A DNA stretch of 64,000 bases, from NCBI RefSeq assembly GCF_003259315.1, contig NZ_QLLT01000019.1, forward strand, positions 62,001 through 126,000. The letters are read 5' to 3'. Below the pieces are notes generated by a model, which had not been told where the DNA came from, did not search any database, and worked only from the letters and a program-made list of their open reading frames with translations. Below are positions 1-64,000 of this stretch, piece after piece. Source of the stretch: Kitasatospora sp. SolWspMP-SS2h (GTDB lineage Bacteria > Actinomycetota > Actinomycetes > Streptomycetales > Streptomycetaceae). Position 1 is the stretch's first letter, and each line of letters starts with the position of its first letter. Made by a program: the position numbers and the translations under genes.

Positions 1-1506
1 GCCTGCGCCCCCGGCGGCCTGGCCGCCGAACCGTACGTGCGGGAGTCCCGCCGCCTGGCCCCGCCCGCGCCCGTCCGGCAGCAGGACCTGGAGCCCGTCC
101 CCGGCGCGGTCCGCGCCGCGAACCGGCCCGACAGCGGCGGCCTGGCGTTCTACCACATGGACCTGCACGCCCGGATCGGCCACCCGCAGTCGGCGTACTC
201 GCCCACCGCGCCGTTCCAGGTGCCGCTGTCGGCCCTGGTGGCGGGCAGCCCGCGCAACCTCCTGGCCGCCGCGAAGAACCTGGCGGCCACCCAGGCCGCC
301 GCGGCCGCCTACCGGGTGCACCACGGCGAATGGGCGGTCGGCGAGGCCGCCGGGACGCTCGCCGCGCAGTCCCTCGACCGGGCCCTCGAACCGGCCGAAC
401 TGCTCGACGAGCGACAGGAGTTGACGTCCCTCCAGCTCGCCCTCGCCCGGCGCGGCGTGCCGCTCGCCTGGCTGACCGACCTCGACCCGGCCGACCCGCT
501 GTTCGTCCCCGCCCACCTGCTCGCCGCCGCCGGCGGCCTCGGCGGAGCGCGCCTGGAGCGGCTGACCGCCGACCCCGAGGAGCCCGCCGACGTACGGGAC
601 CGGGCCGCGCTGGCCGCCGCCGCCGACCTGCTCGCCCCCGGAGCGGGCCGCGCCGCCGACCACCTGCCGGCCACCGCGCCCTGGCAGGACGTCGTCACCG
701 CGCTGGGCACGGCCGTCGAGCGCCTGCTCCCCGACACCCGCCGAGAGAGGCCGACCGTGCTCCCCGCCGCGCCGCCGCCGTGCCGCCCGCCCCTGCCGCC
801 CGACCTGGCCGGACGGCTCGTGGTCTCCTGCCAGGCGCTGCCCGGCGAGCCGCTGCACGGGCCGCAGTTCATGGCGCAGATGGCCGTCGCCGCGCACAGC
901 GGCGGCGCGGCCGCCGTGCGGATCAACGGCCCGGCCGACATCGCCGCCGTCCGGATGGCCGTCCCGCTCCCCGTCATCGGCCTGTGGAAGGACGGCGAGG
1001 ACGGCCCCTACATCACCCCGACCCTCGAACACGCCCTCGCCGTGGCCGAGGCCGGCGCCGACGTCGTCGCCCTGGACGGCACCGGCCGCCCCCGCCCCGA
1101 CGGCCGCACCCTCGCCGAGACGATCGAGGCGCTGCACGCCCGCGGCATCCCCGTCATGGCGGACGTCGCCACCCTGGAGGAGGGCCTGGCCGCGGCCGCC
1201 GCCGGGGCCGACCTGGTGGGCACCACCCTCTCCGGCTACACCCCCGACAGCCCCGACCAGGCCGGACCCGACCTGGCGCTGGTGCGCGCCCTCGCCGAGC
1301 GCCTCGACGTCCCCGTCGTGGCCGAAGGCCGCATCACCACCCCCGACGAAGCCGCCGCCGCCCTCGCCGCCGGCGCCCACACCGTCGTCGTCGGCGGCGC
1401 CATCACCCGCCCCGCCGCCCTGACCGCCCGCTTCGCCACCGCCCTCGCCACCGCCCGCACCGCCGCTCCCGCCACCGCCCGCACCGCCCCGGAGGACCAG
1501 CCGTGA
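1..1506 (+). CDS. nanE: FAD-dependent oxidoreductase C-terminus fused to ManNAc-6-phosphate 2-epimerase (5' partial)
   Basis: The frame is open from base 1, so the gene starts upstream of the window. The first about 240 residues match the C-terminal part of FAD_oxidored-type proteins: PYVRESRRL near residue 12, a [11 protein letters not shown] segment, and [11 protein letters not shown] followed by [10 protein letters not shown]. From about residue 255 the protein is a complete NanE barrel: [16 protein letters not shown], the lysine in [42 protein letters not shown] and [10 protein letters not shown]. NanE interconverts N-acetylmannosamine-6-P and GlcNAc-6-P in the cytosol. The fusion of the two parts is seen directly in one uninterrupted frame; what the oxidoreductase acts on is unknown. 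The stop overlaps the GH38 start (GTGA), so the two are probably co-translated. An in-frame GTG at 37 would give a truncated protein and is not favoured. Confidence 0.85.
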
Positions 1507-4142
1507 CCACCACCCCGCCCGTGGACTGCCACGTCGTCACCCACGTGCACTGGGACCGCGAGTGGTACCGCCCGTTCGAGTCCTACCGCGCCCGCCTCGT
1601 CGAACTCGCCGAACGCGTCTGCGACGAACTCGACGACGGCCGGATGACCACCTTCCACCTGGACGGCCAGACCATCGTGCTCGCCGACGTCCAGGCGCTG
1701 CGCCCCGACCTCGCCGACCGGCTCGCCGCCCACGCCCGGGCCGGGCGTCTCACCCTCGGCCCCTGGCACGTGCTCGCCGACAACCAGCTCGTCTCCGGCG
1801 AGAACCTGGTGCGCAACCTGCTGACCGCCCGCCGCTGGGGCACCCGGGTCGGCGTGCTCGCCGACGTCGGCTACTGCCCCGACACCTTCGGCCACCCCGC
1901 CGACCTGCCGCGCATCCTCAACGGCTTCGGCATGGACACCGCCCTGGTGTGGCGCGGCGCCCCCGACGGCGTCGCCCGCTTCCACTGGCGCTCGCCCGAC
2001 GGCTCCCAGGTGCTGGCCGCCAACCAGGGCTACCACGCCGCCGAGGTGCTGTGGGCCGAACCCGACGGCGACACCGGCCGCGCCGCCCGCCTGGAGGACT
2101 TCCTCACCGCCGAACGCGACCGGCTGCCCGGCGGCCCCTGGCTGCTGATGAACGGCGGCGACCACCTCGCCCCCACCGACCCCGCCGGGGCGATCGCCGC
2201 CACCGCGCCCACCGCCGCCGAGCAGGGCGCCGCCCTGAGCGAGAGCACCCTGGCGGCGTTCTTCGCCGCCGCCCGCGAGGCCGCCGAGGCGGGCGGCGTC
2301 CCGCTGGTCGAAGGACCGCTGCGCCACCGACCCGGCCGGCTCACCTTCCTGCTCCCCGGCACCTTCTCGGCCCGCACCTACCTCAAGCAGGCCAACGCCG
2401 CCGCCCAGACCGACCTGGAGCGCTGGGCCGAACCCCTGCTGGCACTGCACGCCCCCGGCGACGCCACCCTGGCCGCCGAACTGCGCCACGCCTGGGAACT
2501 GCTGCTGCGCAACGCCCCGCACGACTCGATCTGCGGCTGCAGCGTGGACGAGGTGCACCGGGAGAACGAGGTCCGCTTCGAGCGGGTCCGGCAGACCGCC
2601 GACCACCTGGTGCTGCGCGCCCTGGGCGCCGCCGGCCTGGACACCCGCCGCTACGGTGACCCGGAGACCGAACGGGCCGCCTTCGCCGTCCTCAACCCGC
2701 ACCCGTGCCCGCACACCGGCCCCGTCACCGTCGAGCTGCTGACCGCGCCCGGCCGCCACCCGCAGTCCGTCACCGGCCCGGACGGCACCCCCGTCCCGTT
2801 CGAGAGTGAACTCCTCGGTGAGGAGACCGCGTTCGAGGCCGACCTCGACCTGCTCCCGGACTCCCGCCCCGCCCTGCGCCACCGCCTGCACCTGCTGGCC
2901 GCCGACGTGCCCGCCCTCGGCCACGCCGTGCACACCGTCGCCCTCGGCGACACCCCGCGGCCGGACGCGGGCGCCACCGTCGAGGAGGGCGAGCGCACCC
3001 TGCCGCTGGCCGACGGCGCCACCCTGACCGCCCAGGACGACGCCGCACTCACCCTGCTGCTGGCCGACGGCACCCGACTGCCGGGTCTGGCCGCCCTGTG
3101 GGACGACGGCGACCGGGGCGACACCTACAACTTCGACCCCGTCCCGCACGACGTGCCCCGCGCCCCGCGCCTGCTGGCCGCCCGCCGCCGCACCTCCGCG
3201 GTGCGCACCGTGCTGGAGCTCGACGCGGTGATCGAGCTGCCGACCGGCCTCACCGCCGACCGCGCCACCCGCACGGCCGGCACGGTCGGGATCCCGCTCA
3301 CGGTCACCGTCGCGCACTGGCCCGGCCACGACGGCCCGCTGCGCTGGAACGTGACCTTCGACAACACCGCCGACGACCACCGGCTCCGGGTCCACTTCCC
3401 GACCCCGGCCCCGTCCGCCCGCTGGAGCGCCGACACCCACTACAGCCTGCTCGACCACCCGGTCGGCCCCGACCTCGGCCCGCTGCCCACCGAGCGCGCC
3501 CACGAGGCCGAGTACGGCTGCGTCCCCGTGCAGAGCGTCTCCGCGATCGGCGACGGCGAGCTGCGGATCGCCGTCGCCGCCGCCGGACTGCCCGAACGCA
3601 CCGGCCTGGCCGCCGAGTTCAGCCCCTCCGGGCAGGACGAGCTGGTGGTCACCCTGCTGCGTTCGGTCGGCTGGCTCTCCCGCTTCGACCTGAACGCCCG
3701 CACCACCGGCGCGGGCCCGATGATGGCCACCCCCGAAGCCCAGTGCCGCCGACGGCACTCCTTCGACCTGGCGCTGGCCGTCGGCGCCCCCGTCGCCACC
3801 GACGCCGACCTGGTCGACCTGGCCGAGGCCGCCACCGTGCCGCTGCGCGCCGCCCAACTGCGCCCCGGCACCGCCCCCGCGGCGACCGGCACCCCCGGTC
3901 TGCGGGTGCGGGGCGCCCGGATGACCGCCCTCAAGGGCGCGGAGGACGGCGACGGCCTGGTGCTCCGCCTGTCCAACCCCACCGGGCGGGAGGCCGCCGC
4001 AGAGGTCGAACTCCCCGACGGCTGGCGGGCCGCACCGGTCCGCCTGGACGAGTCGCCCGCCGGCGACCCGTACCCGGCCGGTGCCCTCGCCCTGGGCCTG
4101 GCGCCGTACGCCTTGGTCAGCCTGCGGTTGACCCGGCCCTGA
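1503..4142 (+). CDS. Glycoside hydrolase family 38 alpha-mannosidase
   Basis: Predicted 879-residue alpha-mannosidase of the MngB-like GH38 type, hydrolysing terminal alpha-mannosides. Family marks are [10 protein letters not shown] near residues 14-23 (metal-binding His/Asp), [12 protein letters not shown] near 123-134 (the Asp is the expected nucleophile region), and [13 protein letters not shown] near 340-352. They are followed by the long beta-rich C-terminal domains usual for the family. No signal peptide is visible, so it should act in the cytosol on imported oligosaccharides. The GTG start at 1503 is set by the 4-base overlap with the upstream stop, with GGAGGA just before it. Pairing with NanE suggests an operon for mannose- or ManNAc-containing glycans (inference). 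The family is certain; the substrate linkage is not. Confidence 0.9.
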
Positions 4143-4161
4143 CCCGCTGGACGCGGGCGCA

Positions 4162-4210
4162 CCGACGGGCCGCCCCACCCGCCCCGCAGCGGGAGGGAGC
4201 GGCCCGTCGG
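4162..4210. terminator. Hairpin between convergent GH38 and amylase genes
   Basis: CCGACGGGCCGC (4162-4173) pairs perfectly with GCGGCCCGTCGG (4199-4210), 12 bp. It lies between the GH38 stop (4142) and the amylase stop (4228), which are convergent, so it is probably a bidirectional terminator. There is no T-tract, as is common in streptomycetes. Confidence 0.65.
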
Positions 4211-4227
4211 CGTTCGTGGGCTCGCGG

Positions 4228-5673
4228 TCAGCCGCCCGCGCCCGTGTACAGGGCGACGGCGTCGCCCGCGCCGATGGTGGCGGTGAAGGTGCCGTTGGCG
4301 GCGACGGTGTACTTGGGGCCGCTGCAACCGCCGCCCGCGCCCGGGTCGCCGTGCTGGACGTCGCAGTAGCTCCCGGCGGGCAGCGAGGTCTGGAAGGTCC
4401 GGGTGAGCGCGCCGCTCTCGTGGTTGATGGCCACGTAGCCCTTGGATCCGCGGCCGAAGGCCATCGCGTTGTCGCCGTCGGACCACCAGTTGGTGACCGC
4501 GGTGCCGTTCACGGCGTTGCGGAAGCCGACCATGTTGGCGATCTGCCGCCAGGCGTGCTGGCACTTCCAGCCGTCCTGGTAGCAGGCCTTGACAGTGCCG
4601 CCGTTCGGCGGGCCGGCGTCGATGTCGCTGAACTCGTAGCCGGAGTAGACGTTGGGCGAGCCGTAGGGCCAGGCCAGCAGGTAGACGTTGGCGAGGGTGT
4701 AGGTGTTGCCGTACGTGTAGTTGAGGGTGGAGCCGTTGCGCTCGGTGTCCCAGTTGTCGGTGAAGGTGCGGGAGTTGGCGCTCGGCAGGTAGCCCGCGCC
4801 CCAGGAGTCGTTCCAGTTGCTCAGGTAGGCGAGTTTCTCGCCGGTGAAGATCCGCTTGAGGTCGTAGGCGCCCATGAAGGCGTCGACGTCGCCGGTGCCG
4901 GTGTACTCGGAGGGCTGCACGGCCTCGCCCGCGCCGTAGATGACCTCCTGCGCCCAGTAGATGCCCGGCTTGGTCAGCTTGGCCTTGATGGCGGCGAGGT
5001 CGCCGGAGGCGATGTGCTTGGCGGCGTCGATCCGGAAGCCGTCGACGCCCTTGGCGATCAGGCTGTTCAGGTAGGCGGCGATGGTGGAGCGGACGTAGTC
5101 GCTGCCGGTGTCGAGGTCCGCCAGCCCGGAGAGCTCGCAGTTCTGGACGTTGGTGCGGTCGGCGTAGTTCGAGATGTTCGTCCGGCAGGAATGGAAGTCC
5201 TGGTTCTGGTAGGAGCCGGGGTAGTTGTACTTGGTGTAGACCGTTCCGCCGGTGCCCGTGCCGGAGCCCGCGCTCATGTGGTTGACCACGGCGTCCGCGA
5301 CCACCTTCACCCCGGCGGCGTGGCAGGTGCTGACCATGGCGCCGAAGGCGTTGGCGTCGCCCAGCCGCCCGGCGATCCTGTAGCTGACCGGCTGGTAGGA
5401 CGTCCACCACTGGCCGCCCTGGATGTGCTCCTGCGGGGGCGACACCTCGACGTAGCCGTAGCCCTTGGGGCCCAGCACGTTGGTGCACTCCTTCGCCACG
5501 GAGGCGTAGGACCACTCGAACAGGGTGGCGGTGACGGTCCTGCTGCCGGGCGTGGCGGCAGCGGCCTCGGTGGGGGCGGTGGCCAGGCCGGTCGCCGCGG
5601 TGACGGCGGCCAGGGCCGCGGCGGTGAGCGCGGCCCGGCGCCGGTGGCGGGGCGCGGGGGTGGGGTGGTCCAC
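4228..5673 (-). CDS. Secreted GH13 alpha-amylase
   Basis: Predicted 481-residue extracellular alpha-amylase (EC 3.2.1.1). The GTG at 5673 is chosen because AGGAG precedes it by four bases and it opens a twin-arginine/hydrophobic signal (RHRRR, then an Ala/Leu-rich stretch ending near PTEAAAAT). GH13 regions are present in order: I, DAVVNH (about 127-132); [11 protein letters not shown] with the nucleophile Asp (about 210-218); III, AQEVIYG with the acid/base Glu (about 240-246); [11 protein letters not shown] (about 303-311). Region IV has Trp where many amylases have His. The C-terminal part is a beta-sandwich domain C; I see no starch-binding CBM20. The open frame extends 5' of 5673, but that part covers the operator region and is not expected to be translated. 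The upstream operator repeats suggest maltose/starch control. Confidence 0.92.
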
Positions 5674-5707
5674 GGGGTCTCCTGGTGGGGTGGGAGCCGG
5701 AGTGTGC

Positions 5708-5769
5708 GGAAACGTTTCGGCTTGCGGGGAGTTGCTGCAAGTTCTCTGCAACTTGCCGGAAACATTTGC
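5708..5769 (-). promoter_or_regulatory. Amylase promoter region with LacI-type palindrome and TTGCAG repeats
   Basis: Upstream of the amylase start lies a perfect 10-bp palindrome, GAAACGTTTC (5709-5718), of the CG-centred kind bound by LacI-family repressors. A second, degenerate copy, GGAAACATTTGC, is at 5758-5769. Between them, reading on the minus strand, TTGCAG occurs twice, 11 bp apart (5735-5740 and 5746-5751 on the plus strand as CTGCAA). Repeats of this sort are known upstream of Streptomyces amylase genes controlled by the LacI-family regulator MalR/Reg1. The sites are seen; the regulator is inferred. Confidence 0.6.
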
Positions 5770-5984
5770 GGCAGCGCAGAACGTACGACCCGCCGACGGC
5801 ACCGTCAAGGGTTCCCGCCGACCCCGGCCGGTCACCCTCCGGAGGGAACGCGCCCGCCCCGCACCCGGCCCGACGGCCCGTTCGCCGCGCCGCCGGGAGC
5901 GGAGGCGTTGTCATGACCGGTGCGCACGACGGCCGTTCTGTGCTATCACATCGAAGATCACCCGAACCGTCGAACGATCGGCCC

Positions 5985-7511
5985 ATGCCCCTCACCGTCC
6001 GCGACCTCCTGGCCATCCCCGCCCTGCGGTTGCACCTCGCCGCGGGGGCCGCCGGGCTGGGCCGCACGGTCGAGGCCGCCCACGCCTCCGAGGCCACCGA
6101 CCCGTCCGCCTGGCTGGAGGGCGGCGAAGTGGTCATGACCACCGGCCTATTGCTGGGTTCCGCCCCCGAGGACCTGGCCGCCTTCATCGGCGACCTCCAC
6201 CGGGCCGGCGCCGCCGCGCTCGTGCTCGGCCTCGGCCCCTCCCTGCCCCACCAGCAGATCCCGCCCGCCCTCGCCCGGGCCGCCGACCGGCACGGCCTCC
6301 CGCTGATCACCGTCCCCGAACGCACCTCGCCCGCCGCCGTCACCAAAGCCGTCTTCGACGCCCGCTCCGCCGAGGAACGCCGCCTGCTGGAGCGCACCCT
6401 GCGCACCCAGCGCCGCCTCACCGCGGCCGCGGCCTCCCCGGACGGCCTCGCCGACCTGCTCACCGCCTGGTACCGCGCCACCGGCGTCGCCGTCGTCGTC
6501 TGCGACGTGCTGGCCAGACCGCTCGGCGCCGCCGGGGCCGACGCCGCCGAGGTGCTGGCGGGCGCCGCCACGATCCTGGACGCCGTCGCCCTGCGCGGCC
6601 TGCGCGGCAGCGGCGGCGGCGAACTGCCGGCCGGCCCCGTGCACGCCCAGCCGCTCGGCGCCGCCCGGCTGCGCGGCTTCGTCGTGCTGGTCGGCGCGAG
6701 CACCGCCGAGACCCGGCTGCTGGGCAGCGTCCTGGTCTCGCTGCTCTCCGTCGAACTGGAACGCCGCCACCTCGCCGAGGAGCCCCACCGCCGCCACCGC
6801 ACCACCGTGCTCAGCCGGCTGTTCGCCGCCGACCTCAGCGCCTCCCGGGCCACCGCCCTGCTCTCCTCGGTCAACCTGTCGGCCGGGCCGCTGCGCGCCC
6901 TCGCCGTGCACGTCGCCGCCCGCGCCGACCATCCGGCCGGGACGGGCCGTCCCAGCGAGGCCGCCGAGACCGCCGCCGACCTGGCCCTGGCGATACCCGG
7001 CGGCCTCGCCCGCGCCGTCGGCACCACCGTCGAGGCCGTGGTGCCCGAGGGCACCGACGCGCTCGCCCTGCTCGCCCGCTTCGCCCCGGGCCGCCCGGCC
7101 GGCATCGGCCCCGCGGTCGCCCCCCAGCACGCCGCGCTCTCCCTGCGCCAGGCCCACGCCCTGCTCCCGGCCAGCACCGAGGCCGGCCGCCCCGTCACCG
7201 CGGCCGAGGCCGGATCGGTGCGCCTGCTGCTCAGCCTGGGCAGCCCGGGACTGCTCGCCGCGTTCGCCGACACCGCGCTCGCCGCCCTCGACGCCGCCGA
7301 CCCCGACCACGAACTGACCGAGACCCTCCGGGTCTGGCTGGAGACCAACGGGAGCTGGGCCGAGACCTCCGCCCTGCTCGGCCTGCACCGGCACACCGTG
7401 CAGAACCGCATCGCCAAGATCGGCCGCCTGACCGGCCGCCCCATGGACCGCGCCGAGGACCGGGTCGACCTGTGGCTGGCCCTGCGCGCCCGCGAGGCGG
7501 CCGCGTTCTGA
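5985..7511 (+). CDS. PucR family transcriptional regulator
   Basis: Predicted 508-residue cytosolic DNA-binding regulator. The N-terminus (MPLTVRDLLAIPAL, then EVVMTTGLLL and the region through VTKAVFDA) is the PucR N-terminal domain. The last about 60 residues carry the PucR C-terminal helix-turn-helix: TLRVWLETNGSWAETSALLGLH followed by HTVQNRIAKI (about 447-480). The ATG at 5985 is chosen because the PucR domain begins immediately; upstream in-frame codons cover the shared promoter region with the amylase. The gene is divergent from the amylase and convergent with the M20 peptidase. PucR proteins often control nitrogen or amino-acid catabolism, so the neighbouring peptidase operon is a plausible target (inference). 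Confidence 0.88.
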   Translation: MPLTVRDLLAIPALRLHLAAGAAGLGRTVEAAHASEATDPSAWLEGGEVVMTTGLLLGSAPEDLAAFIGDLHRAGAAALVLGLGPSLPHQQIPPALARAADRHGLPLITVPERTSPAAVTKAVFDARSAEERRLLERTLRTQRRLTAAAASPDGLADLLTAWYRATGVAVVVCDVLARPLGAAGADAAEVLAGAATILDAVALRGLRGSGGGELPAGPVHAQPLGAARLRGFVVLVGASTAETRLLGSVLVSLLSVELERRHLAEEPHRRHRTTVLSRLFAADLSASRATALLSSVNLSAGPLRALAVHVAARADHPAGTGRPSEAAETAADLALAIPGGLARAVGTTVEAVVPEGTDALALLARFAPGRPAGIGPAVAPQHAALSLRQAHALLPASTEAGRPVTAAEAGSVRLLLSLGSPGLLAAFADTALAALDAADPDHELTETLRVWLETNGSWAETSALLGLHRHTVQNRIAKIGRLTGRPMDRAEDRVDLWLALRAREAAAF

Positions 7512-7518
7512 CGCCCCC

Positions 7519-8874
7519 TCAGTACGTCCGCAGGAAGCGGTCCAGCACCCGGACGCCGAAGCCCAGCCCGGCGGCGGGCACCCGCTCGTCCGCGCCGTGG
7601 AACATGCCGTAGTAGTGCAGCGCCGGGTCCAGCAGCAGCGGGGCGAAGCCGTACGAGCGGACGCCCAGCCGGGCGAAGGACTTGGCGTCGGTGCCGCCCG
7701 ACATCACGAACGGCACCGGCCGGGCCAGCGGGTCCTCGGCGCGCAGCGCGCCGGCCATCGCCGCGAACGCCGGGCCCTCGTGGTCGGCGGCCACCGCGTC
7801 CTCGCAGTTGATGAACTCCCGGGTGACGCCCGGGCCGAGCAGGCGGTCCACGGTGGCCAGGAACTCCTCCCGGTGGCCGGGCAGGAAACGGCCGTCCACC
7901 TCGGCGTGCGCCCGGCCGGGGACGACGTTGACCTTGCCGCCCGCCACCAGCACCGTCGGGTTGGCCGAGTCGCGCACCGTGCAGTCGAACAGCTCGCCGA
8001 GCTGCCCGAGCCGGGCCGCCTCCTCCTCCAGCCGGGACCGGTCGATGCGCAGACCCAACTCCCGCTCCAGGGCGGACAGCAGGGCCTCCACGGGCGGCGT
8101 CGGCGCGGTCGGCCAGCGGTGCGCGGCCAGCCGGGACAGGCCGTGCACCAGGGTCGCCACCGCGTTGTCCGGGTTCTGCTTGGAGCCGTGCCCGGCCGTC
8201 CCCCGGGCGGTCAGCCGCATCCACGCGGTGCCCCGCTCGCCGACCGCCACCGGGTACACCCGCAGCTCCCGCCCGGCCTCCGGGCCGCGTTCCGGGCGGG
8301 CGGTGATCGAGAAGCCGCCGGACTCGCTGATCGCCTCCCGGCAGCCCTCGAACCACTCCCGGTGCCGGGCCACCACGAACCGGGAGCCGAAGTCGCCGGT
8401 CGACTCCTCGTCCGCGAGGAGCGCCAGCACCACGTCCCGCCGGGGCCGAACCCCGCTGCGGGCCCAGTGCCGCGCCAGCGCCAGCACCATCGCCACGGTG
8501 CCCTTCATGTCGACCGCGCCGCGGCCCCACAGGCAGCCGTCGGCCAGCTCCCCCGACAGCGGGTGGCGCGTCCAGTCGGCGGCGTCGAACGGGACGGCGT
8601 CCAGGTGGCCGTGGACCAGCAGCGGCGGCAGCGACGGGTCCTCGCCGCCGATCCGCGCCAGCACCGTGGTGCGGCGCGGCGCCGCCTCCACCAGGGTCGC
8701 GGCGATGCCCGCCGCGTCCAGCGCGGCGCCCGCGTACTCGGCGGCGGCCCGCTCGCCCGGGCCGGTGCCGTCCCCGGGGTTGGTGGTGTCGATGCGCAGC
8801 AGGTCGTGGCAGAGCCGGACGGCGTCGTCGCCCGCGGCGGCGAGGCCGGACTCGGGAGCGGGGGCGGTGGTCAT
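7519..8874 (-). CDS. M20/ArgE/DapE family metallopeptidase
   Basis: Predicted 451-residue zinc-dependent aminoacylase, dipeptidase or deacylase of family M20. Visible motifs: LLVHGHLDAVP (about 83-92, metal His and catalytic Asp), GRGAVDMKG (about 114-121, bridging Asp), ADEESTGDFGS (about 151-161, catalytic and metal Glu), and GGTDAKSFARLG near the C-terminus. A central lid/dimerisation domain includes GERGTAWMRLTARG. No signal peptide, so cytosolic. The ATG at 8874 is preceded by GGAAAGGA. It is the last gene of the peptidase operon running from 13.9 kb. Given LD-carboxypeptidase and D-aminopeptidase neighbours, cleavage of imported wall di/tripeptides is likely (inference); exact substrate unknown. 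Confidence 0.88.
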   Translation of the reverse strand: MTTAPAPESGLAAAGDDAVRLCHDLLRIDTTNPGDGTGPGERAAAEYAGAALDAAGIAATLVEAAPRRTTVLARIGGEDPSLPPLLVHGHLDAVPFDAADWTRHPLSGELADGCLWGRGAVDMKGTVAMVLALARHWARSGVRPRRDVVLALLADEESTGDFGSRFVVARHREWFEGCREAISESGGFSITARPERGPEAGRELRVYPVAVGERGTAWMRLTARGTAGHGSKQNPDNAVATLVHGLSRLAAHRWPTAPTPPVEALLSALERELGLRIDRSRLEEEAARLGQLGELFDCTVRDSANPTVLVAGGKVNVVPGRAHAEVDGRFLPGHREEFLATVDRLLGPGVTREFINCEDAVAADHEGPAFAAMAGALRAEDPLARPVPFVMSGGTDAKSFARLGVRSYGFAPLLLDPALHYYGMFHGADERVPAAGLGFGVRVLDRFLRTY

Positions 8875-8910
8875 GGGGCGGGTCCTTTCCGGGGCGGGAC
8901 GGCGGGGGTG

Positions 8911-9744
8911 TCAGCCGTAGTGGGCTTCCGCGGCGGACGCCGCCACGGTGGTGCACACCTTGAAGGCGCGGGCGCCGTCGGTGGCGCTCGGCGCGGTGTA
9001 GGCGACGGTGCGCGGGCCGGTCCGCTCCACCGTCGGCACCGCCTCCACCGCCGCCGCCTGGTGGGTGGCGTGGAAGGTCACCTCGAAGCGGTGCTCGCGC
9101 GGCACCCCGACCGGACGCCCCGCCGCGAGCGCGGCCCGCGCCGCGGCCGCGGCCTCCGCCTCGATCAGGGCGGCGCTGCGGGCCGGCGGCAGGCAGACCG
9201 CCGCGTACCGGCTGACCGCCCGCTTCACGGCGGCGGTCCGCGCCCCCGGTGCCCAGCGCCCGGCGGCCGCGCAGGTCAGGTCGTCCCCGGTGACCAGCAG
9301 CACCGGCACCCCGTGCTCGGCCGCGACCAGCGCGTTCATCCGGCCCTCGTCGGCGGCCTCGCCGTCGATCCGGAAGTCGACCAGGCCGGTGCCCAGGTAG
9401 GTGTGCGCGAGCACCCCCTCCTCGCCCGCGCCGGTGTGGTAGCCGAGCATCACCACGCCGTCCGCGTCCTGCACCCCGTGCATCATGCCCAGCGGCTTGT
9501 GACGGCCGGTCAGGAGCTCGGCGCGCTCGTCCAGGTCCTCGATCAGGACGTTGCGCTGCGTGTAGTGAGCCTCGTTGACCAGCACCTCGGTGGCGCCGCC
9601 CGCGAACAGCCCCGCCACGCAGGCGTTGACGTCGCCGGTCAGCAGGCGCCGCATCCGCTCCCAGGCCGCGGTGCCCGGCTCCACGTCGTCGGGCCAGGTG
9701 ACGCCGGTGGCGCCTTCCATGTCGGCGGAGATCATGACGCGCAC
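8911..9744 (-). CDS. dppA: M55 D-aminopeptidase
   Basis: Predicted 277-residue zinc D-aminopeptidase, releasing N-terminal D-amino acids such as D-Ala from small peptides. The GTG at 9744 is chosen because GGAAGGA lies nine bases upstream and because it places the zinc ligands at the numbering known for Bacillus DppA: Asp8 and Glu10 (SADMEG), His60 (NEAH), Glu133, with a His at 103 in GYHTG. The family forms a decameric self-compartmentalising ring. Its start overlaps the end of the LD-carboxypeptidase gene by 13 bases. In the wall-recycling context it would act on the D-Ala-D-Ala dipeptide or on D-amino-acid peptides from peptidoglycan stems. Confidence 0.92.
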   Translation of the reverse strand: MRVMISADMEGATGVTWPDDVEPGTAAWERMRRLLTGDVNACVAGLFAGGATEVLVNEAHYTQRNVLIEDLDERAELLTGRHKPLGMMHGVQDADGVVMLGYHTGAGEEGVLAHTYLGTGLVDFRIDGEAADEGRMNALVAAEHGVPVLLVTGDDLTCAAAGRWAPGARTAAVKRAVSRYAAVCLPPARSAALIEAEAAAAARAALAAGRPVGVPREHRFEVTFHATHQAAAVEAVPTVERTGPRTVAYTAPSATDGARAFKVCTTVAASAAEAHYG

Positions 9745-10739
9745 GGGTGGGGGTCCTTCCGGTCGGTGTCGGTCGTGTCGTGTTCCGTCGTGCCCGGCGG
9801 TGCCAGCGGGGGCTCCGCCAGCACCAGGGTGCTCGCCCCGGGCCCGGCGGCGGTCAGTTCGGCGCGCACGCCCAGCGGCACCGTCAGCTGGACGCGGCCG
9901 TGCCCGGTCGGCAGCCCCGCCGCCACCGGCACGCCCAGCCCGCCCAGCCGGTCGTGCAGCACCTCGGCCACCGCGGCGGGCGGACCGCAGTCGGTGAAGT
10001 CGCCCAGCACGATGCCGGCGGCCGCCCCGAGCGCACCGGCCCGGCGCAGCTGGGTGAGGATCCGGTCCAGCCGGTACGGTTCCTCGCCGACCTCCTCCAG
10101 CAGCAGCAGGCAGCCGTCCGGAACCACCGGACCGGGCCCGCCCAGCGAGGACGCCAGCAGGCTCGCGTTCCCGCCGGCCAGCACGCCCTGGGCTCGACCG
10201 GCCACCAACGCGCCCTCGCACAAAGGAAGTTCGCGCACCGAACCGGGGGCGAACAGCACCCGGCGCAGGTGCGCCAGGGACTGCGGCTCGGCGAACGCCG
10301 CGGTGGCGACCATCGGTCCGTGCAGGGTGGCCACGCCCAGCCGGGCGGCGAACAGCCGGTGCAGCTCGGTGGCGTCGCTGAACCCGACCAGCGGCTTCGG
10401 CACGGCCCGGGCCAGCGCCGCCCAGTCCAGCAGGTCCGCCGTCCGCTGGCAGCCGTAGCCGCCACGGGCGCACAGCACCGCCGCGATCCCCGGATCGGTC
10501 CAGGCCGCCTGCAGGTCGGACGCCCGGTCCACGTCCCGTCCCGCGAGGTGCCCCAGGTGAGCGGCGGACACGTGCGGCATCACCGACACCCGCAGACCCC
10601 AGGACTCCAGCACCTCGACGCCGTGCGCCAGCCGCGCCGGCTCCACCGGCCCGGCGGGCGCGACGACCGCCACCGTGTCGCCCTGGCGCAGGGCCGGAGG
10701 CCGCAGCAGCGGCACGGACCCGGTGCGGGGGGCGGTCAC
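9732..10739 (-). CDS. LD-carboxypeptidase (S66, LdcA/MccF-like)
   Basis: Predicted 335-residue cytosolic serine peptidase of family S66. These enzymes cut the L-to-D bond in murein tetrapeptides (removing D-Ala), or amide bonds in microcin-like compounds for the MccF branch. The nucleophile elbow GFSDATE places Ser at about residue 121, after the ARGGYG motif. The partner Glu is in LLLEEVGEEPYRLDRI (about 210) and the His in GLPTGHG (about 283), completing the Ser-His-Glu triad. The GTG at 10739 overlaps the stop of a 48-codon ORF (GTGA). In this operon, with an M55 D-aminopeptidase next door, the murein tetrapeptide role is favoured. Confidence 0.9.
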   Translation of the reverse strand: MTAPRTGSVPLLRPPALRQGDTVAVVAPAGPVEPARLAHGVEVLESWGLRVSVMPHVSAAHLGHLAGRDVDRASDLQAAWTDPGIAAVLCARGGYGCQRTADLLDWAALARAVPKPLVGFSDATELHRLFAARLGVATLHGPMVATAAFAEPQSLAHLRRVLFAPGSVRELPLCEGALVAGRAQGVLAGGNASLLASSLGGPGPVVPDGCLLLLEEVGEEPYRLDRILTQLRRAGALGAAAGIVLGDFTDCGPPAAVAEVLHDRLGGLGVPVAAGLPTGHGRVQLTVPLGVRAELTAAGPGASTLVLAEPPLAPPGTTEHDTTDTDRKDPHPCAS

Positions 10740-10882
10740 CGGCCGCCCTCCGGGGCGGGGCGGTGAACGGAGGGCGGCGGCCCGACGGGTGCGGCGGGCG
10801 CGGTCGGGCGGCCCGGCCGCAGGGCCGGGGTACGGGGGACGGGGGTACGGGGGACGGGGGTGCGGGTGCGGGGGGCGGTCAC
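10736..10882 (-). CDS. 48-codon Pro/Arg-rich ORF filling the junction between two peptidase genes
   Basis: A GTG at 10882 overlaps the S9 peptidase stop (GTGA), and its TGA at 10736-10738 overlaps the LD-carboxypeptidase start (GTGA), so it fills the gap exactly. The product begins VTAPRTRTPVPRTP, and the LD-carboxypeptidase itself begins VTAPRT. The DNA around both starts is nearly the same (gtgcggggggcggtcaccgg at both), so this looks like a tandem duplication of the original translation-initiation region. It may only serve to pass ribosomes between flanking genes. No domain is recognisable. Confidence 0.4.
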   Translation of the reverse strand: MTAPRTRTPVPRTPVPRTPALRPGRPTAPAAPVGPPPSVHRPAPEGGR

Positions 10883-12939
10883 CGGTGGTCCTCCAGGGCG
10901 GGGGCCTCGGCGGGGGACGGCTGCGACCGGGGCGGCCCGGCCGACTGCTCCGTGAGTCCGAAGACCTCTTGGTAGAAGGCGAGTTCGGCGCGCAGGGCGG
11001 CGACGATCGTGCTGCTCCTCCGCCAGCCGTGCTGCTCGCCCGGGAACTCCAGCAGGGTGCACGGCAGCCCGGCGGCCTCCATCGCCGCGGCGAAGGCCCG
11101 GGACTGCTCCGGCCCCACGACCACGTCCTCCAGGCCGTGCATCAGCAGGGCCGGTCCGCTCGCCCGGTGGGCGTGCCGCACCGGCGAGCGCTCCTCGTAG
11201 CGGGCGGCGGCCTCCGGGAGCGGGCCGATCAGCCCGTCCAGGTAGCGGGACTCGAAGTCGTGGGTGTCCGCGGCCCAGGCCAGCGGGTCGGTGATGCCGT
11301 AGTGCGAGACGGCGCCCGCGTACAGGCCCGCCGAGGTGAGCGAGGCCAGGGCCGTCCAGCCGCCCGCGCTGCCGCCGCGCACCGCCAGGCGGCGTTCGTC
11401 GGCCAGGCCGCGGGCGACCAGGCCGCGGGCCACCGTCGCGCAGTCCGCGACGTCCACGACGCCCCACGTGCCGCGCAGCCGCTCGCGGTAGGCGCGGCCG
11501 TAGCCGGTGGAGCCGCCGTAGTCGACGTCGGCCACGCCGATGCCGCGGCTGGTGAAGTAGGCGATCTCCAGGTCCAGGGCCATCGGAGAGCTGCCGGTCG
11601 GGCCGCCGTGGACGAACACCACCCACGGCGGCGACTCGCCCGGGGCGAGCGCGTGGTCGGCGTTGCGCGGCGGGTACAGCACGGCGTGCACCGGCTGTCC
11701 GGCGGTGTCGTGGAACACCTCGGTGCGGGGGCGCGGCAGCCAGTCGGCCGACTGCGGCGCGAGGGCGTCGCCGGTCAGCGCCTCGTGCAGCGGTTCTCCG
11801 GTGCCGGCCGCGGCCAGGTCGGCCAGCACCACGCGGTGGTGGGCGTCCGGCGAACCGGCCACGCACACCGCGCGCCCGTCGGCCGCGTGCACCGTCGCCG
11901 CGAAGTCGCTGTAGGGCAGCGGCAGGTCGCGCACGCTGCCGTCCGCCGGGTCTACCACGCCCAGGCGGCGGTCGCTGCCGGTGCCGTGCACGGCCACCGC
12001 CCGGCCGTCCGGCAGCGGCGCGAACCAGGTGGCGCCCGGCCGCCACAGCGCCCCGCCGAACTCCTCCGCGCGGGGCGCGACGGCCCGGTCCGGGCCGCCG
12101 TCCAGCGGCACCAGCCGCAGGTTCCACCAGCCGTCCGGATCGGCCACCGCCCACAGGGTGTCCGCGTCCCGCCACTCCGCCTGGACCACCGAGCAGTCCG
12201 CGCCGCCCGCCACCACCCGGGGCGCGCCCGGGCCATCCAGCGCGGCGACGCACAGCTCGGTGCCGTCCCACGGCATGGCGGGGTGGTTCCAGCCGATCCA
12301 CGACAGGTGCCGCCCGTCCGGGGACAGCCGCGGGCAGGCCAGGAAGTCGTAGCCGTCGGCCAGCACCCGCACCCGGGCCGGGTCGCCGACGGCCGAGCCG
12401 TCCAGCGGCACCGCCACCAGCGCGCGCCGCACCTCGCGCGGATGCGCCCCGACGCTCTCGCGCACGCACCACACCTCGGCCCGGCCGGGCGGCGCGTACA
12501 GGTCGCCGTAGCGCACCGGGGGGCCGCCCGCCGCGTCCGGGGCGGCGCCGGTCAACGGCCGCGGCCGGGCCCCGGGGACGGCCAGCAGCAGGCGCTGGTC
12601 GTGCCAGTCGACGAAGACCAGGGCGGGCCGGGACCCGGTCGGGCCGTCCGCGGGCAGGGACACCGGCCGCCAGGCCCGGCCGCCGTACTCGTGCAGCCGG
12701 CTGCGGGCGTTGAACCCCTCCGGCAGCAGGTCCTGCACCGTGCCGTCCGGCGCGCGCCGCACCACGCAGCGGCGGCCGCCCTCCAGCGGGCGGGGCTCGT
12801 CCCACCAGACGGCAGGGCCGGCGGCCTCGGGAACGAGTTCCGCCCAGCCGGGGACGCCGTCCTCGCGGGCCACGTCCTCGGCGTCGATCGGGGAGGGCCA
12901 GGCACCCGGGGCGGGCCGGCCGGGAACTGCTGAAGTCAT
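10879..12939 (-). CDS. S9 family serine peptidase (prolyl oligopeptidase/dipeptidyl aminopeptidase fold)
   Basis: Predicted 686-residue peptidase with an N-terminal beta-propeller and a C-terminal alpha/beta-hydrolase domain. The nucleophile motif is RGGSAGGWTA (about 520), preceded by a VFVHGGPTGSS oxyanion loop. The catalytic Asp is in MHGLEDVVV (about 600) and the His in FPGEQHGW (about 636). No signal peptide is seen, so it should be cytosolic. Family members trim short peptides, often next to proline, but some take other substrates such as acyl-peptides. It follows the RpiR regulator by 73 bases and is translationally coupled to the downstream ORF, so it belongs to the peptidase operon. 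Confidence 0.9.
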   Translation of the reverse strand: MTSAVPGRPAPGAWPSPIDAEDVAREDGVPGWAELVPEAAGPAVWWDEPRPLEGGRRCVVRRAPDGTVQDLLPEGFNARSRLHEYGGRAWRPVSLPADGPTGSRPALVFVDWHDQRLLLAVPGARPRPLTGAAPDAAGGPPVRYGDLYAPPGRAEVWCVRESVGAHPREVRRALVAVPLDGSAVGDPARVRVLADGYDFLACPRLSPDGRHLSWIGWNHPAMPWDGTELCVAALDGPGAPRVVAGGADCSVVQAEWRDADTLWAVADPDGWWNLRLVPLDGGPDRAVAPRAEEFGGALWRPGATWFAPLPDGRAVAVHGTGSDRRLGVVDPADGSVRDLPLPYSDFAATVHAADGRAVCVAGSPDAHHRVVLADLAAAGTGEPLHEALTGDALAPQSADWLPRPRTEVFHDTAGQPVHAVLYPPRNADHALAPGESPPWVVFVHGGPTGSSPMALDLEIAYFTSRGIGVADVDYGGSTGYGRAYRERLRGTWGVVDVADCATVARGLVARGLADERRLAVRGGSAGGWTALASLTSAGLYAGAVSHYGITDPLAWAADTHDFESRYLDGLIGPLPEAAARYEERSPVRHAHRASGPALLMHGLEDVVVGPEQSRAFAAAMEAAGLPCTLLEFPGEQHGWRRSSTIVAALRAELAFYQEVFGLTEQSAGPPRSQPSPAEAPALEDHR

Positions 12940-13012
12940 GGGTCACCAATGCTCGTCGGGGAGCTGCTCGTTCGCGGGATGGTCGAGGGTGCGGGCAGGG
13001 GAGCGGGGCGGG

Positions 13013-13894
13013 TCAGTCGTCGGGGAGGCGGCCCAGCAGCCGGTCGGCTTCCTCCCGGCGCTCCAGCCGGCGCAACGCCCCCTTGGAACGGGCGGCCGCC
13101 GCCGTCACCAGGGCGTGCCCGAGGGCCACCAGCGCGGTCGGCGAGTCGGCGAACGACGGGCCGCCCGTCGCCGCGGTCAGCGTCCGGTCGGCGAGCGGGG
13201 CGACCGGCGAGCCGTGGCCGTCCACGACGGCCACCAGCGGCACGCCGCGGCCGCGCAGCGCCTGCGCGGCCCGCAGCGTCCAGCGGTCGTAGCGGCGCAC
13301 CGAGTAGACGACCGCCACGTCCCGGGGGCCCGCGTCGGTCAGCGCCTCCACCGCGCGGTCGGTGCCGCCGTCCAGCAGGACGACCCGGCCGAGCACGCTC
13401 CCCAGGTCGGCCGCCAGCAGGTGGGCCAGGCCCCGGCTGCGGCCCGTGCCCAGGACGAAGCGCTGCCGGGCCGCCAGCAGGGAGCGCGCGGCGGCGTCCA
13501 GCGTGCCGTCGTCGGCGGCCCCGTCCAGGGTGGCGGCGACGTTCGCCGCTTCCCGCTCGGCCATCCGCCGTGTCAGGCCCGGGAGTTGGGCCGGACGCAG
13601 CCGGGCCCGGAACCGCTCCTGCGGGGCGGTCAGCTCCCCGTCCAGCCGTTCGGTGACCCGGGCCTGCAGCTCGCCCAGGTCGCGGAACCCCGCCGCCCGC
13701 ACCAGCCGGTGCAGGTCGCCGCACCCGGCGCCGGCCTCGGCCAGCAGCGCGGTCGGCGGGCGCAGCGCCGAGTCGGGCCAGTCGGCGAGCATGACCCGGG
13801 CCAACCGCTCCTCGGTCCCGCCGAGTTGGTCCGCGGCGTCGGCCAGCGTCGCGGCCGGTTCGGACCAGGCGGAGGCGTAGCCGGCGGCCGTCAT
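13013..13894 (-). CDS. RpiR family regulator (HTH plus SIS domain)
   Basis: Predicted 293-residue phosphosugar-sensing regulator. The N-terminal half has the RpiR helix-turn-helix layout (region around LLAEAGAGCGDLHRLVRAAGF to LGELQARV), though it is less canonical than the second RpiR gene near 22 kb. The C-terminal half is a SIS domain: RFVLGTGRSRGLAHLL, a VAVVYSVRRYDRWTL strand, and VPLVAVVDGHGSPVAPLADRTL. It heads the minus-strand peptidase operon and is divergent from the XRE-cupin gene. The ligand could be a phosphorylated amino sugar such as MurNAc-6-P or GlcNAc-6-P, as for MurR (inference). Confidence 0.85.
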   Translation of the reverse strand: MTAAGYASAWSEPAATLADAADQLGGTEERLARVMLADWPDSALRPPTALLAEAGAGCGDLHRLVRAAGFRDLGELQARVTERLDGELTAPQERFRARLRPAQLPGLTRRMAEREAANVAATLDGAADDGTLDAAARSLLAARQRFVLGTGRSRGLAHLLAADLGSVLGRVVLLDGGTDRAVEALTDAGPRDVAVVYSVRRYDRWTLRAAQALRGRGVPLVAVVDGHGSPVAPLADRTLTAATGGPSFADSPTALVALGHALVTAAAARSKGALRRLERREEADRLLGRLPDD

Positions 13895-14043
13895 CGGCAG
13901 GTCCCGGCGGGCGGGGCCGGGCGGCGGGTGCGGTTCACGGAGTACTCCCTGCTGGCGTGGCGGAGCGGGACCGGTAGCGTGCGGGGCACCCGGCCGCGGT
14001 GGACGGCGGACGTCCGAACGGGCGGGACGGGACGGGGGAGACG
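13895..14043. promoter_or_regulatory. Divergent promoter region with GGAGTACTCC palindrome
   Basis: This region separates the RpiR gene (minus) and the XRE-cupin gene (plus). It contains the perfect palindrome GGAGTACTCC at 13939-13948, a candidate operator for either regulator. No clear -35/-10 pair is assigned. Confidence 0.35.
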
Positions 14044-14700
14044 GTGGGACCGGGACGCCACGCTGCGGACGACGGAGCGGGGGCCGCCGACGCCCGCGGG
14101 GACGGCGCGGCGGCCCGTCTCGGCGAGCGGCTGCACGCGGCCCGGGCCCGTCTCCAGCTCACCCTGGACGGGGTGGCGCAGCGCAGCGGCCTGTCGCGCA
14201 GCTTCCTCAGCCGCCTGGAGGCCGGTGACGCCAACCCCACGCTGCGCACCCTGGAGCGGATCGCCGAGGCGGTGCAGACGCCGCTGTCGGTGCTGCTGGG
14301 CGGGGCCCCCGCGGCGGCCCGGCAGCTCGGGCCGCCGTCCCCGTCGTCCGAGGTGGTGCACCGGCCGCGCCGCGAGCCCCGGGCGTGGCCGCCCGGGGAG
14401 GGGCGGACCTTCCCGCTGACCCCGGTCGGGGCGCGCCGCTTCGAGGCGGTGCTGGCCGAGGGCACCCCGGCCCACCACGCCTTCACCACCTCCCACCCGG
14501 GGGAGGAGCTGTGCGTGGTGCTCACCGGGCGCGTCGCCGCCGAGGTCGGCGGCGAACGCTTCGAGCTGGAGGCCGGCGAGGCGCTGCACTACGACGCCGC
14601 CGTCGCGCACCGCCTGACCGCGCTGGACCCGCGGGGCCGCTACCTGCTGGTCGTGGCGGGGCCGGGGACCGCCGCGGCGGCGGAACCGCGTCGGCCCTGA
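14044..14700 (+). CDS. XRE family regulator with C-terminal cupin
   Basis: Predicted 218-residue regulator. The Cro/C1-type HTH is clear (RLGERLHAARARLQLTLDGV, then RSGLSRSFLSRLEAGDANPTLRTLERIAEA, about 25-80). The C-terminal domain is a small cupin: HPGEELCVVLTGRVAAEVGGE, then LEAGEALHYDAAVAHRLTAL. The GTG at 14044 is chosen because GGGGGAGA lies directly before it; an in-frame GTG at 13999 has a weaker context. Such proteins bind small metabolites in the cupin and often control adjacent catabolic or transport genes. It faces the importer operon tail-to-tail, so its target is not obvious. Confidence 0.85.
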   Translation: MGPGRHAADDGAGAADARGDGAAARLGERLHAARARLQLTLDGVAQRSGLSRSFLSRLEAGDANPTLRTLERIAEAVQTPLSVLLGGAPAAARQLGPPSPSSEVVHRPRREPRAWPPGEGRTFPLTPVGARRFEAVLAEGTPAHHAFTTSHPGEELCVVLTGRVAAEVGGERFELEAGEALHYDAAVAHRLTALDPRGRYLLVVAGPGTAAAAEPRRP

Positions 14701-14815
14701 GACGCGGCCCGGTCCGACGGCCGGACGACGCCCCCGGCCCGCCCGGACCGGCCTGCCGCACTGCACGGGGAGCTCCACGTCCGCCACGGTACGAGCCGCG
14801 CCGCCGCCCGGGCGA

Positions 14816-14830
14816 TCGACGAATCGTCGA
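14816..14830. promoter_or_regulatory. 15-bp palindrome TCGACGAATCGTCGA
   Basis: A perfect palindrome, TCGACGA-A-TCGTCGA, lies in the 176-bp space between the convergent XRE-cupin and importer ATPase genes. It could be an operator displaced from a promoter, or a short hairpin acting as a terminator. No promoter is expected here for an annotated gene. Confidence 0.3.
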
Positions 14831-14876
14831 GCCCCGGGCCGGGGCCCGCGACATCCGGTCCAGGGCCGACGGGGCG

Positions 14877-15890
14877 TCAGCGCACCGCCGCGGCCTCGGT
14901 GGCCACCACCCGGCGCGCCCGCGGGTGCAGGCAGGCGTGCCGGTGCGCGTCGTCGGCCGGGAGCGGGGTGAGCACGGGCCGCCCGTCGGCGCACTCGGCG
15001 CTCACGAAGGGGCAGCGCGGGGCGAACAGGCACCCCGGGGTGGCCACCCGCTCGTCCAGGGCGGCGAGCGGCACCAGCCGGTCGGGCCCCGGCTCCTCCA
15101 AGCCGCGCAGCACCGGGATCGCCGACAGCAGGCACTGGGTGTAGGGGTGCACGGGCCGCTGGACGACGGAGTCGGTGGGGCCGCGTTCGATGACCTGGCC
15201 GCGGTAGATGACGTGCAGTTCGCCGCCCTCGCCGAGGTAGCGGGCGGTGGCCACGTCGTGGGTGATGAACAGTAGCGAGAGGCCGAGCCGTTCGCGCAGG
15301 TCCCGCAGCAGCGACAGGACGCCCAGCCGCATCGACACGTCGATCATCGACACCGACTCGTCCGCGACCAGCGCCTCCGGGTCGACGGTCAGCGCCCGGG
15401 CGATGACGACGCGCTGGCGCTGCCCGCCGGAGAGCTGGTGCGGGTACTTGGCCAGCACGCCGGGACGCAGGCCGACCAGTTCCAGCAGTTCGGCGGCGCG
15501 CTCGCGCTGCTGCGCGCCGGTGGCGCCGGTCTCCCGGGCGCGCATCCGCAGCGGGTCGCCGAGGATCTGCCCGACGTCCCGGGTCGGGTTGAGCGCCGAG
15601 TACGGGTCCTGGTGGATCAGCTGGATCCGCCGGAAGTACGGGGCGCGCCGACGCGCCGGCAGCTTCGACAGGTCCGTTCCGTCGACGAGCAGTGCACCGT
15701 CGTCGAAGGTCTCCAGCCCGGTGAGGATCTTGCCCAGGGTGGTCTTGCCGCAGCCGGACTCGCCGATGAAGGAGACCGCGCCCCCCCTGGGCAGGGCGAA
15801 GTCGACGCCGCGCAGGGCGTGGACCGTGCGGGTGCCGGTGAAGGCGCCGCGGCCGGTGTAGGTGCGGGTGATGTTCCTGGCCTCGATCAC
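14877..15890 (-). CDS. Opp/Dpp-type ABC transporter ATP-binding protein (F-type subunit)
   Basis: Predicted 337-residue ATPase. Walker A is GESGCGKTT, the signature is [15 protein letters not shown], and the Walker B region reads ADESVSMIDVSMR, with Ser replacing the usual Pro of DEP. The C-terminal Opp extension is present: HPYTQCLLSAIPV, then CLFAPRCPF. A VSMIDVS-type Walker B segment is, from memory, more typical of Opp-family systems that import oligosaccharides than of strict peptide importers. The GTG at 15890 follows AGGAGG and overlaps the preceding ATPase stop. It is the last gene of the five-gene importer operon (20.7 to 14.9 kb). Confidence 0.9.
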   Translation of the reverse strand: MIEARNITRTYTGRGAFTGTRTVHALRGVDFALPRGGAVSFIGESGCGKTTLGKILTGLETFDDGALLVDGTDLSKLPARRRAPYFRRIQLIHQDPYSALNPTRDVGQILGDPLRMRARETGATGAQQRERAAELLELVGLRPGVLAKYPHQLSGGQRQRVVIARALTVDPEALVADESVSMIDVSMRLGVLSLLRDLRERLGLSLLFITHDVATARYLGEGGELHVIYRGQVIERGPTDSVVQRPVHPYTQCLLSAIPVLRGLEEPGPDRLVPLAALDERVATPGCLFAPRCPFVSAECADGRPVLTPLPADDAHRHACLHPRARRVVATEAAAVR

Positions 15891-16978
15891 GGTCGTCCTC
15901 CTGACGGGTCGTCCTGGGCCCCGGTCCGGGGCGCGGGCACGGCGGCGGCCACGGGGGCCCGGTCCACCGGTTCCGCGTGGCAGGCCCGGAACCGGTCGGG
16001 TGCCCACTCGTCCAGCGCGGGGTCGCTCTCCTCGCACACCGGCATCGCCAGCGGGCAGCGGTCCCGGAAGACGCAGCCCCGCCGGGCGAGGGTGGTGAGG
16101 TCCGGCGGCTGCCCGGGCAGCGCCCGGGCGAGGCCGGTGTCGCCGACGATGCGGGCGGTGGCGCCGATCAGGGCCCGGGTGTACGGGTGCGAGGGCCGCC
16201 GGAGCAGTTCCCCGGCGGGGCCGTGCTCCACGATCCGCCCGCCGTACATCACCGCGAGCCGGTCGGCGACCTCCGAGACCACGCCCATGTCGTGGGTGAC
16301 CACGAGGGTGGCCAGCCCGTTCTCGCGGTGCACGCTGCGCACGATGTCGAGCACCGCGGCCTGGGAGATCATGTCGAGCGCGGTGGTCGGCTCGTCCAGG
16401 ACCAGCACCTTGGCGTTGAGGACCAGGGCGAGCACGATGCCCACCCGCTGGCGCATGCCGCCGGACAGCTCGTGCTGGTAGGAGTCCAGCACCCGGTCGG
16501 CGTCCAGGCCCATCCGCTCGCACAGGTCCTTGGCCCGGCGCACCAGGCCGCGCAGGTCCTCGACCTCGTGGGAGCGGCCGAGGTCCAGCAGTTGCTTCCC
16601 GACCGTCTTCAGCGGGTTGAGCGAGTTCTGCGACGCCTGGAAGACGTAGCCGAGCGCGCCGCCCCGGGTGCGGCGCAGCCGTCGCCCGGACAGCCGGGTG
16701 ACGTCGCCGACGCCCGCCACCTCGACGCTCCCGGCGGTGATCCGGCCCGGGTCGGGGACGGCGTTGAGCAGGGAGAGCGCCAGGGTGGACTTGCCGGAGC
16801 CGGACTCACCCACCAGGCCGGTGATCTCACCGGCCCGCAGGTCCAGCGAGGCGTGCGAGACCGCGGGCAGGTCGCCGTGCTCGGTGCGGTAGACGACCGT
16901 CAGGTCGCGGATCGCGACCTCGGCCGGGCGGGCCCCGGCCGTCGCGGCCCCGTCGTGGTTCGGCGTCGGATCGGTCAT
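15887..16978 (-). CDS. Opp/Dpp-type ABC transporter ATP-binding protein (D-type subunit)
   Basis: Predicted 363-residue ATPase, partner of the following one. Walker A is GESGSGKST, the signature [15 protein letters not shown], Walker [12 protein letters not shown], and the H-loop THDMGV. The C-terminal Opp domain has HPYTRALIGA and a Cys-containing segment, CVFRDRCPLAMPVC. The ATG at 16978 overlaps the permease stop (ATGA), and its own stop overlaps the next start (GTGA). Confidence 0.92.
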   Translation of the reverse strand: MTDPTPNHDGAATAGARPAEVAIRDLTVVYRTEHGDLPAVSHASLDLRAGEITGLVGESGSGKSTLALSLLNAVPDPGRITAGSVEVAGVGDVTRLSGRRLRRTRGGALGYVFQASQNSLNPLKTVGKQLLDLGRSHEVEDLRGLVRRAKDLCERMGLDADRVLDSYQHELSGGMRQRVGIVLALVLNAKVLVLDEPTTALDMISQAAVLDIVRSVHRENGLATLVVTHDMGVVSEVADRLAVMYGGRIVEHGPAGELLRRPSHPYTRALIGATARIVGDTGLARALPGQPPDLTTLARRGCVFRDRCPLAMPVCEESDPALDEWAPDRFRACHAEPVDRAPVAAAVPAPRTGAQDDPSGGRP

Positions 16979-17862
16979 GACCGCTCCCGCAGTCTCGGGT
17001 TGAACAGTTCGTCGACGGCGTCCATGAACAGCACGATGCCGAGGGTGATGAGCAGGATGCAGGCCAGTGGGGCCAGCAGGTACGTCAGCGCCTCGGGGCT
17101 GCTCATCACGCCGCCGGAGAAGACCGCCTGGTTGAGCATCACGCCCCAGTTCTCGCTGGAGAACGGCACGACGCCGAGGAAGAACAGCGCGACCTCGGCC
17201 CCGATGAAGCCGATCACCGACAGCAGCAGGTTCATCGCGACGTACGGGGCGATGTTCGGCAGCAACTCGCGCAGCAGGATGTGCCGTTGCGGCAGGCCCA
17301 GGCCCCGGGCCGCCTCCAGGAAGCCGCGCTCGCGCAGGGACAGGGTCTGCGCGCGCACCGCGCGGGCGACACCGCCCCAGCCGGTGGCGCCCAGCACCAG
17401 GCCCATCTGGAACGCGCTGTCGAAGCTCCACAGCGTGGACAGCACGATCAGCAGCGGCAGGCCGGGCAGAGTGAGGACGAAGTCGGTCAGCCGCATCAGG
17501 CCGGAGTCCGCGAGGCCGCGCCGGAAGCCGGCGACCAGGCCGACCAGGGTGCCGACGGCGGCGGCGACCAGGGCCGCGACCGCCGCGGTGAGCAGCACGT
17601 AGCGGGCGCCGACCACCACCTCCTGGAGCACGTCGGAGCCGGCGAAGTCGGTGCCGAGCCAGTGCGCGGTGCTGGGCGGGGCGTAGACGGCCTCCGGGTC
17701 GACGGCGATCGTCCCGGGGTACAGCAGCGGTCCGAAGGCGGCCGTCAGGGCGAACAGCACGATGATGCCGAGGCCGACGATCCGGCCGGGGCGGCGGGTC
17801 AGCACCCGCAGGGCCCGGGTGCGGCGGGTGCGGGGGAGGGGCTGCGGGAGGGTCACGGTCAT
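16975..17862 (-). CDS. Opp/Dpp-type ABC permease (C-type)
   Basis: Predicted 295-residue inner-membrane permease with six likely helices. An N-terminal OppC-like segment is present (GRIVGLGIIVLFALTAAFGP, then HWLGTDFAGSDVL). The EAA loop with which the ATPase docks is FLEAARGLGLPQRHILLREL followed by LPN. The ATG at 17862 overlaps the stop of the upstream permease gene (ATGA). Confidence 0.92.
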   Translation of the reverse strand: MTVTLPQPLPRTRRTRALRVLTRRPGRIVGLGIIVLFALTAAFGPLLYPGTIAVDPEAVYAPPSTAHWLGTDFAGSDVLQEVVVGARYVLLTAAVAALVAAAVGTLVGLVAGFRRGLADSGLMRLTDFVLTLPGLPLLIVLSTLWSFDSAFQMGLVLGATGWGGVARAVRAQTLSLRERGFLEAARGLGLPQRHILLRELLPNIAPYVAMNLLLSVIGFIGAEVALFFLGVVPFSSENWGVMLNQAVFSGGVMSSPEALTYLLAPLACILLITLGIVLFMDAVDELFNPRLRERS

Positions 17863-18851
17863 CGCCTCACCCGGGGGTCGATCACCGAGTACAGCAGCTC
17901 GGCGAGGATGTTGGCGACCACGATGGTCACCGTGATCAGCAGGAAGGCGCCGCCCATCAGCGGGTAGTCCCGGTTGCCGATGCTCTTGAGCAGCAGGTTG
18001 CCCAGGCCCGGGTAGTCGAAGACGTCCTCGATCAGCACCGAGCCGGCGAACATGTGGCCGACCGACAGGGCGAGCGTGGTGAACAGCGGCAGCACGGCGT
18101 TGCGGCCGACGTAGCGCATCCGGGTGGCCGGGGCGATGCCGCGCAGCTCGGCGGCGAGGATGAAGTCGTCGCCGAGGACGGAGGCCACGCTGGACTTCAT
18201 GGTCAGCAGCCAGCCGCCGTAGCTGAGCAGCGCGTAGGTGGCCACCGGCAGGACGGCGTGGGTGGCGACCGAACCGAGGTACTCGGCGGTGAAGCCGGGG
18301 GCGATGGTCACGTCGCTGGTGTCGCCGTAGGGCAGCACGTTCCACAGGGTGTGGAACAGGAACGCCAGCAGCAGGGCCAGGACGAACGACGGCACGCCCG
18401 CCATCAGCGAGCCGGACAGCGACAGCAGGCCCCCGCTGCGGGAGTCGCGCCGCACGGCGGCGACCACCCCGGCGGCGCAGCCGACCAGGAAGCTGAGCAC
18501 CAGCCCGGACAGCACCGGCAGCACCGTCCAGGGCACGGCCGCGCGGATCACGTCCGCGACCGGGACGCCGCTGTAGGAGATCGACACCCCCAGGTTGCCG
18601 TGGAGCAACTGGCCCAGGTAGCCCAGGTACTGGTCCACCAGCGGCTCGTGCGAGGTGAACCCGTACACGACGGCGACCTTGGCCCGGGCCAGTTCGGGCG
18701 GCATGCCGCCCAGCACGTACGACTCGTAGGCCGCGTCGCCGGGGTTGCCGGGCAGGGCGTGGACGAGGAAGAAGGTGAAGGTGGCGACGGTGAACACCAT
18801 CGCCAGGCCGGCGGCCAGCTTCGCCGCGAGCCGGAGGAGGAAGCCCTTCAT
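17859..18851 (-). CDS. Opp/Dpp-type ABC permease (B-type)
   Basis: Predicted 330-residue permease with six helices. It starts with an N-terminal anchor (LAMVFTVATFTFFLVHALPG) and contains the DppB-type EAA region DDFILAAELRGIAPATRMRY, then RNAVLP, and ends with the usual DPRVRR. It lies seven bases downstream of the substrate-binding protein gene in the importer operon. Confidence 0.92.
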   Translation of the reverse strand: MKGFLLRLAAKLAAGLAMVFTVATFTFFLVHALPGNPGDAAYESYVLGGMPPELARAKVAVVYGFTSHEPLVDQYLGYLGQLLHGNLGVSISYSGVPVADVIRAAVPWTVLPVLSGLVLSFLVGCAAGVVAAVRRDSRSGGLLSLSGSLMAGVPSFVLALLLAFLFHTLWNVLPYGDTSDVTIAPGFTAEYLGSVATHAVLPVATYALLSYGGWLLTMKSSVASVLGDDFILAAELRGIAPATRMRYVGRNAVLPLFTTLALSVGHMFAGSVLIEDVFDYPGLGNLLLKSIGNRDYPLMGGAFLLITVTIVVANILAELLYSVIDPRVRR

Positions 18852-18857
18852 CCGCCG

Positions 18858-20693
18858 CTACTTCTGCTTGTTCTTGGGCTGGACGTAGCCCTGCATCATC
18901 CAGACGCCGGGCGAGTTGCTCAGCAGGCCGTCCTCACCGGACTTCGGGAAGTCGGTGAACCGCTTGTCGTTCACGAACTGCACGTTGGTGTAGTCCCAGA
19001 TCTGGATGACCGGCAGCTGCTGGTTGGAGAGCCCGGCCAGTTGCCGGACGATGTCCCGCTGTTCCTCCGGCTTGAGGACGGTCAGCCTGGCGGTCAGCTC
19101 GCCGGGGTTGACGGCGGCGCCGTCGAGGGGGAAGGAGGTCGGAGTGTTGAGCCAGTTGCCCGAGCCCTGGCCGGACCTGTGCGTGACGTTGGCGCCGATC
19201 GCGGTGAAGCCGTCGTCCGCGCCGTACAGGCGCTGGAAGGCGGCGTCGGTGCCGGGGCCCAGCGCGGTCAGCCAGAAGCCCAGGGGGTACTTGCCGTCCG
19301 CCATCTCCTTCTTGTAGGTGCTGAAGTCGGCGGTCAGCGCGGTCTTGGTCGGGATGCCGAAGGCGGTCAGCTGGTTGGCGACGACGGTGCCGCCGGCGAT
19401 CCAGTCGCTGAAGCCGTTGACGGTCTGCAGGGTGAGGGTCCACGGCGTGCCGTCGGGCAGGTGCCAGGCGCCGTCCTTCTTGGTGAGCCCGGCCTGCTGA
19501 AGGAGTTCGGCGGCCTTGGCCTCGTCGTGCGCGTACGGGTCGAGCGCGGCCTGCTGCTCGGGCGTGAGCCACTTCTCGGCGACCTTGTCGATCAGGCCGG
19601 TGGTGGCCTTCGAGGCGGTCCCGCCGACCGGCTGGCCGACCTTGGTGACGGCCGCGCGGTCGATGACGTGCGCGAGCGCCCGCCGGACCTCCACCTTGTC
19701 GAACGGGGCGACGCTCTGGTTGAAGGCGATCGCCGCGTCCACGTAGTTGATGGCGTCGACGCGCCGGTTGCCGGCTTTCAGGATGCGCTGGAGCACGTTG
19801 TCGGGGATGGCGGTGAACGGCGCGGCGTCCAGTTCGCCGTTGGTCATGTAGCTCCAGATCTGCTCGTTGCCGGTGTAGTTGCGCACCACCACCTGCTTGG
19901 GCCCGATCTTGGCGGCGGCGAAGAAGTGCGGGTTGCGGTCGAGCACCGCGGAGCCCGGGTTGACCCGGGTGATGACGAACGGGCCGGCCGAGACGTCCTT
20001 GGCGGGGGCGAACGCGGAGACCTTCTTGCCGATCTCGTTGAGCTTGTCGACGGCCGCCTTCGCGGCGTCGGCCTGCGCGGGGTCGGCGCTCTGGCTGGCG
20101 TGGATCACGTCCCAGACGTCGGCGGGCAGCAGGGCGCCGTACACCGCGGCGGGGACGATCTTCTGGGTGAGCACCAGGCGCGGGAACTGGATGTTCCGGG
20201 CACCGGGCACCTGGCCGATCTCGAAGGTGTGCGGCGCGGTCTCCCTGACCTCGGCGACGTCCAGGCCCTGGGTGAGCAGGCCGGCCCCGATGGTGGCCGA
20301 GCCCTGGGTGAGCGCGATGGCCATCGACGCCTTGACGTCCTCGGCGGTGACGGGCGTGCCGTCGGACCACTCGGCGTCGGGCTCCAGCTCGACCGTGATC
20401 GAGGTGTCGGTGGTCTTCCAGCTCCGGGCCAGGCCGGGGAAGAAGTCGTTCGGGTCCTGCGGGTTCTTCTTGGTGAAGCCCAGCTGCATGGTGTCGTAGC
20501 CGAGGAAGGTGTTCCCGGCGGCGTTGAACGGGTTCATCGGGGCGCCGGCCGAGATCGGGTGGTTGCCGTCGATGGTGGTGAACGTTCCGCCTCCGGCGGA
20601 GTCCGAGGACCCCGCGCCGGGGGAGCAGGCAGCGGTGCCGCCGAGCAGGAGGGCCGTCGCGAGGGGGAGGGCGGCGCGTCTGGCGTTCTTCAT
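18858..20693 (-). CDS. ABC transporter substrate-binding lipoprotein (SBP family 5)
   Basis: Predicted 611-residue extracytoplasmic lipoprotein. Its signal is MKNARRAALPLATALLLGG followed by a TAAC lipobox, so Cys23 should be lipidated. SBP_bac_5 features include FFPGLARSWKTTDTSITVEL, EWSDGTPVTAEDVKASMAIA and FDKVEVRRALAHVIDRAAV. GGAG precedes the ATG. Cluster-C proteins bind peptides or oligosaccharides. The location opposite murQ, with an oligosaccharide-like ATPase, suggests a MurNAc-containing ligand (inference). It is the first gene of the minus-strand importer operon. Confidence 0.92.
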   Translation of the reverse strand: MKNARRAALPLATALLLGGTAACSPGAGSSDSAGGGTFTTIDGNHPISAGAPMNPFNAAGNTFLGYDTMQLGFTKKNPQDPNDFFPGLARSWKTTDTSITVELEPDAEWSDGTPVTAEDVKASMAIALTQGSATIGAGLLTQGLDVAEVRETAPHTFEIGQVPGARNIQFPRLVLTQKIVPAAVYGALLPADVWDVIHASQSADPAQADAAKAAVDKLNEIGKKVSAFAPAKDVSAGPFVITRVNPGSAVLDRNPHFFAAAKIGPKQVVVRNYTGNEQIWSYMTNGELDAAPFTAIPDNVLQRILKAGNRRVDAINYVDAAIAFNQSVAPFDKVEVRRALAHVIDRAAVTKVGQPVGGTASKATTGLIDKVAEKWLTPEQQAALDPYAHDEAKAAELLQQAGLTKKDGAWHLPDGTPWTLTLQTVNGFSDWIAGGTVVANQLTAFGIPTKTALTADFSTYKKEMADGKYPLGFWLTALGPGTDAAFQRLYGADDGFTAIGANVTHRSGQGSGNWLNTPTSFPLDGAAVNPGELTARLTVLKPEEQRDIVRQLAGLSNQQLPVIQIWDYTNVQFVNDKRFTDFPKSGEDGLLSNSPGVWMMQGYVQPKNKQK

Positions 20694-20933
20694 GGGAGCG
20701 GGACTCCGATCAACCGGTGCGTGAGGGCGCAGCTGCAGTGCGCCGACCGTAGGAGCCGCGACCCGCTCTCGTCAATGAGTTACGCGAGAGGTTTGAAGTT
20801 CGTAACTCGGTGACTCGCCTGGAGCTGGGGGTTGTTGACGTCCGGACAGGTGCAAAGCAACGAAAGTGGCGAAGGTCGATGTTGCAAAACAACGTACCGG
20901 GCAGGACGATGACAGAAACCGAGAGGACACCCG
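20694..20933. promoter_or_regulatory. Divergent importer/murQ promoter region with inverted and direct repeats
   Basis: This 240-bp region separates the importer operon from murQ. It holds an 8-bp inverted repeat, GAGTTACG (20777-20784) and CGTAACTC (20801-20808). Nearer murQ are two direct repeats, TGCAAAGCAACG (20851-20862) and TGCAAAACAACG (20883-20894), spaced 32 bp or about three helical turns. The murQ ribosome site is GAGAGG before the ATG. The repeats are candidates for the RpiR/MurR-like regulator encoded just after murQ. Confidence 0.5.
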
Positions 20934-21896
20934 ATGACCCCGAGCCGTTCCGTCCGCGTCGTGTCGCCCACCGAGCGGCGCAACCCCCGCACCCTCGGCA
21001 TCGATCGGGCCGACCCGCTCGAGGTCCTGCGGCTGCTCAACGCCGAGGACGCCCTCGTCCCCGCCGCCGTGGCCGAGGTGCTGCCCCGGCTCGCGGCCGT
21101 GGTGGAGGCCGCGGTCGAACGGCTGCGCGCCGGCGGCCGGCTGCACTACTTCGGCGCGGGCACCTCCGGACGCACCGCCGTGGTCGACGCCGCGGAGCTC
21201 GGCCCGACCTTCTCGCTGCCGCCCGGCGTCGTCGTCGCCCACCACGCGGGCGGCCCGGCCGCGCTGGTCACCGCCGTCGAGGGCAGCGAGGACAGCGAGG
21301 AACTCGGCGCCGCCGACGCCGCCGACGTGGGCCCGGGCGACGTGGCGGTGGGCGTCGCCGCCAGCGGCCGCACCCCCTACGTGGCGGGCGCGCTGGCCGC
21401 GGCCCGGGCCGCCGGCGCCTTCACCGCCCTGGTCAGCGCCAATCCCGACGCGCCGCTCGCGCACCTGGCCGACGTGCACGTCGCCGTCGACACCGGCCCC
21501 GAGGCCATCGCCGGATCCACCCGGCTCAAGGCCGCCAGCGCCCACAAACTCGTTCTCAACGGCCTCTCCACCGCCGTGATGGTCGCGCTGGGGCGCACCT
21601 ACTCCAACCTGATGGTGGACGTCTCCGCCAGCAACGCCAAGCTGCGCGGCCGACTGGTGACCATCCTGATGGAGGCCACCGGGCTCGACGAGGAGCGCTG
21701 CGCGCACGCCCTCACCGCGACGGACGGCGAACTGAAGACGGCCCTGGTCTGCCTGCTGGCCGACTGCGGGCCCGAAGAGGCCCGCCGCCGCCTGGCCGCC
21801 GCCCGCGGGCGGGTGGCCGACGCCCTGGCGGCGCAGCCGATCCGAGCGTGCCGGGGCGCTCGCGGCGGTCCGGCGCCGGGCCCGGCCCGGCCCTAG
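20934..21896 (+). CDS. murQ: N-acetylmuramic acid 6-phosphate etherase
   Basis: Predicted 320-residue cytosolic lyase that removes D-lactate from MurNAc-6-P to give GlcNAc-6-P. Signature elements: TERRNPRTLGID at the N-terminus, YFGAGTSGRTAVVDAAEL (sugar-phosphate loop), GSEDSEELGA, VGVAASGRTPYVAGAL (second SIS loop), GSTRLKAASAHKLVLN, and GRTYSNLMVDVSASNAKLRGR. Length and order match known MurQ. The C-terminal tail (SIS-associated HTH-like part) is a little divergent. It is divergent from the ABC importer operon and convergent with the RpiR gene; the two stop codons share three bases around 21893-21896. Confidence 0.96.
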   Translation: MTPSRSVRVVSPTERRNPRTLGIDRADPLEVLRLLNAEDALVPAAVAEVLPRLAAVVEAAVERLRAGGRLHYFGAGTSGRTAVVDAAELGPTFSLPPGVVVAHHAGGPAALVTAVEGSEDSEELGAADAADVGPGDVAVGVAASGRTPYVAGALAAARAAGAFTALVSANPDAPLAHLADVHVAVDTGPEAIAGSTRLKAASAHKLVLNGLSTAVMVALGRTYSNLMVDVSASNAKLRGRLVTILMEATGLDEERCAHALTATDGELKTALVCLLADCGPEEARRRLAAARGRVADALAAQPIRACRGARGGPAPGPARP

Positions 21897-22825
21897 AGGC
21901 GGTGGTTGCGCACCGCCGTGTAGGTGCGCTCCAGGGCCTTCAGCGTGCGGGCCCGGTGGCGCTGGGCCACTCCGACGAACAGGCAGTCCACGACCGTGAG
22001 CGCGGCGATCCGACTGGCCATCGCGCCGGAGCGGAAGGTGGTCTCGCGCACCGCCGTGGTCAGCACGTGGTCGGCGTGCTCGGTGATCTCCGAGCGCGGG
22101 AAGTTGGTGATCGCCAGGGTGGTGGCCCCGTTGCGACGGGCTTCCGCGAGGACCTCCACGGTGGCCGCGGTGTCGCCGGTGTGCGACACCCCGATCGCCA
22201 CGTCGCCGCTCCGCAGCAGCGCCGCCGAGGTCAGCGCGATGTGCGGGTCCACCCAGGCGTTGACCCGGCGGCCGATCCGGTGCAGCTTCTGCTGCAGGTC
22301 CAGGGCGACCAGGCCGCTCGCCCCCACCCCGTACACGTCGATGCCGTCGGCCGAGGAGACCGCGTCCACCGCCCGCTTCAGGGCGTGCAGGTCGAGCTGG
22401 CCGACGGTGTCCTCGACCGCGCGGGCGTCGGCGAAACCGAGCTTGGCGACGATGTCGGCCAGCGAGTCGCGCGGGCCGATGTCCGCGCCGACCGGGCTCC
22501 ACCCCGCGCTGCTCTCCTCGACGCTGGCGGCCGAGGCCAGGCCGATCCGCAGGTCCGGGTACCCCTTGAGGCCGAGCGTGCGGCAGAACCGCATCACGGT
22601 GGTCTCCGAGGTGCGGCACTCGGCGGCCAGCTCGCTGATGGTCTGCGCGGCCACGTTCGCCGGATCGGCGAGCGCGGCCTCGGCGACCCGGCGCTCGGCG
22701 GGCGCCAGCGAGGGCAGCAGCGCCCGGATCTGGACGAGCACCGTCTGCGGCGGGCCGCTGGGCGCGGGAGCGGCGGGGCGTGCGGTGGATCTGCGCCTGG
22801 GGCGGGTTCCGTCGGCTGCTGTCAC
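21893..22825 (-). CDS. RpiR family regulator, MurR-like
   Basis: Predicted 310-residue repressor or activator sensing a phosphorylated amino sugar. The HTH is canonical RpiR: TISELAAECRTSETTVMRFC, then RTLGLKGYPDLR (about 62-94). The SIS domain follows: IDVYGVGASGLVALDLQQKL, then AIGVSHTGDTAATVEVLAEA and TTLAITNFPRSEITEHADH. The GTG at 22825 has AAGGA eight bases upstream. Position next to murQ matches MurR, which responds to MurNAc-6-P in other bacteria. It is co-directional with the AmpC-like hydrolase, 50 bases downstream of it, so probably one transcript. Confidence 0.92.
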   Translation of the reverse strand: MTAADGTRPRRRSTARPAAPAPSGPPQTVLVQIRALLPSLAPAERRVAEAALADPANVAAQTISELAAECRTSETTVMRFCRTLGLKGYPDLRIGLASAASVEESSAGWSPVGADIGPRDSLADIVAKLGFADARAVEDTVGQLDLHALKRAVDAVSSADGIDVYGVGASGLVALDLQQKLHRIGRRVNAWVDPHIALTSAALLRSGDVAIGVSHTGDTAATVEVLAEARRNGATTLAITNFPRSEITEHADHVLTTAVRETTFRSGAMASRIAALTVVDCLFVGVAQRHRARTLKALERTYTAVRNHRL

Positions 22826-22875
22826 GGGGGTTCCTTTGCGTGGACTGGGCGGAGGAGGGCCGGTGGGGCGGGGGT

Positions 22876-24021
22876 TCAGGCGGGTCGGGCGCCGGGCGGG
22901 GTCCGCGGAGCGGCATCCGGATCCGTCAGAGCGTCGCAGACCGCCCGCCGCAGCGCCACGACCACCGAGGCGTCCCGGCCGAGGTGGACGCCGTTGGTCA
23001 GCAGCACCGCCCACGGACCGCCGGACGGGGCGAGGGCCACGCTGGTGCCGGTGAAGCCGGTGTGTCCGGCGCCGTCGGACGGCCAGTACCGCGCCATGTG
23101 GTCCCAGCGGTCGCCGCGCAGCGTCCAGCCCAGGCCCCGGCGGCCGCCCAGCCCTTCGGTGTGGCAGTGCAGCGCCTCGGCGCGGACCTTCGGGGAGAGG
23201 ATCGGCGAGTCGGCGGCCAGCCAGCCGCGCTGCAGGTAACGGGCCAGGTCGCCGGCGGTGCCGAACAGGCCGGCGTGGCCGCACACCCCGCCCAGCGACG
23301 CCGCGTTCTCGTCGTGCACCGTCCCGACCGGGACGCTGCCGTCGGGCCGGGCCTCGGTGGCGGCGGTGCGCCCGCGCCAGCCGACGGGCGGCCGGTAGCG
23401 GGTGTCCGCCAGGCCGAGCGGGTCCAGCACCAGCTCCCGCACGGCCCGGTCCAGCGGAGCCCCGGCCACCGCGCGGACGACCTCGCCCAGCGCGACGAAC
23501 CCCAGGTCGGAGTAGGCGACCGCGGTGCCGGGCGCGGTGACGAGCGGTTCGGCCAGGGCGGCGGCCAGCCGGCCGGCGGGCCTCCCGGGCCGTTCGTGCA
23601 GCGGCCGGTGCGGGGGCAGGCCCGAGGTGTGGGTGAGCAGGTGACGCACCGTCACCGCGTCCTTGCCCGCCCCGGTGAACCCCGGCAGGTGGCGCCGGAC
23701 CGGGTCGTCCAGGCCCAGTGCTCCGGTGTCGGCCAGCCGCAGCACGGCGGGCAGGGTGGCCGTGACCTTGGTCAGCGAGGCGAGGTCGTAGACCGTGCCG
23801 GCGGTGACCGGGACGGACGGGCCGGTCACCGCCGTGCGGCCGAAGGCGTGCACCAGCGGTTCGCCCTCCGCACCCCAGCCGGTGGCGAGCACCGCCCCCG
23901 GCAGGCCGCCGGAGTCGACGGCGGCCGCGACGAGCGCGGCCGCCGCGGCGGTGCCGCGGGCCAGGCGCTCGGGGTCGCCGGGGTCGCCGGTGTCGCCGGG
24001 GAAAGGGCGGGCGATCGTCAT
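22876..24021 (-). CDS. Serine hydrolase, beta-lactamase class C / AmpC-like fold
   Basis: Predicted 381-residue penicillin-recognising hydrolase without a visible signal peptide, so probably cytosolic. SLTK (after VYDLA) provides the nucleophile Ser and base Lys, YSDLG is the second motif (Asp in place of the usual Asn), and HTGFTGTS the third (HTG for KTG). LLTHTSGLPPHRP is the typical loop. An AmpC-like hydrolase also sits in the Bacillus subtilis MurNAc operon (YbbE) and next to murQP in E. coli (YfeW), which supports a muropeptide substrate here. GGAG precedes the ATG at 24021. Confidence 0.88.
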   Translation of the reverse strand: MTIARPFPGDTGDPGDPERLARGTAAAAALVAAAVDSGGLPGAVLATGWGAEGEPLVHAFGRTAVTGPSVPVTAGTVYDLASLTKVTATLPAVLRLADTGALGLDDPVRRHLPGFTGAGKDAVTVRHLLTHTSGLPPHRPLHERPGRPAGRLAAALAEPLVTAPGTAVAYSDLGFVALGEVVRAVAGAPLDRAVRELVLDPLGLADTRYRPPVGWRGRTAATEARPDGSVPVGTVHDENAASLGGVCGHAGLFGTAGDLARYLQRGWLAADSPILSPKVRAEALHCHTEGLGGRRGLGWTLRGDRWDHMARYWPSDGAGHTGFTGTSVALAPSGGPWAVLLTNGVHLGRDASVVVALRRAVCDALTDPDAAPRTPPGARPA

Positions 24022-24091
24022 GGGTGTTCTCCACTGGCCGTGCCGCACGCGCGCCGGGCCGGGAGAGGTCTGGTGGCCCCGGGCGATCGTT

Positions 24092-24105
24092 GGTAGTTTT
24101 CCACC
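24092..24105. promoter_or_regulatory. Imperfect palindrome in divergent hydrolase/GNAT promoter
   Basis: GGTAGTTTTCCACC lies in the 131-bp region between the AmpC-like gene (minus) and the GNAT operon (plus). The outer arms GGT...ACC are symmetric around an AT-rich core that stands out in this GC-rich DNA. It may be an operator for the MurR-like regulator, but no second good copy was found, so this is weak. Confidence 0.3.
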
Positions 24106-24152
24106 GCTCGAAAGCTCAATCATGTTATCAAGCAACAGAGGGGACGGACAGC

Positions 24153-25124
24153 ATGAGGGACGCCGCACCACCCGTGCTGCGCACCGCGCACCACGGCGAC
24201 CTCCCGGAACTGCACGGGATCGTGACCGCCTCGCTCGTCCACGACCCCGACGCGGCAAGGGTGTTGACGCTGCTGTGGGAGCTCACGGCGGACCGTCCCG
24301 ACCTGCGGGTCGTCAGCGAGAGCGGTGGCGTCGTCACCGGCCTCGCACTCGGCCGGCTCGCCCCGCCGTCCGACGGCCCGCACCCGCGCACCGGACACAC
24401 CACCCTGCTCGCGGTCGCCCCCGGGCACCGCGGCCGGGGCCACGGCCGCGCGCTGCTGGCCGGTATCGAGGAACGCCTGCTGGCGGCCGGCGCCACCCGC
24501 CTGGTCGTCCGCGGCACCCCGCCGCACTACGCCTGGCCCGGACTCGACATCCGCTACACCCCCGCCGTGTGCCTGGTGGAGTCCGCCGGGTACGAGCACA
24601 CCGCCGACGCGTTCAACATGCTCACCGACCTGGCCGATGCCGACCTGGCCACCGCCGGGGACGAACGGCGGCTGGCCGCCCTCGGCGTGCGGGTGCGCCG
24701 GGCCCGACCCGAGGACGCCCCCCGCTTCCTCGCCTGGATGCGCGGCTGGGGCGGCAGCTGGGCCGAGGAGGCCGCCACCGCGCTCGCCCACGAGCCGCCG
24801 CGCTGCCACGTCGCGGTGCGGGGCGAGGACGGCGCCGAGGAGTTCGTCGGCTTCGCCTGCCACGGCGTCAACCGCGACACCTGGTTCGGGCCGATGGGCA
24901 CCGCCGAGTCCCAGCGCGGCCGCGGCGTCGGGGCCGTCCTGCTGCGCCGCTGCCTGCGCGACCAGCGGGAGGCGGGCCTCGCCGAGTCCGAGATCGCCTG
25001 GATCGCCCCGTACCGCTTCTACGCCCGCGCGGTCGACGCCCGGCTGCACCGGGTGTTCCGCCTCTACCGGAAGGACCCGCACGTGCCCGACCACCCCCTC
25101 TCCGCCCCGGAGCAGCGCTCATGA
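24153..25124 (+). CDS. Tandem-GNAT acetyltransferase
   Basis: Predicted 323-residue protein with two GNAT folds. The first has the acetyl-CoA loop APGHRGRGHGRALL (about 90-105); the second has SQRGRGVGAVLLRRCL (about 252-267). It transfers acetyl from acetyl-CoA to an unknown amine. Coupling by ATGA to a PLP decarboxylase and then NagZ places it in muropeptide use; an amino sugar, a wall-derived amino acid or an amine product are the obvious candidate acceptors (inference). GAGGGG precedes the ATG. Confidence 0.85.
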   Translation: MRDAAPPVLRTAHHGDLPELHGIVTASLVHDPDAARVLTLLWELTADRPDLRVVSESGGVVTGLALGRLAPPSDGPHPRTGHTTLLAVAPGHRGRGHGRALLAGIEERLLAAGATRLVVRGTPPHYAWPGLDIRYTPAVCLVESAGYEHTADAFNMLTDLADADLATAGDERRLAALGVRVRRARPEDAPRFLAWMRGWGGSWAEEAATALAHEPPRCHVAVRGEDGAEEFVGFACHGVNRDTWFGPMGTAESQRGRGVGAVLLRRCLRDQREAGLAESEIAWIAPYRFYARAVDARLHRVFRLYRKDPHVPDHPLSAPEQRS

Positions 25125-26482
25125 CCCTCCCCGGTGCCGCCCCCCGGGCCGCCGACCGGGCCCGGCGGCGCGACCTCGCGGTGCGCGCCGCCGTCCGCGC
25201 CGGACTGCTCGACCCGGACGACACGCCCCTGGCGGCCTTCCTCGACCTGCGGGGCGTCGCGGAGAGCGCCGCCGCCCTGCACGCCGCCTGGCCCGCCGGG
25301 GAGAGCGTCGAACACACCTTCGCGGCGAAGGCCAACAGCCTGGTACCGGTGCTGCGGCTGCTGCGCGGGCACGGGCTGGGCTGCGAGGTGGCCAGCCCCG
25401 GCGAACTGGCCCAGGCCCTGGCCGCCGGGTTCGAGCCCCGGCAGCTGGTGCTCGACTCGCCCGCCAAGACCCGCCCCGAACTGCGCGCGGCCCTGGCCGC
25501 CGGAGTCACCGTCAACATCGACAACTTCCAGGAGCTGGAGCGCGTCGACGCCCTGGTCGCCGCGGGCGGCACCGCGTCCCGGATCGGGCTGCGGATCAAC
25601 CCGCAGGTGGGGCTGGGCGCCATCGCCGCGATGTCCACGGCCGGGAACGAGTCCAAGTTCGGCTTCGCGCTGGGGGACCCCGGCAACCGGGAGCGCATCG
25701 TCGGAGCCTTCCTGGCCCGGCCCTGGCTCCGCTGGCTGCACGTACACGTCGGCTCCCAGGGCTGCCCGCTGGAACTGTCCGCCGCCGGGGTCGCGGCCGT
25801 CGTCGCGCTGGCCGAGGAGATCGACCGCCGGGCCGGTGCCGCCCGGGTCGAGGGCATCGACGTCGGCGGCGGACTGCCGGTCAACTTCGCCGACGACCGC
25901 GACGACCCGACCTTCGCCGACCAGGTCGCCGCGCTCCGGGCCGGCGCCCCCGGCCTGTTCGGCGGCCGCTACCGGCTGGTCACCGAACTCGGCCGCTCCC
26001 TGCTGGCCAAGAACGGCTTCCTGGCCTCGCGGGTGGAGTACACCAAGCGCTCCGGCGGCCGGGCGATCGCGCTCACCCACGCGGGCGTGCAGGTCGCCGC
26101 CCGCACCGTCTTCCTCCCCGACGCCTGGCCGCTGCGGGTGCTGCCCTACGACGCCGACGGCCGGCCGCGGCCCGCCGACGGCGGACCGGACGGCACGGTG
26201 CCGCAGGACGTCGCCGGGCCGTGCTGCTTCGCCGGCGACCTGGTGGCCCGGGCCCGCGAACTGCCGCTGCTGGCACCCGGCGACCTGGTGGTGCTGCCCG
26301 ACACCGGCGCGTACTACTTCTCCACCCCGTTCCACTACAACAGCCTGCCGCAACCCGCCGTGCACGCCTACCAGGTGGACGCCGACGGCGGGGTCCGCTT
26401 CACCCTGCTGCACCGCCAGGAGACCGTCGAGGACGTGGTCGCCCGCACCCTCGGCGAAGCCGCGGACGGGGCGGCGCGGTGA
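25121..26482 (+). CDS. PLP-dependent decarboxylase, fold III (diaminopimelate/ornithine decarboxylase-like)
   Basis: Predicted 453-residue enzyme. FAAKANSLVPVLR puts the PLP lysine at about residue 70. Barrel features follow: ASPGELAQALAAGF, VNIDNFQELERV, GLRINPQVG, HVHVGSQGCPLEL, DVGGGLPVNF, ELGRSLLAKNG (usually EPGR), GPCCFAGD (usually CESGD-like) and DTGAYYFSTPFHYN. The overall plan is LysA-like, but several active-site motifs differ, so substrate specificity has probably shifted. Decarboxylating diaminopimelate released from wall peptides is a reasonable hypothesis; racemase activity or another diamino acid is possible. Coupled on both sides: ATGA with the GNAT gene and GTGA with nagZ. 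Confidence 0.85.
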   Translation: MTLPGAAPRAADRARRRDLAVRAAVRAGLLDPDDTPLAAFLDLRGVAESAAALHAAWPAGESVEHTFAAKANSLVPVLRLLRGHGLGCEVASPGELAQALAAGFEPRQLVLDSPAKTRPELRAALAAGVTVNIDNFQELERVDALVAAGGTASRIGLRINPQVGLGAIAAMSTAGNESKFGFALGDPGNRERIVGAFLARPWLRWLHVHVGSQGCPLELSAAGVAAVVALAEEIDRRAGAARVEGIDVGGGLPVNFADDRDDPTFADQVAALRAGAPGLFGGRYRLVTELGRSLLAKNGFLASRVEYTKRSGGRAIALTHAGVQVAARTVFLPDAWPLRVLPYDADGRPRPADGGPDGTVPQDVAGPCCFAGDLVARARELPLLAPGDLVVLPDTGAYYFSTPFHYNSLPQPAVHAYQVDADGGVRFTLLHRQETVEDVVARTLGEAADGAAR

Positions 26483-28023
26483 GCGCGCCGGAGGACCCGG
26501 CGCTGCTGCGGCTCGCCGACGGCGTGCTCCAACCCGGCTTCGACGGTCTGACCGCCCCCGACTGGATCCGCCGCCGCCTGGCCGACGGGCTCGGCTCCGT
26601 CCTGCTGTTCGGCCGCAACTTCGGGCCCCCGCCCGGCGGTCGCGGGCAGGCCGCCGCCCTGGTCGGGCAACTGCGCGCCGAGCACCCGGACGTGCTGGTC
26701 GCCGTCGACGAGGAGGGCGGCGACGTCACCCGGCTGGAGTGGGCGTCCGGCTCCTCCTCGCCCGGCAACCTGGCGCTGGGCACCGTCGACGACGAGCAGC
26801 TGACCCGGGCGGTCGCCCGCTCGATCGGCCGCGACCTGGCCGCGCTCGGCATCGACCTGGACTACGCGCCGGACGCCGACGTCAACTCCGACCCGCGCAA
26901 CCCGGTGATCGGCGTGCGCTCCTTCGGCGCCGACCCGGCGCTGGTGGCCCGGCACACCGCCGCCTGGGTGCGCGGCCTCCAGGAGGGCGGCACCGCCGCC
27001 TGCGCCAAGCACTTCCCCGGGCACGGCGACACGGTCGTCGACTCCCACCTCGGCCTGCCCACCGTCACCGCGGACCTCGCCGAGCTGGAACGCGTCGCCC
27101 TGCCGCCGTTCCGGGCCGCGACGGCGGCCGGGGCGCGGGCCGTGATGACCGCCCACCTCCTGCTGCCCGCCCTCGACCCGGAGCACCCGGCGACGGTCAG
27201 CCCGCGCATCCTCACCGGCCTGCTCCGCCACCGGCTCGGCTTCGACGGGCTGGTGGTGACCGACGCCGTCGAGATGCGGGCGGTCGCCGACCGCTACGGC
27301 CACGCCGGGGCGGCGGTGCGGGCGCTGACGGCCGGCGCCGACCTGGTCTGCCTGGGCGACCGCGGCTCGGCCGACGCCTACGACGCGCTGCGCACCGCCG
27401 TCGCGCGGGCGGTCCGCACCGGGGACCTGCCCGAGGAGCGCCTGGCCGAGGCCGCCGCCCGGGTCGCGGGCTTCGCCCGCTGGACCCGCGACCTGCGGGC
27501 CGCCGCCCGAGGGGGGACGGCGGGCGGCCCCGAGCGGGAAGGACGCCCGGAACCGGGCCTGCTCGCGGCCCGCCGCGCCCTGGCGGTGGCCCGGCCCACC
27601 GGCGTCCCGCCGCAGGGCGGGGGCGGGCCCTGTGTCGCCGAGTTCCGGCCGACGCCGACCATCGCGGTGGGCACGGTCACCGCCTGGGGCCTGGCGGAGC
27701 CGCTGGCCGCGCTCCTGCCGGGCACCGAGGTGCGGCAGGTGGGCCAGGAGGAGGCGGAGGACGACCCGGCCGGGACGGTGGCCCGGCTCTGCGCCGCGGC
27801 CGAAGGCCGTCCGCTGGTGCTGGTGGTGCGGAACGCGCACCGGCACGCCTGGGCGGACGCGGCGGTCACCGCCCTGCTGGTCCGGCGGCCGGACGCCGTG
27901 GTGGTCGAGTTCGGCCTGCCGCAGTCGCCGCCCCGGGGCGGACTCCACCTGGCGCCGCACGGCGCGGCACGGGTGTGCGCCGAGGCCGCGGCGGAGGCGG
28001 TGGCCGCGCACCTGGGCCGCTGA
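26479..28023 (+). CDS. nagZ: Beta-N-acetylglucosaminidase, GH3
   Basis: Predicted 514-residue GH3 enzyme that removes non-reducing GlcNAc from GlcNAc-MurNAc(-peptide) fragments. The barrel shows VAVDEEGGDVTRLEW, YAPDADVNSDPRNPVIGVRS, the catalytic loop KHFPGHGDT (about 177-185, His/Asp general acid-base pair specific to NagZ-type enzymes), and VVTDAVEMRAVA with the nucleophile Asp near 261. A second alpha/beta domain continues to the C-terminus, longer than in E. coli NagZ and more like the two-domain Bacillus enzyme. No signal peptide, hence cytosolic. GTG at 26479, overlapping the PLP enzyme stop. A strong hairpin follows the stop. Confidence 0.93.
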   Translation: MSAPEDPALLRLADGVLQPGFDGLTAPDWIRRRLADGLGSVLLFGRNFGPPPGGRGQAAALVGQLRAEHPDVLVAVDEEGGDVTRLEWASGSSSPGNLALGTVDDEQLTRAVARSIGRDLAALGIDLDYAPDADVNSDPRNPVIGVRSFGADPALVARHTAAWVRGLQEGGTAACAKHFPGHGDTVVDSHLGLPTVTADLAELERVALPPFRAATAAGARAVMTAHLLLPALDPEHPATVSPRILTGLLRHRLGFDGLVVTDAVEMRAVADRYGHAGAAVRALTAGADLVCLGDRGSADAYDALRTAVARAVRTGDLPEERLAEAAARVAGFARWTRDLRAAARGGTAGGPEREGRPEPGLLAARRALAVARPTGVPPQGGGGPCVAEFRPTPTIAVGTVTAWGLAEPLAALLPGTEVRQVGQEEAEDDPAGTVARLCAAAEGRPLVLVVRNAHRHAWADAAVTALLVRRPDAVVVEFGLPQSPPRGGLHLAPHGAARVCAEAAAEAVAAHLGR

Positions 28024-28037
28024 CGGAGGTCGGAAAA

Positions 28038-28079
28038 CGACGGCTGTGCCGGGCCGGGGGTGAATCGGCACAGCCGTCG
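28038..28079 (+). terminator. Terminator of the GNAT-PLP-nagZ operon
   Basis: A perfect 14-bp stem, CGACGGCTGTGCCG (28038-28051) with CGGCACAGCCGTCG (28066-28079), and a 14-base loop, begins 14 bases after the nagZ stop. Confidence 0.85.
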
Positions 28080-28345
28080 CGCGGCACCGGACCAGTGCGC
28101 CCCGCCGTGGTGCTTCCACCGTCGGGCGTGCCGCCGAACCTGCCGGTTCACCAGCGGATAAGAGAACTGACGGATCGTCAGAAGTGGTATTTTCCGGCGC
28201 CCTTGACCGCTGACGGGCGTGTTTCGCCGAGGGAAATTTTTTGCCGTGAGGCTTGCTCCGGAGGTCAATTTCCGCACTACTGTTCCCCGGGCCGGTGCAC
28301 ACCCCTCCCCGGCCCGGCCCCCCCGCATCCTCCGCAGGAGCAGCC
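28080..28345 (+). promoter_or_regulatory. Upstream region of the GH25 lysozyme with TetR-like palindrome
   Basis: This non-coding region carries a perfect 15-bp palindrome, CTGACGGATCGTCAG (28167-28181), of the kind bound by TetR-family repressors. TTGACC at 28203 could be a -35 box. The stretch 28220-28280 is less GC-rich than its surroundings (a run of six T). AGGAG at 28336-28340 is the ribosome site of the lysozyme gene. No tetR gene lies in the window. Confidence 0.5.
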
Positions 28346-29737
28346 ATGCCGCGCAGCGCGCCGTCGTTCCTGAACCACCGACCGGCCGTCCTGGCCGCCG
28401 CCCTCCTCCTCCCGCCGGCCGCCGCCGCCCTGGGTGCCCCCACCGCCGCGACGGCCGCACCCCCGGCCGCACCCCCGGCCGCCGCGGCGGGCGCACCCGC
28501 ACCGATCACCCACCCCGACGCCGACCACCTGGGCTCCACCCTCCCCGGCCGCCCCGCCGCCGGCACGACCGCCCGCCCGTCCGGCACCGACTCCCTCCGG
28601 GCCCTCACCGTCCAGCCGTCCGGGGGGCCCGCCGCCGCGCTGCCCGCCGCCGCGCTGCCCGCCGCCGCGCTGCCCGCCGGCGCCGAACCGCTCGGCATCG
28701 ACGTGGCCGCGTACGAGCCGAACGTCGACTGGGCCGCCACCGCGGCCGCCGGGGCCTCCTTCGCCTACGTCAAGGCCACCGAGGGCACCGGCTACACCAG
28801 CCCCACCTTCTCCTCCCAGTACAACGGCTCGGCGGCGGCCGGACTCCTGCGCGGCGCCTACCACTTCGCCCTGCCGGACCGCTCCGGCGGCAAGGCGCAG
28901 GCCGACTTCCTCGTCGACCACGGCGGCACCTGGAGCGCCGACGGCACGACCCTGCCGCCCCTGCTGGACATCGAGTACAACCCGTACGGCGCCACCTGCT
29001 TCGGGCTGAGCACCTCGGCGATGACCGCCTGGATCCTGGACTTCGGCACCGAGGTCAAGGCCCGCACCGGCCGCTACCCGAGCCTGTACACCACCACCGA
29101 CTGGTGGCGCACCTGCACCGGCGACTCCGCCGCCGCGGCCGCCTACCCGCTGTTCGTCGCCAACTACACCGGCAGCGCCGCCCCCGCCCCCCACGGCTGG
29201 ACCGGGCAGCAGATCTGGCAGTACGCCGACGCCGGCGTCCTCCCGGGCGACCAGGACGTCTTCAACGGCACCGCGGCCGAACTCCGGGCCTTCGCCCTCG
29301 GCACCGGCACCGCCACCCCGCCCGCGCCCGCCGCCACCGCCTGGCCGCTCACCCAGCAGGGCGACAGCGGCACCCGGGTCGGCATCCTCCAGCACCTGCT
29401 GAACGCGCACGGCGCCGCCCTCACGGTGGACGGCCGGTTCGGCCCCGGCACCCGCAGCGCGGTCCTCTCGTACCAGAACGCCGCCGGGCTCGGGGCGGAC
29501 GGCGCCGTCGGGTCCGCCACCTGGCAGTCCCTCACCGGCACGCTCCTCCAGGGCGCCTCCGGCAGCGCCGTCAAGGCCGCCCAGGTCGGACTGAACGCGC
29601 ACGGCGCCGCGCTCACCGTGGACGGCCAGTTCGGCCCCGGCACCCGCAGCGCCGCACAGACCTACCAGACCGCCCAGGGCCTGCCCGCCGACGGCGGCGT
29701 GCTCAAGCCCACCTGGCTGGCACTGGTCGCCTCCTGA
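28346..29737 (+). CDS. Secreted GH25 lysozyme with two peptidoglycan-binding domains
   Basis: Predicted 463-residue exported muramidase. The signal peptide is MPRSAPSFLNHRP plus an Ala/Leu core. A low-complexity linker follows, including a thrice-repeated AALP unit near residue 93-108. The GH25 barrel begins at GIDVAAYEPNVDW (about 115, Asp) and has AYVKATEGTGYTSP, GAYHFALP and LLDIEYNPY (about 206, the DxE catalytic pair), then IWQYAD. Two PG_binding_1 repeats end the protein, each with ALTVDGRFGPGTRSA or its near copy (about 335-397 and 405-460). It cleaves the MurNAc-GlcNAc bond outside the cell. Start chosen by AGGAG five bases upstream. Confidence 0.93.
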   Translation: MPRSAPSFLNHRPAVLAAALLLPPAAAALGAPTAATAAPPAAPPAAAAGAPAPITHPDADHLGSTLPGRPAAGTTARPSGTDSLRALTVQPSGGPAAALPAAALPAAALPAGAEPLGIDVAAYEPNVDWAATAAAGASFAYVKATEGTGYTSPTFSSQYNGSAAAGLLRGAYHFALPDRSGGKAQADFLVDHGGTWSADGTTLPPLLDIEYNPYGATCFGLSTSAMTAWILDFGTEVKARTGRYPSLYTTTDWWRTCTGDSAAAAAYPLFVANYTGSAAPAPHGWTGQQIWQYADAGVLPGDQDVFNGTAAELRAFALGTGTATPPAPAATAWPLTQQGDSGTRVGILQHLLNAHGAALTVDGRFGPGTRSAVLSYQNAAGLGADGAVGSATWQSLTGTLLQGASGSAVKAAQVGLNAHGAALTVDGQFGPGTRSAAQTYQTAQGLPADGGVLKPTWLALVAS

Positions 29738-29793
29738 CAGCACCCCGCCCCGGCCCCCCACCTCCGCCCCCCACCGAGAGGCAGGAACCCACG

Positions 29794-30771
29794 TTGCGCA
29801 CCACCCGCCCCCCGCTGCGCCCCACCCCGGCGCGCCTCGCCGCCGCCCTGCTGGCCGCTCTACTGACCCTCCTGGGGACCGCGCTGCCCGCCCACGCGGC
29901 CGCCCCCGCCTGGCCGGTGCTCGCCCAGGGCGCCGGCGGCAACGACGTCGCCAGCCTGCAGTTCCTGCTGCGCCAGCGCGGCCAGACCCTGGTCGCCGGC
30001 GGCTACTTCGACGCGCAGACCAAGAGCGCCGTCGTCGCCTTCCAGAGCGCCAACGGCCTGACCGCCGACGGCGTCGTGGGCGCCAACACCTGGGCCAAGC
30101 TGGTCGTCACCGTCTCGCCCGGCGACACCCAGGACAACGCCGTCCGGGCCGTGCAGTTCCAGCTCCAGGAGATCGGCTACGACGTGCCCACCGACGGCGT
30201 GTTCGCCGGAGCCACCACCACCGCCGTCAACGACTTCAAGGCCGGTCGGCAGCTCACCGGCGGCAGCACCGTCGGCCTCACCACCTGGCAGTACCTGCTC
30301 GGCGCGCCCGCCGGCAGCGGTGGCGTCCACGGCGGCTACGCCTTCGTGGTGCCCAAGGGCGCCGTCTCCGGCGGCCGCGACGGCATCCTCCAGCCGCACC
30401 ACGACTACCCGGCCGACGACATCCCGGTCGTCGAGTGGACCGACGCCTTCGCCGTCACCTCCGGCACCGCCCGCCAGAACGGCGGGGTGGACGACGCCTG
30501 CGGCTACGGCCTGGCCATCGACGGCGACGACGGCGTCACCTACCAGTACTGCCACCTCAACAGCCGCCTGATCGCCACCGGCACCCGCGTGACGCCCGGC
30601 CAACTCGTCGCCTACACGGGCAACACCGGCAACACCACCGGCCCGCACCTGCACTTCGGCATCTTCCGCGGCGGCGTCTCGGTCTGCCCGCAGCAGCTGC
30701 TCGCCGCCCTCTGGGACGGCACCGCCCCGCCGTCCCCGCAGTCGCTGCCGACCACCGGCTGCTCCTACTGA
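29794..30771 (+). CDS. Secreted M23 metallopeptidase with two peptidoglycan-binding domains
   Basis: Predicted 325-residue exported endopeptidase. The TTG at 29794 is chosen because AGGAA sits seven bases upstream and it opens a good signal peptide (RPTPARLAAALLAALLTLLG, then ALPAHA). Two PG_binding_1 domains (about 40-105 and 110-170) come first. The C-terminal lysostaphin-type domain has the zinc ligands HHDYPADD (about 201-208) and GPHLHFG (about 282-288), with YQYCHLNS between. M23 enzymes cut peptide crosslinks. Domain order is binding modules before catalysis, the reverse of the lysozyme upstream. Confidence 0.92.
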   Translation: MRTTRPPLRPTPARLAAALLAALLTLLGTALPAHAAAPAWPVLAQGAGGNDVASLQFLLRQRGQTLVAGGYFDAQTKSAVVAFQSANGLTADGVVGANTWAKLVVTVSPGDTQDNAVRAVQFQLQEIGYDVPTDGVFAGATTTAVNDFKAGRQLTGGSTVGLTTWQYLLGAPAGSGGVHGGYAFVVPKGAVSGGRDGILQPHHDYPADDIPVVEWTDAFAVTSGTARQNGGVDDACGYGLAIDGDDGVTYQYCHLNSRLIATGTRVTPGQLVAYTGNTGNTTGPHLHFGIFRGGVSVCPQQLLAALWDGTAPPSPQSLPTTGCSY

Positions 30772-30777
30772 CCCGAC

Positions 30778-30812
30778 GCCCCGCCCGCCCCGCTCCCCGG
30801 GGCGGGCGGGGC
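30778..30812 (+). terminator. Strong hairpin after the M23 gene
   Basis: GCCCCGCCCGCCCCG (30778-30792) pairs perfectly with CGGGGCGGGCGGGGC (30798-30812) around a five-base loop. It starts seven bases after the stop and probably ends or attenuates the GH25-M23 transcript. Confidence 0.8.
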
Positions 30813-30887
30813 CCGGTCCCGCGGCCATCTCCGCCGCCCCGCCGCCCCTGCCCCGCCCGGCTCCGCCCCGACGAACAGGAAACCCGC

Positions 30888-32483
30888 ATGCGCCTCCTCC
30901 CGCGCCGCCTCGCCCGGCCGGTGGCCGCCGCCCTGGCCGCCGCGCTGCTGGCCGTGGCCGCCCCCGGCGGCAGCGCGCCGCCCGCGTCCGCCGCCGCTTC
31001 CTCCGCGCTCACCGCCGACCTCGACCGGCTGCTGGCCGACCCGCGCCTGGCCGGCGCGACGGCCGCCGTGAAGGTGGTGGACACCGAGAGCGGCGAAGTC
31101 CTGTACGCGCACGACTCGCAGCACCTGGTGCTGCCCGCCTCCACCATGAAGCTGGTCACCTCCGCCGCCGCCCTGGACGCCCTCGGCACCGGCTACCGCT
31201 TCGGCACGGACGTCCTGGCCACCGGCCGCAGCGACGCGGGCGTCCTGCGCGGCGACCTCGTCCTGCGCGGCGGCGGCGACCCCAGCCTGCTGCCCCAGGA
31301 CCTCGACGCGCTGGCCCGGCAGGTCGCCGACAGCGGCGTGCGCCTGGTGACCGGCTCGCTCGGCTACGACGCCTCCCGCTACGACGACGTGCCGCTGGGC
31401 AGCGGCTGGGCCTGGGACGACGAGCCGTACTACTACAGCCCGCAGATCTCCGCGCTGACCCTCGCCGGCGACACCGACTACGACATGGGCACCCTCCAGG
31501 TGACCCTCACCCCGGGCGAACCCGGCAGGCCCGCCGCCGTACGGGTCGTCCCCGCCGACACCGGCGTGAGGATCACCGGCAGCGTCACCACCGGCCCGGC
31601 CGGAAGCGGCTACAGCGCCGACGTCACCCGCCGCCACGGCACCGGCGAGATCGTGCTCTCCGGCAGCCTGCCCGCCGACAACGGCCCCGACGACGAATGG
31701 GTCACCGTCGACGACCCGGCCGGGGCCACCGCCCACGCCTTCGCCGCCGCGCTGGCCCGGCACGGCGTGCGCGTCCTGGGCCTGCCGGGCCGCGACCCGG
31801 TCGCCACCACCACCCCCGCGGGCGCCCGGCAGGTCGCCCACCACGACTCGGCGCCGCTCGGCGACCTGCTGGTGCCGTTCCTCAAGCTCAGCAACAACGG
31901 CATCGCCGAACACCTGGTCAAGGAGCTGGGCCGGACCGGCTCCGGGCAGGGCAGCTGGTCCGCCGGCCTCGCCCGGATCACCGACTTCCTGCACCGCAAC
32001 GGCCTCGACACCACCCCGACCCGCCAGGCGGACGGCTCCGGCCTCTCCCGCTACGACCTGGTCACCGCCGACCGCTACACCGCGCTGCTCACCTACGCGC
32101 GCACGCAGCCCTGGTTCGCCACCTGGTACGAGGCGCTGCCGATCGCGGGCAACCCCGACCGGATGGTCGGCGGCAGCCTGGCCACCCGCATGCAGGGCAC
32201 CGCGGCGGCCGGGAACGTCCACGCCAAGACCGGCTCGATGAGCGGCGTCAACACCCTCGCCGGGTACGTCACTTCGCCCGAGGGCCGCAAGCTCGCCTTC
32301 GCCGTCCTGGTCAACGACTTCGTCGCGCCCAGCCCCCGCCCGGTCATCGACCAGATCGCGGTCCGGCTCGCGACGGGCCCCGCCCCGGCCGCACAGCTAC
32401 GCGCCCAGGTCGAACGCGGCAGCACCGGGCAGCCGGACGAACCCGCCCCGCCGCAGCGCGTGCACGGCCGCACCTGGGACTGA
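30888..32483 (+). CDS. dacB: D-alanyl-D-alanine carboxypeptidase/endopeptidase, PBP4 (S13) type
   Basis: Predicted 531-residue exported penicillin-binding protein. A Sec signal (RRLARPVAAALAAALLAV, then PASAAA) leads to the mature enzyme. Active-site motifs: STMK after LPA (about 85-88), LSNNG (SxN, about 334) and AKTGSMSG (KTG, about 445). The large insert between the first two motifs, typical of PBP4-type proteins, is present. It removes terminal D-Ala or opens crosslinks. AGGAAA lies before the ATG. Confidence 0.93.
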   Translation: MRLLPRRLARPVAAALAAALLAVAAPGGSAPPASAAASSALTADLDRLLADPRLAGATAAVKVVDTESGEVLYAHDSQHLVLPASTMKLVTSAAALDALGTGYRFGTDVLATGRSDAGVLRGDLVLRGGGDPSLLPQDLDALARQVADSGVRLVTGSLGYDASRYDDVPLGSGWAWDDEPYYYSPQISALTLAGDTDYDMGTLQVTLTPGEPGRPAAVRVVPADTGVRITGSVTTGPAGSGYSADVTRRHGTGEIVLSGSLPADNGPDDEWVTVDDPAGATAHAFAAALARHGVRVLGLPGRDPVATTTPAGARQVAHHDSAPLGDLLVPFLKLSNNGIAEHLVKELGRTGSGQGSWSAGLARITDFLHRNGLDTTPTRQADGSGLSRYDLVTADRYTALLTYARTQPWFATWYEALPIAGNPDRMVGGSLATRMQGTAAAGNVHAKTGSMSGVNTLAGYVTSPEGRKLAFAVLVNDFVAPSPRPVIDQIAVRLATGPAPAAQLRAQVERGSTGQPDEPAPPQRVHGRTWD

Positions 32484-32489
32484 CCGGCC

Positions 32490-32516
32490 GCGGGGGCTGG
32501 CCGCACCGGCCCCCGC
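32490..32516 (+). terminator. Hairpin between dacB and the sugar kinase gene
   Basis: GCGGGGGCTGG (32490-32500) pairs with CCGGCCCCCGC (32506-32516), 11 bp with one G-T pair. It begins six bases after the dacB stop, and only 76 bp separate the two genes, so partial read-through is likely. Confidence 0.55.
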
Positions 32517-32559
32517 TCCACCCGGACCACCCCCCCCACGGAAGACAGGGAACGCGCCG

Positions 32560-33579
32560 ATGCCCACCACCCCGACCACGTCCGTCCCGCTGGTGATCGG
32601 GGTGGACTCCGGAGGCACCGGCACCCGCTGCGCGGTCGTCGGCCTGGACGGGCGGGTACGGGCCCGCGGCCAGGGACCCGGCGGCAACCTGCGGTCCAGC
32701 CCGGACCCGGCGGGAGCGCTGCGCCAGGCGCTGGAGGACGCGCTGGGCGGCATCGACCGCCGCCGGATCGCCGCCGGTCACCTGGCGTTCGCCGGAGCCG
32801 CCGGGGAGGACGGCGGCACCTACCGCGACATGGCCACCCGGGTCTGGCGGCAGGCCCGCCTGCCCGGTGCGCCCGCCGTCGGCGACGACCTCGCCGCAGC
32901 CGTCGCCGGGGCCACCGACCGCCCGGACGCGCTGCTCCTGCTGTCCGGAACGGGGGCGGTGGCCGCCCTGTACCGCGGCGGGGCCCGGACCGCCCGGCGC
33001 GACGGCTACGGCTGGCTGCTGGGCGACGAGGGCTCCGGCGTCTGGCTCGGCCGGCAGGCCGTCGTCCTCGCGCTCGCCGCCCTGGACGGCCGCGGACCGG
33101 CGACGGCCCTGCTGGACGTCCTGCCCCGGGCGCTCGGCGTCGACACCGGCGGAGCCGACGGCACCGGCACCGCCCTGGCGCGGCGGATGGTCACCGCCGT
33201 GCACGCCGCCCCGCCCGCCGAACTCGCCCGCCTCGCCCCGCTGGTGGACGCCGTGGCCAGGAACGGGGACCGGATCGCCGACCGCGTCGTCACCGAGGGC
33301 GCCCGGCTGCTGCTGCGCACCCTCGACTCGCTCGCCGACACGGCCGGACCCGACTTCGCCGCCCTGCCCGTCGTCCTGGCCGGCGGCCTGCTCACCGGCA
33401 CCACCCTGCTCGCCGACCGGGTCACGGCCGTCCTGCGGGACCGGGGCACCGCCACCGTCCCGGCCCGGGACGGCGCGACCGGAGCGGCCGCCCTCGCCGC
33501 CCTCGCGCTGCGGTCCGGCGCGACGCCCGCCGAGGCCCGGCGGCTGCACCGGACCGTGGCGGGACTGGAACCCGCCTGA
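32560..33579 (+). CDS. N-acetylglucosamine/N-acetylmuramic acid kinase (BadF/BadG/BcrA/BcrD fold)
   Basis: Predicted 339-residue ATP-dependent sugar kinase. Fold motifs: VIGVDSGGTGTRCAVVG (phosphate 1), LAFAGAAGEDG, DDLAAAVAG, LLLSGTGAVAAL (phosphate 2), YGWLLGDEGSGVWLGR, and VVLAGGLLTGTTLLADRV (adenosine). Members phosphorylate GlcNAc, and some (MurK of Clostridium) also MurNAc. Because anmK is broken here and no other MurNAc kinase is visible in the window, this enzyme may supply MurQ with MurNAc-6-P (inference). It lies among wall hydrolase genes on the plus strand and is convergent with the GHL10 gene. Confidence 0.88.
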   Translation: MPTTPTTSVPLVIGVDSGGTGTRCAVVGLDGRVRARGQGPGGNLRSSPDPAGALRQALEDALGGIDRRRIAAGHLAFAGAAGEDGGTYRDMATRVWRQARLPGAPAVGDDLAAAVAGATDRPDALLLLSGTGAVAALYRGGARTARRDGYGWLLGDEGSGVWLGRQAVVLALAALDGRGPATALLDVLPRALGVDTGGADGTGTALARRMVTAVHAAPPAELARLAPLVDAVARNGDRIADRVVTEGARLLLRTLDSLADTAGPDFAALPVVLAGGLLTGTTLLADRVTAVLRDRGTATVPARDGATGAAALAALALRSGATPAEARRLHRTVAGLEPA

Positions 33580-33585
33580 CCGCGG

Positions 33586-35223
33586 CTACCCGGCGGCGTG
33601 CGGGGCCCGGGTGCGGACGGCGGCGCTCGGCAGGCCCTCCCGGCCGACCCGGTCGACGGCGGTCACCACGTACCAGGCGTCGCGCGCGCCCTCCGGCTCC
33701 TCGAACCGGCCGACGGCCGCCGGGACGACGGCCACCAGGTGGGCGGCGTCCAGGACCGGGTCGCGCCCCGGAGCCGCGTCGTAGCGGTAGACCGCGTACC
33801 GGAACGGCGCGGGCCGACCGCCCTCCCGGCCCCGGCCGGCCGGGCCGCCGCCGTCCCGGACGCCGATGTCCAGCCCGTCCGCGCCGCCGCGCCGGACCCG
33901 CACCCCGGGCCGTCCCGGGGCGGCGCCGCCGGCCAGCCGGGGCAGCAGCGGGACGAGCGCGGGCCGCTGCCAGTGGTCGTCCCGCAGGCGGCTGACCGCG
34001 CCGATCCGGTCGGCCCAGGTGTCCTTCGCGCTGAACAGGATGTCACCGCTGACCTGCGGCAGCGTGGCGTTCAGGTCGAGGTGCCGGGAGAGCTCGGCCG
34101 GGTCCTGCCAGGGGGCGGGCTGGGCCGGGTCGGCGACCTTGTACACGGCCTGGCCGATCCACAGCAGGGTGTCGGTGCCGGCGGTCTGGGCGGCCCACCA
34201 CGGCGCCAGCGCGCCGTAGTCGGCGACGGCCAGCCCGATGTGCCAGTACAGCTGCGGGGCGATGTAGTCCAGCCACCCCCTGGCGATCCAGCCGCGGGTG
34301 TCGGCGTGCAGGCCGTCGTAGGACTGGAACGCCCGGGTCGGGGAGCCCGCCGGGTCGCTGGTGTCGTTGCGCCAGACCCCGAACGGGCTGATGCCGAAGT
34401 GCGCCTCCGGCCGGGCCGCGCGCACCAGGTCCCGCATCTCGCGGACCATCAGGTCCACGTTGTGGCGGCGCCAGGCGTCCCGGTCCTCCCAGCCCGCGCC
34501 GTACGCGGCGAACGCGTCGTCGTCGGGGAAGTCCTGTCCGCTGACCGGATAGGGGTAGAAGTAGTCGTCGAAGTGCACCCCGTCGACGTCGTAGCGGCGC
34601 ACCGCGTCCAGCATCGCCCGCTGGGCGAACCGCCGGGCCGCCGGCACCCCCGGGTTGTAGTAGAGCTTGCCGCCGTAGGAGACGGTCCACTCCGGGTGGG
34701 TGCGGGCCGGGTGGTCGGGCACCAGCGCGGTGACGTCCGGCTGCATGGAGACCCGGTACGGGTTGAACCAGGCGTGGAAGGCCAGGCCGCGCTCGTGCGC
34801 CGCCCCGACCATGAACGCCAGCGGGTCCCAGCCCGGGTCCCGGCCCTGCACCCCGGTGATCCACTGCGACCACGGCTCGTACGGGGAGGGCCAGAACGCG
34901 TCCGCCGTCGGCCGGACCTGCACGAAGACGGCGTTCAGCCCGCGGGCGACGGCCCGGTCCAACTGTCCGAGGAAGTCGGTGCGCAGGCGCTCCGCCGGGA
35001 GGCCCGGCTCGGACGGCCAGTCGATGTTCACGACCGAGGCGATCCACACCCCGCGCAGCTGCGCCTTGGGGCCGGCCGCCACCGGGCCGGTGCCCGCGGC
35101 GTGCCCGGTGCCCGCGGCGGCCAGCAGCCCGCCGCAGGTACCGGAGGCGACGACGGCCAGCGCGGAGAGGACCGACCGCCGCGACGGGGCGGGGGAGCGG
35201 CGGGGGGAATCGGACGGCGACAT
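33586..35223 (-). CDS. Tat-exported glycosyl hydrolase-like 10 protein (DigH-like)
   Basis: Predicted 545-residue exported enzyme. A twin-arginine signal (SRRSVLSALAVVASG, then GTGHA) is clear. The GHL10/DUF187 barrel shows LRGVWIASVVNIDWPS, LNAVFVQVRPTADAF, LAFHAWFNPYRV, YDVDGVHFDDYFYPYP, HFGISPFGVWRND and LDYIAPQLYWHIG. E. coli DigH (YddW), a family member, hydrolyses denuded peptidoglycan glycans, the product of amidases; the amidase gene near 42 kb makes the same role plausible. The C-terminal about 130 residues form an extra fibronectin-like domain. GGAG precedes the ATG at 35223. Confidence 0.88.
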   Translation of the reverse strand: MSPSDSPRRSPAPSRRSVLSALAVVASGTCGGLLAAAGTGHAAGTGPVAAGPKAQLRGVWIASVVNIDWPSEPGLPAERLRTDFLGQLDRAVARGLNAVFVQVRPTADAFWPSPYEPWSQWITGVQGRDPGWDPLAFMVGAAHERGLAFHAWFNPYRVSMQPDVTALVPDHPARTHPEWTVSYGGKLYYNPGVPAARRFAQRAMLDAVRRYDVDGVHFDDYFYPYPVSGQDFPDDDAFAAYGAGWEDRDAWRRHNVDLMVREMRDLVRAARPEAHFGISPFGVWRNDTSDPAGSPTRAFQSYDGLHADTRGWIARGWLDYIAPQLYWHIGLAVADYGALAPWWAAQTAGTDTLLWIGQAVYKVADPAQPAPWQDPAELSRHLDLNATLPQVSGDILFSAKDTWADRIGAVSRLRDDHWQRPALVPLLPRLAGGAAPGRPGVRVRRGGADGLDIGVRDGGGPAGRGREGGRPAPFRYAVYRYDAAPGRDPVLDAAHLVAVVPAAVGRFEEPEGARDAWYVVTAVDRVGREGLPSAAVRTRAPHAAG

Positions 35224-35463
35224 GGCGACTCCGGGGGGAGGGGCGGAGGGAACGGGAGCGCTCGGCGGCGCGGACGGCGCACTTCCGGCGGGGAGCGCCC
35301 ACTGTGCCGGGTGCGCCACGAGACCCGTCAAGGGATGCACCACTCCGCGCGCCGGATTCCACTGCCAGACAACTTTCCGGCCCGCGGCCGCCACCCCCGC
35401 CACGACACGCCCGCCACGACACGCCCACCACGACACGCCCACTACGACCCCGGAGCGAACACG
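35224..35463. other. Non-coding region with 14-bp tandem repeat
   Basis: No gene is seen. It includes the promoter of the GHL10 gene (minus) and, at 35401-35442, three tandem copies of CACGACACGCCCAC (the first copy has G for A at position 13), followed by a degenerate fourth. Confidence 0.5.
35401..35442. repeat. 14-bp tandem repeat, three copies
   Basis: CACGACACGCCCGC, CACGACACGCCCAC and CACGACACGCCCAC follow head to tail directly upstream of the anmK stub. Confidence 0.8.
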
Positions 35464-35534
35464 GTGAAAGCACTCGGCCTGGTGTCCGGCACCTCCACGA
35501 CGCGATCGACACCGCCGCGGCCGAAGGCACCTGA
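35464..35534 (+). pseudogene. anmK: 5' stub of anhydro-N-acetylmuramic acid kinase
   Basis: The GTG at 35464 (CGGAG eight bases upstream) starts VKALGLVSGTS, which is the AnmK N-terminus with its phosphate loop. After TCC (35494-35496) one base is missing, and the next frame continues HDAIDTAAAEGT before a stop at 35532-35534. Joined, the two halves give the expected SGTSHDAID motif of actinobacterial AnmK. No further AnmK homology is visible downstream, so about 24 codons remain of a roughly 380-codon gene. It would have phosphorylated 1,6-anhydroMurNAc to MurNAc-6-P, the MurQ substrate. Confidence 0.75.
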
Positions 35535-35773
35535 CGGTTCGACAGAGTGTCGGCCCCGCGCCGACCGGCATCGACGTCCCGTCCATCGCCGCGCACGCGG
35601 GCCCGCCCCTACGGTGGGGGCCCGCGGAGGACAGCGGCCCGTACCGGCCCACCGGTACGCCCCGCCCCGGACGGCAGCGCGGCCGACCGCCCCCGCGCAC
35701 CCGCACCGCAACCCCCCGTCTCCGGTACCCCCTTCCCGCCCCGCCGGCGGGAACCGAGAGGAACACAGCGGCC
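35535..35773 (+). other. Leader region of the second importer operon
   Basis: No gene is seen. GCGGGCCC (35597-35604) and GGGCCCGC (35618-35625) can form an 8-bp hairpin. GAGAGGAA lies about 12 bases before the ATG of the substrate-binding protein. Confidence 0.4.
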
Positions 35774-37408
35774 ATGCACAGACCCTCGCGCCCCGCGCGC
35801 TCGCTCCCGGCCCTCGCGGCCGCCACCGCCCTCGTCCTGGCGCTCACCGCCTGCGGCGGCACCGCGAGCGGCGGCAAGGAGTCCGCCGACGAGGGCCCCG
35901 GCACGCCCGGCGGCACCTACACCGTCGCCCTGACCGAGCCCAACCACCTGACGCCGGGACAGACCACCGACAGCTACGCGATCCAGGTCATCCAGGGCCT
36001 GTTCGACACCCCGGTCACCCTCGACCCGAAGGACGGCCACGTGCTGCCGCTGGCGGCCGCGTCGGTCGAGTCGACGGACCAGAAGGTCTGGACGGTCAAG
36101 CTCCGCCCGGACGGCGTGTTCCACAACGGCGAGAAGGTCACCGCGCAGAGCTTCGCGGACGCCTGGAACGCCGCCGCGTACGGCCCCAACGGCTGGGAGT
36201 CCAACTACTACTTCGCCCAGATCGAGGGCTACGCCGACCTCAACCCCGGCAAGGACCAGCAGCCCGGGTCCGACAAGCTGTCCGGCCTGAAGGTCGTCGA
36301 CGACACCACCCTCCAGGTCACGCTGTCCGCGCCGTTCAGCCAGTTCCCGATGATGCTGGCGTTCACCGCCTTCGCCCCGCTGCCCAAGGCCGCGTTCACC
36401 GACCCGAAGGCGTTCGACGCCCACCCGATCGGCAACGGCCCGTTCCAGATGGACGGCGACTGGGCGCACGACCAGCGGATCGCGCTGAAGAAGTCCCCCT
36501 CCTACGCGGGCAGCCGCACGCCGATGGCGGACGGCGTCACCTTCAAGATCTTCACCAGCAAGGACACCGCCTTCACCGAACTCCAGGCCGGCAACGTCGA
36601 CATCATGACGACCGTGCCCGCCGCCCGCGCCCCCGAGGCCAAGCGGACCTTCGGCGACCGCTACTCGGTCCGGCCCAGCGGCACCATGGACTACCTCGGC
36701 CTGCCGCTGTGGGACCCGCGCTTCAAGGACCCCGACCTGCGCCGCGCCCTCTCGATGGCCATCGACCGCCCCGGCGTCACCCAGGCCATCTACAACGGCG
36801 TCTTCAAGCCGGCCGACTCGATCGTCGCCCCGATGATCCCCGGCCACCGCGACGGCGCCTGCGGCGAGGCGTGCGCCTACGACCCGGCGAAGGCCAAGGC
36901 GCTGTTCGACGGGGCCGGCGGTTTCAGCGGCCCGCTGGAGCTGTACTTCTCCAACTCCGACCCCACGTACGAGCAGTGGATGACCGCCGTAGCCAACCAG
37001 CTCAAGCAGAACCTCGGCATCCAGGACATCACCTTCAAGAAGATGGCCTCCGCCGACCTCGGCCCGATCCTCAACAAGCGCCAGGGCACCGGCCCCTACC
37101 GCCAGAACTGGGTGATCGACTACCCGAGCATGCAGAACTACCTCGACGGCCTCTACAACCCGGACAACCGGATGGGCTGGAGCAACCCGCGGTTCGACGC
37201 GCTCCTCGCCCAGGGCAACGCCGCCCGGGACGGCAAGGACGGCCTGGCCGCCTACCAGCAGGCCGAGGACCTGGCCCTCCAGGAGATGCCGCTGATCCCG
37301 CTGTGGAACTGGCAGGACCAGTCGGCCTGGAGCGACAAGGTCGGCCACGTGCTGATCGACCCGTACGTCACCGGACTCCACCTCGACCAGGTCACCGTCC
37401 GGCACTGA
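35774..37408 (+). CDS. ABC transporter substrate-binding lipoprotein (SBP family 5), second importer
   Basis: Predicted 544-residue lipoprotein: signal MHRPSRPARSLPALAAATAL, then an LTAC lipobox (lipidated Cys about 30). SBP_bac_5 landmarks are EPNHLTPGQTTDSYAIQVIQ, VTLDPKDGHVLPLAA, VFHNGEKVTAQSFADAWNAA and LRRALSMAIDRPGVTQAIYN. It resembles oligopeptide-binding DppA/OppA more than the SBP near 20 kb does, with the ITFKKM and WVIDYPSMQNYL segments seen in actinobacterial OppA. Probable role: uptake of stem peptides or other oligopeptides. It is followed by a hairpin and then the permease genes. Confidence 0.93.
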   Translation: MHRPSRPARSLPALAAATALVLALTACGGTASGGKESADEGPGTPGGTYTVALTEPNHLTPGQTTDSYAIQVIQGLFDTPVTLDPKDGHVLPLAAASVESTDQKVWTVKLRPDGVFHNGEKVTAQSFADAWNAAAYGPNGWESNYYFAQIEGYADLNPGKDQQPGSDKLSGLKVVDDTTLQVTLSAPFSQFPMMLAFTAFAPLPKAAFTDPKAFDAHPIGNGPFQMDGDWAHDQRIALKKSPSYAGSRTPMADGVTFKIFTSKDTAFTELQAGNVDIMTTVPAARAPEAKRTFGDRYSVRPSGTMDYLGLPLWDPRFKDPDLRRALSMAIDRPGVTQAIYNGVFKPADSIVAPMIPGHRDGACGEACAYDPAKAKALFDGAGGFSGPLELYFSNSDPTYEQWMTAVANQLKQNLGIQDITFKKMASADLGPILNKRQGTGPYRQNWVIDYPSMQNYLDGLYNPDNRMGWSNPRFDALLAQGNAARDGKDGLAAYQQAEDLALQEMPLIPLWNWQDQSAWSDKVGHVLIDPYVTGLHLDQVTVRH

Positions 37409-37410
37409 CC

Positions 37411-37440
37411 GCCCGCGGCGGCCGGCGGGCCGCCGCGGGC
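37411..37440 (+). terminator. Intra-operon hairpin after the binding-protein gene
   Basis: GCCCGCGGCGGCC (37411-37423) pairs perfectly with GGCCGCCGCGGGC (37428-37440), loop of four. It starts three bases after the stop. Such hairpins often keep binding-protein mRNA in excess over the permease mRNA. Confidence 0.75.
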
Positions 37441-37516
37441 ACCCCGTACGCCCGTCCGCCCGGCCCCGGCACCCGCCCGGGCCCGGCGGGCCCCGACCCC
37501 CCGGGGGCAGCCTCCC

Positions 37517-38443
37517 ATGGGCAGATTCGTCGCCCGGCGCCTGCTGCACGCGATACCCGTGCTGCTGGCGACCACCTTCCTCATCTACGCCCTGGTGTTC
37601 GTCCTGCCGGGCGACCCGATCCAGGGCCTGGCCGGCGACCGGCCCGTCCCCCCGTCCGTGCTCGCCGAACTGCACCGGCGCTACCACCTGGACGACCCGC
37701 TGGTGGTGCAGTACGCCAAGTACCTGGGCGGCCTGCTCACCGGCGACTTCGGCACCACCCTCCGCGGCCAGCCGGTCGGCGAGGTGATCGCGCAGCGGTG
37801 GCAGGTGACCGTCCGGCTCGGACTGACCGCCTGGTTCTTCGAGGTCGTCCTCGGCATCGCCCTGGGCGTCTGGGCCGGCCTCAACAAGGGCCGCTGGGCC
37901 GACAACCTGGTGCTCGGCGCGACCACCGTGGTCATCGCGGTGCCCGTCTACATCGTCGGCTACCTGGCCCAACTCGTCCTGGGCGTCCGGCTCGGCTGGT
38001 TCCCGGTCTCCGGCGGCGACGCCGGCTGGCCCACCGCCTACCTGCTGCCCGGCCTGGTGCTGGCCTCCTTCGGCCTGGCCTACGTCGCCCGGCTCACCCG
38101 CGCCTCCCTGGTGGAGAACCTGCGCGCCGACTACGTGCGCACCGCCGACGCCAAGGGGCTCAGCCGCCGCCGGGTGGTGGTCGGGCACACGCTGCGCAAC
38201 TCGCTGATCCCGGTCGTCACCTTCCTCGGCGTGGAACTCGGCTCGCTGATGGCCGGGGCGATCGTCACCGAGTACATCTTCAACCTCCCCGGCATCGGCC
38301 AGCAGGTCTTCCAGTCGATCCAACTGCGCGAGGGCCCCACCGTGGTGGGCATCACCACCGCCCTGGTGCTGGTGTTCGTCCTGGCCAACCTGGTCGTCGA
38401 CGTCCTCTACGGCCTGCTCGACCCGAGGATCCGCCATGTCTAG
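37517..38443 (+). CDS. Opp/Dpp-type ABC permease (B-type), second importer
   Basis: Predicted 308-residue permease. N-terminal anchor RLLHAIPVLLATTFLIYALV, FVLPGDPIQGLAG, the segment HLDDPLVVQYAKYLGGLLTG, and the EAA loop DYVRTADAKGLSRRRVVVGH are typical. The C-terminus DPRIRHV is usual. It overlaps the next permease gene by eight bases. Confidence 0.93.
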   Translation: MGRFVARRLLHAIPVLLATTFLIYALVFVLPGDPIQGLAGDRPVPPSVLAELHRRYHLDDPLVVQYAKYLGGLLTGDFGTTLRGQPVGEVIAQRWQVTVRLGLTAWFFEVVLGIALGVWAGLNKGRWADNLVLGATTVVIAVPVYIVGYLAQLVLGVRLGWFPVSGGDAGWPTAYLLPGLVLASFGLAYVARLTRASLVENLRADYVRTADAKGLSRRRVVVGHTLRNSLIPVVTFLGVELGSLMAGAIVTEYIFNLPGIGQQVFQSIQLREGPTVVGITTALVLVFVLANLVVDVLYGLLDPRIRHV

Positions 38444-39374
38444 CCCCCACCCGCCGAGCCCGACCGGGGACCTGCTGCTGCCCGCCGCCGACCCCGACGC
38501 CGACGCGCCGCCGCAGGGCCCGCCCGCCTCGCTGAGCCGCGACGCCTGGCGGCAGCTGCGCTCCCGCCCGCTGGTGTGGGCCTGCCTGGCGGTGATCGCG
38601 CTGATCGGCCTGATGGCCACCGCCCCGGGCCTGTTCACCGCGCTGCTCACCGACGACGACGGCCGCTGCGAACTCGCCCGCTCCAAACTCGGCCCGACCG
38701 GCGGCCACCCCTTCGGCTACGACCTCCAGGGCTGCGACTACCTGGCGCAGGTCGTCCGGGGCAGCCGCCCCTCGCTGCTCGCCGGGATCGCGGTCACCGC
38801 CGGTGCGCTGCTGGTGTCGGTGGTGCTCGGCCTGGCGGCCGGCTTCTACGGCGGCTGGGTGGACAGCCTGCTCTCGCGCGCCACCGAGGTGGCCTTCGGC
38901 CTGCCGTTCGTCCTGGGCGCCACCGTCATCCTGGTCGCCTTCCCCCGGCACGGCCTGGGCGCGATGACGCTCGTCCTGGTCGCGCTCGGCTGGAGCACCA
39001 TGACCCGGGTGATGCGCTCCCAGGCCATCGCGGTCAGGGACGCCGACTACGTCCGGGCCGCCCGGATGGCCGGGGCCCGACCGGCCCGGCTGATGCTCCG
39101 GCACGTCCTGCCGAACGCGATCACACCGGTCGTCGTCGTGGCGATGCTCAACGTCGGCAACGTCATCTCCGGCGAGGCCACCCTCGACTTCCTCGGGGTC
39201 GGCCTCCAGTACCCGCAGGTCAGCTGGGGCCTGCAACTCAACACCGCGCAGAGCTACTTCCTCGACCACCCGCACCTGCTGGCCTTCCCCGCCCTGTTCC
39301 TGTCGGCCACCGTCCTGAGCTTCATCCTGCTCGGCGACGCGGTCCGCGACGCCTACGACCCGAAGCTGAGGTGA
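38436..39374 (+). CDS. Opp/Dpp-type ABC permease (C-type), second importer
   Basis: Predicted 312-residue permease. A cytosolic N-terminus with [14 protein letters not shown] leads to helix 1. The family segment [20 protein letters not shown] and the EAA loop [20 protein letters not shown], then HVLPN, are clear. Its stop overlaps the following ATPase start (GTGA at 39371). Confidence 0.93.
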
Positions 39375-40405
39375 GCGCCCCCGTGCCCGCCGGTTCCCCG
39401 CCCGCGCCCCCGCTGCTGGAAGTGGACGACCTGCACGTCGAGTTCCGCACCCCGCGCGGCACCGTCCGGGCCGTCAACGGCCTCGGCTACACGCTGCACG
39501 CCGGACAGACCCTCGCCCTGCTCGGCGAGTCCGGCTCCGGCAAGTCGGTGGCCGCCCAGGCCGTCATGGGCCTGCTGCCGACCCCGCCCGCCCGGATCAC
39601 CCGCGGCGCCGTCCGCCTGCACGGCCGCGACCTGCTGCAACTCTCCGACGCCGAGCACCGCAAGGTCCGCGGCACCCGGATCGCCATGGTGTTCCAGGAC
39701 GCGCTGTCCGCGCTCAACCCGGTGCTCACCGTCGGCCACCAGCTCGGCGAGATGTTCCGCGTCCACCGCGGCCTCGGCCGCCGCGCCGCCCGGGCCCAGG
39801 CCGTCGCCCTGATGGACCGGGTCCGCATCCCCGCCGCCGCCCGCCGGGTCGACGACTACCCGCACCAGTTCTCCGGCGGCATGCGCCAGCGCGTCATGAT
39901 CGCCATGGCACTGGCCCTCGACCCCGAGGTCGTCATCGCCGACGAACCGACCACCGCCCTCGACGTCACCGTCCAGGCCCAGATCATGCGGCTGCTCGCC
40001 GACCTCCAGCGGGAGAGCGGCATGGGCCTGCTGCTGATCACCCACGACCTCGGCGTGGTCGCCTCCGTCGCCGACCGGATCACCGTCATGTACGCGGGGC
40101 GCGTCGTCGAGGAGTCCGACGCACCCCGCCTGTACGCCGCCCCCGCCCACCCCTACACCAGGGGACTGCTGGAGTCGGTGCCGCGCCTGGACCGCCCCGG
40201 CCGACGGCTGGTGCCCATCCCGGGCTCCCCGCCGGACCTCGCCCACCTGCCGTCCGGTTGCGCCTTCCACCCGCGCTGCGCCGCCGCCCGGGCCCGCTGC
40301 GCGGTGGAACGGCCCGCCCTGCTGCCCGTCGGCGGGGCGGCCGAGCAGCGCGGCAGCGCCTGCCACTTCACCGACGAGGTCCTGGCCCGAGGAGGACGAC
40401 CGTGA
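39371..40405 (+). CDS. Opp/Dpp-type ABC ATP-binding protein (D-type), second importer
   Basis: Predicted 344-residue ATPase. Walker [11 protein letters not shown]-loop [12 protein letters not shown], signature [15 protein letters not shown], Walker [17 protein letters not shown]-loop THDLGVV, and the C-terminal Opp segment [12 protein letters not shown], then [14 protein letters not shown]. Unlike the first importer, both Walker B motifs in this system are canonical. Confidence 0.93.
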
Positions 40406-41511
40406 GCACCGAGACCGGCGCCCCCGCCGACCCTGCCGCCGGCACCGCCCCGCACCCGCCACACCCGGACCCGGACCCGCCGATCCTGCGGGTGCGCGGC
40501 CTCACCAAGCACTACCCGCTCGGCCGCGGCCTGCTGCGCCGCCGCGGCGCGGGCGCCGTGCGGGCCGTCGACGGCGTGGACCTGGAGCTGCGCCGGGGCG
40601 AGACGCTCGGCCTGGTCGGCGAGTCCGGCTGCGGCAAGTCGACGCTGGCCTCCGTCCTCATGGGCATGGAGCACCCGAGCACCGGCACCGTCGAGATCGA
40701 CGGGCAGGACCTGTTCGCCCTGGACCGGCGGCAGCTGCACGCGCTGCGCCGCCGCATGCAGATGGTCCTGCAGGACCCGTACTCCTCCCTCGACCCGCGG
40801 ATGACCGTCGGCCGGATCGTCGCCGAGCCGCTGGACATCCACCCCGAGGTGCTGCCCCGCGACCGGCGCCGGGCCAGGGTCGCCGAACTCCTGCGCCTGG
40901 TCGGCCTGGACCCGGCCCACGCCGACCGCTACCCGCACCAGCTCTCCGGCGGACAGCGCCAGCGCGTCGGCATCGCCCGGGCGCTGGCGCTCGGCCCGGA
41001 ACTGCTGCTGTGCGACGAACCGGTCTCCGCGCTCGACGTCTCGGTCCAGGCCCAGGTCATGAACCTCCTCGCCGACCTGCGCGAACGCCTCGGCCTGGCC
41101 TGCCTGTTCATCGCGCACGACCTCGCGGTGGTGCAGTACCTCTGCGACCGGATCGCCGTCATGTACCTCGGACGGATCGTCGAGACCGGCACCCGCGAAC
41201 AGGTCTACGGCTCGCCCCACCACCCCTACACCCGGGCGCTGCTGGCGGCGGTGCCGGTGCCGGACCCGGCCCTGCGCGGCACGGCGGTCGAACTCCTGGA
41301 GGGCGACCTGCCCTCCCCGGCCGACCCGCCGTCCGGCTGCCGCTTCCGCACCCGCTGCCCGCAGGCGCAGGAGCGCTGCGCCCAGGAGGAACCCGCGCTG
41401 GCCGTGCGGCCCGGTGCCGGCCACCCGACGGCCTGCCACTTCCCGCTGCCCGCAGGGGCCGTACCGGCGCAGGGCACCGGCGCTGGCACCGTCACCAGCA
41501 AGGCCTCCTGA
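40402..41511 (+). CDS. Opp/Dpp-type ABC ATP-binding protein (F-type), second importer
   Basis: Predicted 369-residue ATPase. Walker [10 protein letters not shown], signature [15 protein letters not shown], Walker [17 protein letters not shown]-loop AHDLAVV, and C-terminal [12 protein letters not shown], then [15 protein letters not shown] Pro-rich N-terminal extension of about 25 residues precedes ILRVRGL. The GTG follows GAGGAGGA and overlaps the upstream stop. Confidence 0.93.
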
Positions 41512-41647
41512 ACCGTCACCGGCAAGACCCCCTGACGGGGTGCCGCTCCCGCCCGGGGCCCGGCACCCGCACCACCGGTCCCGCCCGTCCGCGCGGACCG
41601 CCGCTCCGCCCCGACCCGTCATCCCCGTGACAAGGAGCACCGCCCCC

Positions 41648-43669
41648 ATGCCACAACCGTCCCAGCCGCCCGCCCGGTCCGCGCGCCGCGCCGCCCTCCG
41701 GGGCCGCACCGCGCTGGCGGCCGCGGCCGCCCTGCTGCCCGCCCTCGCCGTCGCCCCGCAGGCCCGGGCGGCCGAACCGGCTCCCGGCGGTGAGCGGGCC
41801 GCGGCCTTCACCGCCGCCGCCGCCGAGTACCACGTCCCGCTCCAGGTGCTGCTCGGCGTCTCCTACCTGGAGACCCGCTGGGACGCCCACGGCGGCGCCC
41901 CCAGCACCGACGCGGGCTACGGCCCGATGCACCTCACCGACGCCGCGGGCGCGCTCGCCGCGCTCCCGCACCACGGCGACGGCACCGGCGGGGGCGCCGC
42001 CGACGGCACCGGCGACCCGCGCGGCAAGGACGACGCCCCGCAGCACGTCGCCGAACCCCCGGCCGACCCGGCCGACGCCACCGCCCCCCGGCTGGAGACC
42101 CTGGCCGAGGCCGCCCTGCTCACCGGTGCCACCCCCCGGCAGCTCAGGACCGACCCGGCCGCGAACATCCGCGGCGGCGCCGCCCTGCTCGCCGCCCACC
42201 AGGCCGACCTCGGCGAGGGCCCCTCCGCCGACCCCGCCGCCTGGTACGGCGCGGTGGCCCGCTACTCCGGCGCGGACGACGAGGCCACCGCCCGCCAGTT
42301 CGCCGACGAGGTGTTCGAGGTGATCGCCGAGGGACAGGCCCGGCAGACCGACGCCGGCGGCGGCCGGGTCGCCCTCGCCGCCGCCAAGCTCACCCCCCGG
42401 GTCGAGCAGCTGCTCCGCCTGCACCTGCGGCACACCGCCGACGGCGCGGACTGCCCCGCCACCCTCGGCTGCGAGTGGGTCCCCGCCCCCTACCAGCAGC
42501 TCTCCGACGACCCCGGCGACTACGGCAACCACGACCTGTCCGACCGGCCGTTCAACCAGAAGATCGACTACATCGTCATCCACGACACCGAGACGCTCTA
42601 CGACCCGACCCTGAAACTGGTCCAGGACCCGACGTACGTCTCCTGGCACTACACGATCCGCTCCGCCGACGGCCACGTCGCCAACCACGTCGACCCCAAG
42701 GACGCGGCCTGGCACGCCGGCAACTGGTACGTCAACGCCAAGTCCGTCGGCATCGAGCACGAGGGCTTCCTCGCCCAGGGCGGCCAGTGGTACACCGAGG
42801 CGATGTACCGCAGCTCGGCGAAGCTGGTGCGGTACCTGGCCGGCAAGTACGGCGTCCCGCTGGACCGCGCGCACGTCGTCGGCCACGACGACGTCCCCGG
42901 CACCACCACCGGCACCATCCCCGGCATGCACCAGGACCCCGGCCCGTACTGGGACTGGGACCACTACTTCGACCTGCTCGGCCGCCCCTTCCGGGCCGTC
43001 GGCGACGCCCGGACCGCCGGACTCGTCACCATCGACCCCGACTACGCGGCCAACACCGAGCCCTACTACTGCGGCGACACCCCGGCCGACCCGTGCCCCG
43101 TGCACGGCTCCGCCTCGATCACCCTGCGCACCGCGCCGCGCGACGACGCCCCGCTGGTCACCGACATCGGCATCCGTCCGACCCCCGGCGACTGGTCGGT
43201 CTACAACCACGCCGCCCGGGTCAGCACCGGCCAGCAGTACGCCGTCGCCGACCGCTCCGGCGACTGGACCGCGATCTGGTACCTCGGCCAGCAGGGCTGG
43301 TTCCGCAACCCGGCCGCCGAGCCGACCGCCCTGCCCGCGCTCGGCCTGACCGTGGTCGCCAAGCCCGGCCGCACCTCGGTGCCGGTGTACGGCCGCGCCT
43401 ACCCGGAGGCGTCCGCCTACCCGGCCGGCATCACCCCGCAGGCGATCTCCCCGCTGCCCTACCGACTGCTCCCCGGACAGCGGTACGCCCTCGGCGGGGT
43501 CGTCCACGGCGAGTACTACTACTCCACCACCTTCGACCCGGCGAGCCACACCGTGGTCCGCGGCACCACCGTGTACTACCAGGTGCAGTTCGGCCAGCGG
43601 TTCATGTTCGTCAACGCCGACGACGTCCGGCTCGTACCGAGCTGGACGCCCGTTCCGACCGGCAGCTGA
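41648..43669 (+). CDS. Secreted N-acetylmuramoyl-L-alanine amidase with N-terminal lysozyme-like domain
   Basis: Predicted 673-residue exported wall enzyme. The signal (RSARRAALRGRTALAAAAAL, then PQARA) is Tat- or Sec-like. Residues about 45-230 look like a lytic-transglycosylase/lysozyme-like domain (YHVPLQVLLGVSYLETRWDA, then GYGPMHL and a later NIRGGAALLAAHQ). Residues about 305-440 are an Amidase_2/PGRP domain: IDYIVIHDTETLYD (zinc His), SWHYTIRSADGHVANHV, AWHAGNWYVNAKSVGIEHEG, and VGHDDVPGTTTG with a distal HQDPGP. The C-terminal part carries SH3-like repeats. It would detach stem peptides and perhaps cut glycans. It follows the importer operon by 136 bases. Confidence 0.88.
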   Translation: MPQPSQPPARSARRAALRGRTALAAAAALLPALAVAPQARAAEPAPGGERAAAFTAAAAEYHVPLQVLLGVSYLETRWDAHGGAPSTDAGYGPMHLTDAAGALAALPHHGDGTGGGAADGTGDPRGKDDAPQHVAEPPADPADATAPRLETLAEAALLTGATPRQLRTDPAANIRGGAALLAAHQADLGEGPSADPAAWYGAVARYSGADDEATARQFADEVFEVIAEGQARQTDAGGGRVALAAAKLTPRVEQLLRLHLRHTADGADCPATLGCEWVPAPYQQLSDDPGDYGNHDLSDRPFNQKIDYIVIHDTETLYDPTLKLVQDPTYVSWHYTIRSADGHVANHVDPKDAAWHAGNWYVNAKSVGIEHEGFLAQGGQWYTEAMYRSSAKLVRYLAGKYGVPLDRAHVVGHDDVPGTTTGTIPGMHQDPGPYWDWDHYFDLLGRPFRAVGDARTAGLVTIDPDYAANTEPYYCGDTPADPCPVHGSASITLRTAPRDDAPLVTDIGIRPTPGDWSVYNHAARVSTGQQYAVADRSGDWTAIWYLGQQGWFRNPAAEPTALPALGLTVVAKPGRTSVPVYGRAYPEASAYPAGITPQAISPLPYRLLPGQRYALGGVVHGEYYYSTTFDPASHTVVRGTTVYYQVQFGQRFMFVNADDVRLVPSWTPVPTGS

Positions 43670-43679
43670 GGCCGGTAGC

Positions 43680-43712
43680 GTGGGGGCCGACGGCCCGGCC
43701 GTCGGCCCCCAC
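43680..43712 (+). terminator. Terminator after the amidase gene
   Basis: GTGGGGGCCGACGG (43680-43693) pairs perfectly with CCGTCGGCCCCCAC (43699-43712), loop CCCGG. Outer GGCCGGT and ACCGGCC can extend the stem. Confidence 0.85.
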
Positions 43713-43747
43713 GACCGGCCCGACGGCCAGAGAGCCAGGACAGCACG

Positions 43748-45055
43748 ATGACAGGGCAGACGCCGGGCGGCCCCACCCCCCGCCCGCGGCCCGCCGGCGC
43801 CGCACCGGACCACGGCACGGCCGCACTGCACCGCTGGGACGGTGCCGACCGGTTCGCCGCCGGAACCCCCGAAGGACTCCGCCCCACCGACGCCGCCCCG
43901 GCGCTCCCCGGGCGCACCGCCCTGGTCTGGGACAGGGCGATCGGCTCCGAACCGTACGCCGACCCGTTCGGCCACCGCCCCGGGACGTGGCAGTACGCCC
44001 GCTGGACCTCCCCCTGGACCCCGGTCGGCCTCGACCCCGACGGCGCGCTCGGCGCCCACGGCCTGGTGCCGTCCTGGACGGCCACCGGACCGGTCGGCAC
44101 CAGGCTGACGGTGGACCTCCAGGTGCGCGACGCGGCGGGAGCCGAGTCCGGCTGGTTCACCATGGCCCGCTGGGCGCCCGGCGACGAGGTCGTGCACCGC
44201 ACCACCGTCCCCGGGCAGAGCGACGCCTTCGGAACCGTCGAGGTCGACACCCTCACCGCCGCCCCCGGCCGCCCGGTGGCCTCCTTCCGGGTCCGCGCGG
44301 TGCTGCTGCGCGCCGAGGACGGCGAACTCCCCGCCGGGGAGGCCGCGGTGGACACCCCGCCGGCGGCCCTGCACTCCCTCGCCGTGCTGGCCTCCCGCCC
44401 GGCGCCCGCCGGCCCGCCCCGACGCACCAGCGGCCCCGGCGGAGCCTGGGGCACCGTCCTGGACGTGCCGCAGCGCTCCCAGGAGGTCCACACCGGACAC
44501 TGCCCGCAGTACGACGGGGGCGGCGAAGCCTGGGCGGGTCCGGCCTGCACCGCGATGCTCACCGCGTACTTCGGCCGCGGCCCCGCCGCCGACGACCTGC
44601 TCTGGCTCGACCCCCGGGACCCGTCACCCGACGTCGACTTCACCGCCCGGGCCGTCTACGACTACGCCTACCGCGGCTGCGGCAACTGGGCGTTCAACGC
44701 CGCCTACCCGGCCAGGTACGGCCTGCTCGGCCTGGTCACCCGGCTGCGCTCCCTGGCCGAACTGGAACGCTTCATCCTCGCCGGCATCCCGGTGGCCACC
44801 GCCCAGGCGGCGCGCAGCAGCGAACTCGGCGGCTACGCCGCGGCCGGCAACATCATGGTGGTGCGCGGCTTCACCGCCCACGGCGACGTGATCGTCAACG
44901 ACCCGCTCTCGCCGACCGACGACACGGTCCGCAGGACCTATCCGCGCGGCGACTTCGAACGGGTCTGGCTGTCCGGCGGCGGCATCGTCTACCTCGTCCA
45001 CCCGCCCGACCGGGCCCTGCCCGCCCACGCTCCCGGAGCCACCGCCAACTGGTGA
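43748..45055 (+). CDS. C39-like (papain-fold) family protein, probably catalytically dead
   Basis: Predicted 435-residue protein of the streptomycete Peptidase_C39_2 type: an N-terminal beta domain (KxxxW-type segments such as GTWQYARWTSPWTPV, FRVRAVLL), then LDVPQRSQEVHTGHCPQYDG, and a papain-like domain through YDYAYRGCGNWAFNAAY and GFTAHGDVIVNDPLSPTDD. Relatives, as I recall them, read EAWCSPTS at the nucleophile and TNGHLMV at the histidine. Here they read EAWAGPAC and AAGNIMV, so the usual Cys is Ala and the usual His is Asn. A Cys lies four residues later, but no His partner is evident. No convincing signal peptide. Possibly a binding protein derived from a peptidase. Confidence 0.75.
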   Translation: MTGQTPGGPTPRPRPAGAAPDHGTAALHRWDGADRFAAGTPEGLRPTDAAPALPGRTALVWDRAIGSEPYADPFGHRPGTWQYARWTSPWTPVGLDPDGALGAHGLVPSWTATGPVGTRLTVDLQVRDAAGAESGWFTMARWAPGDEVVHRTTVPGQSDAFGTVEVDTLTAAPGRPVASFRVRAVLLRAEDGELPAGEAAVDTPPAALHSLAVLASRPAPAGPPRRTSGPGGAWGTVLDVPQRSQEVHTGHCPQYDGGGEAWAGPACTAMLTAYFGRGPAADDLLWLDPRDPSPDVDFTARAVYDYAYRGCGNWAFNAAYPARYGLLGLVTRLRSLAELERFILAGIPVATAQAARSSELGGYAAAGNIMVVRGFTAHGDVIVNDPLSPTDDTVRRTYPRGDFERVWLSGGGIVYLVHPPDRALPAHAPGATANW

Positions 45056-45213
45056 GCCGAGCGGCGCGGCATGATCCCGACCGCGACGCACGGTTCGGGC
45101 CGTGAAGAGGTGGAGGACGTCCGAGGTCGGCTCCGGGACGGGCAGGCGGGTCCGGCCCCGCGAGGTTCCCGGCCTCCGGGGAGGATCGGAACGGCCAGGA
45201 GCGGGAGCGGTCA

Positions 45214-45850
45214 GTGGGGTGTCCGCGGCAGACCTTCCGCGAGCAGGTCCCCGGCCTGATCGAGCGCCACCAGCGGCGCACACGCCGCCTCGTCGACCGA
45301 CTCGGCCAGATCGTCAAGGAGTTGGCGGGCCGGGCGGGCGCCCGCCTCTCCCGCATTCTGGCCTGCGCAGTCTCCCGGTCGAGTGCTCTTCGCCTGCTCA
45401 TGCGCCAGGCGGTACCGCCGCTGCGAATACCGCGCGTGCTTGGCGTCGACGACTTCGCCCTCAAGCGCCGGCACCGCTACGCGACCGTACTCGTCGACGC
45501 CGAGACCGGCGAGCGGATCGACGTCCTGCCCGACCGCACCACCCGGACCCTGGTCGCGTGGCTGCGCGAGCACCCCGGGGCCGAGCACGTCTGCCGCGAC
45601 GGCTCCCGCTCCTACCGCGAGGCGATCCGCCAGGCCCTGCCCGACGCGGTGCAGGTCAGCGACAGGTGGCACCTGTGGAGCAACCTGTGCGGCAAGGTCC
45701 TGGCGAGGTCCGCTCCCACGCCGCGTGCTGGGCCACCGCCGTGAACCCCGCCCGCCCCGGTGGTGTGCGCGAGCGGACCACCCGCGAACGCTGGCGGCAG
45801 GTCCAAGCCGTCGTCCTGGCCCACCGCACCGGCCTGGTCCCGCCCTCGCC
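45214..45850 (+). pseudogene. ISL3 family transposase remnant, frameshifted and truncated
   Basis: The frame starting at 45214 reads GCPRQTFREQVPGLIERHQR, then RVLGVDDFALKRRHRYATVL (first DDE Asp), HVCRDGSRSYREAIRQALPD (second Asp) and VSDRWHLWSNLCGKV. Near 45700 the homology moves to another frame: EVRSHAACWATAVNPARPGG, then VRERTTRERWRQVQAVVLAH, and then stops. The zinc-finger N-terminus and the C-terminal third with the catalytic Glu are missing. No terminal repeats were recognised. Confidence 0.8.
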
Positions 45851-46039
45851 GTGACCACTCCACCACCCGGGCCCGGCGTCGAAGGGAGCCGGAGCAACGG
45901 GAGCGGCGTCCGGGCACGTGCGGATCGGTGAGGTCGGCGCACGCGCCGGACCCCTCCTGCGCACCGCCCTCCCCTCCGCGCGTCCGCCGAAGCGGCAATT
46001 CGACCTGGGCCCGCCCCGTCCTCGTCCGAGGAGGACCGA

Positions 46040-46184
46040 GCGCCGCCGCGAGGAGATCCGCCGCATCGTCCAGGCCATGCCCGCCCGCCAGCGCGCCGGC
46101 CTCGTCCGGGCCCCGCGCGCCTTCGCCGACGCCGGAGCCGAACCGACCGCCCCCAGCAAGCGGCCCGAACCGCTCGGCTGGTAG
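46040..46184 (+). pseudogene. MarR family regulator, C-terminal fragment
   Basis: About 45 residues ending at the TAG of 46184 include RRIVQAMPARQRAGLVRAPR and AFADAGAEPT, which match the C-terminal dimerisation helix of MarR proteins found beside antiporter or efflux genes. Upstream there is no HTH in any frame, so the gene has lost its front part, probably with the nearby ISL3 event. Confidence 0.5.
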
Positions 46185-46219
46185 ACGGCGGTCCTCCAGT
46201 ACCGGCGGGCCGGAGGTGC

Positions 46220-47518
46220 TCAGACGAGGGCGAAGTGGCGGATCCACAGGTAGAGGGCGGAGACGGCGACGGTGGCGGCGGTGACGGGGATGCCGTAGCG
46301 GGTGAAGGTCCAGAAGCTGATGGGTTGGCGGTTGCGTTCGGCGATGCCGAGGACGACGACGTTGGCGGAGGCGCCGATGGCGGTGGCGTTGCCGCCGAGG
46401 TCGGCGCCCAGGGCGAGGGCCCACCAGAGCACCGTGCCGTAGGGCTGGCCGACGGTGTGGGCGAGGTCGGCGGTGATGGGGGCCATGGTGGCGACGTAGG
46501 GGATGTTGTCGACGACGCCGGACAGGACCGCGGAGGCGACGAGCAGGAGCATGACGGCGCCGAGCGGGCTGCCGCCGGTCGCGTCGGCGAGGGACTCGGA
46601 GACGGTTTCGATGACGCCGGTCTCGATGAGGGCGCCGACCATGACGAACAGGCCGGCGAAGAAGGCGAGGGTGGGCCACTCGACCTCGGCCAGGACGTCC
46701 TTGACCTCGGCCTTCGATATCCCCACCAGCAGCCCGGCGCCGAGCAGGGCGACCACGGACGGGGCGTAGTGGACGACGGGGTGCAGCACGAACCCGGCGA
46801 TCACCAGGGCCAGGACGGCCAGCCCCTGCGCGAGCAGGCGCCGGTCGTGGATCGCCTCCCGCTCGTTCAGCGCCATCACCTCGGCGGCGCGCCGCTCGTC
46901 GTAGGTGAAGTGCTCCCGGAAGAGGAAGCGGCACATCGCCAGCAGGACGGCGGTCAGGACGACCGCGAGCGGGGCGAGGTGGACGAGGAAGTCGTTGAAG
47001 GTCAGGCCGCCGCGGCTGGCGATGATGATGTTCGGCGGGTCGCCGACCAAGGTCGCGGTGCCGCCGATGTTGGAGGCGAAGACCTCGGCGATCAGGAACG
47101 GCGCGGCCCGCAGCCCCAGGCGCTTGCACACCAGCAGGGTGACGGGGGCGACGAGGAGCACGGTGGTGACGTTGTCGAGCAGCGCGGAGGCGGCAGCGGT
47201 GATGACGACCAGCATGGCCATGACGCGGAAGGGTTTGGCGCGGGCGCGTTTGACGGACCAGATGGCCAGGTACTCGAACAGGCCGGTGCATTTGAGGACG
47301 CCGACGATCATCATCATGCCGGCGAGGAGGAAGATGACGTTCCAGTCGATGCCGGAGTCGGTGGAGAAGAACGCGGATTCGTCGTCGGTGGCGCCGATGG
47401 CGAGCATCGCGGCGGCTCCGCCGAGGGCGGCGGCGACGCGGTGGACCCATTCGGTGATGATCAGGACGTAGGCGGCGGCGAAGACCACCAGGGCCGCCCA
47501 GGCGTGCCAGTCGTTCAC
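46220..47518 (-). CDS. ArsB/NhaD-type ion permease (SLC13-like)
   Basis: Predicted 432-residue polytopic membrane transporter of the ion-transporter superfamily, exporting Na+ (in exchange for H+) or moving an anion. Features: about 11 helices, ALLDNVTTVLLVAPVTLLVC and ASNIGGTATLVGDPPNIIIA in the first half, their inverted counterparts AVLSGVVDNIPYVATMAPIT and GADLGGNATAIGASANVVVL in the second. NhaD-like antiport is favoured because it is co-transcribed with an NhaP-type antiporter. GTG at 47518 overlaps the CBS gene stop (GTGA). Confidence 0.88.
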   Translation of the reverse strand: MNDWHAWAALVVFAAAYVLIITEWVHRVAAALGGAAAMLAIGATDDESAFFSTDSGIDWNVIFLLAGMMMIVGVLKCTGLFEYLAIWSVKRARAKPFRVMAMLVVITAAASALLDNVTTVLLVAPVTLLVCKRLGLRAAPFLIAEVFASNIGGTATLVGDPPNIIIASRGGLTFNDFLVHLAPLAVVLTAVLLAMCRFLFREHFTYDERRAAEVMALNEREAIHDRRLLAQGLAVLALVIAGFVLHPVVHYAPSVVALLGAGLLVGISKAEVKDVLAEVEWPTLAFFAGLFVMVGALIETGVIETVSESLADATGGSPLGAVMLLLVASAVLSGVVDNIPYVATMAPITADLAHTVGQPYGTVLWWALALGADLGGNATAIGASANVVVLGIAERNRQPISFWTFTRYGIPVTAATVAVSALYLWIRHFALV

Positions 47519-47988
47519 GAGGCCCCCAGGAGTCGGTGCAGCAGGTTCGAGGCGGTGATCACGCCGAGCAGCCGCCCCCCGGCGACTGCTCGGCTGCCGG
47601 GGGGCCGCTCCACGACGGCGACCAGCGGGCTGCGGGTGCGGGCCATCAGGGCGGCGACCTCCACCGCGGTGTCGTCGGCGTCGGCGACCGGCGGCGGGGG
47701 TGCGTTCTTGGGCAGGCACTCGCCCACCCGCACCCCGGCCAGCTCCTCGCAGAGCCGGTCGGCGTGCGCCTCGTCGACCACCGCGGCGAGCGCCGGGTCC
47801 TCGACCAGGTAGTCGGGCACCAGCAGGCGCACGAGCTGGGAGGCGGGCAGCACGGCACGCGGCGTGCCGGGGCCGTCGACGACCAACACGCCCGGCAGGC
47901 GGTGCTCGGCCAGCAGCCGGGCCGCGTCCAGGGCCTGGTCGTCGAGGCCGACGGTAGGAAAGGGTTCGGCGAGGTCACGTGCGCGCAT
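47515..47988 (-). CDS. Two-CBS-domain regulatory protein
   Basis: Predicted 157-residue cytosolic protein with a pair of CBS motifs: MRARDLAEPFPTVGLDDQAL, then LPGVLVVDGPGTPRAVLPAS; and VADADDTAVEVAALMARTRS, then PLVAVVERPPGSRAVAGGRL and LGVITASNLLHRLLG. CBS pairs bind adenosyl compounds and tune channels and transporters. Sandwiched between two antiporter genes with overlapping ends, it probably regulates one of them. GGAGG precedes the ATG at 47988. Confidence 0.88.
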   Translation of the reverse strand: MRARDLAEPFPTVGLDDQALDAARLLAEHRLPGVLVVDGPGTPRAVLPASQLVRLLVPDYLVEDPALAAVVDEAHADRLCEELAGVRVGECLPKNAPPPPVADADDTAVEVAALMARTRSPLVAVVERPPGSRAVAGGRLLGVITASNLLHRLLGAS

Positions 47989-49315
47989 CGGGCGCCTCCG
48001 GGGCGAGGGTGCGGGGCTGTGCCGGGAGCGGGGCGGCTCCGGGCTCGGGTTCGTCGACGTGGAAGAGCCGGGCGACGGAGACGCCGGTGCTGGAGTGCAC
48101 GACGATCGAGGCGGCGATGCACACCGCAATCAGGGTGTAGGCCCGCTCGCCCTGCGGGATTCCGGCTTGCAGGACGGGCAGGACGGGCAGGACGGGCAGG
48201 ACGGGCAGGACGGGCAGGACGGGCAGGACGGGCAGGACGGGCAGGACGGGCAGGACGGGCAGGACGAGCAGGACGAGCAGGCCGTAGACGACGGAGGCGA
48301 AGCCCTTGGGGCCGAACCAGGCCGCCACCAGCTGCTCGCGCCGGTCGATCCGGGAGCGAATCAGGGAGAGCAGCAGCGAGGCGGGGCGGATCAGCGCGAT
48401 CGCCAGGAGCACCGCCGCGTACCCGCCCCGGGACAGGGCGCCGAACAGAGCGGGAGTGAGCAGGGCGCCGAAGACCAGCAGGGCGGCGAACTTCGCCGGC
48501 TCGGCGAGGGCTTCGCCGAGCGGCTCGAACGCGGACTTGGACTCGGGTGCGACGGAGGCGAGGACGGCGCCGGCGGAGAACGCGGCGAGGTAGGGGTTGG
48601 CGTGGGTGAGGTGGCAGGCCGCGTACAGGATGACGCCGGTGGCCAGCGGCAGCAGCGGCCGCAGCTTGGCCTCCGCGCCCAGCCCGGGCACCCGCACCAG
48701 GGCGTTGACCACGAGGGGCAGGACGACACCGAAGGCCAGGCCGCCGACCAGTTCCAGGCCGATGGCGGGCAGCGAGGCCTCGAAGTGGGGCGAGGTGGGG
48801 CCGGCGGCGGCGATCAGCACCAGTACCACCGGCAGCGCCAGGCCGTCGTTCAACCCGGACTCCACGTTCAGCAGCCGCCGCAGCCGCGCCGGGACTTCCT
48901 TGCGCCCGACGATCGCGGAGGCGAACACCGGATCGGTCGGCGCGAGGACCGCACCCACCAGGAACGACGTCGTCCAGTCCAGCCCGACCAACAGGTGCGC
49001 CACCAGCGCCATCCCGACGAACGCCGGCGGCATCCCCAGGCCCAGCGCCCGGGCGGGGTCGCGCCAGGCAGCGCGCAGTGCGGGGAAGGCGACGTGCATG
49101 CCGTCGGTGAACAGCACCGCGAACAGCGCCAGATCCGCCGTCGCCGCGACGACCGGGCTGTTCGGAGTGACGTGGACCAGACCGAGGAGGCCGTCGCCGA
49201 CCAGGGCGCCGGCGGCGAGGAACAGCAACGAGGTGGAGAGCACGGTACGGGCGGCCGGCCCCGACAGCAGGACCGCCACGAGCAGCGCGGCCCCGAACAC
49301 GACGACGAGCACCAC
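47975..49315 (-). CDS. CPA1/NhaP-type cation:proton antiporter
   Basis: Predicted 446-residue membrane antiporter. CPA features: FLAAGALVGDGLLGLVHVTP, TADLALFAVLFTDGMHVAFP, FLVGAVLAPTDPVFASAIVG, and LLNVESGLNDGLALPVVLVL with the ND motif. Twelve or so helices. The helix after GPKGFASVVYGLLVLL is extended by VLP repeats encoded by a 9-bp minisatellite, giving an unusual regular Leu/Val/Pro tract. The GTG at 49315 is followed directly by a second GTG. First gene of a three-gene operon with a structured leader. Confidence 0.9.
   Translation of the reverse strand: MVLVVVFGAALLVAVLLSGPAARTVLSTSLLFLAAGALVGDGLLGLVHVTPNSPVVAATADLALFAVLFTDGMHVAFPALRAAWRDPARALGLGMPPAFVGMALVAHLLVGLDWTTSFLVGAVLAPTDPVFASAIVGRKEVPARLRRLLNVESGLNDGLALPVVLVLIAAAGPTSPHFEASLPAIGLELVGGLAFGVVLPLVVNALVRVPGLGAEAKLRPLLPLATGVILYAACHLTHANPYLAAFSAGAVLASVAPESKSAFEPLGEALAEPAKFAALLVFGALLTPALFGALSRGGYAAVLLAIALIRPASLLLSLIRSRIDRREQLVAAWFGPKGFASVVYGLLVLLVLPVLPVLPVLPVLPVLPVLPVLPVLPVLPVLQAGIPQGERAYTLIAVCIAASIVVHSSTGVSVARLFHVDEPEPGAAPLPAQPRTLAPEAPDART
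48170..48277. repeat. 9-bp in-frame minisatellite within the antiporter gene
   Basis: CAGGACGGG is repeated ten times without change (48170-48259), followed by two CAGGACGAG variants (48260-48277). On the coding strand this gives (Pro-Val-Leu)n and then (Leu-Val-Leu)n. Since the unit is 9 bp, copy-number changes alter a transmembrane segment without breaking the frame. Confidence 0.95.
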
Positions 49316-49327
49316 GCAAGCAACCCC

Positions 49328-49389
49328 CGGATCGGCGAAGGAGCAAGAGGGCTCTCCCCTTGCTCGCCGACCAGGCTTCCCGGCACACC
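49328..49389 (-). promoter_or_regulatory. Structured leader upstream of the antiporter operon
   Basis: On the minus strand, GGTGTGCCGGGAAGCCTGGTCG (49389-49368) is followed by a 7-bp hairpin, GAGCAAG...CTTGCTC, before the antiporter GTG. A near-identical 22-mer, differing at one base, lies on the plus strand at 49520-49541, so the element behaves as a conserved leader motif rather than chance. TTGACA lies on the plus strand at 49422-49427. Confidence 0.5.
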
Positions 49390-49519
49390 ACGAGTGACTT
49401 TATACGACTCTTACGACTCCTTGACAGGCCCTTTGCGGCCGACACGGCTCGGCGGCCGTCCGCACGGCCCCTCGCCGCCGCCCCGCCACCGCCACCGCCA
49501 CCGGCTACGATCACCGCCA

Positions 49520-49541
49520 GGTGAGCCGGGAAGCCTGGTCG
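49520..49541 (+). promoter_or_regulatory. Second copy of the antiporter leader motif, opposite orientation
   Basis: GGTGAGCCGGGAAGCCTGGTCG matches the minus-strand leader at 21 of 22 positions. It precedes only short reading frames, so the gene it once controlled may be lost. Together the copies form a 22-bp inverted repeat with a 130-bp spacer. Confidence 0.5.
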
Positions 49542-49633
49542 ACACGAGGACCCCTCATGCCCGGAGACCTGATGCCCGCTCACCACACCCTGGCCGAACG
49601 ATCGTTCCGCGCCCGCTTCTCGGCCGGTGCCGA

Positions 49634-49801
49634 GTGACGCGCTCCCGCGCACCGCACCGCCTGCTGGCCGCTCTCCACCTGCGCGCCCCGGGCGAGGCCG
49701 TCGTCCGCCTGCACGGTGACCTCGACATCGCCGACTGCCCCGCGCCTCCCGGCGTCACCACGAAGAACTCCACCGGAGCCCTGGTCATCACCGCGCCGTA
49801 A
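49634..49801 (+). CDS. Short ORF resembling the N-terminus of a STAS-domain protein
   Basis: A 55-residue frame from the GTG at 49634 contains LLAALHLRAPGEAVVRLHGD followed by LDIADCPA, like the first strands of an anti-sigma-factor antagonist (STAS) domain, then loses similarity and stops. It is too short to fold as STAS, so it is either a remnant or chance. No good ribosome site. Confidence 0.25.
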   Translation: MTRSRAPHRLLAALHLRAPGEAVVRLHGDLDIADCPAPPGVTTKNSTGALVITAP

Positions 49802-50059
49802 CACCAGGGGCACTGAGGACCGGATTGGACCCGGTTCGCCGGTCCGCTCACCGTCGGGGGAGGGGAGTGCCGTTGTGCCCTTCCGCCCGTCGGCGTCCTG
49901 CGCGCTCCCGAACCGGTCGACAACGAGGAGCGGAGGTGCGGGCCGCAGCGGTCGACGACGAGAGGTCTCCCGGCCTGAGCGGCTGCGGTCGGCTCCTCGT
50001 GCCGGAGGGCGGGCATGTGACCGGCGCCGGACGGACCGGGCACGCCGCCCGCCGGGTCG

Positions 50060-50500
50060 GAAGATGCTGATCGGATTGACGGCGAGCCCGGTGGTGCCGG
50101 TGATGCGCGGTGGTGCCAGGACCAGCATGAAACTCCAGCGGTTCGACGCCTCGCAGTGCCGGGCGAGTGGTTCGAGGTCGGCGACGTCGACCAGGGGGAG
50201 GCCCAGCCGGGCGAGGGCGACCTGGTGCACGGGCATGGGGGGCCGCGCCGGGCGGGCGTCGCTGATGTCGCCGACGTAGACGCTCGCGCCCCGCTCGTCC
50301 AACCACCGCACGGCGCTGAGGTCCAGGCCGGGCACGGGTTGGTCGAAGGGCCGGTTGATGTCCCATCCGCCGCGCACCGCGACGGCGTCCCCGGCGGACA
50401 GCGGCGTGCCCGCCCGTTCGAGGGCGGCGTCGAGGTCGGCGCCGGTGACGCGCCGGTCGGCGGGCAGCCGACCGCCCCCGGGCGCCAGGTCCGGGAGGGC
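50060..50500 (-). pseudogene. Cyclase (kynurenine formamidase-like) family remnant
   Basis: A minus-strand frame reads VTGADLDAALERAGTPLSAG, then DAVAVRGGWDINRPFD, VYVGDISDARPARPPMPVHQ, VALARLGLPLVDVADLEPLA, and SFMLVLAPPRITGTTGLAVN ending PISIF near 50060. This is the C-terminal half of the cyclase/formamidase family. No stop follows at the family's usual end, the metal-binding N-terminus (HxGTHxDxP) is absent, and no start is evident, so the gene is broken at both ends. Confidence 0.65.
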
Positions 50501-50587
50501 GGTGCGGGGTCCCGGGGTGCGACGAGGGCGGAGAGCACGGTGATCAGGGGCAGGAAACGCTCCGGCAGGTCCCGGCAGCCCTTCTGA

Positions 50588-51694
50588 TCAGTGCCGCGAA
50601 CGCCTGCGGCGGGCGGCCATGAGCAGGGCACCGCCGGCGGCGAGCAGGGCGGTGGACGCGACGGCCGCGCCGAACGGAGTGCCGGAAGAGCCGGTGGACG
50701 CCAGAGCACCGCCGCTGGAGGAGGGGCTCGGCACGCTCGTCGGACCAGAGGTCGGTGTCGGGGTGGGGGTCGGTGTCGGGGTGGGTGTGGGCGTTGGGGT
50801 CGGTGTCGGGGTGGGTGTGGGTGTGGGTGTGGGTGTGGGTGTCGGGGTGGGCGTCGGCGTGGGTGTGGGTGTGGGGGTCGGGGTGGGGGTGGGCGTCGGG
50901 GTCGGGGTGGGCGTCTGGCAGGCTACTTCGACTTCGCCCAGGCGCAGGGTGGCCAGTTGGCCCGAGTAGAGCTGCTTGCCGCCGGTGTCGTTGAGGATCC
51001 CGCGGACATCGATGTCCAGCCACGCCTCGGCAGTGAACTGCGCGCTCTGGACGGCCGGGTCCTGGTGGGGCGTGACCACGGCGGTCACCGTGCTGGCACC
51101 GATCTCGGGCCGGCCGAAGTCGGCGCCGGTGACGTCCAGGGTTGTGGTGCCGTCGGTGACCACGCGCCCGAGCACGGTGATCTGGCCGCTGTTGGTGCGG
51201 TTGTAGGCCAGCGCCAGCGGGCCGACCGGCGGGGGCACGCACTCGGCGTAGGAGTCCAGGCTGGCCACGGCGCCGCTCGGCGTGATCCGCACCAGCGCGG
51301 CACTGCCCAGCCGTGCCTCCAGCTCGGTCAGCTGCGCCTGGGCGTAGTACCTGCCCGGGTCGGCCGCCGTGCGGGTGGTCATCGTGCTGATGCTGATCCG
51401 CCCGAGCATGCCGTCCGGGTCGCTGAAGTCCCCGTTGTCGGTGTCGCCCACCGCGGTGCTGAGCGCCGTGCCGTAGGTGCCGGAGTAGCCGGTGATGCCC
51501 AGCGGCGGCACGTCCGGGTTGCTCAGCTGCACCAGCTTGGCGCTGGCCAGCGCACCGGGCGGGATCGCCGCCGAAGCCGGGCCGGGCCCCTGCCCCAGCA
51601 GGACGACGCTGCCCACCCCGGCGACCAGCAGCGCCCCGGCCGCCGAGAGGTTCTTCCCGCGCGTGCGCCGGGACTGACGGTTTCGAGTCTCCAT
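50588..51694 (-). CDS. Sortase-anchored (LAxTG) surface protein with Thr-Pro stalk
   Basis: Predicted 368-residue exported protein. A basic N-terminus and hydrophobic signal ([20 protein letters not shown]) lead to a choice-of-anchor-like beta domain (about 45-255). Then comes a run of about 27 Thr-Pro units (about 260-314), a Ser-rich hinge, the sortase motif LASTG (about 328-332), a hydrophobic helix and an Arg-rich tail (AARRRRSRH). This is a standard substrate layout for class E sortase in streptomycetes, linking the protein to peptidoglycan with the TP run as a wall-spanning stalk. Function of the beta domain unknown. The frame stays open upstream into a truncated ATPase gene; the ATG at 51694 is the natural start. 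Confidence 0.85.
50752..50915. repeat. Hexamer-type repeat coding for (Thr-Pro)n
   Basis: About 164 bp built mainly from GGTGTG and GGTGTCGG-type units on the plus strand, coding for alternating Thr and Pro on the minus strand. Likely prone to slippage in 6-bp steps. Confidence 0.9.
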
Positions 51695-51835
51695 GGCACC
51701 AGCTGTAGCCGCCCGCCGTGCCCGACCCCGACAGGCACAACGGGCCCGCCCCTCAACGACCCCCGGATTCCCACGACCGGCTCCACCGGTACCGCGCCTC
51801 CCACAGTCGGCCCCGGCCCCGGCGCCGCCTCCGCC

Positions 51836-52981
51836 CTTGCGGCCGACATCGCTGCTGACACCGTCGATGACGAGCAGGTTGGGGATGACGTTCTCGGGGT
51901 GGGAGAGCGCGACGAACTGATGGGCGAGGGCGTGGGCGACGTTCACCATGACCTCGACGCCCTGGGAGCCGAGGTCGGAGAAGGGCCGCCCGTCGACGAT
52001 CGGCAGGTAGTTCTTCTGGCTGACGTGGGAGCCCGGTCGGGAATCGAAGCGCGGCGCGTCGAACGACCGCAGGGTGTGATCGAACGAGCGGTCGAGTGTG
52101 GCGAAGCGTTCCGCGACGGCCGGGTCTTCGCGCCGGGCGGTGTCCGACCGGCCAGTCGGGTCGTCGTGCTCGCGTTCCAGCTCGGCGATCCGGCTGCCCT
52201 GGTCCTGCAGGCGCTGGTGGAGCCGGAGCGCGTCATCGAGGCGGATGAACTGCTCCTCACGACGTGCCTGTTCGGTGGCGAAGCGGCGAATCCGATCTGT
52301 CTCGTCGGTGAGGAACCCCTGGGCCAGGCGATCTGGTTCGGCGCCCAGTACGGCCCGGCGAGCGACTGCCTCGGTACGGGTGCGCTGGAGCGACCGCAGG
52401 TGATCCTGGCTTCGGACGATCAACTGGTCCGTCTCGGCCACCTGCTCGATGACGCGGTCCTGTTCGGCGGCCAGGACAGTGGTGGGGGCGACCGCTGGCG
52501 GAGTCTGTAGACGGAGTCGGCAGGTGCCGGCGTCCCCGCGGTCCGGGACATCGGAGCCGCACCGTGGACAGAGGTGGAACTCGAAGTCGCTGAGCAGGCG
52601 TTCGGCGACGAGAGCCCGGGTGATCCTCCTGCTCTGCGCGACGAGTCGGTCCCGCAATGCGGTGAGCCGGGTGATGGCTGCGCTCTCGGCCCGGAGCGCG
52701 ATCTCCGCTTCCTGGAGCTCAACTTCGGCGTCCGAGATCCGGGTGTGAGCGTCCACCGTGGCAGGAGGGTCGAACGAGCGGTTTAGGGAGGCTTCCGCTT
52801 CCCGCGATGCTGCGAGCTGAGCCACGGTCCGGGTGCGCTGGGCCTGCAACTGGGCCGAGGAGGCGAAGGAACTCGATTCCAGGATCCTCTCCAGCGTCTT
52901 GCCGTCCGCAGTCAGCGACTTGAGCTCGATCAATACATCTCTGAGCTTCTCGCGCAGTTCGGTCGCTTTTGAGTCGAACAT
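51836..52981 (-). pseudogene. Coiled-coil ATPase fragment with degenerate zinc hook, truncated at both ends
   Basis: About 380 residues in one frame show long charged coiled coils ([39 protein letters not shown]), a hook-like [20 protein letters not shown] (fourth Cys replaced by Arg), and a C-terminal [12 protein letters not shown] that looks like the Walker B/D-loop of SMC/Rad50-type ATPases. The N-terminal Walker A half is missing: at 52981 the gene abuts an IS5 transposase fragment. The 3' end is cut near 51836 and runs on in frame toward the LAxTG gene. Proteins of this build occur in phage-defence and DNA-repair systems, but the exact family is not identified. Confidence 0.65.
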
Positions 52982-53004
52982 CCCGTAGTAGATCTCGAAG
53001 ACGT

Positions 53005-53255
53005 TCGGGAAAGGACCGCCGCCACGGCGTGAACCTGCAGGTCATCACCGATCCGACGGGCAGACTCGTGTGGCTCTCGCGAGCCATGCCCGGCCGCACC
53101 CACGACCTGACCGCCGCCCGTACTCACCGCATCGTGAAGACATGCGTCCGACTCCGCATCCCAGCCCTGGCCGACATGGCGTACACCGGCGCCGGCGGCA
53201 CCTTCGCCGTGCCGACCAGACGCCCGCCCCGTAAGGAACTCAGCCCCGCACAGCG
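53005..53255 (+). pseudogene. IS5-type (DDE_Tnp_4) transposase fragment
   Basis: The frame reads [20 protein letters not shown], then LVWLSRAMPGRTHDLTAART and HRIVKTC, LADMAYTGAGGTFAVPTRRP and RKELSPAQ, which is the central/C-terminal catalytic part of IS5-family transposases. The N-terminal half and the terminal inverted repeats are not seen. It directly abuts the truncated ATPase gene and overlaps the end of the next small gene. Confidence 0.75.
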
Positions 53256-53537
53256 GTCCAGGAGCGGTACAGCCCGTCCAGGGCCTCGCCGTCCCCGCCC
53301 GGGACCACCGCTGCCCCGCTGGCCACCTCCACGGCTTCGGCGGCGTTCAGGAGCGCCTGGACGTGGGCGTGCTGGGCCCTGCCCGGCCTGCCGGGTCCGT
53401 TCCAGCGCCCGCTCCTCCCGCTCGTCCACCTCGTACAGGGCGTCCAAGGCGGCCTGGTGGCCGAGCTGGAGATCCTGCTGCCCGTCCTCGTCCGGGTAGT
53501 GGTCGAGGCGGGGCGGGCCGAAGCGCAGTGAGTCCAT
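53240..53537 (-). pseudogene. Small hypothetical gene with an internal frameshift
   Basis: The ATG at 53537 has GGGAGGGG before it and starts MDSLRFGPPRLDHYPDEDGQ, then QDLQLGHQAALDALYEVDER. Near 53400 coding character moves to another frame, which continues AQHAHVQALLNAAEAVEVAS, then GAAVVPGGDGEALDGLYRSW and stops at 53240-53242. Joined, it would be a soluble helical protein of about 98 residues. Family unknown. Either a real frameshift mutation or a sequencing error. Confidence 0.5.
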
Positions 53538-53611
53538 GCCCCTCCCGACCCCCGCTGCTACCGCAGCTCCGGCTCAGGTGCCGTCGGGCCCGAAAGCAAA
53601 CCTGGAAGGTG

Positions 53612-54139
53612 TCATTTGGCATCAGCCCCCGGGAGGGCTCGGTCCGGCTGGGTCTCCACCGCCTTGAGCGGATTGTTCTCGGCCGCTGCCAGGGTGATGG
53701 CGGCAGCTCGCAGTGCATTTTCCCAGGAGCGGAACGCTTCGGGCTGGTTGGTCTCCATAGCGTCGAGGTAGTCCTCCTCGGTGGCCGCCTTGGCGAACTG
53801 CGACTCCAGGTCGGTTCCGGTGTCCGCGATGCCGTACCAGAGGGTGGCGGCCACGTCCTTGGGGGTGATGTCTCCAGCGGTCAGCCGGGCTGCCAGATGG
53901 TGGAGCAGGCACCGCTCAGCCGTTTCGCCGTCCGGGACCGGGACGCGGAGTTCGCCCATGGCCTCCTGAAGCAAGCTCTGGAGTTCGGCGGTGTCCTCGT
54001 TGCTGCTCCGTCCGGCCAGGTCCCGCAGGGCCGGGGAGTCCTGGCCCTCGGCCATCAGCTCGGCAGCAGCCATGGGCAGGTTCTCGGGGAAGACGAGGCC
54101 GACGGAGTGCTGCCAAGCCAGGGTGAATGCGGCATCCAT
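53612..54139 (-). CDS. Hypothetical helical protein
   Basis: Predicted 175-residue acidic soluble protein, MDAAFTLAWQHSVGLVFPEN at the start, with regular amphipathic helices (DTAELQSLLQEAMGELRV; AERCLLHHLAARLTAGDITP; AATLWYGIADTGTDLESQFA). No signal peptide or membrane helix. Codon use fits the genome. I do not recognise the family. It lies in the accessory zone with broken genes on both sides. Confidence 0.65.
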   Translation of the reverse strand: MDAAFTLAWQHSVGLVFPENLPMAAAELMAEGQDSPALRDLAGRSSNEDTAELQSLLQEAMGELRVPVPDGETAERCLLHHLAARLTAGDITPKDVAATLWYGIADTGTDLESQFAKAATEEDYLDAMETNQPEAFRSWENALRAAAITLAAAENNPLKAVETQPDRALPGADAK

Positions 54140-54675
54140 GACGGCATCCTGTCGTGCCCGGCTGCCCAGTGACCAGCGATTTCGCCAGCAACAGACGGTT
54201 GGCTGGCAGGTGGTTGCCCACCCTGTGCGTGTCGTGAGTGCGGAACACCTGGGGCCGGCAGGACCGTGAGAGCTGTCCGAACGCGTGGTGCCCGAGACGC
54301 GGACCAGGCCACAAGGCGGTGGAGGGCCGCGCCGCAGGCACCGAAAGGTACTGGAAGCAATCGCGATCGTCTTGGTCGACGGTCTACCGCCGATAACACG
54401 CGCGCAGTCGAGGCGGCTGGTCGATGGCCTTCCTCTTGGGGCACCGTGAGTTCTCAGGTAGCTGACGTGCCGTCAGGTAAGTCAGCAAAGAGCCAGCATT
54501 CATCCGCCCGCAGACTGCGAAACCCGCCCGTACACGGGAATGGACGATGTGCCTGCGGCCGCTGTTCGGGAGCCCGTCGGCTACCTCCGTCGGTCCTGCG
54601 AACTGTGCCGCGGGTGGCCGCGGAGTGCCCTTCTCTCTGGTGTCCGCGACCGCCGGAGCGCGGTATTCCTGCAGG
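54140..54675. other. Intergenic region without a recognisable gene
   Basis: No frame here resembles a known protein. GC content is visibly lower than in flanking genes around 54380-54560, in keeping with decayed or foreign DNA. No tRNA, repeat or strong hairpin was seen. Confidence 0.4.
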
Positions 54676-55602
54676 TCAGTCGTGGTTTCCGCGCGCCTTG
54701 AGGGTGATCTTCGGGAGTTCCGGGGCGGGTAGCCGGTCGCCCGGGTAGCCGTGGACTTCGCCGAAGCGAACCCCCTTCTGCCAGTCGAGTCGTGCCTGTG
54801 CGATCTCCTCGCCGGACCGGCCGATGAAGTTCCACCACATGACGATGTCCTCGCCGAAGGGCGGGCCGCCGAGCAGGATCAGGCGGGCGGGGGTGGGGGA
54901 GGTGTTGGTGAGGGTGAGGGTGGTGCGGCCGGGCGGGAGGTGGCCGAGGTCGGCGGGGTGGAGGGGGGTGCCGGCGAAGAGGATGTCGCCCTGGTCGACG
55001 AGGAGGCCGTGTTCGAAGGCGGGGTCGACGTCGAGGGTGGTGGTGGCGCCGGCGGGGAGGGTGAGTTCGGCGCCGAGGAGCGGTGTGAAGGTGGGGACGG
55101 GGGAGGTGTCGCCGGCCAGGGTGCCGAGGAAGACGCGGGCCTCGCCGCCGCCGGGGAGCGGGACGGGGGCGGGGGCGTGGTGGTGGAAGTCGCGGCCGGT
55201 GTGCCGGTGGGCGTCGGGGAGGGCGACCCAGAGTTGGACGCCGTGCAGGACGGTGGTGGCGGCGGTGGAGGTCTCGGAGTGCGCGATGCCCCGGCCGGCC
55301 GTCATCAGGTTGAGCTCGCCGGGCCGGACGAAGGCGTGCACGCCGAGGCTGTCGCGGTGCTCGATCTCGCCGCTGAACAGCCAGCTGACGGTCTGCAGGC
55401 CGATGTGCGGGTGCGGGGCGACGTCCATGCCGCCGGTGGTGGCGACGTCGTCGGGGCCGTAGTGGTCGATGAAGCACCAGGCGCCGATCAGGGTGCGGTC
55501 GCGCTGGGGGAGGGTGCGGCGGACGGTCATCGCGCGCGGTCCGCCGAGCGGGACGTCCCGCGGGGGCAGGACTCGGGCGGTGCCGTGGTCGGTGGTGCTC
55601 AT
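54676..55602 (-). CDS. Pirin family protein
   Basis: Predicted 308-residue bicupin. Hallmarks: LIGAWCFIDHYGP, DVAPHPHIGLQTVSWLFSGE (metal His pair), IEHRDSLGVHAFVRPGELNL, MTAGRGIAHSE, and the C-terminal LLGGPPFGEDIVMWWNFIGR. Some pirins are quercetin dioxygenases; the cellular role in actinomycetes is unclear. GGGAGGGAG precedes the ATG at 55602. It is divergent from the AhpD-like gene, sharing a 117-bp promoter region. Confidence 0.9.
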   Translation of the reverse strand: MSTTDHGTARVLPPRDVPLGGPRAMTVRRTLPQRDRTLIGAWCFIDHYGPDDVATTGGMDVAPHPHIGLQTVSWLFSGEIEHRDSLGVHAFVRPGELNLMTAGRGIAHSETSTAATTVLHGVQLWVALPDAHRHTGRDFHHHAPAPVPLPGGGEARVFLGTLAGDTSPVPTFTPLLGAELTLPAGATTTLDVDPAFEHGLLVDQGDILFAGTPLHPADLGHLPPGRTTLTLTNTSPTPARLILLGGPPFGEDIVMWWNFIGRSGEEIAQARLDWQKGVRFGEVHGYPGDRLPAPELPKITLKARGNHD

Positions 55603-55719
55603 CGGGGTGCTCCCTCCCGTGCCGCCGGTCGGCGAACACGTCCAGCAAATCGTTACATCTTCAACTATCATGGACCGCAGCAGCCGACGAACGCCAGTGC
55701 GCGATGGAGGAGAGTCCAG

Positions 55720-56196
55720 GTGACCGAGGTGACCACCCCGACGGGCCGGGTCTATGTCGACAAGCAGACCCCGCAGGCGTTCCGCGCCCTGCTGGGCACC
55801 GCCGAGGCCGTCCGGCAGGCGGCCGCCGACGCCGGACTCGACCGCCGCCTGGTCGAACTCGTCAACCTGCGGGTCTCCCAACTCAACGGCTGCGCCTACT
55901 GCCTGGACGTGCACACCAAGGCCGCGCTCAAGGAGGGCGAAAGCGCGCAGCGGCTCGGCGTGCTGGCCGCCTGGCGGGACGCCGCCGTGTTCGACGAGCG
56001 CGAGCGCGCCGCCCTCGCGCTGGCCGAGGCTACCACCCACCCGTCCGACGCGGACGCGCAGGAGACGGCGTACACGCGGGCCCGGCAGGTCTTCGGCGAC
56101 CAGGAGACGTCCGCGGTGATCTGGGTGGCGATAGCCATCAACGCGTTCAACCGGGTGTCGATCCTCAGCAAGCACCCGGTCCGTCCGGCCCGCTGA
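55720..56196 (+). CDS. Carboxymuconolactone decarboxylase/AhpD-like protein
   Basis: Predicted 158-residue all-helical protein. LVELVNLRVSQLNGCAYCLD followed by VHTKAALKEGE contains the CxxC...H redox site of AhpD-like alkylhydroperoxidases. AFNRVSILSKHPV is the usual C-terminus. GGAGGAGA precedes the GTG at 55720. Divergent pairing with a pirin gene, a frequent arrangement as I recall, suggests a shared response to oxidants or quinones (inference). Confidence 0.9.
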   Translation: MTEVTTPTGRVYVDKQTPQAFRALLGTAEAVRQAAADAGLDRRLVELVNLRVSQLNGCAYCLDVHTKAALKEGESAQRLGVLAAWRDAAVFDERERAALALAEATTHPSDADAQETAYTRARQVFGDQETSAVIWVAIAINAFNRVSILSKHPVRPAR

Positions 56197-56442
56197 CGCT
56201 CCGTCCGGCCCGCTGGCGGCCCGTCCGGCCAGGCCGGTCCCGGTCGGCGGTCCGACGGTGGAGGGCCCGACTCGGCCGACGGGCCGGCCGCCCGTGTTCG
56301 GCGACGCCCTGCCGGCGGGCGGGACGGACGCCCGCCGCACGGGTGGAATCCTCGCGCCCCGGCGGCCGGGCGGGGCCGTCGGGCGCGTCCGGGTGGTGAC
56401 CTGTGCGGAACAGGTCCGCACCCTCCCGGAAGAGATGCCCCC

Positions 56443-57663
56443 ATGCGCCGTCCCCGCGCCCGGCGACTCGCCGTCGCCCTGCTCGCCCTGAGCGCCCTCG
56501 TCCCCGCCGTCCCGGCCGCGGCCGACTCCGGTGCCACGTTCGGCCGCCCGACCGCGCAGCCCGCGCACCGCCCCGTGCACCAATTCGAGGACGAGGACTG
56601 CCCGTTCGACCCGGCCCTCGCGGCCCGGCTGGACGAGGCGATCGCCGGTGTGCGCCAGGAGACCGGTACGCCCGGTGTGATCGTCGGACTGTGGCTGCCC
56701 GGGCGCGGCACGTACGTCCGCGCCGACGGCGTCGCCGACCGGGCCACCGGACAGCCGATGACGCCCGACCTCAACATGCGGATCGGCAGCGAGACCAAGA
56801 CCTTCACCGTCACCGCCGTACTCGAACTCGTCGACCGCGGCCTGGTCGGCCTCGACGACCCGATCGCCGAATACCTCGACGGCGTCCCCGACGGGGAGCA
56901 CATCACGATCCGCCAACTCGCCGAGATGCGCAGCGGACTGTACTCCTACACCTTTGACGACGACTTCGTGCACGCGCTGCTCAGCGACCCCGATCGGCCG
57001 TTCACCCCGCAGGAACTGCTCGGGTACGCGTTCAAGCACGACAACGTGTTCCCGCCCGGCAGCGACTACCAGTACTCGAACACCAACACCGTGCTGCTCG
57101 GCCTGCTGGTCGAGAAGCTCGGCGGGATGCCGCTGCGTGACTTCATCCACCGCAACGTCACCGAGCCCGCGCACCTCCAGCGCACCCTGTTCCCGCGCGG
57201 CGCCGAACTGCCCCGCCCCTACGCGCACGGCTACACCGACCAGACCCTGGACGGACAGGTCGCCGACGCCACGCACTGGAACCCGTCCTGGGGCTGGGCG
57301 GCCGGGGCGATGATCTCCGACCTGCACGACCTGCACGACTGGGCGAAGACCCTGGCCACCGGCACCCTGCTCAGCCCCGCCACCCAGGCCGAACGCGAGA
57401 AGTTCATCCCCGTCCCGGGCTTCGGCGACGGCGCCGGGTACGGTCTCGGCCTGTTCCGGATCGGCGGCTGGGTCGGCCACAACGGCTCGCTGCCCGGCTA
57501 CGAGAGCGTCACCCTCTACCTGCCCGAGCAGGACGCCACCCTGGTGATCCTGCTCAACACCGACATCATCCACGAGGGCAGCGAGCCCTCCACCCTCTTC
57601 GCGAAGGCCGTCACCTCGATCGCCACCCCCGGCCACGTCTACGAGCTGCCCACCGAGAAGTAG
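56443..57663 (+). CDS. Exported serine hydrolase (DD-peptidase/beta-lactamase class C fold)
   Basis: Predicted 406-residue exported protein. Signal RRPRARRLAVALLALSALVP, then AVPAAADS. Motifs: SETK (in RIGSETKTFTV, nucleophile Ser and Lys), YQYSNTNT (YxN) and VGHNGSLPGYES (HxG). Such proteins are usually DD-carboxypeptidases like the Streptomyces R61 enzyme, or esterases. It is far from the wall-recycling block and seems to stand alone. Confidence 0.9.
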   Translation: MRRPRARRLAVALLALSALVPAVPAAADSGATFGRPTAQPAHRPVHQFEDEDCPFDPALAARLDEAIAGVRQETGTPGVIVGLWLPGRGTYVRADGVADRATGQPMTPDLNMRIGSETKTFTVTAVLELVDRGLVGLDDPIAEYLDGVPDGEHITIRQLAEMRSGLYSYTFDDDFVHALLSDPDRPFTPQELLGYAFKHDNVFPPGSDYQYSNTNTVLLGLLVEKLGGMPLRDFIHRNVTEPAHLQRTLFPRGAELPRPYAHGYTDQTLDGQVADATHWNPSWGWAAGAMISDLHDLHDWAKTLATGTLLSPATQAEREKFIPVPGFGDGAGYGLGLFRIGGWVGHNGSLPGYESVTLYLPEQDATLVILLNTDIIHEGSEPSTLFAKAVTSIATPGHVYELPTEK

Positions 57664-57795
57664 CCCCGGCCCCGGATCGAGCCCGCCTCGGTTCCGCCCC
57701 CGGCCGGCCTGTACCGGTCGGCCGGGCGCGGGAGGCGGGGCGAGAGGCGGGGGCGAAAGGGTGCAGGAGGGCGCAGGAGGCGGGGTGCCGGCGGG

Positions 57796-58338
57796 TCAGA
57801 ACCGGTCGCCGGGCAGGTCGGCCGGGCGGATCCGGTAGACCTGGAGGTTCAGGCCGTAGTACTTGGTGGTCTCGCCGACCCAGCGCATGCCCAACCGCTT
57901 CGCCACCGCGTGCGCCCGGTCGTTCTTGGGCCGGGCCACCGCGAAGACCTCCTCGATGTCCTGGGTGAACACCCAGCGCAACAGCGCCAGGCCCGCCTCC
58001 GTCGCGTAGCCCTGCCCCCAGTCCTGCGGGGAGAGCTGCCAGGTGATCTCCAGGTCCTCGTCGTACGGCGGCAGCGGACGGATGCCCAGGCCGCCGACCA
58101 CCTTCCCGTCCTCGCGCCGCTCCACCGCCCACCGCCCGCGCGGCGACAGCAGCCCGGCCTGTTCCCGCTCCCAGCCGCGCAGCACCGAACGCATCGCCTC
58201 GGCATCGACGACCTGGTCCATCACGGGCGTCAGCCAGCGGGCGACATCCGTGGAGCCGTACACGGCCAGTGCGTCCTCGGCGTCGTCCGGTGTCCACTCC
58301 CGGACGAGGAGCCGATCAGTGGTCAGGCTGATCCCCAT
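57796..58338 (-). CDS. GNAT acetyltransferase (RimJ/RimL type)
   Basis: Predicted 180-residue acetyltransferase. LTTDRLLVREWTPDDAEDAL is the usual RimJ/RimL start, WQLSPQDWGQGYATEAGLAL the acetyl-CoA loop, and NDRAHAVAKRLGMRWVGETT the terminal region. The ATG at 58338 is chosen over an upstream in-frame start because GGGAGGA precedes it and the fold starts there. Confidence 0.9.
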   Translation of the reverse strand: MGISLTTDRLLVREWTPDDAEDALAVYGSTDVARWLTPVMDQVVDAEAMRSVLRGWEREQAGLLSPRGRWAVERREDGKVVGGLGIRPLPPYDEDLEITWQLSPQDWGQGYATEAGLALLRWVFTQDIEEVFAVARPKNDRAHAVAKRLGMRWVGETTKYYGLNLQVYRIRPADLPGDRF

Positions 58339-58524
58339 GGGCGGGTCCTCCCTCAGTCGATTGGCGGACGTCTCCCTCCACCGGAGTGTGCGCTCCCTAC
58401 CCGCCCGAGTCGAGCCGGAAGCCTGATCCGCACCACCTGTCACCGGACGGTCACCCGCCCGTCGCCCAGGGACCGCAGCCCCCCCGGGACCGCAGCCCCG
58501 GGACCGCAGTCCCGGGGCCCGGGA

Positions 58525-59286
58525 TCAGCGGCGGCCGGGGAGGGGGAGGTGCAGGCCCCCCGGGTCCTGGCCGCGCAGCGCGAGGGCGGTGTCGACCTCC
58601 TCGGGCAGCGCCTCCAGGCCGAGCAGGCCCAGCGCGAGCCCGGCGGCGGCGCGGTGCCAGTCGCCAGCCCGCCGCAGCAGGGTGTGGCCGCTGCCCAGCA
58701 CCCGGTAACCGGCCACCCGCGCGCCGTCGGCCCGGGCCCGCAGCGCGAACAGATCGGTGTCGCCGGGCGGGGTGATCCTGTCCCGGTCGCCGTGCAGCAG
58801 CAGCACCGAACGGTCCCGCAGGTGCGCGGTCGGCTCGCCCCGCGGGCACCACGGCGCCAGCGCCACCACGCCCCGCACGCACGGGTGGGCCGCCGCCCGC
58901 AGCGCCGCCCGGCCGCCCATCGAGTGCCCGATCAGCACCGTCGGCACCGGCCCCAGCCGCTCCACCAGGTCGGCCAGCGCCGCCTCCGCGTCCCGGGCCG
59001 CGTCCGCCCGGTCGCCGTTCCAGCCCCGGTAGCGGTAGCGCACCATGCCCACCGCCAGCGACCGGCCCGCCGTCGTCCTCCCCGCCGCGCGCTGCACCGC
59101 CCCGGCGAACGGCCGCATCCGCAACCCGGGCAGGTTCAACGCCGTGGGCGGCTCCGCCCCGTGCTCCCTACCGCCGTGCAGCACCAGCACCGCCGCGTCC
59201 GGCGAGGGCGGCAGCGCCCGCCAGGAGAGCAGCCGGTGCACCTCCACCGCCGCGCCGTCGGAGCGCACCGCCACCCGCCCGTCCAT
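58525..59286 (-). CDS. Alpha/beta hydrolase
   Basis: Predicted 253-residue hydrolase: AAVLVLHGGREHGAEP, the nucleophile elbow LIGHSMGGRAAL (about 123), VLLLHGDRDRITPPGDTDLF (Asp) and VLGSGHTLLRRAGDWHRAAA (His). Similar to dienelactone-hydrolase or small esterase types. ATG at 59286. The short space between it and the GNAT gene has repeated GGGACCGCAG units (58479-58516). Confidence 0.85.
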   Translation of the reverse strand: MDGRVAVRSDGAAVEVHRLLSWRALPPSPDAAVLVLHGGREHGAEPPTALNLPGLRMRPFAGAVQRAAGRTTAGRSLAVGMVRYRYRGWNGDRADAARDAEAALADLVERLGPVPTVLIGHSMGGRAALRAAAHPCVRGVVALAPWCPRGEPTAHLRDRSVLLLHGDRDRITPPGDTDLFALRARADGARVAGYRVLGSGHTLLRRAGDWHRAAAGLALGLLGLEALPEEVDTALALRGQDPGGLHLPLPGRR

Positions 59287-59783
59287 CGCACCGTCCCTGC
59301 TGTCGCCGTCCGCTGCCGTGCACCGCCGTACACCGCCGTGCACCGTCGTCCGCTGCTGTCCGCAGCCACCCGGAGGGGCTCGCAGCCGCCCGGAGCCGTC
59401 CACCGACGTTCGCACGCGTCCGCCGGGCCCCGGATCTGCCACTGTACGCGGGCACCGCCGCAGGACGGCCCGGCCCCGGAGAAGGACAGCCCCGGAGAAG
59501 GACGGGAGGGCCGGCGGCGGACGGAGGCTTTCCTGTCGCGGTACGGCCGGGGGCGTCGCTTTCCGCCGCGGCGGGTCGACTGCCGGGTGGACCCGTAGGC
59601 GTTGTCCGCGTGGCGGGCACGGTGGGTGGTAGGGGTGTGTGCGGTGGCGGACCGTACCGTCCCACCCCCGTTGCCTGTTGCTCGTTCCGCGTGCCCTGTT
59701 CCTCCTGACGGCCTGCTGGTCCACGGAGTCGCCGACCCGCCGACCTGGTCGGCCAGGCCGGGCCAGACCGGCTGGGGCGGGGG
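59287..59783. other. Intergenic region with short repeats
   Basis: No gene recognised. It holds near-repeats of GTGCACCGCCGT (around 59318-59346) and a 16-bp tandem duplication, CCCCGGAGAAGGACAG then CCCCGGAGAAGGACGG (about 59474-59505). Confidence 0.4.
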
Positions 59784-60110
59784 CTACCGGATTCGTCCTC
59801 GACGGCGCAGGTGCGTCGCCACCACCATCAGCATCGCCAACGCGGCGGCCCAGCCGACCACCACGGCCAGGAGCAGGACCGGTTGGTCCCACACCACTGC
59901 CAGCGCCAGCAGGGCGAACGAGGCGGCCAGACAGCACGAGATCACCGTGACCACGATCCACGGCCGGGCCACCAAGGTCCGTCGTAGCCGGGCCATCCTC
60001 GCTGTCCGCATCGTGCGCAGCTCGCGCTCCAGCTCCTGATCGCTCCCCAGCTCTGCCTCGATCTGTTGGAGGATCAGTAGCTCACGGGGGGAGAGTGCGG
60101 GTCCTTCCAT
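59784..60110 (-). CDS. DUF3040 membrane protein
   Basis: Predicted 108-residue protein with the layout of actinobacterial DUF3040: a short cytosolic part, LSPRELLILQQIEAELGSDQ, then two transmembrane helices (IVVTVISCCLAASFALLALA and QPVLLLAVVVGWAAALAMLM) and a basic tail. GGAGG lies eight bases before the ATG at 60110. Function unknown. Confidence 0.8.
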   Translation of the reverse strand: MEGPALSPRELLILQQIEAELGSDQELERELRTMRTARMARLRRTLVARPWIVVTVISCCLAASFALLALAVVWDQPVLLLAVVVGWAAALAMLMVVATHLRRRGRIR

Positions 60111-60474
60111 CAACCACCTCCGCGCCGCAAGGCAGGCACGCCCCGGCCTTCCCCGCCGACGCGACCCTGCTCCCAGGTAGCAACACATGTGCCCGCTGGA
60201 CGCCGGTTCTAACACCCGAACGCGCGCTCGACGTCCCGTTGTCCATTAGTACTCCTCGCAGTTGACGTCCTGACGGCTCCCGCTCGTCGCCGGGAACGGG
60301 TAGGGCGGCCCGATGCTGTCGCCGCGACCGGTCGCCGGAACCGACCGTGGTGGCTGGTAGGAAGCGCGGAACGCGCGAGGTGGACGGACGGGAGCGATCC
60401 GCTGCCGCACCCGGCCCCGCCTGACCCGCCGCCGTACCGGGTGGGGCCGGGCCGGCGGTGGCGGTAGCGGCCGG
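60111..60474. other. Intergenic region, promoter of the DUF3040 gene
   Basis: No confident gene. A minus-strand ATG at 60246, with GAGGAG ahead of it, opens 54 codons ending at 60082 and overlapping the DUF3040 start in another frame; it might be a leader peptide, but it has no recognisable features. Confidence 0.3.
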
Positions 60475-61386
60475 TCAGCCCTCGGTGGGCGGCTCGGCGA
60501 TCAGGGCGGTGGCTATTCGGCGGAAGCCGACGCTCTCGTAGACCCGCGCCACGGCGTCGTCGCTCGCGGAGAGGAACACCGTCCGGACCCCGGTGGCGCG
60601 GGCGTGCTCGACCAGGTGCGAGGTGACCCGGCGGGCCAGGCCCCGGCGGCGCAGGGCCGGCAGGGTGGCCACCGCGACGATCTCGCTGACCTCGCCGACC
60701 GGCTGGTGGCAGCCGGAGGCGGTGGGGGCGCCGTCCGGCCCGACGGTCGCGGCGAGGACCGTGCGCCCGGCCGTTATCCGGTCGGCCATGCGGGCGGCCG
60801 CGGCCTCCGTGTCGGGGCCCCGCACCGCCTCGGCGAGCTGCTCGGGCCCGGCGGTGCCGACCTGGGTGCCGGCCTCGGCGAAGGCCAGGTGCGGCAGCGT
60901 GACGGCGGCGGGCAGCAGCGGGTCGTCCGGGGCGAGCACCCGGACCTCCGGCCCGTCGTCCGCCGCCGCCCCGGCGTCGGCAGTGGTGGCGTCGGCGGTG
61001 GTGGCCTCGGCGGGGGACGGCTCGTCGAGGTCGAGCACCAGCAGCGGGTGCTCGTGCACCTCCAGCCCGGTGGCCTCGACGGCGGCACGCAGACCCGGTG
61101 TGGTCTCGTGCACCCACTCGAAGCTCTCGGGCGCCCCGATCTCCCGCTGCCGGGCCCGGACCCGCTCGACGTCCGCGGCGGTGAAGACGCCCGGGCCGCC
61201 CGGCGTGGGCCGCCCGTAGTAGTGCCAACCCTGGCCGGTGCGGACGAACAGGGTAAGCGGGCCGTGCTCCTCGGTCGTCGCGGAGAACCGGGGGACCGCG
61301 TCGTAATAGGTTTCGAGCCGGGCCAGGACGTCCTTCGACCCGGGGGTGGGGGTGTCGTTCGCGTCGCGCATCGTGCTGCCGTCCAA
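60475..61386 (-). CDS. GNAT acetyltransferase with N-terminal extension
   Basis: Predicted 303-residue protein (from the TTG at 61386) or 298 (from the ATG at 61371). The ATG seems more natural but has a weak ribosome site; AGGAAG lies 10 bases before the TTG. The N-terminal half (GQGWHYYGRPTPGGPGVFTA; ESFEWVHETTPGLRAAVEAT) is the degenerate first domain typical of tandem-GNAT proteins. The C-terminal half has the acetyl-CoA loop PALRRRGLARRVTSHLVEHA and SASDDAVARVYESVGFRRIA. Substrate unknown. Confidence 0.85.
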   Translation of the reverse strand: MDGSTMRDANDTPTPGSKDVLARLETYYDAVPRFSATTEEHGPLTLFVRTGQGWHYYGRPTPGGPGVFTAADVERVRARQREIGAPESFEWVHETTPGLRAAVEATGLEVHEHPLLVLDLDEPSPAEATTADATTADAGAAADDGPEVRVLAPDDPLLPAAVTLPHLAFAEAGTQVGTAGPEQLAEAVRGPDTEAAAARMADRITAGRTVLAATVGPDGAPTASGCHQPVGEVSEIVAVATLPALRRRGLARRVTSHLVEHARATGVRTVFLSASDDAVARVYESVGFRRIATALIAEPPTEG

Positions 61387-61565
61387 GGGTGTGGTGCTTC
61401 CTCTCGTGGAGGTTGATCAGGCGGCATCACATCAGAGCGGTCGATCGTGTGCACGGGTTTTTTTGAACCGCGCGCACCGCCCGTTCGAAAGACGGCCGGT
61501 GACGGCCCCTCAGGGGCGAACCGTTTCTCCTTGCCACCCGAAGGCCCGCGCGGGCCGAAAACGAG

Positions 61566-61612
61566 GCCGGTCGGCCGGGAGCCCCGTGCGCGCGGCATCC
61601 CGGCCGACCGGC
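61566..61612. terminator. 15-bp inverted repeat
   Basis: GCCGGTCGGCCGGGA (61566-61580) pairs perfectly with TCCCGGCCGACCGGC (61598-61612), loop of 17. It lies about 95 bp past the hydrolase stop and upstream of the GNAT gene, so it could insulate the two minus-strand genes. Confidence 0.5.
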
Positions 61613-61666
61613 TGGATTCACCCGGTGGAGTGAATGCGGGGAACGGCCCGGAAGGCGGTCCGCGGA

Positions 61667-61697
61667 ACGGATCGCCCGGGCCCGGAAGGCGATCCGT
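61667..61697 (-). terminator. Terminator of the alpha/beta hydrolase gene
   Basis: ACGGATCGCC (61667-61676) pairs with GGCGATCCGT (61688-61697), 10 bp. On the minus strand it starts ten bases after the hydrolase stop. Confidence 0.65.
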
Positions 61698-61706
61698 CCC
61701 GCGGCC

Positions 61707-62468
61707 TCAGCGCCGGCCGACCTCGGCGAGCCGGGCGAGCAGCAGTTCGGCGACCTCCGCGGGGCGCTCCAGCGCGGGCAGGTGGCCGGCCCAGGGGAGT
61801 TCGCGGTGCTCGGCGTCCGGCAGCAGGGCCGCCAGGTCGGCGGCGATCCGGCGGAAGTCGTCCAGGTCGTGCGCGCCGGAGTACACCAGGGTGGGCGCGA
61901 CGGCCGCCCGCAGGTCGACCTCGACCGGCGTCGGGGAGATCTCCTGCTCGGGCGCCAACTGCACCTCGTACGCGTTGCGCTGCATCACCCGGAGCTTCGC
62001 CCGGGCCGCCTCGTCCGCGTCCGGCCCGAGCCAGGTGTCCGCCATCAGCTCGACCGCCTCGTCCAGGCGGCCGGACTCGACCAGGCCGACCTCGAGGTCG
62101 TCCAGCGCGAGCAGTTCGGCGCTCGGCTCGTGGTCCGGGCTGCCCGGACAGAGAAGGGTCAGCGAGCCGACCCGGTCGGGGTGGCGGGCCGCGAACTGGA
62201 GGGCGAGCCGACCGCCGAAGGAGGAGCCGACCAGGGCCGCCCGTTCGATGCCGAGTCCGTCCAGCAGCTCCGCCAGGTCGGTCAGGTTGTCGTACGGCCG
62301 GTCCGCGCAGGGGGTCTCCCCGAAACCGCGGAAGTCGCACCGCAGGACGCGGTACCCGGCCGCGCGCAGGGCGTCCCACTGCCCGTCCCACATCCGCCGG
62401 TCGCAGACGGAGGAGTGCAGCAGAACCACCGCGGGGCCGTTTCCGGCCACCTCGTGAGTGATCGTCAT
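61707..62468 (-). CDS. Alpha/beta hydrolase
   Basis: Predicted 253-residue hydrolase of the 3-oxoadipate-enol-lactonase-like kind: AVVLLHSSVCDRRMWDGQWD, RVLRCDFRGFGET, nucleophile elbow LVGSSFGGRLAL (about 97), TLVYSGAHDLDDFRRI (Asp) and LPWAGHLPALERP (His). The start ATG at 62468 opens MTITHEVAGNGPAVVLLHS, the usual N-terminus. Substrate unknown. Confidence 0.88.
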   Translation of the reverse strand: MTITHEVAGNGPAVVLLHSSVCDRRMWDGQWDALRAAGYRVLRCDFRGFGETPCADRPYDNLTDLAELLDGLGIERAALVGSSFGGRLALQFAARHPDRVGSLTLLCPGSPDHEPSAELLALDDLEVGLVESGRLDEAVELMADTWLGPDADEAARAKLRVMQRNAYEVQLAPEQEISPTPVEVDLRAAVAPTLVYSGAHDLDDFRRIAADLAALLPDAEHRELPWAGHLPALERPAEVAELLLARLAEVGRR

Positions 62469-62595
62469 TCCGCCGACCGTAGGGCAGGGCCGGGCCGCTG
62501 ACCAGCGATTTCCGCTACGGGCGGAGCGCGGGGCCGCGGACGACGCCGGTGGCGGCGCCGGCGGCGGTGTCGGTGACGGGCGGCATGATGGGGGA

Positions 62596-63387
62596 GTGCC
62601 CGAAGGAGACACCATCTACCACGTCGCCGCCCAGCTCGACCAGGCGCTCGCCGGTCACCTGCTGACGGTGACGGACTTCCGCGTCCCCGCCCACGCCACC
62701 GCCGACCTGACGGGACGCCGGGTGCTGGGGACGGTGCCGCGCGGCAAGCACCTGCTGACCAGGTTCGAGGGCGGCGTGACGCTCCACAGCCACCTGCGGA
62801 TGGACGGCCGCTGGCAGACCTTCCGGCCCGGCGAGCGCTGGCGCGGCGGCCCGGCGTTCCAGGTCCGGGCGGTGCTCGGCACCGAGCACGGCACCGCCGT
62901 CGGCTACCGGCTGCCGGTGGTCCAACTGCTGCGCACCGAGGAGGAGGACCGGGTGGTCGGCCACCTCGGCCCCGACCTGCTCGGCCCGGACTGGGACGCC
63001 GCCGAAGCCCGCCGCCGCCTGCTCGCCGACCCGCGGCGTCCGGTCGGCGCGGCCCTGCTCGACCAGCGCAACCTGGCCGGCATCGGCAACGTGTACGCCA
63101 ACGAGCTGGCCTTCCTGGCCGGGGTCACGCCCTGGCTGCCGGTCGGCGAACTACCCGACCCGGAGCGGCTGCTGCACCGCGCCCACCAGGTGCTGGAAGC
63201 CAACAAGCTGCGGCCCGACCACGTCACCACCGGCGACACCCGGCCCGGTCACCAGCACTGGGTGTACGGCCGGGGCCGCCGGAACTGCGTGCGCTGCGGC
63301 ACCCCGATCCGCACCGCCAAGCACGACCGGGACCGCGTCGCCTACTGGTGCCCGCGCTGCCAGCGCGGCCCGGCGCCGACCTCCTGA
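62596..63387 (+). CDS. Fpg/Nei family DNA glycosylase
   Basis: Predicted 263-residue bifunctional glycosylase/AP lyase. After GTG processing, PEGDTIYH supplies the catalytic Pro2 and Glu3. GKHLLTRF has the beta-clamp Lys, NLAGIGNVYANELAFLAGV is the H2TH region, and the C-terminal zinc finger is CVRCGTPI...WCPRCQ. The PEGDTIYHVA start and HSHLRMDGRW are typical of the actinobacterial Nei2 group. GGGGGA precedes the GTG at 62596. Confidence 0.93.
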   Translation: MPEGDTIYHVAAQLDQALAGHLLTVTDFRVPAHATADLTGRRVLGTVPRGKHLLTRFEGGVTLHSHLRMDGRWQTFRPGERWRGGPAFQVRAVLGTEHGTAVGYRLPVVQLLRTEEEDRVVGHLGPDLLGPDWDAAEARRRLLADPRRPVGAALLDQRNLAGIGNVYANELAFLAGVTPWLPVGELPDPERLLHRAHQVLEANKLRPDHVTTGDTRPGHQHWVYGRGRRNCVRCGTPIRTAKHDRDRVAYWCPRCQRGPAPTS

Positions 63388-63414
63388 CGCCCCGGCGGCC
63401 CCCGAAGTCCCCGG

Positions 63415-64000
63415 TCAGTCCTGCTCCACCAGCGCCGGGTGCCGCGGGTCCTCGACCCGCACCGTCAGGTCGGCCAGCTCCTCCGGGACGGTCTCGGTGC
63501 GGTAGCGCTCGAACGCGGGCAGCGTCCAGCGCTCGGCCTCCGGGGTGCGGCGGCCCAGCGCGGCGGCGGACTGGGTCAGGTGCACGGTCAGCTCGAACGG
63601 CAGCCAGCGGCCGAGCAGGAACGGTCCGTCCAGCAGCAGCACACCGCGCGGCGGGAGTTCCACGTACCCCGCCCGGGTGGCGCGGTCGCTGACCGGGTTC
63701 CAGTACGTGGGCAGGACGCGGCCGTCACCGTCCGGTTCGAGCGGGTCGAGGACTTCGCGGAGCAGCGCGCCCTGGTCCAGCCAGAGGTCGTGGAAGGCGT
63801 CCGGGTCCTCCTTGCCGTACTCGAAGCGCACCGAGGCCGGGCGCAGGAAGTCGCCCGCCGACACCCGCCGCACCGGCCGCCCGAGCAGGCGCAGCGGCTC
63901 CGCCAGCGCGTCCGCCAACTCGCCCGGCCGGGTCGCCGCCGCGCCGTCGATCGCGACCCGCAGCCGCCGGTCGTCGTCGGCCAGTTCGTGGATCCGCCCC
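63415..64000 (-). CDS. Uridine kinase-like P-loop protein (5' partial)
   Basis: The frame runs off the right edge of the window; at least 195 residues are present. It reads RIHELADDDRRLRVAIDGAA, then ATRPGELADALAEPLRLLGR, VSAGDFLRPASVRFEYGKED, and GVLLLDGPFLLGRWLPFELT. Spacing is that of actinobacterial uridine-kinase family proteins, but the P-loop (DGAAATRPGELA) lacks the normal GxxxxGKS residues, as in many members of this group. Phosphotransfer activity is therefore uncertain. A TTG at 63918 is an internal codon, not the start. Confidence 0.75.
   Translation of the reverse strand, partial: GRIHELADDDRRLRVAIDGAAATRPGELADALAEPLRLLGRPVRRVSAGDFLRPASVRFEYGKEDPDAFHDLWLDQGALLREVLDPLEPDGDGRVLPTYWNPVSDRATRAGYVELPPRGVLLLDGPFLLGRWLPFELTVHLTQSAAALGRRTPEAERWTLPAFERYRTETVPEELADLTVRVEDPRHPALVEQD

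Follow-up and report, generated by a model that had tools for sequence, protein, structure and literature searches.

Among described systems, the Bacillus subtilis murQ-murR-murP-amiE-nagZ-ybbC operon, as presented in the excerpted text of PMC5061867, resembles the locus reported here in holding MurQ, a MurR-type regulator, NagZ and a hydrolase in the amidase position. Enzymes of the glucosamine N-acetyltransferase kind are said to act on peptidoglycan fragments ahead of cleavage by a beta-N-acetylglucosaminidase (PMC4680927). In diaminopimelate (DAP) decarboxylase (LysA) of T. maritima, Glu315 binds the distal amine of the substrate and Arg249 and Arg285 its distal carboxylate, and changes at Glu315 gave activity on other D-amino acids (PMC8277567). 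The Glu-to-Phe variant was poorly active on all the substrates it accepted, did not use D-glutamate, D-ornithine or lysine, and kept about 5% of the DAP activity (36 of 675 mU/mg); the activity of the engineered enzymes drops with shorter acids (PMC8277567). The same paper calls DAP decarboxylases the sole natural D-centre decarboxylases; structures of D-ornithine/D-lysine decarboxylases exist, despite this wording.

Here we describe a triplet of genes encoding a tandem GNAT, a fold-III PLP enzyme and a NagZ-type protein, found in a 64,000-nucleotide stretch of DNA from Kitasatospora sp. SolWspMP-SS2h (the window). A literature search combining Kitasatospora, NagZ and N-acetylmuramic acid found no paper.

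Results

The three reading frames were verified at the positions given in Table 1. They overlap by ATGA (GNAT/PLP) and GTGA (PLP/NagZ), as the original prediction had it, and their third-position GC is alike (0.96-0.97). Pfam recognizes GNAT domains in the first protein, Orn_Arg_deC_N and Orn_DAP_Arg_deC in the second and Glyco_hydro_3 in the third. The conserved block preceding the GNAT gene is a probable promoter/operator region of the triplet. A search for a common 15-base motif in the intergenic regions of the window gave only GC-rich near-matches, and a tRNA scan found no tRNA.

The triplet is located inside a supercluster of about 38 kb that also holds MurQ, a MurR-like regulator, two oligopeptide ABC importers, LdcA, an M55 D-aminopeptidase, an amidase and a kinase. 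From its gene content, this region is probably devoted to the uptake and breakdown of cell-wall fragments (muropeptide salvage). The grouping of MurQ, a MurR-type regulator, a NagZ-type gene, an amidase-like hydrolase and an importer is that of a putative MurNAc salvage cluster, and the muropeptide-processing setting proposed for the triplet is supported. The top NCBIfam model for the serine hydrolase is PBP4B, at 100.6 bits under a cut-off of 385. In the first importer, genes other than the SBP_bac_5 protein were named by eye and from their conservation beside MurQ/GNAT in relatives; in the second importer region, those other than the three matched in Pfam were named by position and by eye.

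Table 1. Features of the window in and around the triplet.
Position	Strand	Feature	Basis
7519..12873	-	M20 peptidase, M55 D-aminopeptidase, S66 LD-carboxypeptidase, S9 peptidase	Pfam
14877..20693	-	oligopeptide-type ABC importer and binding protein, candidate muropeptide importer	SBP_bac_5 for 18858-20693
20961..21896	+	MurQ, MurNAc-6-phosphate etherase	TIGR00274, 307.9 bits, above cut-off 302
21893..22741	-	MurR/RpiR-type regulator	HTH_6 and SIS; NCBIfam MurR/RpiR models below cut-off
22876..24021	-	serine hydrolase, beta-lactamase family, AmiE/PBP4B-like position	PF00144, E 2.9e-59
24067..24152	.	conserved block between divergent serine-hydrolase and GNAT genes	69/85 columns invariant, five aligned loci
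24153..25124	+	tandem GNAT, glucosamine/glucosaminide N-acetyltransferase-like	Pfam GNAT, model, fold and profile matches
25121..26482	+	fold-III PLP enzyme of LysA descent, CFAGD for CESGD; predicted D-centre decarboxylase	Pfam, TIGR01048, alignment, tree
26479..28023	+	NagZ-type GH3 beta-N-acetylglucosaminidase	Pfam Glyco_hydro_3, motifs, structure matches
28346..32483	+	GH25 lysozyme-like, M23 peptidase, S13 D-Ala-D-Ala carboxypeptidase	Pfam
32560..33579	+	BadF/NagK-like amino-sugar kinase	PF01869; NagK model 79.6 bits, under cut-off 370
35774..45055	+	second oligopeptide ABC importer, amidase_2 amidase, C39-like peptidase	Pfam for 35774-37408, 41648-43669, 43748-45055

The NagZ-type protein matches Glyco_hydro_3 at E 2.6e-72 and the structures 6k5j (E 3.7e-74) and 4zm6 (E 3.5e-61), and it carries the GH3 loop and nucleophile Asp motif (KHFPGHGDT at 177, DSH at 188, VVTDAVEM at 259). 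Since it scores 180.2 bits against NCBIfam PRK05337, below the cut-off of 207 of this 340-position model describing a shorter NagZ type, we consider it a NagZ-type GH3 NAGase that does not belong exactly to the PRK05337 subfamily.

The structural model of the tandem GNAT (mean pLDDT 87) is most similar to 4zm6 (Z 26.9) and 5kf2/5kga (Z 25.5), the next fold scoring 22.4, and an A3 profile matches 5kga at E 2.6e-14. In sequence and predicted fold, it is closest to glucosamine N-acetyltransferases, which the modelled tandem fold matches across its full length, as expected of a member of that family. W203, W283 and Y290, invariant in 11/11 sequences, correspond to the pocket residues Trp735 and Trp835 and the acid Tyr842 of RmNag (4zm6). 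At the position of RmNag Asp834 the protein has A282, and the 11 aligned sequences have Ala, Gly or Ser there; the equivalent Asp287 of the Clostridium acetobutylicum enzyme (GlmA) was assigned by comparing the D287N entry with the wild type. Because this acceptor-pocket Asp is missing before the sugar-binding Trp, the acceptor could differ, and we did not assign the protein to the family. Mycothiol synthase and streptothricin acetyltransferase were rejected as identities, on a weaker fold match (Z 18.4-19.1) or a score of 26.8 bits against a cut-off of 420. The view that no role beside NagZ is established for a tandem GNAT is not supported: of the closest structures, one is a glucosamine N-acetyltransferase and the other a fusion of a GH3 enzyme with a tandem GNAT, and as this pairing is already known elsewhere, no new pathway is needed to account for it.

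The tandem GNAT is rare, being found at 11 places in 9 of 297 Streptomycetaceae genomes (E 1e-30). The NagZ sequence is present at 11/11 of these places (in three as fragments only) and the PLP sequence in the same cluster at 10/11, although one copy is disrupted, another is truncated where its contig ends and a third lies about 9 kb away. Only G155, a close Kitasatospora, differs: its cluster lacks the PLP gene and retains the rest. The GNAT/PLP overlap was found again in three near relatives (L033, L034, L035) and the PLP/NagZ overlap in two (L033, L034); in L036 the triplet genes, as delimited by a simple gene caller, are separated by gaps of less than 50 bases, and in L037 an additional gene intervenes. 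The orders GNAT-PLP-NagZ, GNAT-NamZ-PLP-NagZ and GNAT-NagZ-PLP were observed, in addition to a second cluster in G181; NamZ, present in relatives of the cluster, is what we take B. subtilis ybbC to encode. These frequencies indicate that the gene set is linked, though its order varies. Lack of conservation had been named in advance as an argument against the original prediction; the triplet is kept in relatives, in variable order. Among the 27 GNAT loci in genome_contigs, 19 matched the GNAT only, with no salvage gene nearby, and tandem GNATs without a matched salvage gene nearby occur in Micromonospora, Paractinoplanes and a MAG, which speaks against a function confined to this cluster.

The PLP enzyme keeps the LysA plan with EPGR changed to ELGR (289-292) and CESGD to CFAGD (369-373), in agreement with the first reading of the sequence. 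In 87 aligned members of its family, E289, R292, R328 and C369 are present in 87/87 and K70 in the 86/86 with a residue there; the catalytic Lys and Cys and both distal-carboxylate Arg of LysA are retained. The position of the distal-amine Glu (F370) is Phe in 86/87 and Tyr in one. Judged by this specificity residue, the family is probably not one of diaminopimelate decarboxylases. The family may be the one named Y4yA; a literature search for Y4yA with PLP-dependent found no paper. Identity with DokD (NF052544; 89.5 bits, far under the cut-off of 700) or with the exosortase-associated decarboxylase (TIGR03099; 135.2 bits, far under 478.45) was rejected. D-glutamate is weakened as a substrate by the lack of D-Glu activity in the Glu-to-Phe LysA variant.

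We examined the genomic context of the family in 82 loci, a non-random set made of the best matches of a longer list, three class hits and five plasmid records. Two loci (L106, L167) were dropped as the simple gene caller gave no PLP frame, and a length filter removed none; the alignment comprises 80 context, 7 cluster and 2 LysA rows (89 in total). In this sample, 75 of the 87 family rows are located outside peptidoglycan loci with the same R/R/F residues, and the substrate therefore need not be peptidoglycan-derived. A PucR-type regulator lies within one gene at 31/80 loci and a urocanase at 17/80, these labels coming from clustering with two and one representatives, respectively, verified in Pfam. 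The urocanase loci hold M20-family genes of another kind. In the tree, the PG clade containing the window enzyme is sister to a D-peptidase clade (support 100/99); S9, M20 and M55 labels denote blastp matches to window proteins at 1e-20 within six genes.

Discussion

We propose, with a probability of about 0.6, that the three genes form an operon serving muropeptide salvage in the cytoplasm, with the PLP enzyme as an accessory D-centre decarboxylase. The oligopeptide ABC importer would bring in fragments, and the tandem GNAT, by analogy with the known GNAT-GH3 pairing, would re-acetylate glucosamine residues and let NagZ remove them. From their families, the serine hydrolase/amidase, MurQ and the kinase would handle the muramic-acid part, and the LdcA, M55, M20 and S9 peptidases would take the stem peptide apart. 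The PLP enzyme would decarboxylate a D-amino-acid centre in a peptidoglycan-derived compound with a distal carboxylate and no free distal amine; our best guess is that it acts at D-centres in DAP peptides or in amino acids that stem from peptidoglycan. The missing acceptor-pocket Asp of the GNAT, the GNAT loci devoid of salvage genes, the weak activity of the T. maritima Glu-to-Phe variant, the many PLP family members outside peptidoglycan loci and the G155 cluster speak against this proposal.

It is doubtful that the PLP gene merely travels with the operon, brought there by chance and having a general amino-acid role of its own. Family members are widespread in Streptomycetaceae, with a match in 38 of 40 listed genomes at E 1e-60, and occur there in other settings, and G155 does without the gene, but the gene is retained at 10/11 GNAT places despite rearrangement, and a sister-clade copy likewise lies in a muropeptide cluster in G181. 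An ordinary diaminopimelate decarboxylase is very unlikely, and we rejected this identity: the enzyme scores 222.6-223.1 bits against lysA TIGR01048 (cut-off 297.9), a true LysA is encoded elsewhere in the same genome (C11, 471 bits) and the distal-amine Glu is lost, so that the original prediction passes on this point, as far as sequence can tell. In favour of an ordinary LysA, the closest solved relative is a LysA (4xg1, E 3.4e-38), homologues in two plasmid records are annotated as diaminopimelate decarboxylase and the Glu-to-Phe variant retains some DAP activity.

Decarboxylation of DAP or DAP peptides by the enzyme is possible. As a sub-case of the salvage pathway, and a modified form of the branch first predicted, LdcA would free the DAP carboxylate and the PLP enzyme would then decarboxylate the D-centre of meso-DAP in the trimmed stem peptide, giving a lysine-type peptide. 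The invariant Arg pair with loss of the amine-binding Glu, as expected if the amine is acylated, the lower activity of engineered LysA on shorter acids, LdcA in the same cluster and, in L041, a CETGD LysA paralogue beside the CFAGD enzyme in one peptidase cluster all point this way. We nevertheless regard it as unlikely: the pocket may not admit a peptide, identical residues are found in members of the family whose genes lie well away from those for peptidoglycan, and LL-DAP peptides have no D-centre on DAP. A search of the open-access literature found no paper on a muropeptide or DAP decarboxylation step. That the GNAT would acetylate an amine made by the PLP enzyme, as in the predicted order of decarboxylation followed by acetylation, is most unlikely. 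Translational coupling and the acceptor left open by the missing Asp would suit it, but GNAT, MurQ and importer clusters without the PLP gene exist in other actinobacteria, outside Streptomycetaceae (L080, L099, L102, L104), the sister PLP clade adjoins peptidases without this GNAT (L040-L042) and the sugar-pocket Trp is retained.

Like LysA, the PLP enzyme has the fold family, PLP Lys, His, E.GR, catalytic Cys and both distal Arg; unlike it, Phe replaces the Glu after Cys. The D-ornithine/D-lysine decarboxylase (DokD, 6n2h and others) is a natural LysA relative acting on other D-amino acids, but its match covers residues 50-270 only (E 3.5e-22). The C. acetobutylicum glucosamine N-acetyltransferase (5kf1-5kgp) shares with the GNAT its full-length tandem fold and the pocket Trp and Tyr, at 18% identity and with Asp287 replaced by Ala. 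In the fungus Rhizomucor miehei, RmNag unites a GH3 NAGase and a tandem GNAT in one protein, and both of its halves match window proteins; the window has two genes with the PLP gene between them, and Asp834 is not kept.

Among gene clusters, SCO4305-SCO4308 of Streptomyces coelicolor, a member of the same bacterial family, pairs MurQ (SCO4307) with a MurR-like protein (SCO4308) as in the window and includes two genes of unknown function; the excerpted text of PMC5061867 names just these two proteins for S. coelicolor, and no GNAT, PLP enzyme or importer. The B. subtilis operon uses a PTS and has extracellular NagZ and AmiE (PMC5061867, same excerpts), whereas the window cluster uses an ABC oligopeptide importer, its NagZ has no signal peptide visible by eye, and a GNAT, a PLP enzyme and peptidases are added. 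Actinobacterial cell-wall salvage would gain a glucosamine-acetyltransferase-like protein and probably a D-centre decarboxylase, an activity of which few natural examples are known.

Organization of the triplet and its surroundings

The GNAT and PLP genes have an ATGA in common, and the PLP and NagZ genes a GTGA; the triplet is translationally coupled and located as the original prediction had it. In the part of the window between 7.5 and 45 kb, the families of most genes point to a role in degrading peptidoglycan or taking it up. The window MurQ scores over its cut-off. The host genome is 7.58 Mb long.

Features of the triplet and of the predicted salvage region
Feature	Position	Strand	Remarks
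Conserved block, about 86 bases	24067-24152		Between GNAT and the divergent hydrolase, upstream of GNAT
GNAT	24153-25124	+	First gene of the triplet
PLP enzyme	25121-26482	+	Second gene of the triplet
NagZ	26479-28023	+	Third gene of the triplet
Genes 5' of the triplet	Within 7.5-45 kb		M20, M55 D-aminopeptidase, S66 LD-carboxypeptidase, S9, SIS-domain regulator, HTH-cupin regulator, oligopeptide importer, MurQ, MurR/RpiR regulator, beta-lactamase-family hydrolase
Genes 3' of the triplet	Up to 45 kb		GH25, M23, S13, NagK-like kinase, GHL10, second importer, amidase_2, C39-like gene

The block upstream of GNAT probably contains the promoter: when five cluster loci were aligned, 69 of 85 columns were invariant. 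It contains an imperfect palindrome, GGTAG-TTTT-CCACC, found by eye, and may hold the operator of the MurR-type regulator.

Two other stretches of the window were noted. Between GHL10 and the second importer, at 35464-35520, some 17 codons resemble, by eye, the beginning of an AnmK-like gene, after which the frame is lost. Relatives L035 and L058 carry a long AnmK-like gene at this site (AnmK by Pfam in L058), and a tblastn search of the window with this AnmK gave no match at 1e-15. The single long frame at 37-1506, whose second half matches NanE and whose start matches a piece of an FAD oxidoreductase, is probably an over-long start or the tail of a neighbour.

The GNAT and NagZ proteins

The original prediction held that no GNAT-NagZ link was known. 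This was mistaken, since a GH3-GNAT fusion from Rhizomucor miehei (RmNag, 4zm6) matches both window proteins. NagZ is a GH3 protein that carries both the dyad loop and the nucleophile motif, and 4zm6 is its third-best solved relative; against the shorter NagZ model it scores 180.2 bits, under the cut-off of 207. A profile of 11 GNATs matched the Clostridium acetobutylicum glucosamine N-acetyltransferase GlmA (5kga, E 2.6e-14), and 4zm6 (E 1.7e-10). The predicted GNAT structure (mean pLDDT 87) superimposed on 4zm6 with Z 26.9 (rmsd 3.1, 298 aligned) and on 5kf2, another C. acetobutylicum structure, with Z 25.5 (rmsd 2.9, 291 aligned), the next structure scoring Z 22.4; Foldseek again placed these two enzymes on top.

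RmNag residues Trp735, Trp835 and Tyr842 align with GNAT W203, W283 and Y290, which are invariant in all 11 GNATs, and the RmNag Tyr842Ala variant is inactive. Fold and these residues are shared with the known enzymes, whereas the equivalent of RmNag Asp834 is lost, being A282 in the window and Ala, Gly or Ser across the 11 GNATs. Because this one pocket residue is absent, we did not file the GNAT as a family member; its predicted activity most likely resembles that of the C. acetobutylicum enzyme and RmNag.

The PLP enzyme

Judged by its sequence, the PLP enzyme is plainly of LysA descent, and it scores under the LysA cut-off. The same genome encodes a LysA at C11 (471 bits) and, at C7, a second enzyme barely above the cut-off (298.1). 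E289, R292, R328 and C369 are kept in all 87 rows of the PLP family, and the PLP lysine in all 86 rows with a residue at that position. The predicted change of motifs was confirmed, the residue after the cysteine being Phe in 86 of the 87 rows and Tyr in one. In Thermotoga maritima LysA, the corresponding Glu315 binds the distal amine, Arg249 and Arg285 bind the distal carboxylate, and replacement of Glu315 cuts activity on DAP while activities on other D-amino acids are gained (PMC8277567). The Phe variant described there was weakly active on DAP, 2-aminopimelate, aminoadipate, D-norleucine and D-Phe, and no activity was detected with D-Glu or D-ornithine (PMC8277567). The PLP family keeps the distal-carboxylate Arg pair of T. 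maritima LysA and almost always has Phe in place of Glu. The analogy with these variants points to a substrate that bears a carboxylate but lacks a free amine at its distal end, or else to a hydrophobic compound. The decarboxylation originally proposed is possible in a changed form.

In a tree of 89 rows (80 of 82 context loci, which were taken non-randomly from the upper part of the match list together with three class hits and five plasmid records; seven cluster rows; and two LysA rows), the seven cluster PLP enzymes form one group (100/99), joined at 100/99 to a sister group of five. Four of these five adjoin S9 and M20 peptidases, and some also M55, LdcA or a D-aminoacylase-like amidohydrolase (Amidohydro_3 by Pfam, the finer name by eye). 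Within six genes, the other 75 rows gave no match to the window S9 or M20 (blastp, 1e-20), and M55 occurs in four of them. A PucR-type regulator lies within one gene of the PLP gene in 31 of the 80 loci and urocanase beside the CFAGD enzyme in 17, which limits the extension of a peptidoglycan role to the whole family. One such urocanase neighbourhood, which raises a possible role in histidine catabolism, is L157 (4199-5791 and the adjoining PLP gene). A PLP copy on an Arthrobacter plasmid (L106, 12406-13431) lies near an annotated gene for D-cysteine desulfhydrase, another D-amino-acid enzyme.

Some peptidase/importer clusters also contain a LysA paralogue in which CETGD or CESGD is intact (L041, 14036-15325; L176, 2223-3704), which suggests DAP salvage to lysine. 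In L041 such a paralogue and a CFAGD enzyme coexist in one peptidase cluster, and they therefore probably differ in function.

Conservation and gene order

A search of 297 Streptomycetaceae genomes at E 1e-30 located the GNAT at 11 places in nine of them; at 1e-25, seven of the 70 genomes belonging to the genus had a match. All 11 places hold NagZ sequence (three as fragments), and 10 have PLP sequence within the same cluster. The triplet, which the original prediction proposed to seek in other genomes, recurs as GNAT-PLP-NagZ in the Kitasatospora loci; the order is GNAT-NamZ-PLP-NagZ in L037 (NamZ by Pfam) and GNAT-NagZ-PLP in L059. The second cluster of G181 (L043, L067) has in a row PLP, S9, M20, LdcA, M55, NagZ, NamZ, GNAT, hydrolase, regulator, MurQ and importer. 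Genome G151 has two near-identical cluster copies with many broken frames on two contigs (L035, L060), which may reflect a terminal repeat or errors in the draft sequence.

In G155 the cluster is retained together with its peptidases, but GNAT and NagZ are not separated by a PLP gene; a family member is present elsewhere in its genome (L064). Loss is the simpler reading, because more distant relatives carry the PLP gene in the cluster. Outside the Streptomycetaceae sample, a genome_contigs search found GNAT relatives at 27 loci: at 19 the GNAT alone matched, and at eight (L079-L083, L099, L102, L104) MurQ and importer genes were present. NagZ occurs in seven of these eight and PLP in three (L079, L081 and L082, the last as a truncated gene read on a contig of equal length, L059). 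PLP was not seen in the examined stretches of L080 (K. phosalacinea NBRC 14627), L099, L102 and L104, and L083, which ends inside NagZ, is uninformative on this point. On this evidence, GNAT and NagZ appear to be the core and PLP an accessory.

Comparison with known salvage systems

The predicted pathway is an established type of salvage in which GNAT and NagZ follow a known logic and to which one PLP enzyme is added. In Bacillus subtilis the salvage operon combines MurQ and NagZ with a MurR-type regulator and an amidase, and Streptomyces coelicolor has a MurQ/MurR-like pair (PMC5061867). The window has MurQ, a MurR-type regulator, NagZ and an amidase-like hydrolase in common with the former, and the MurQ and MurR-like pair in common with the latter.
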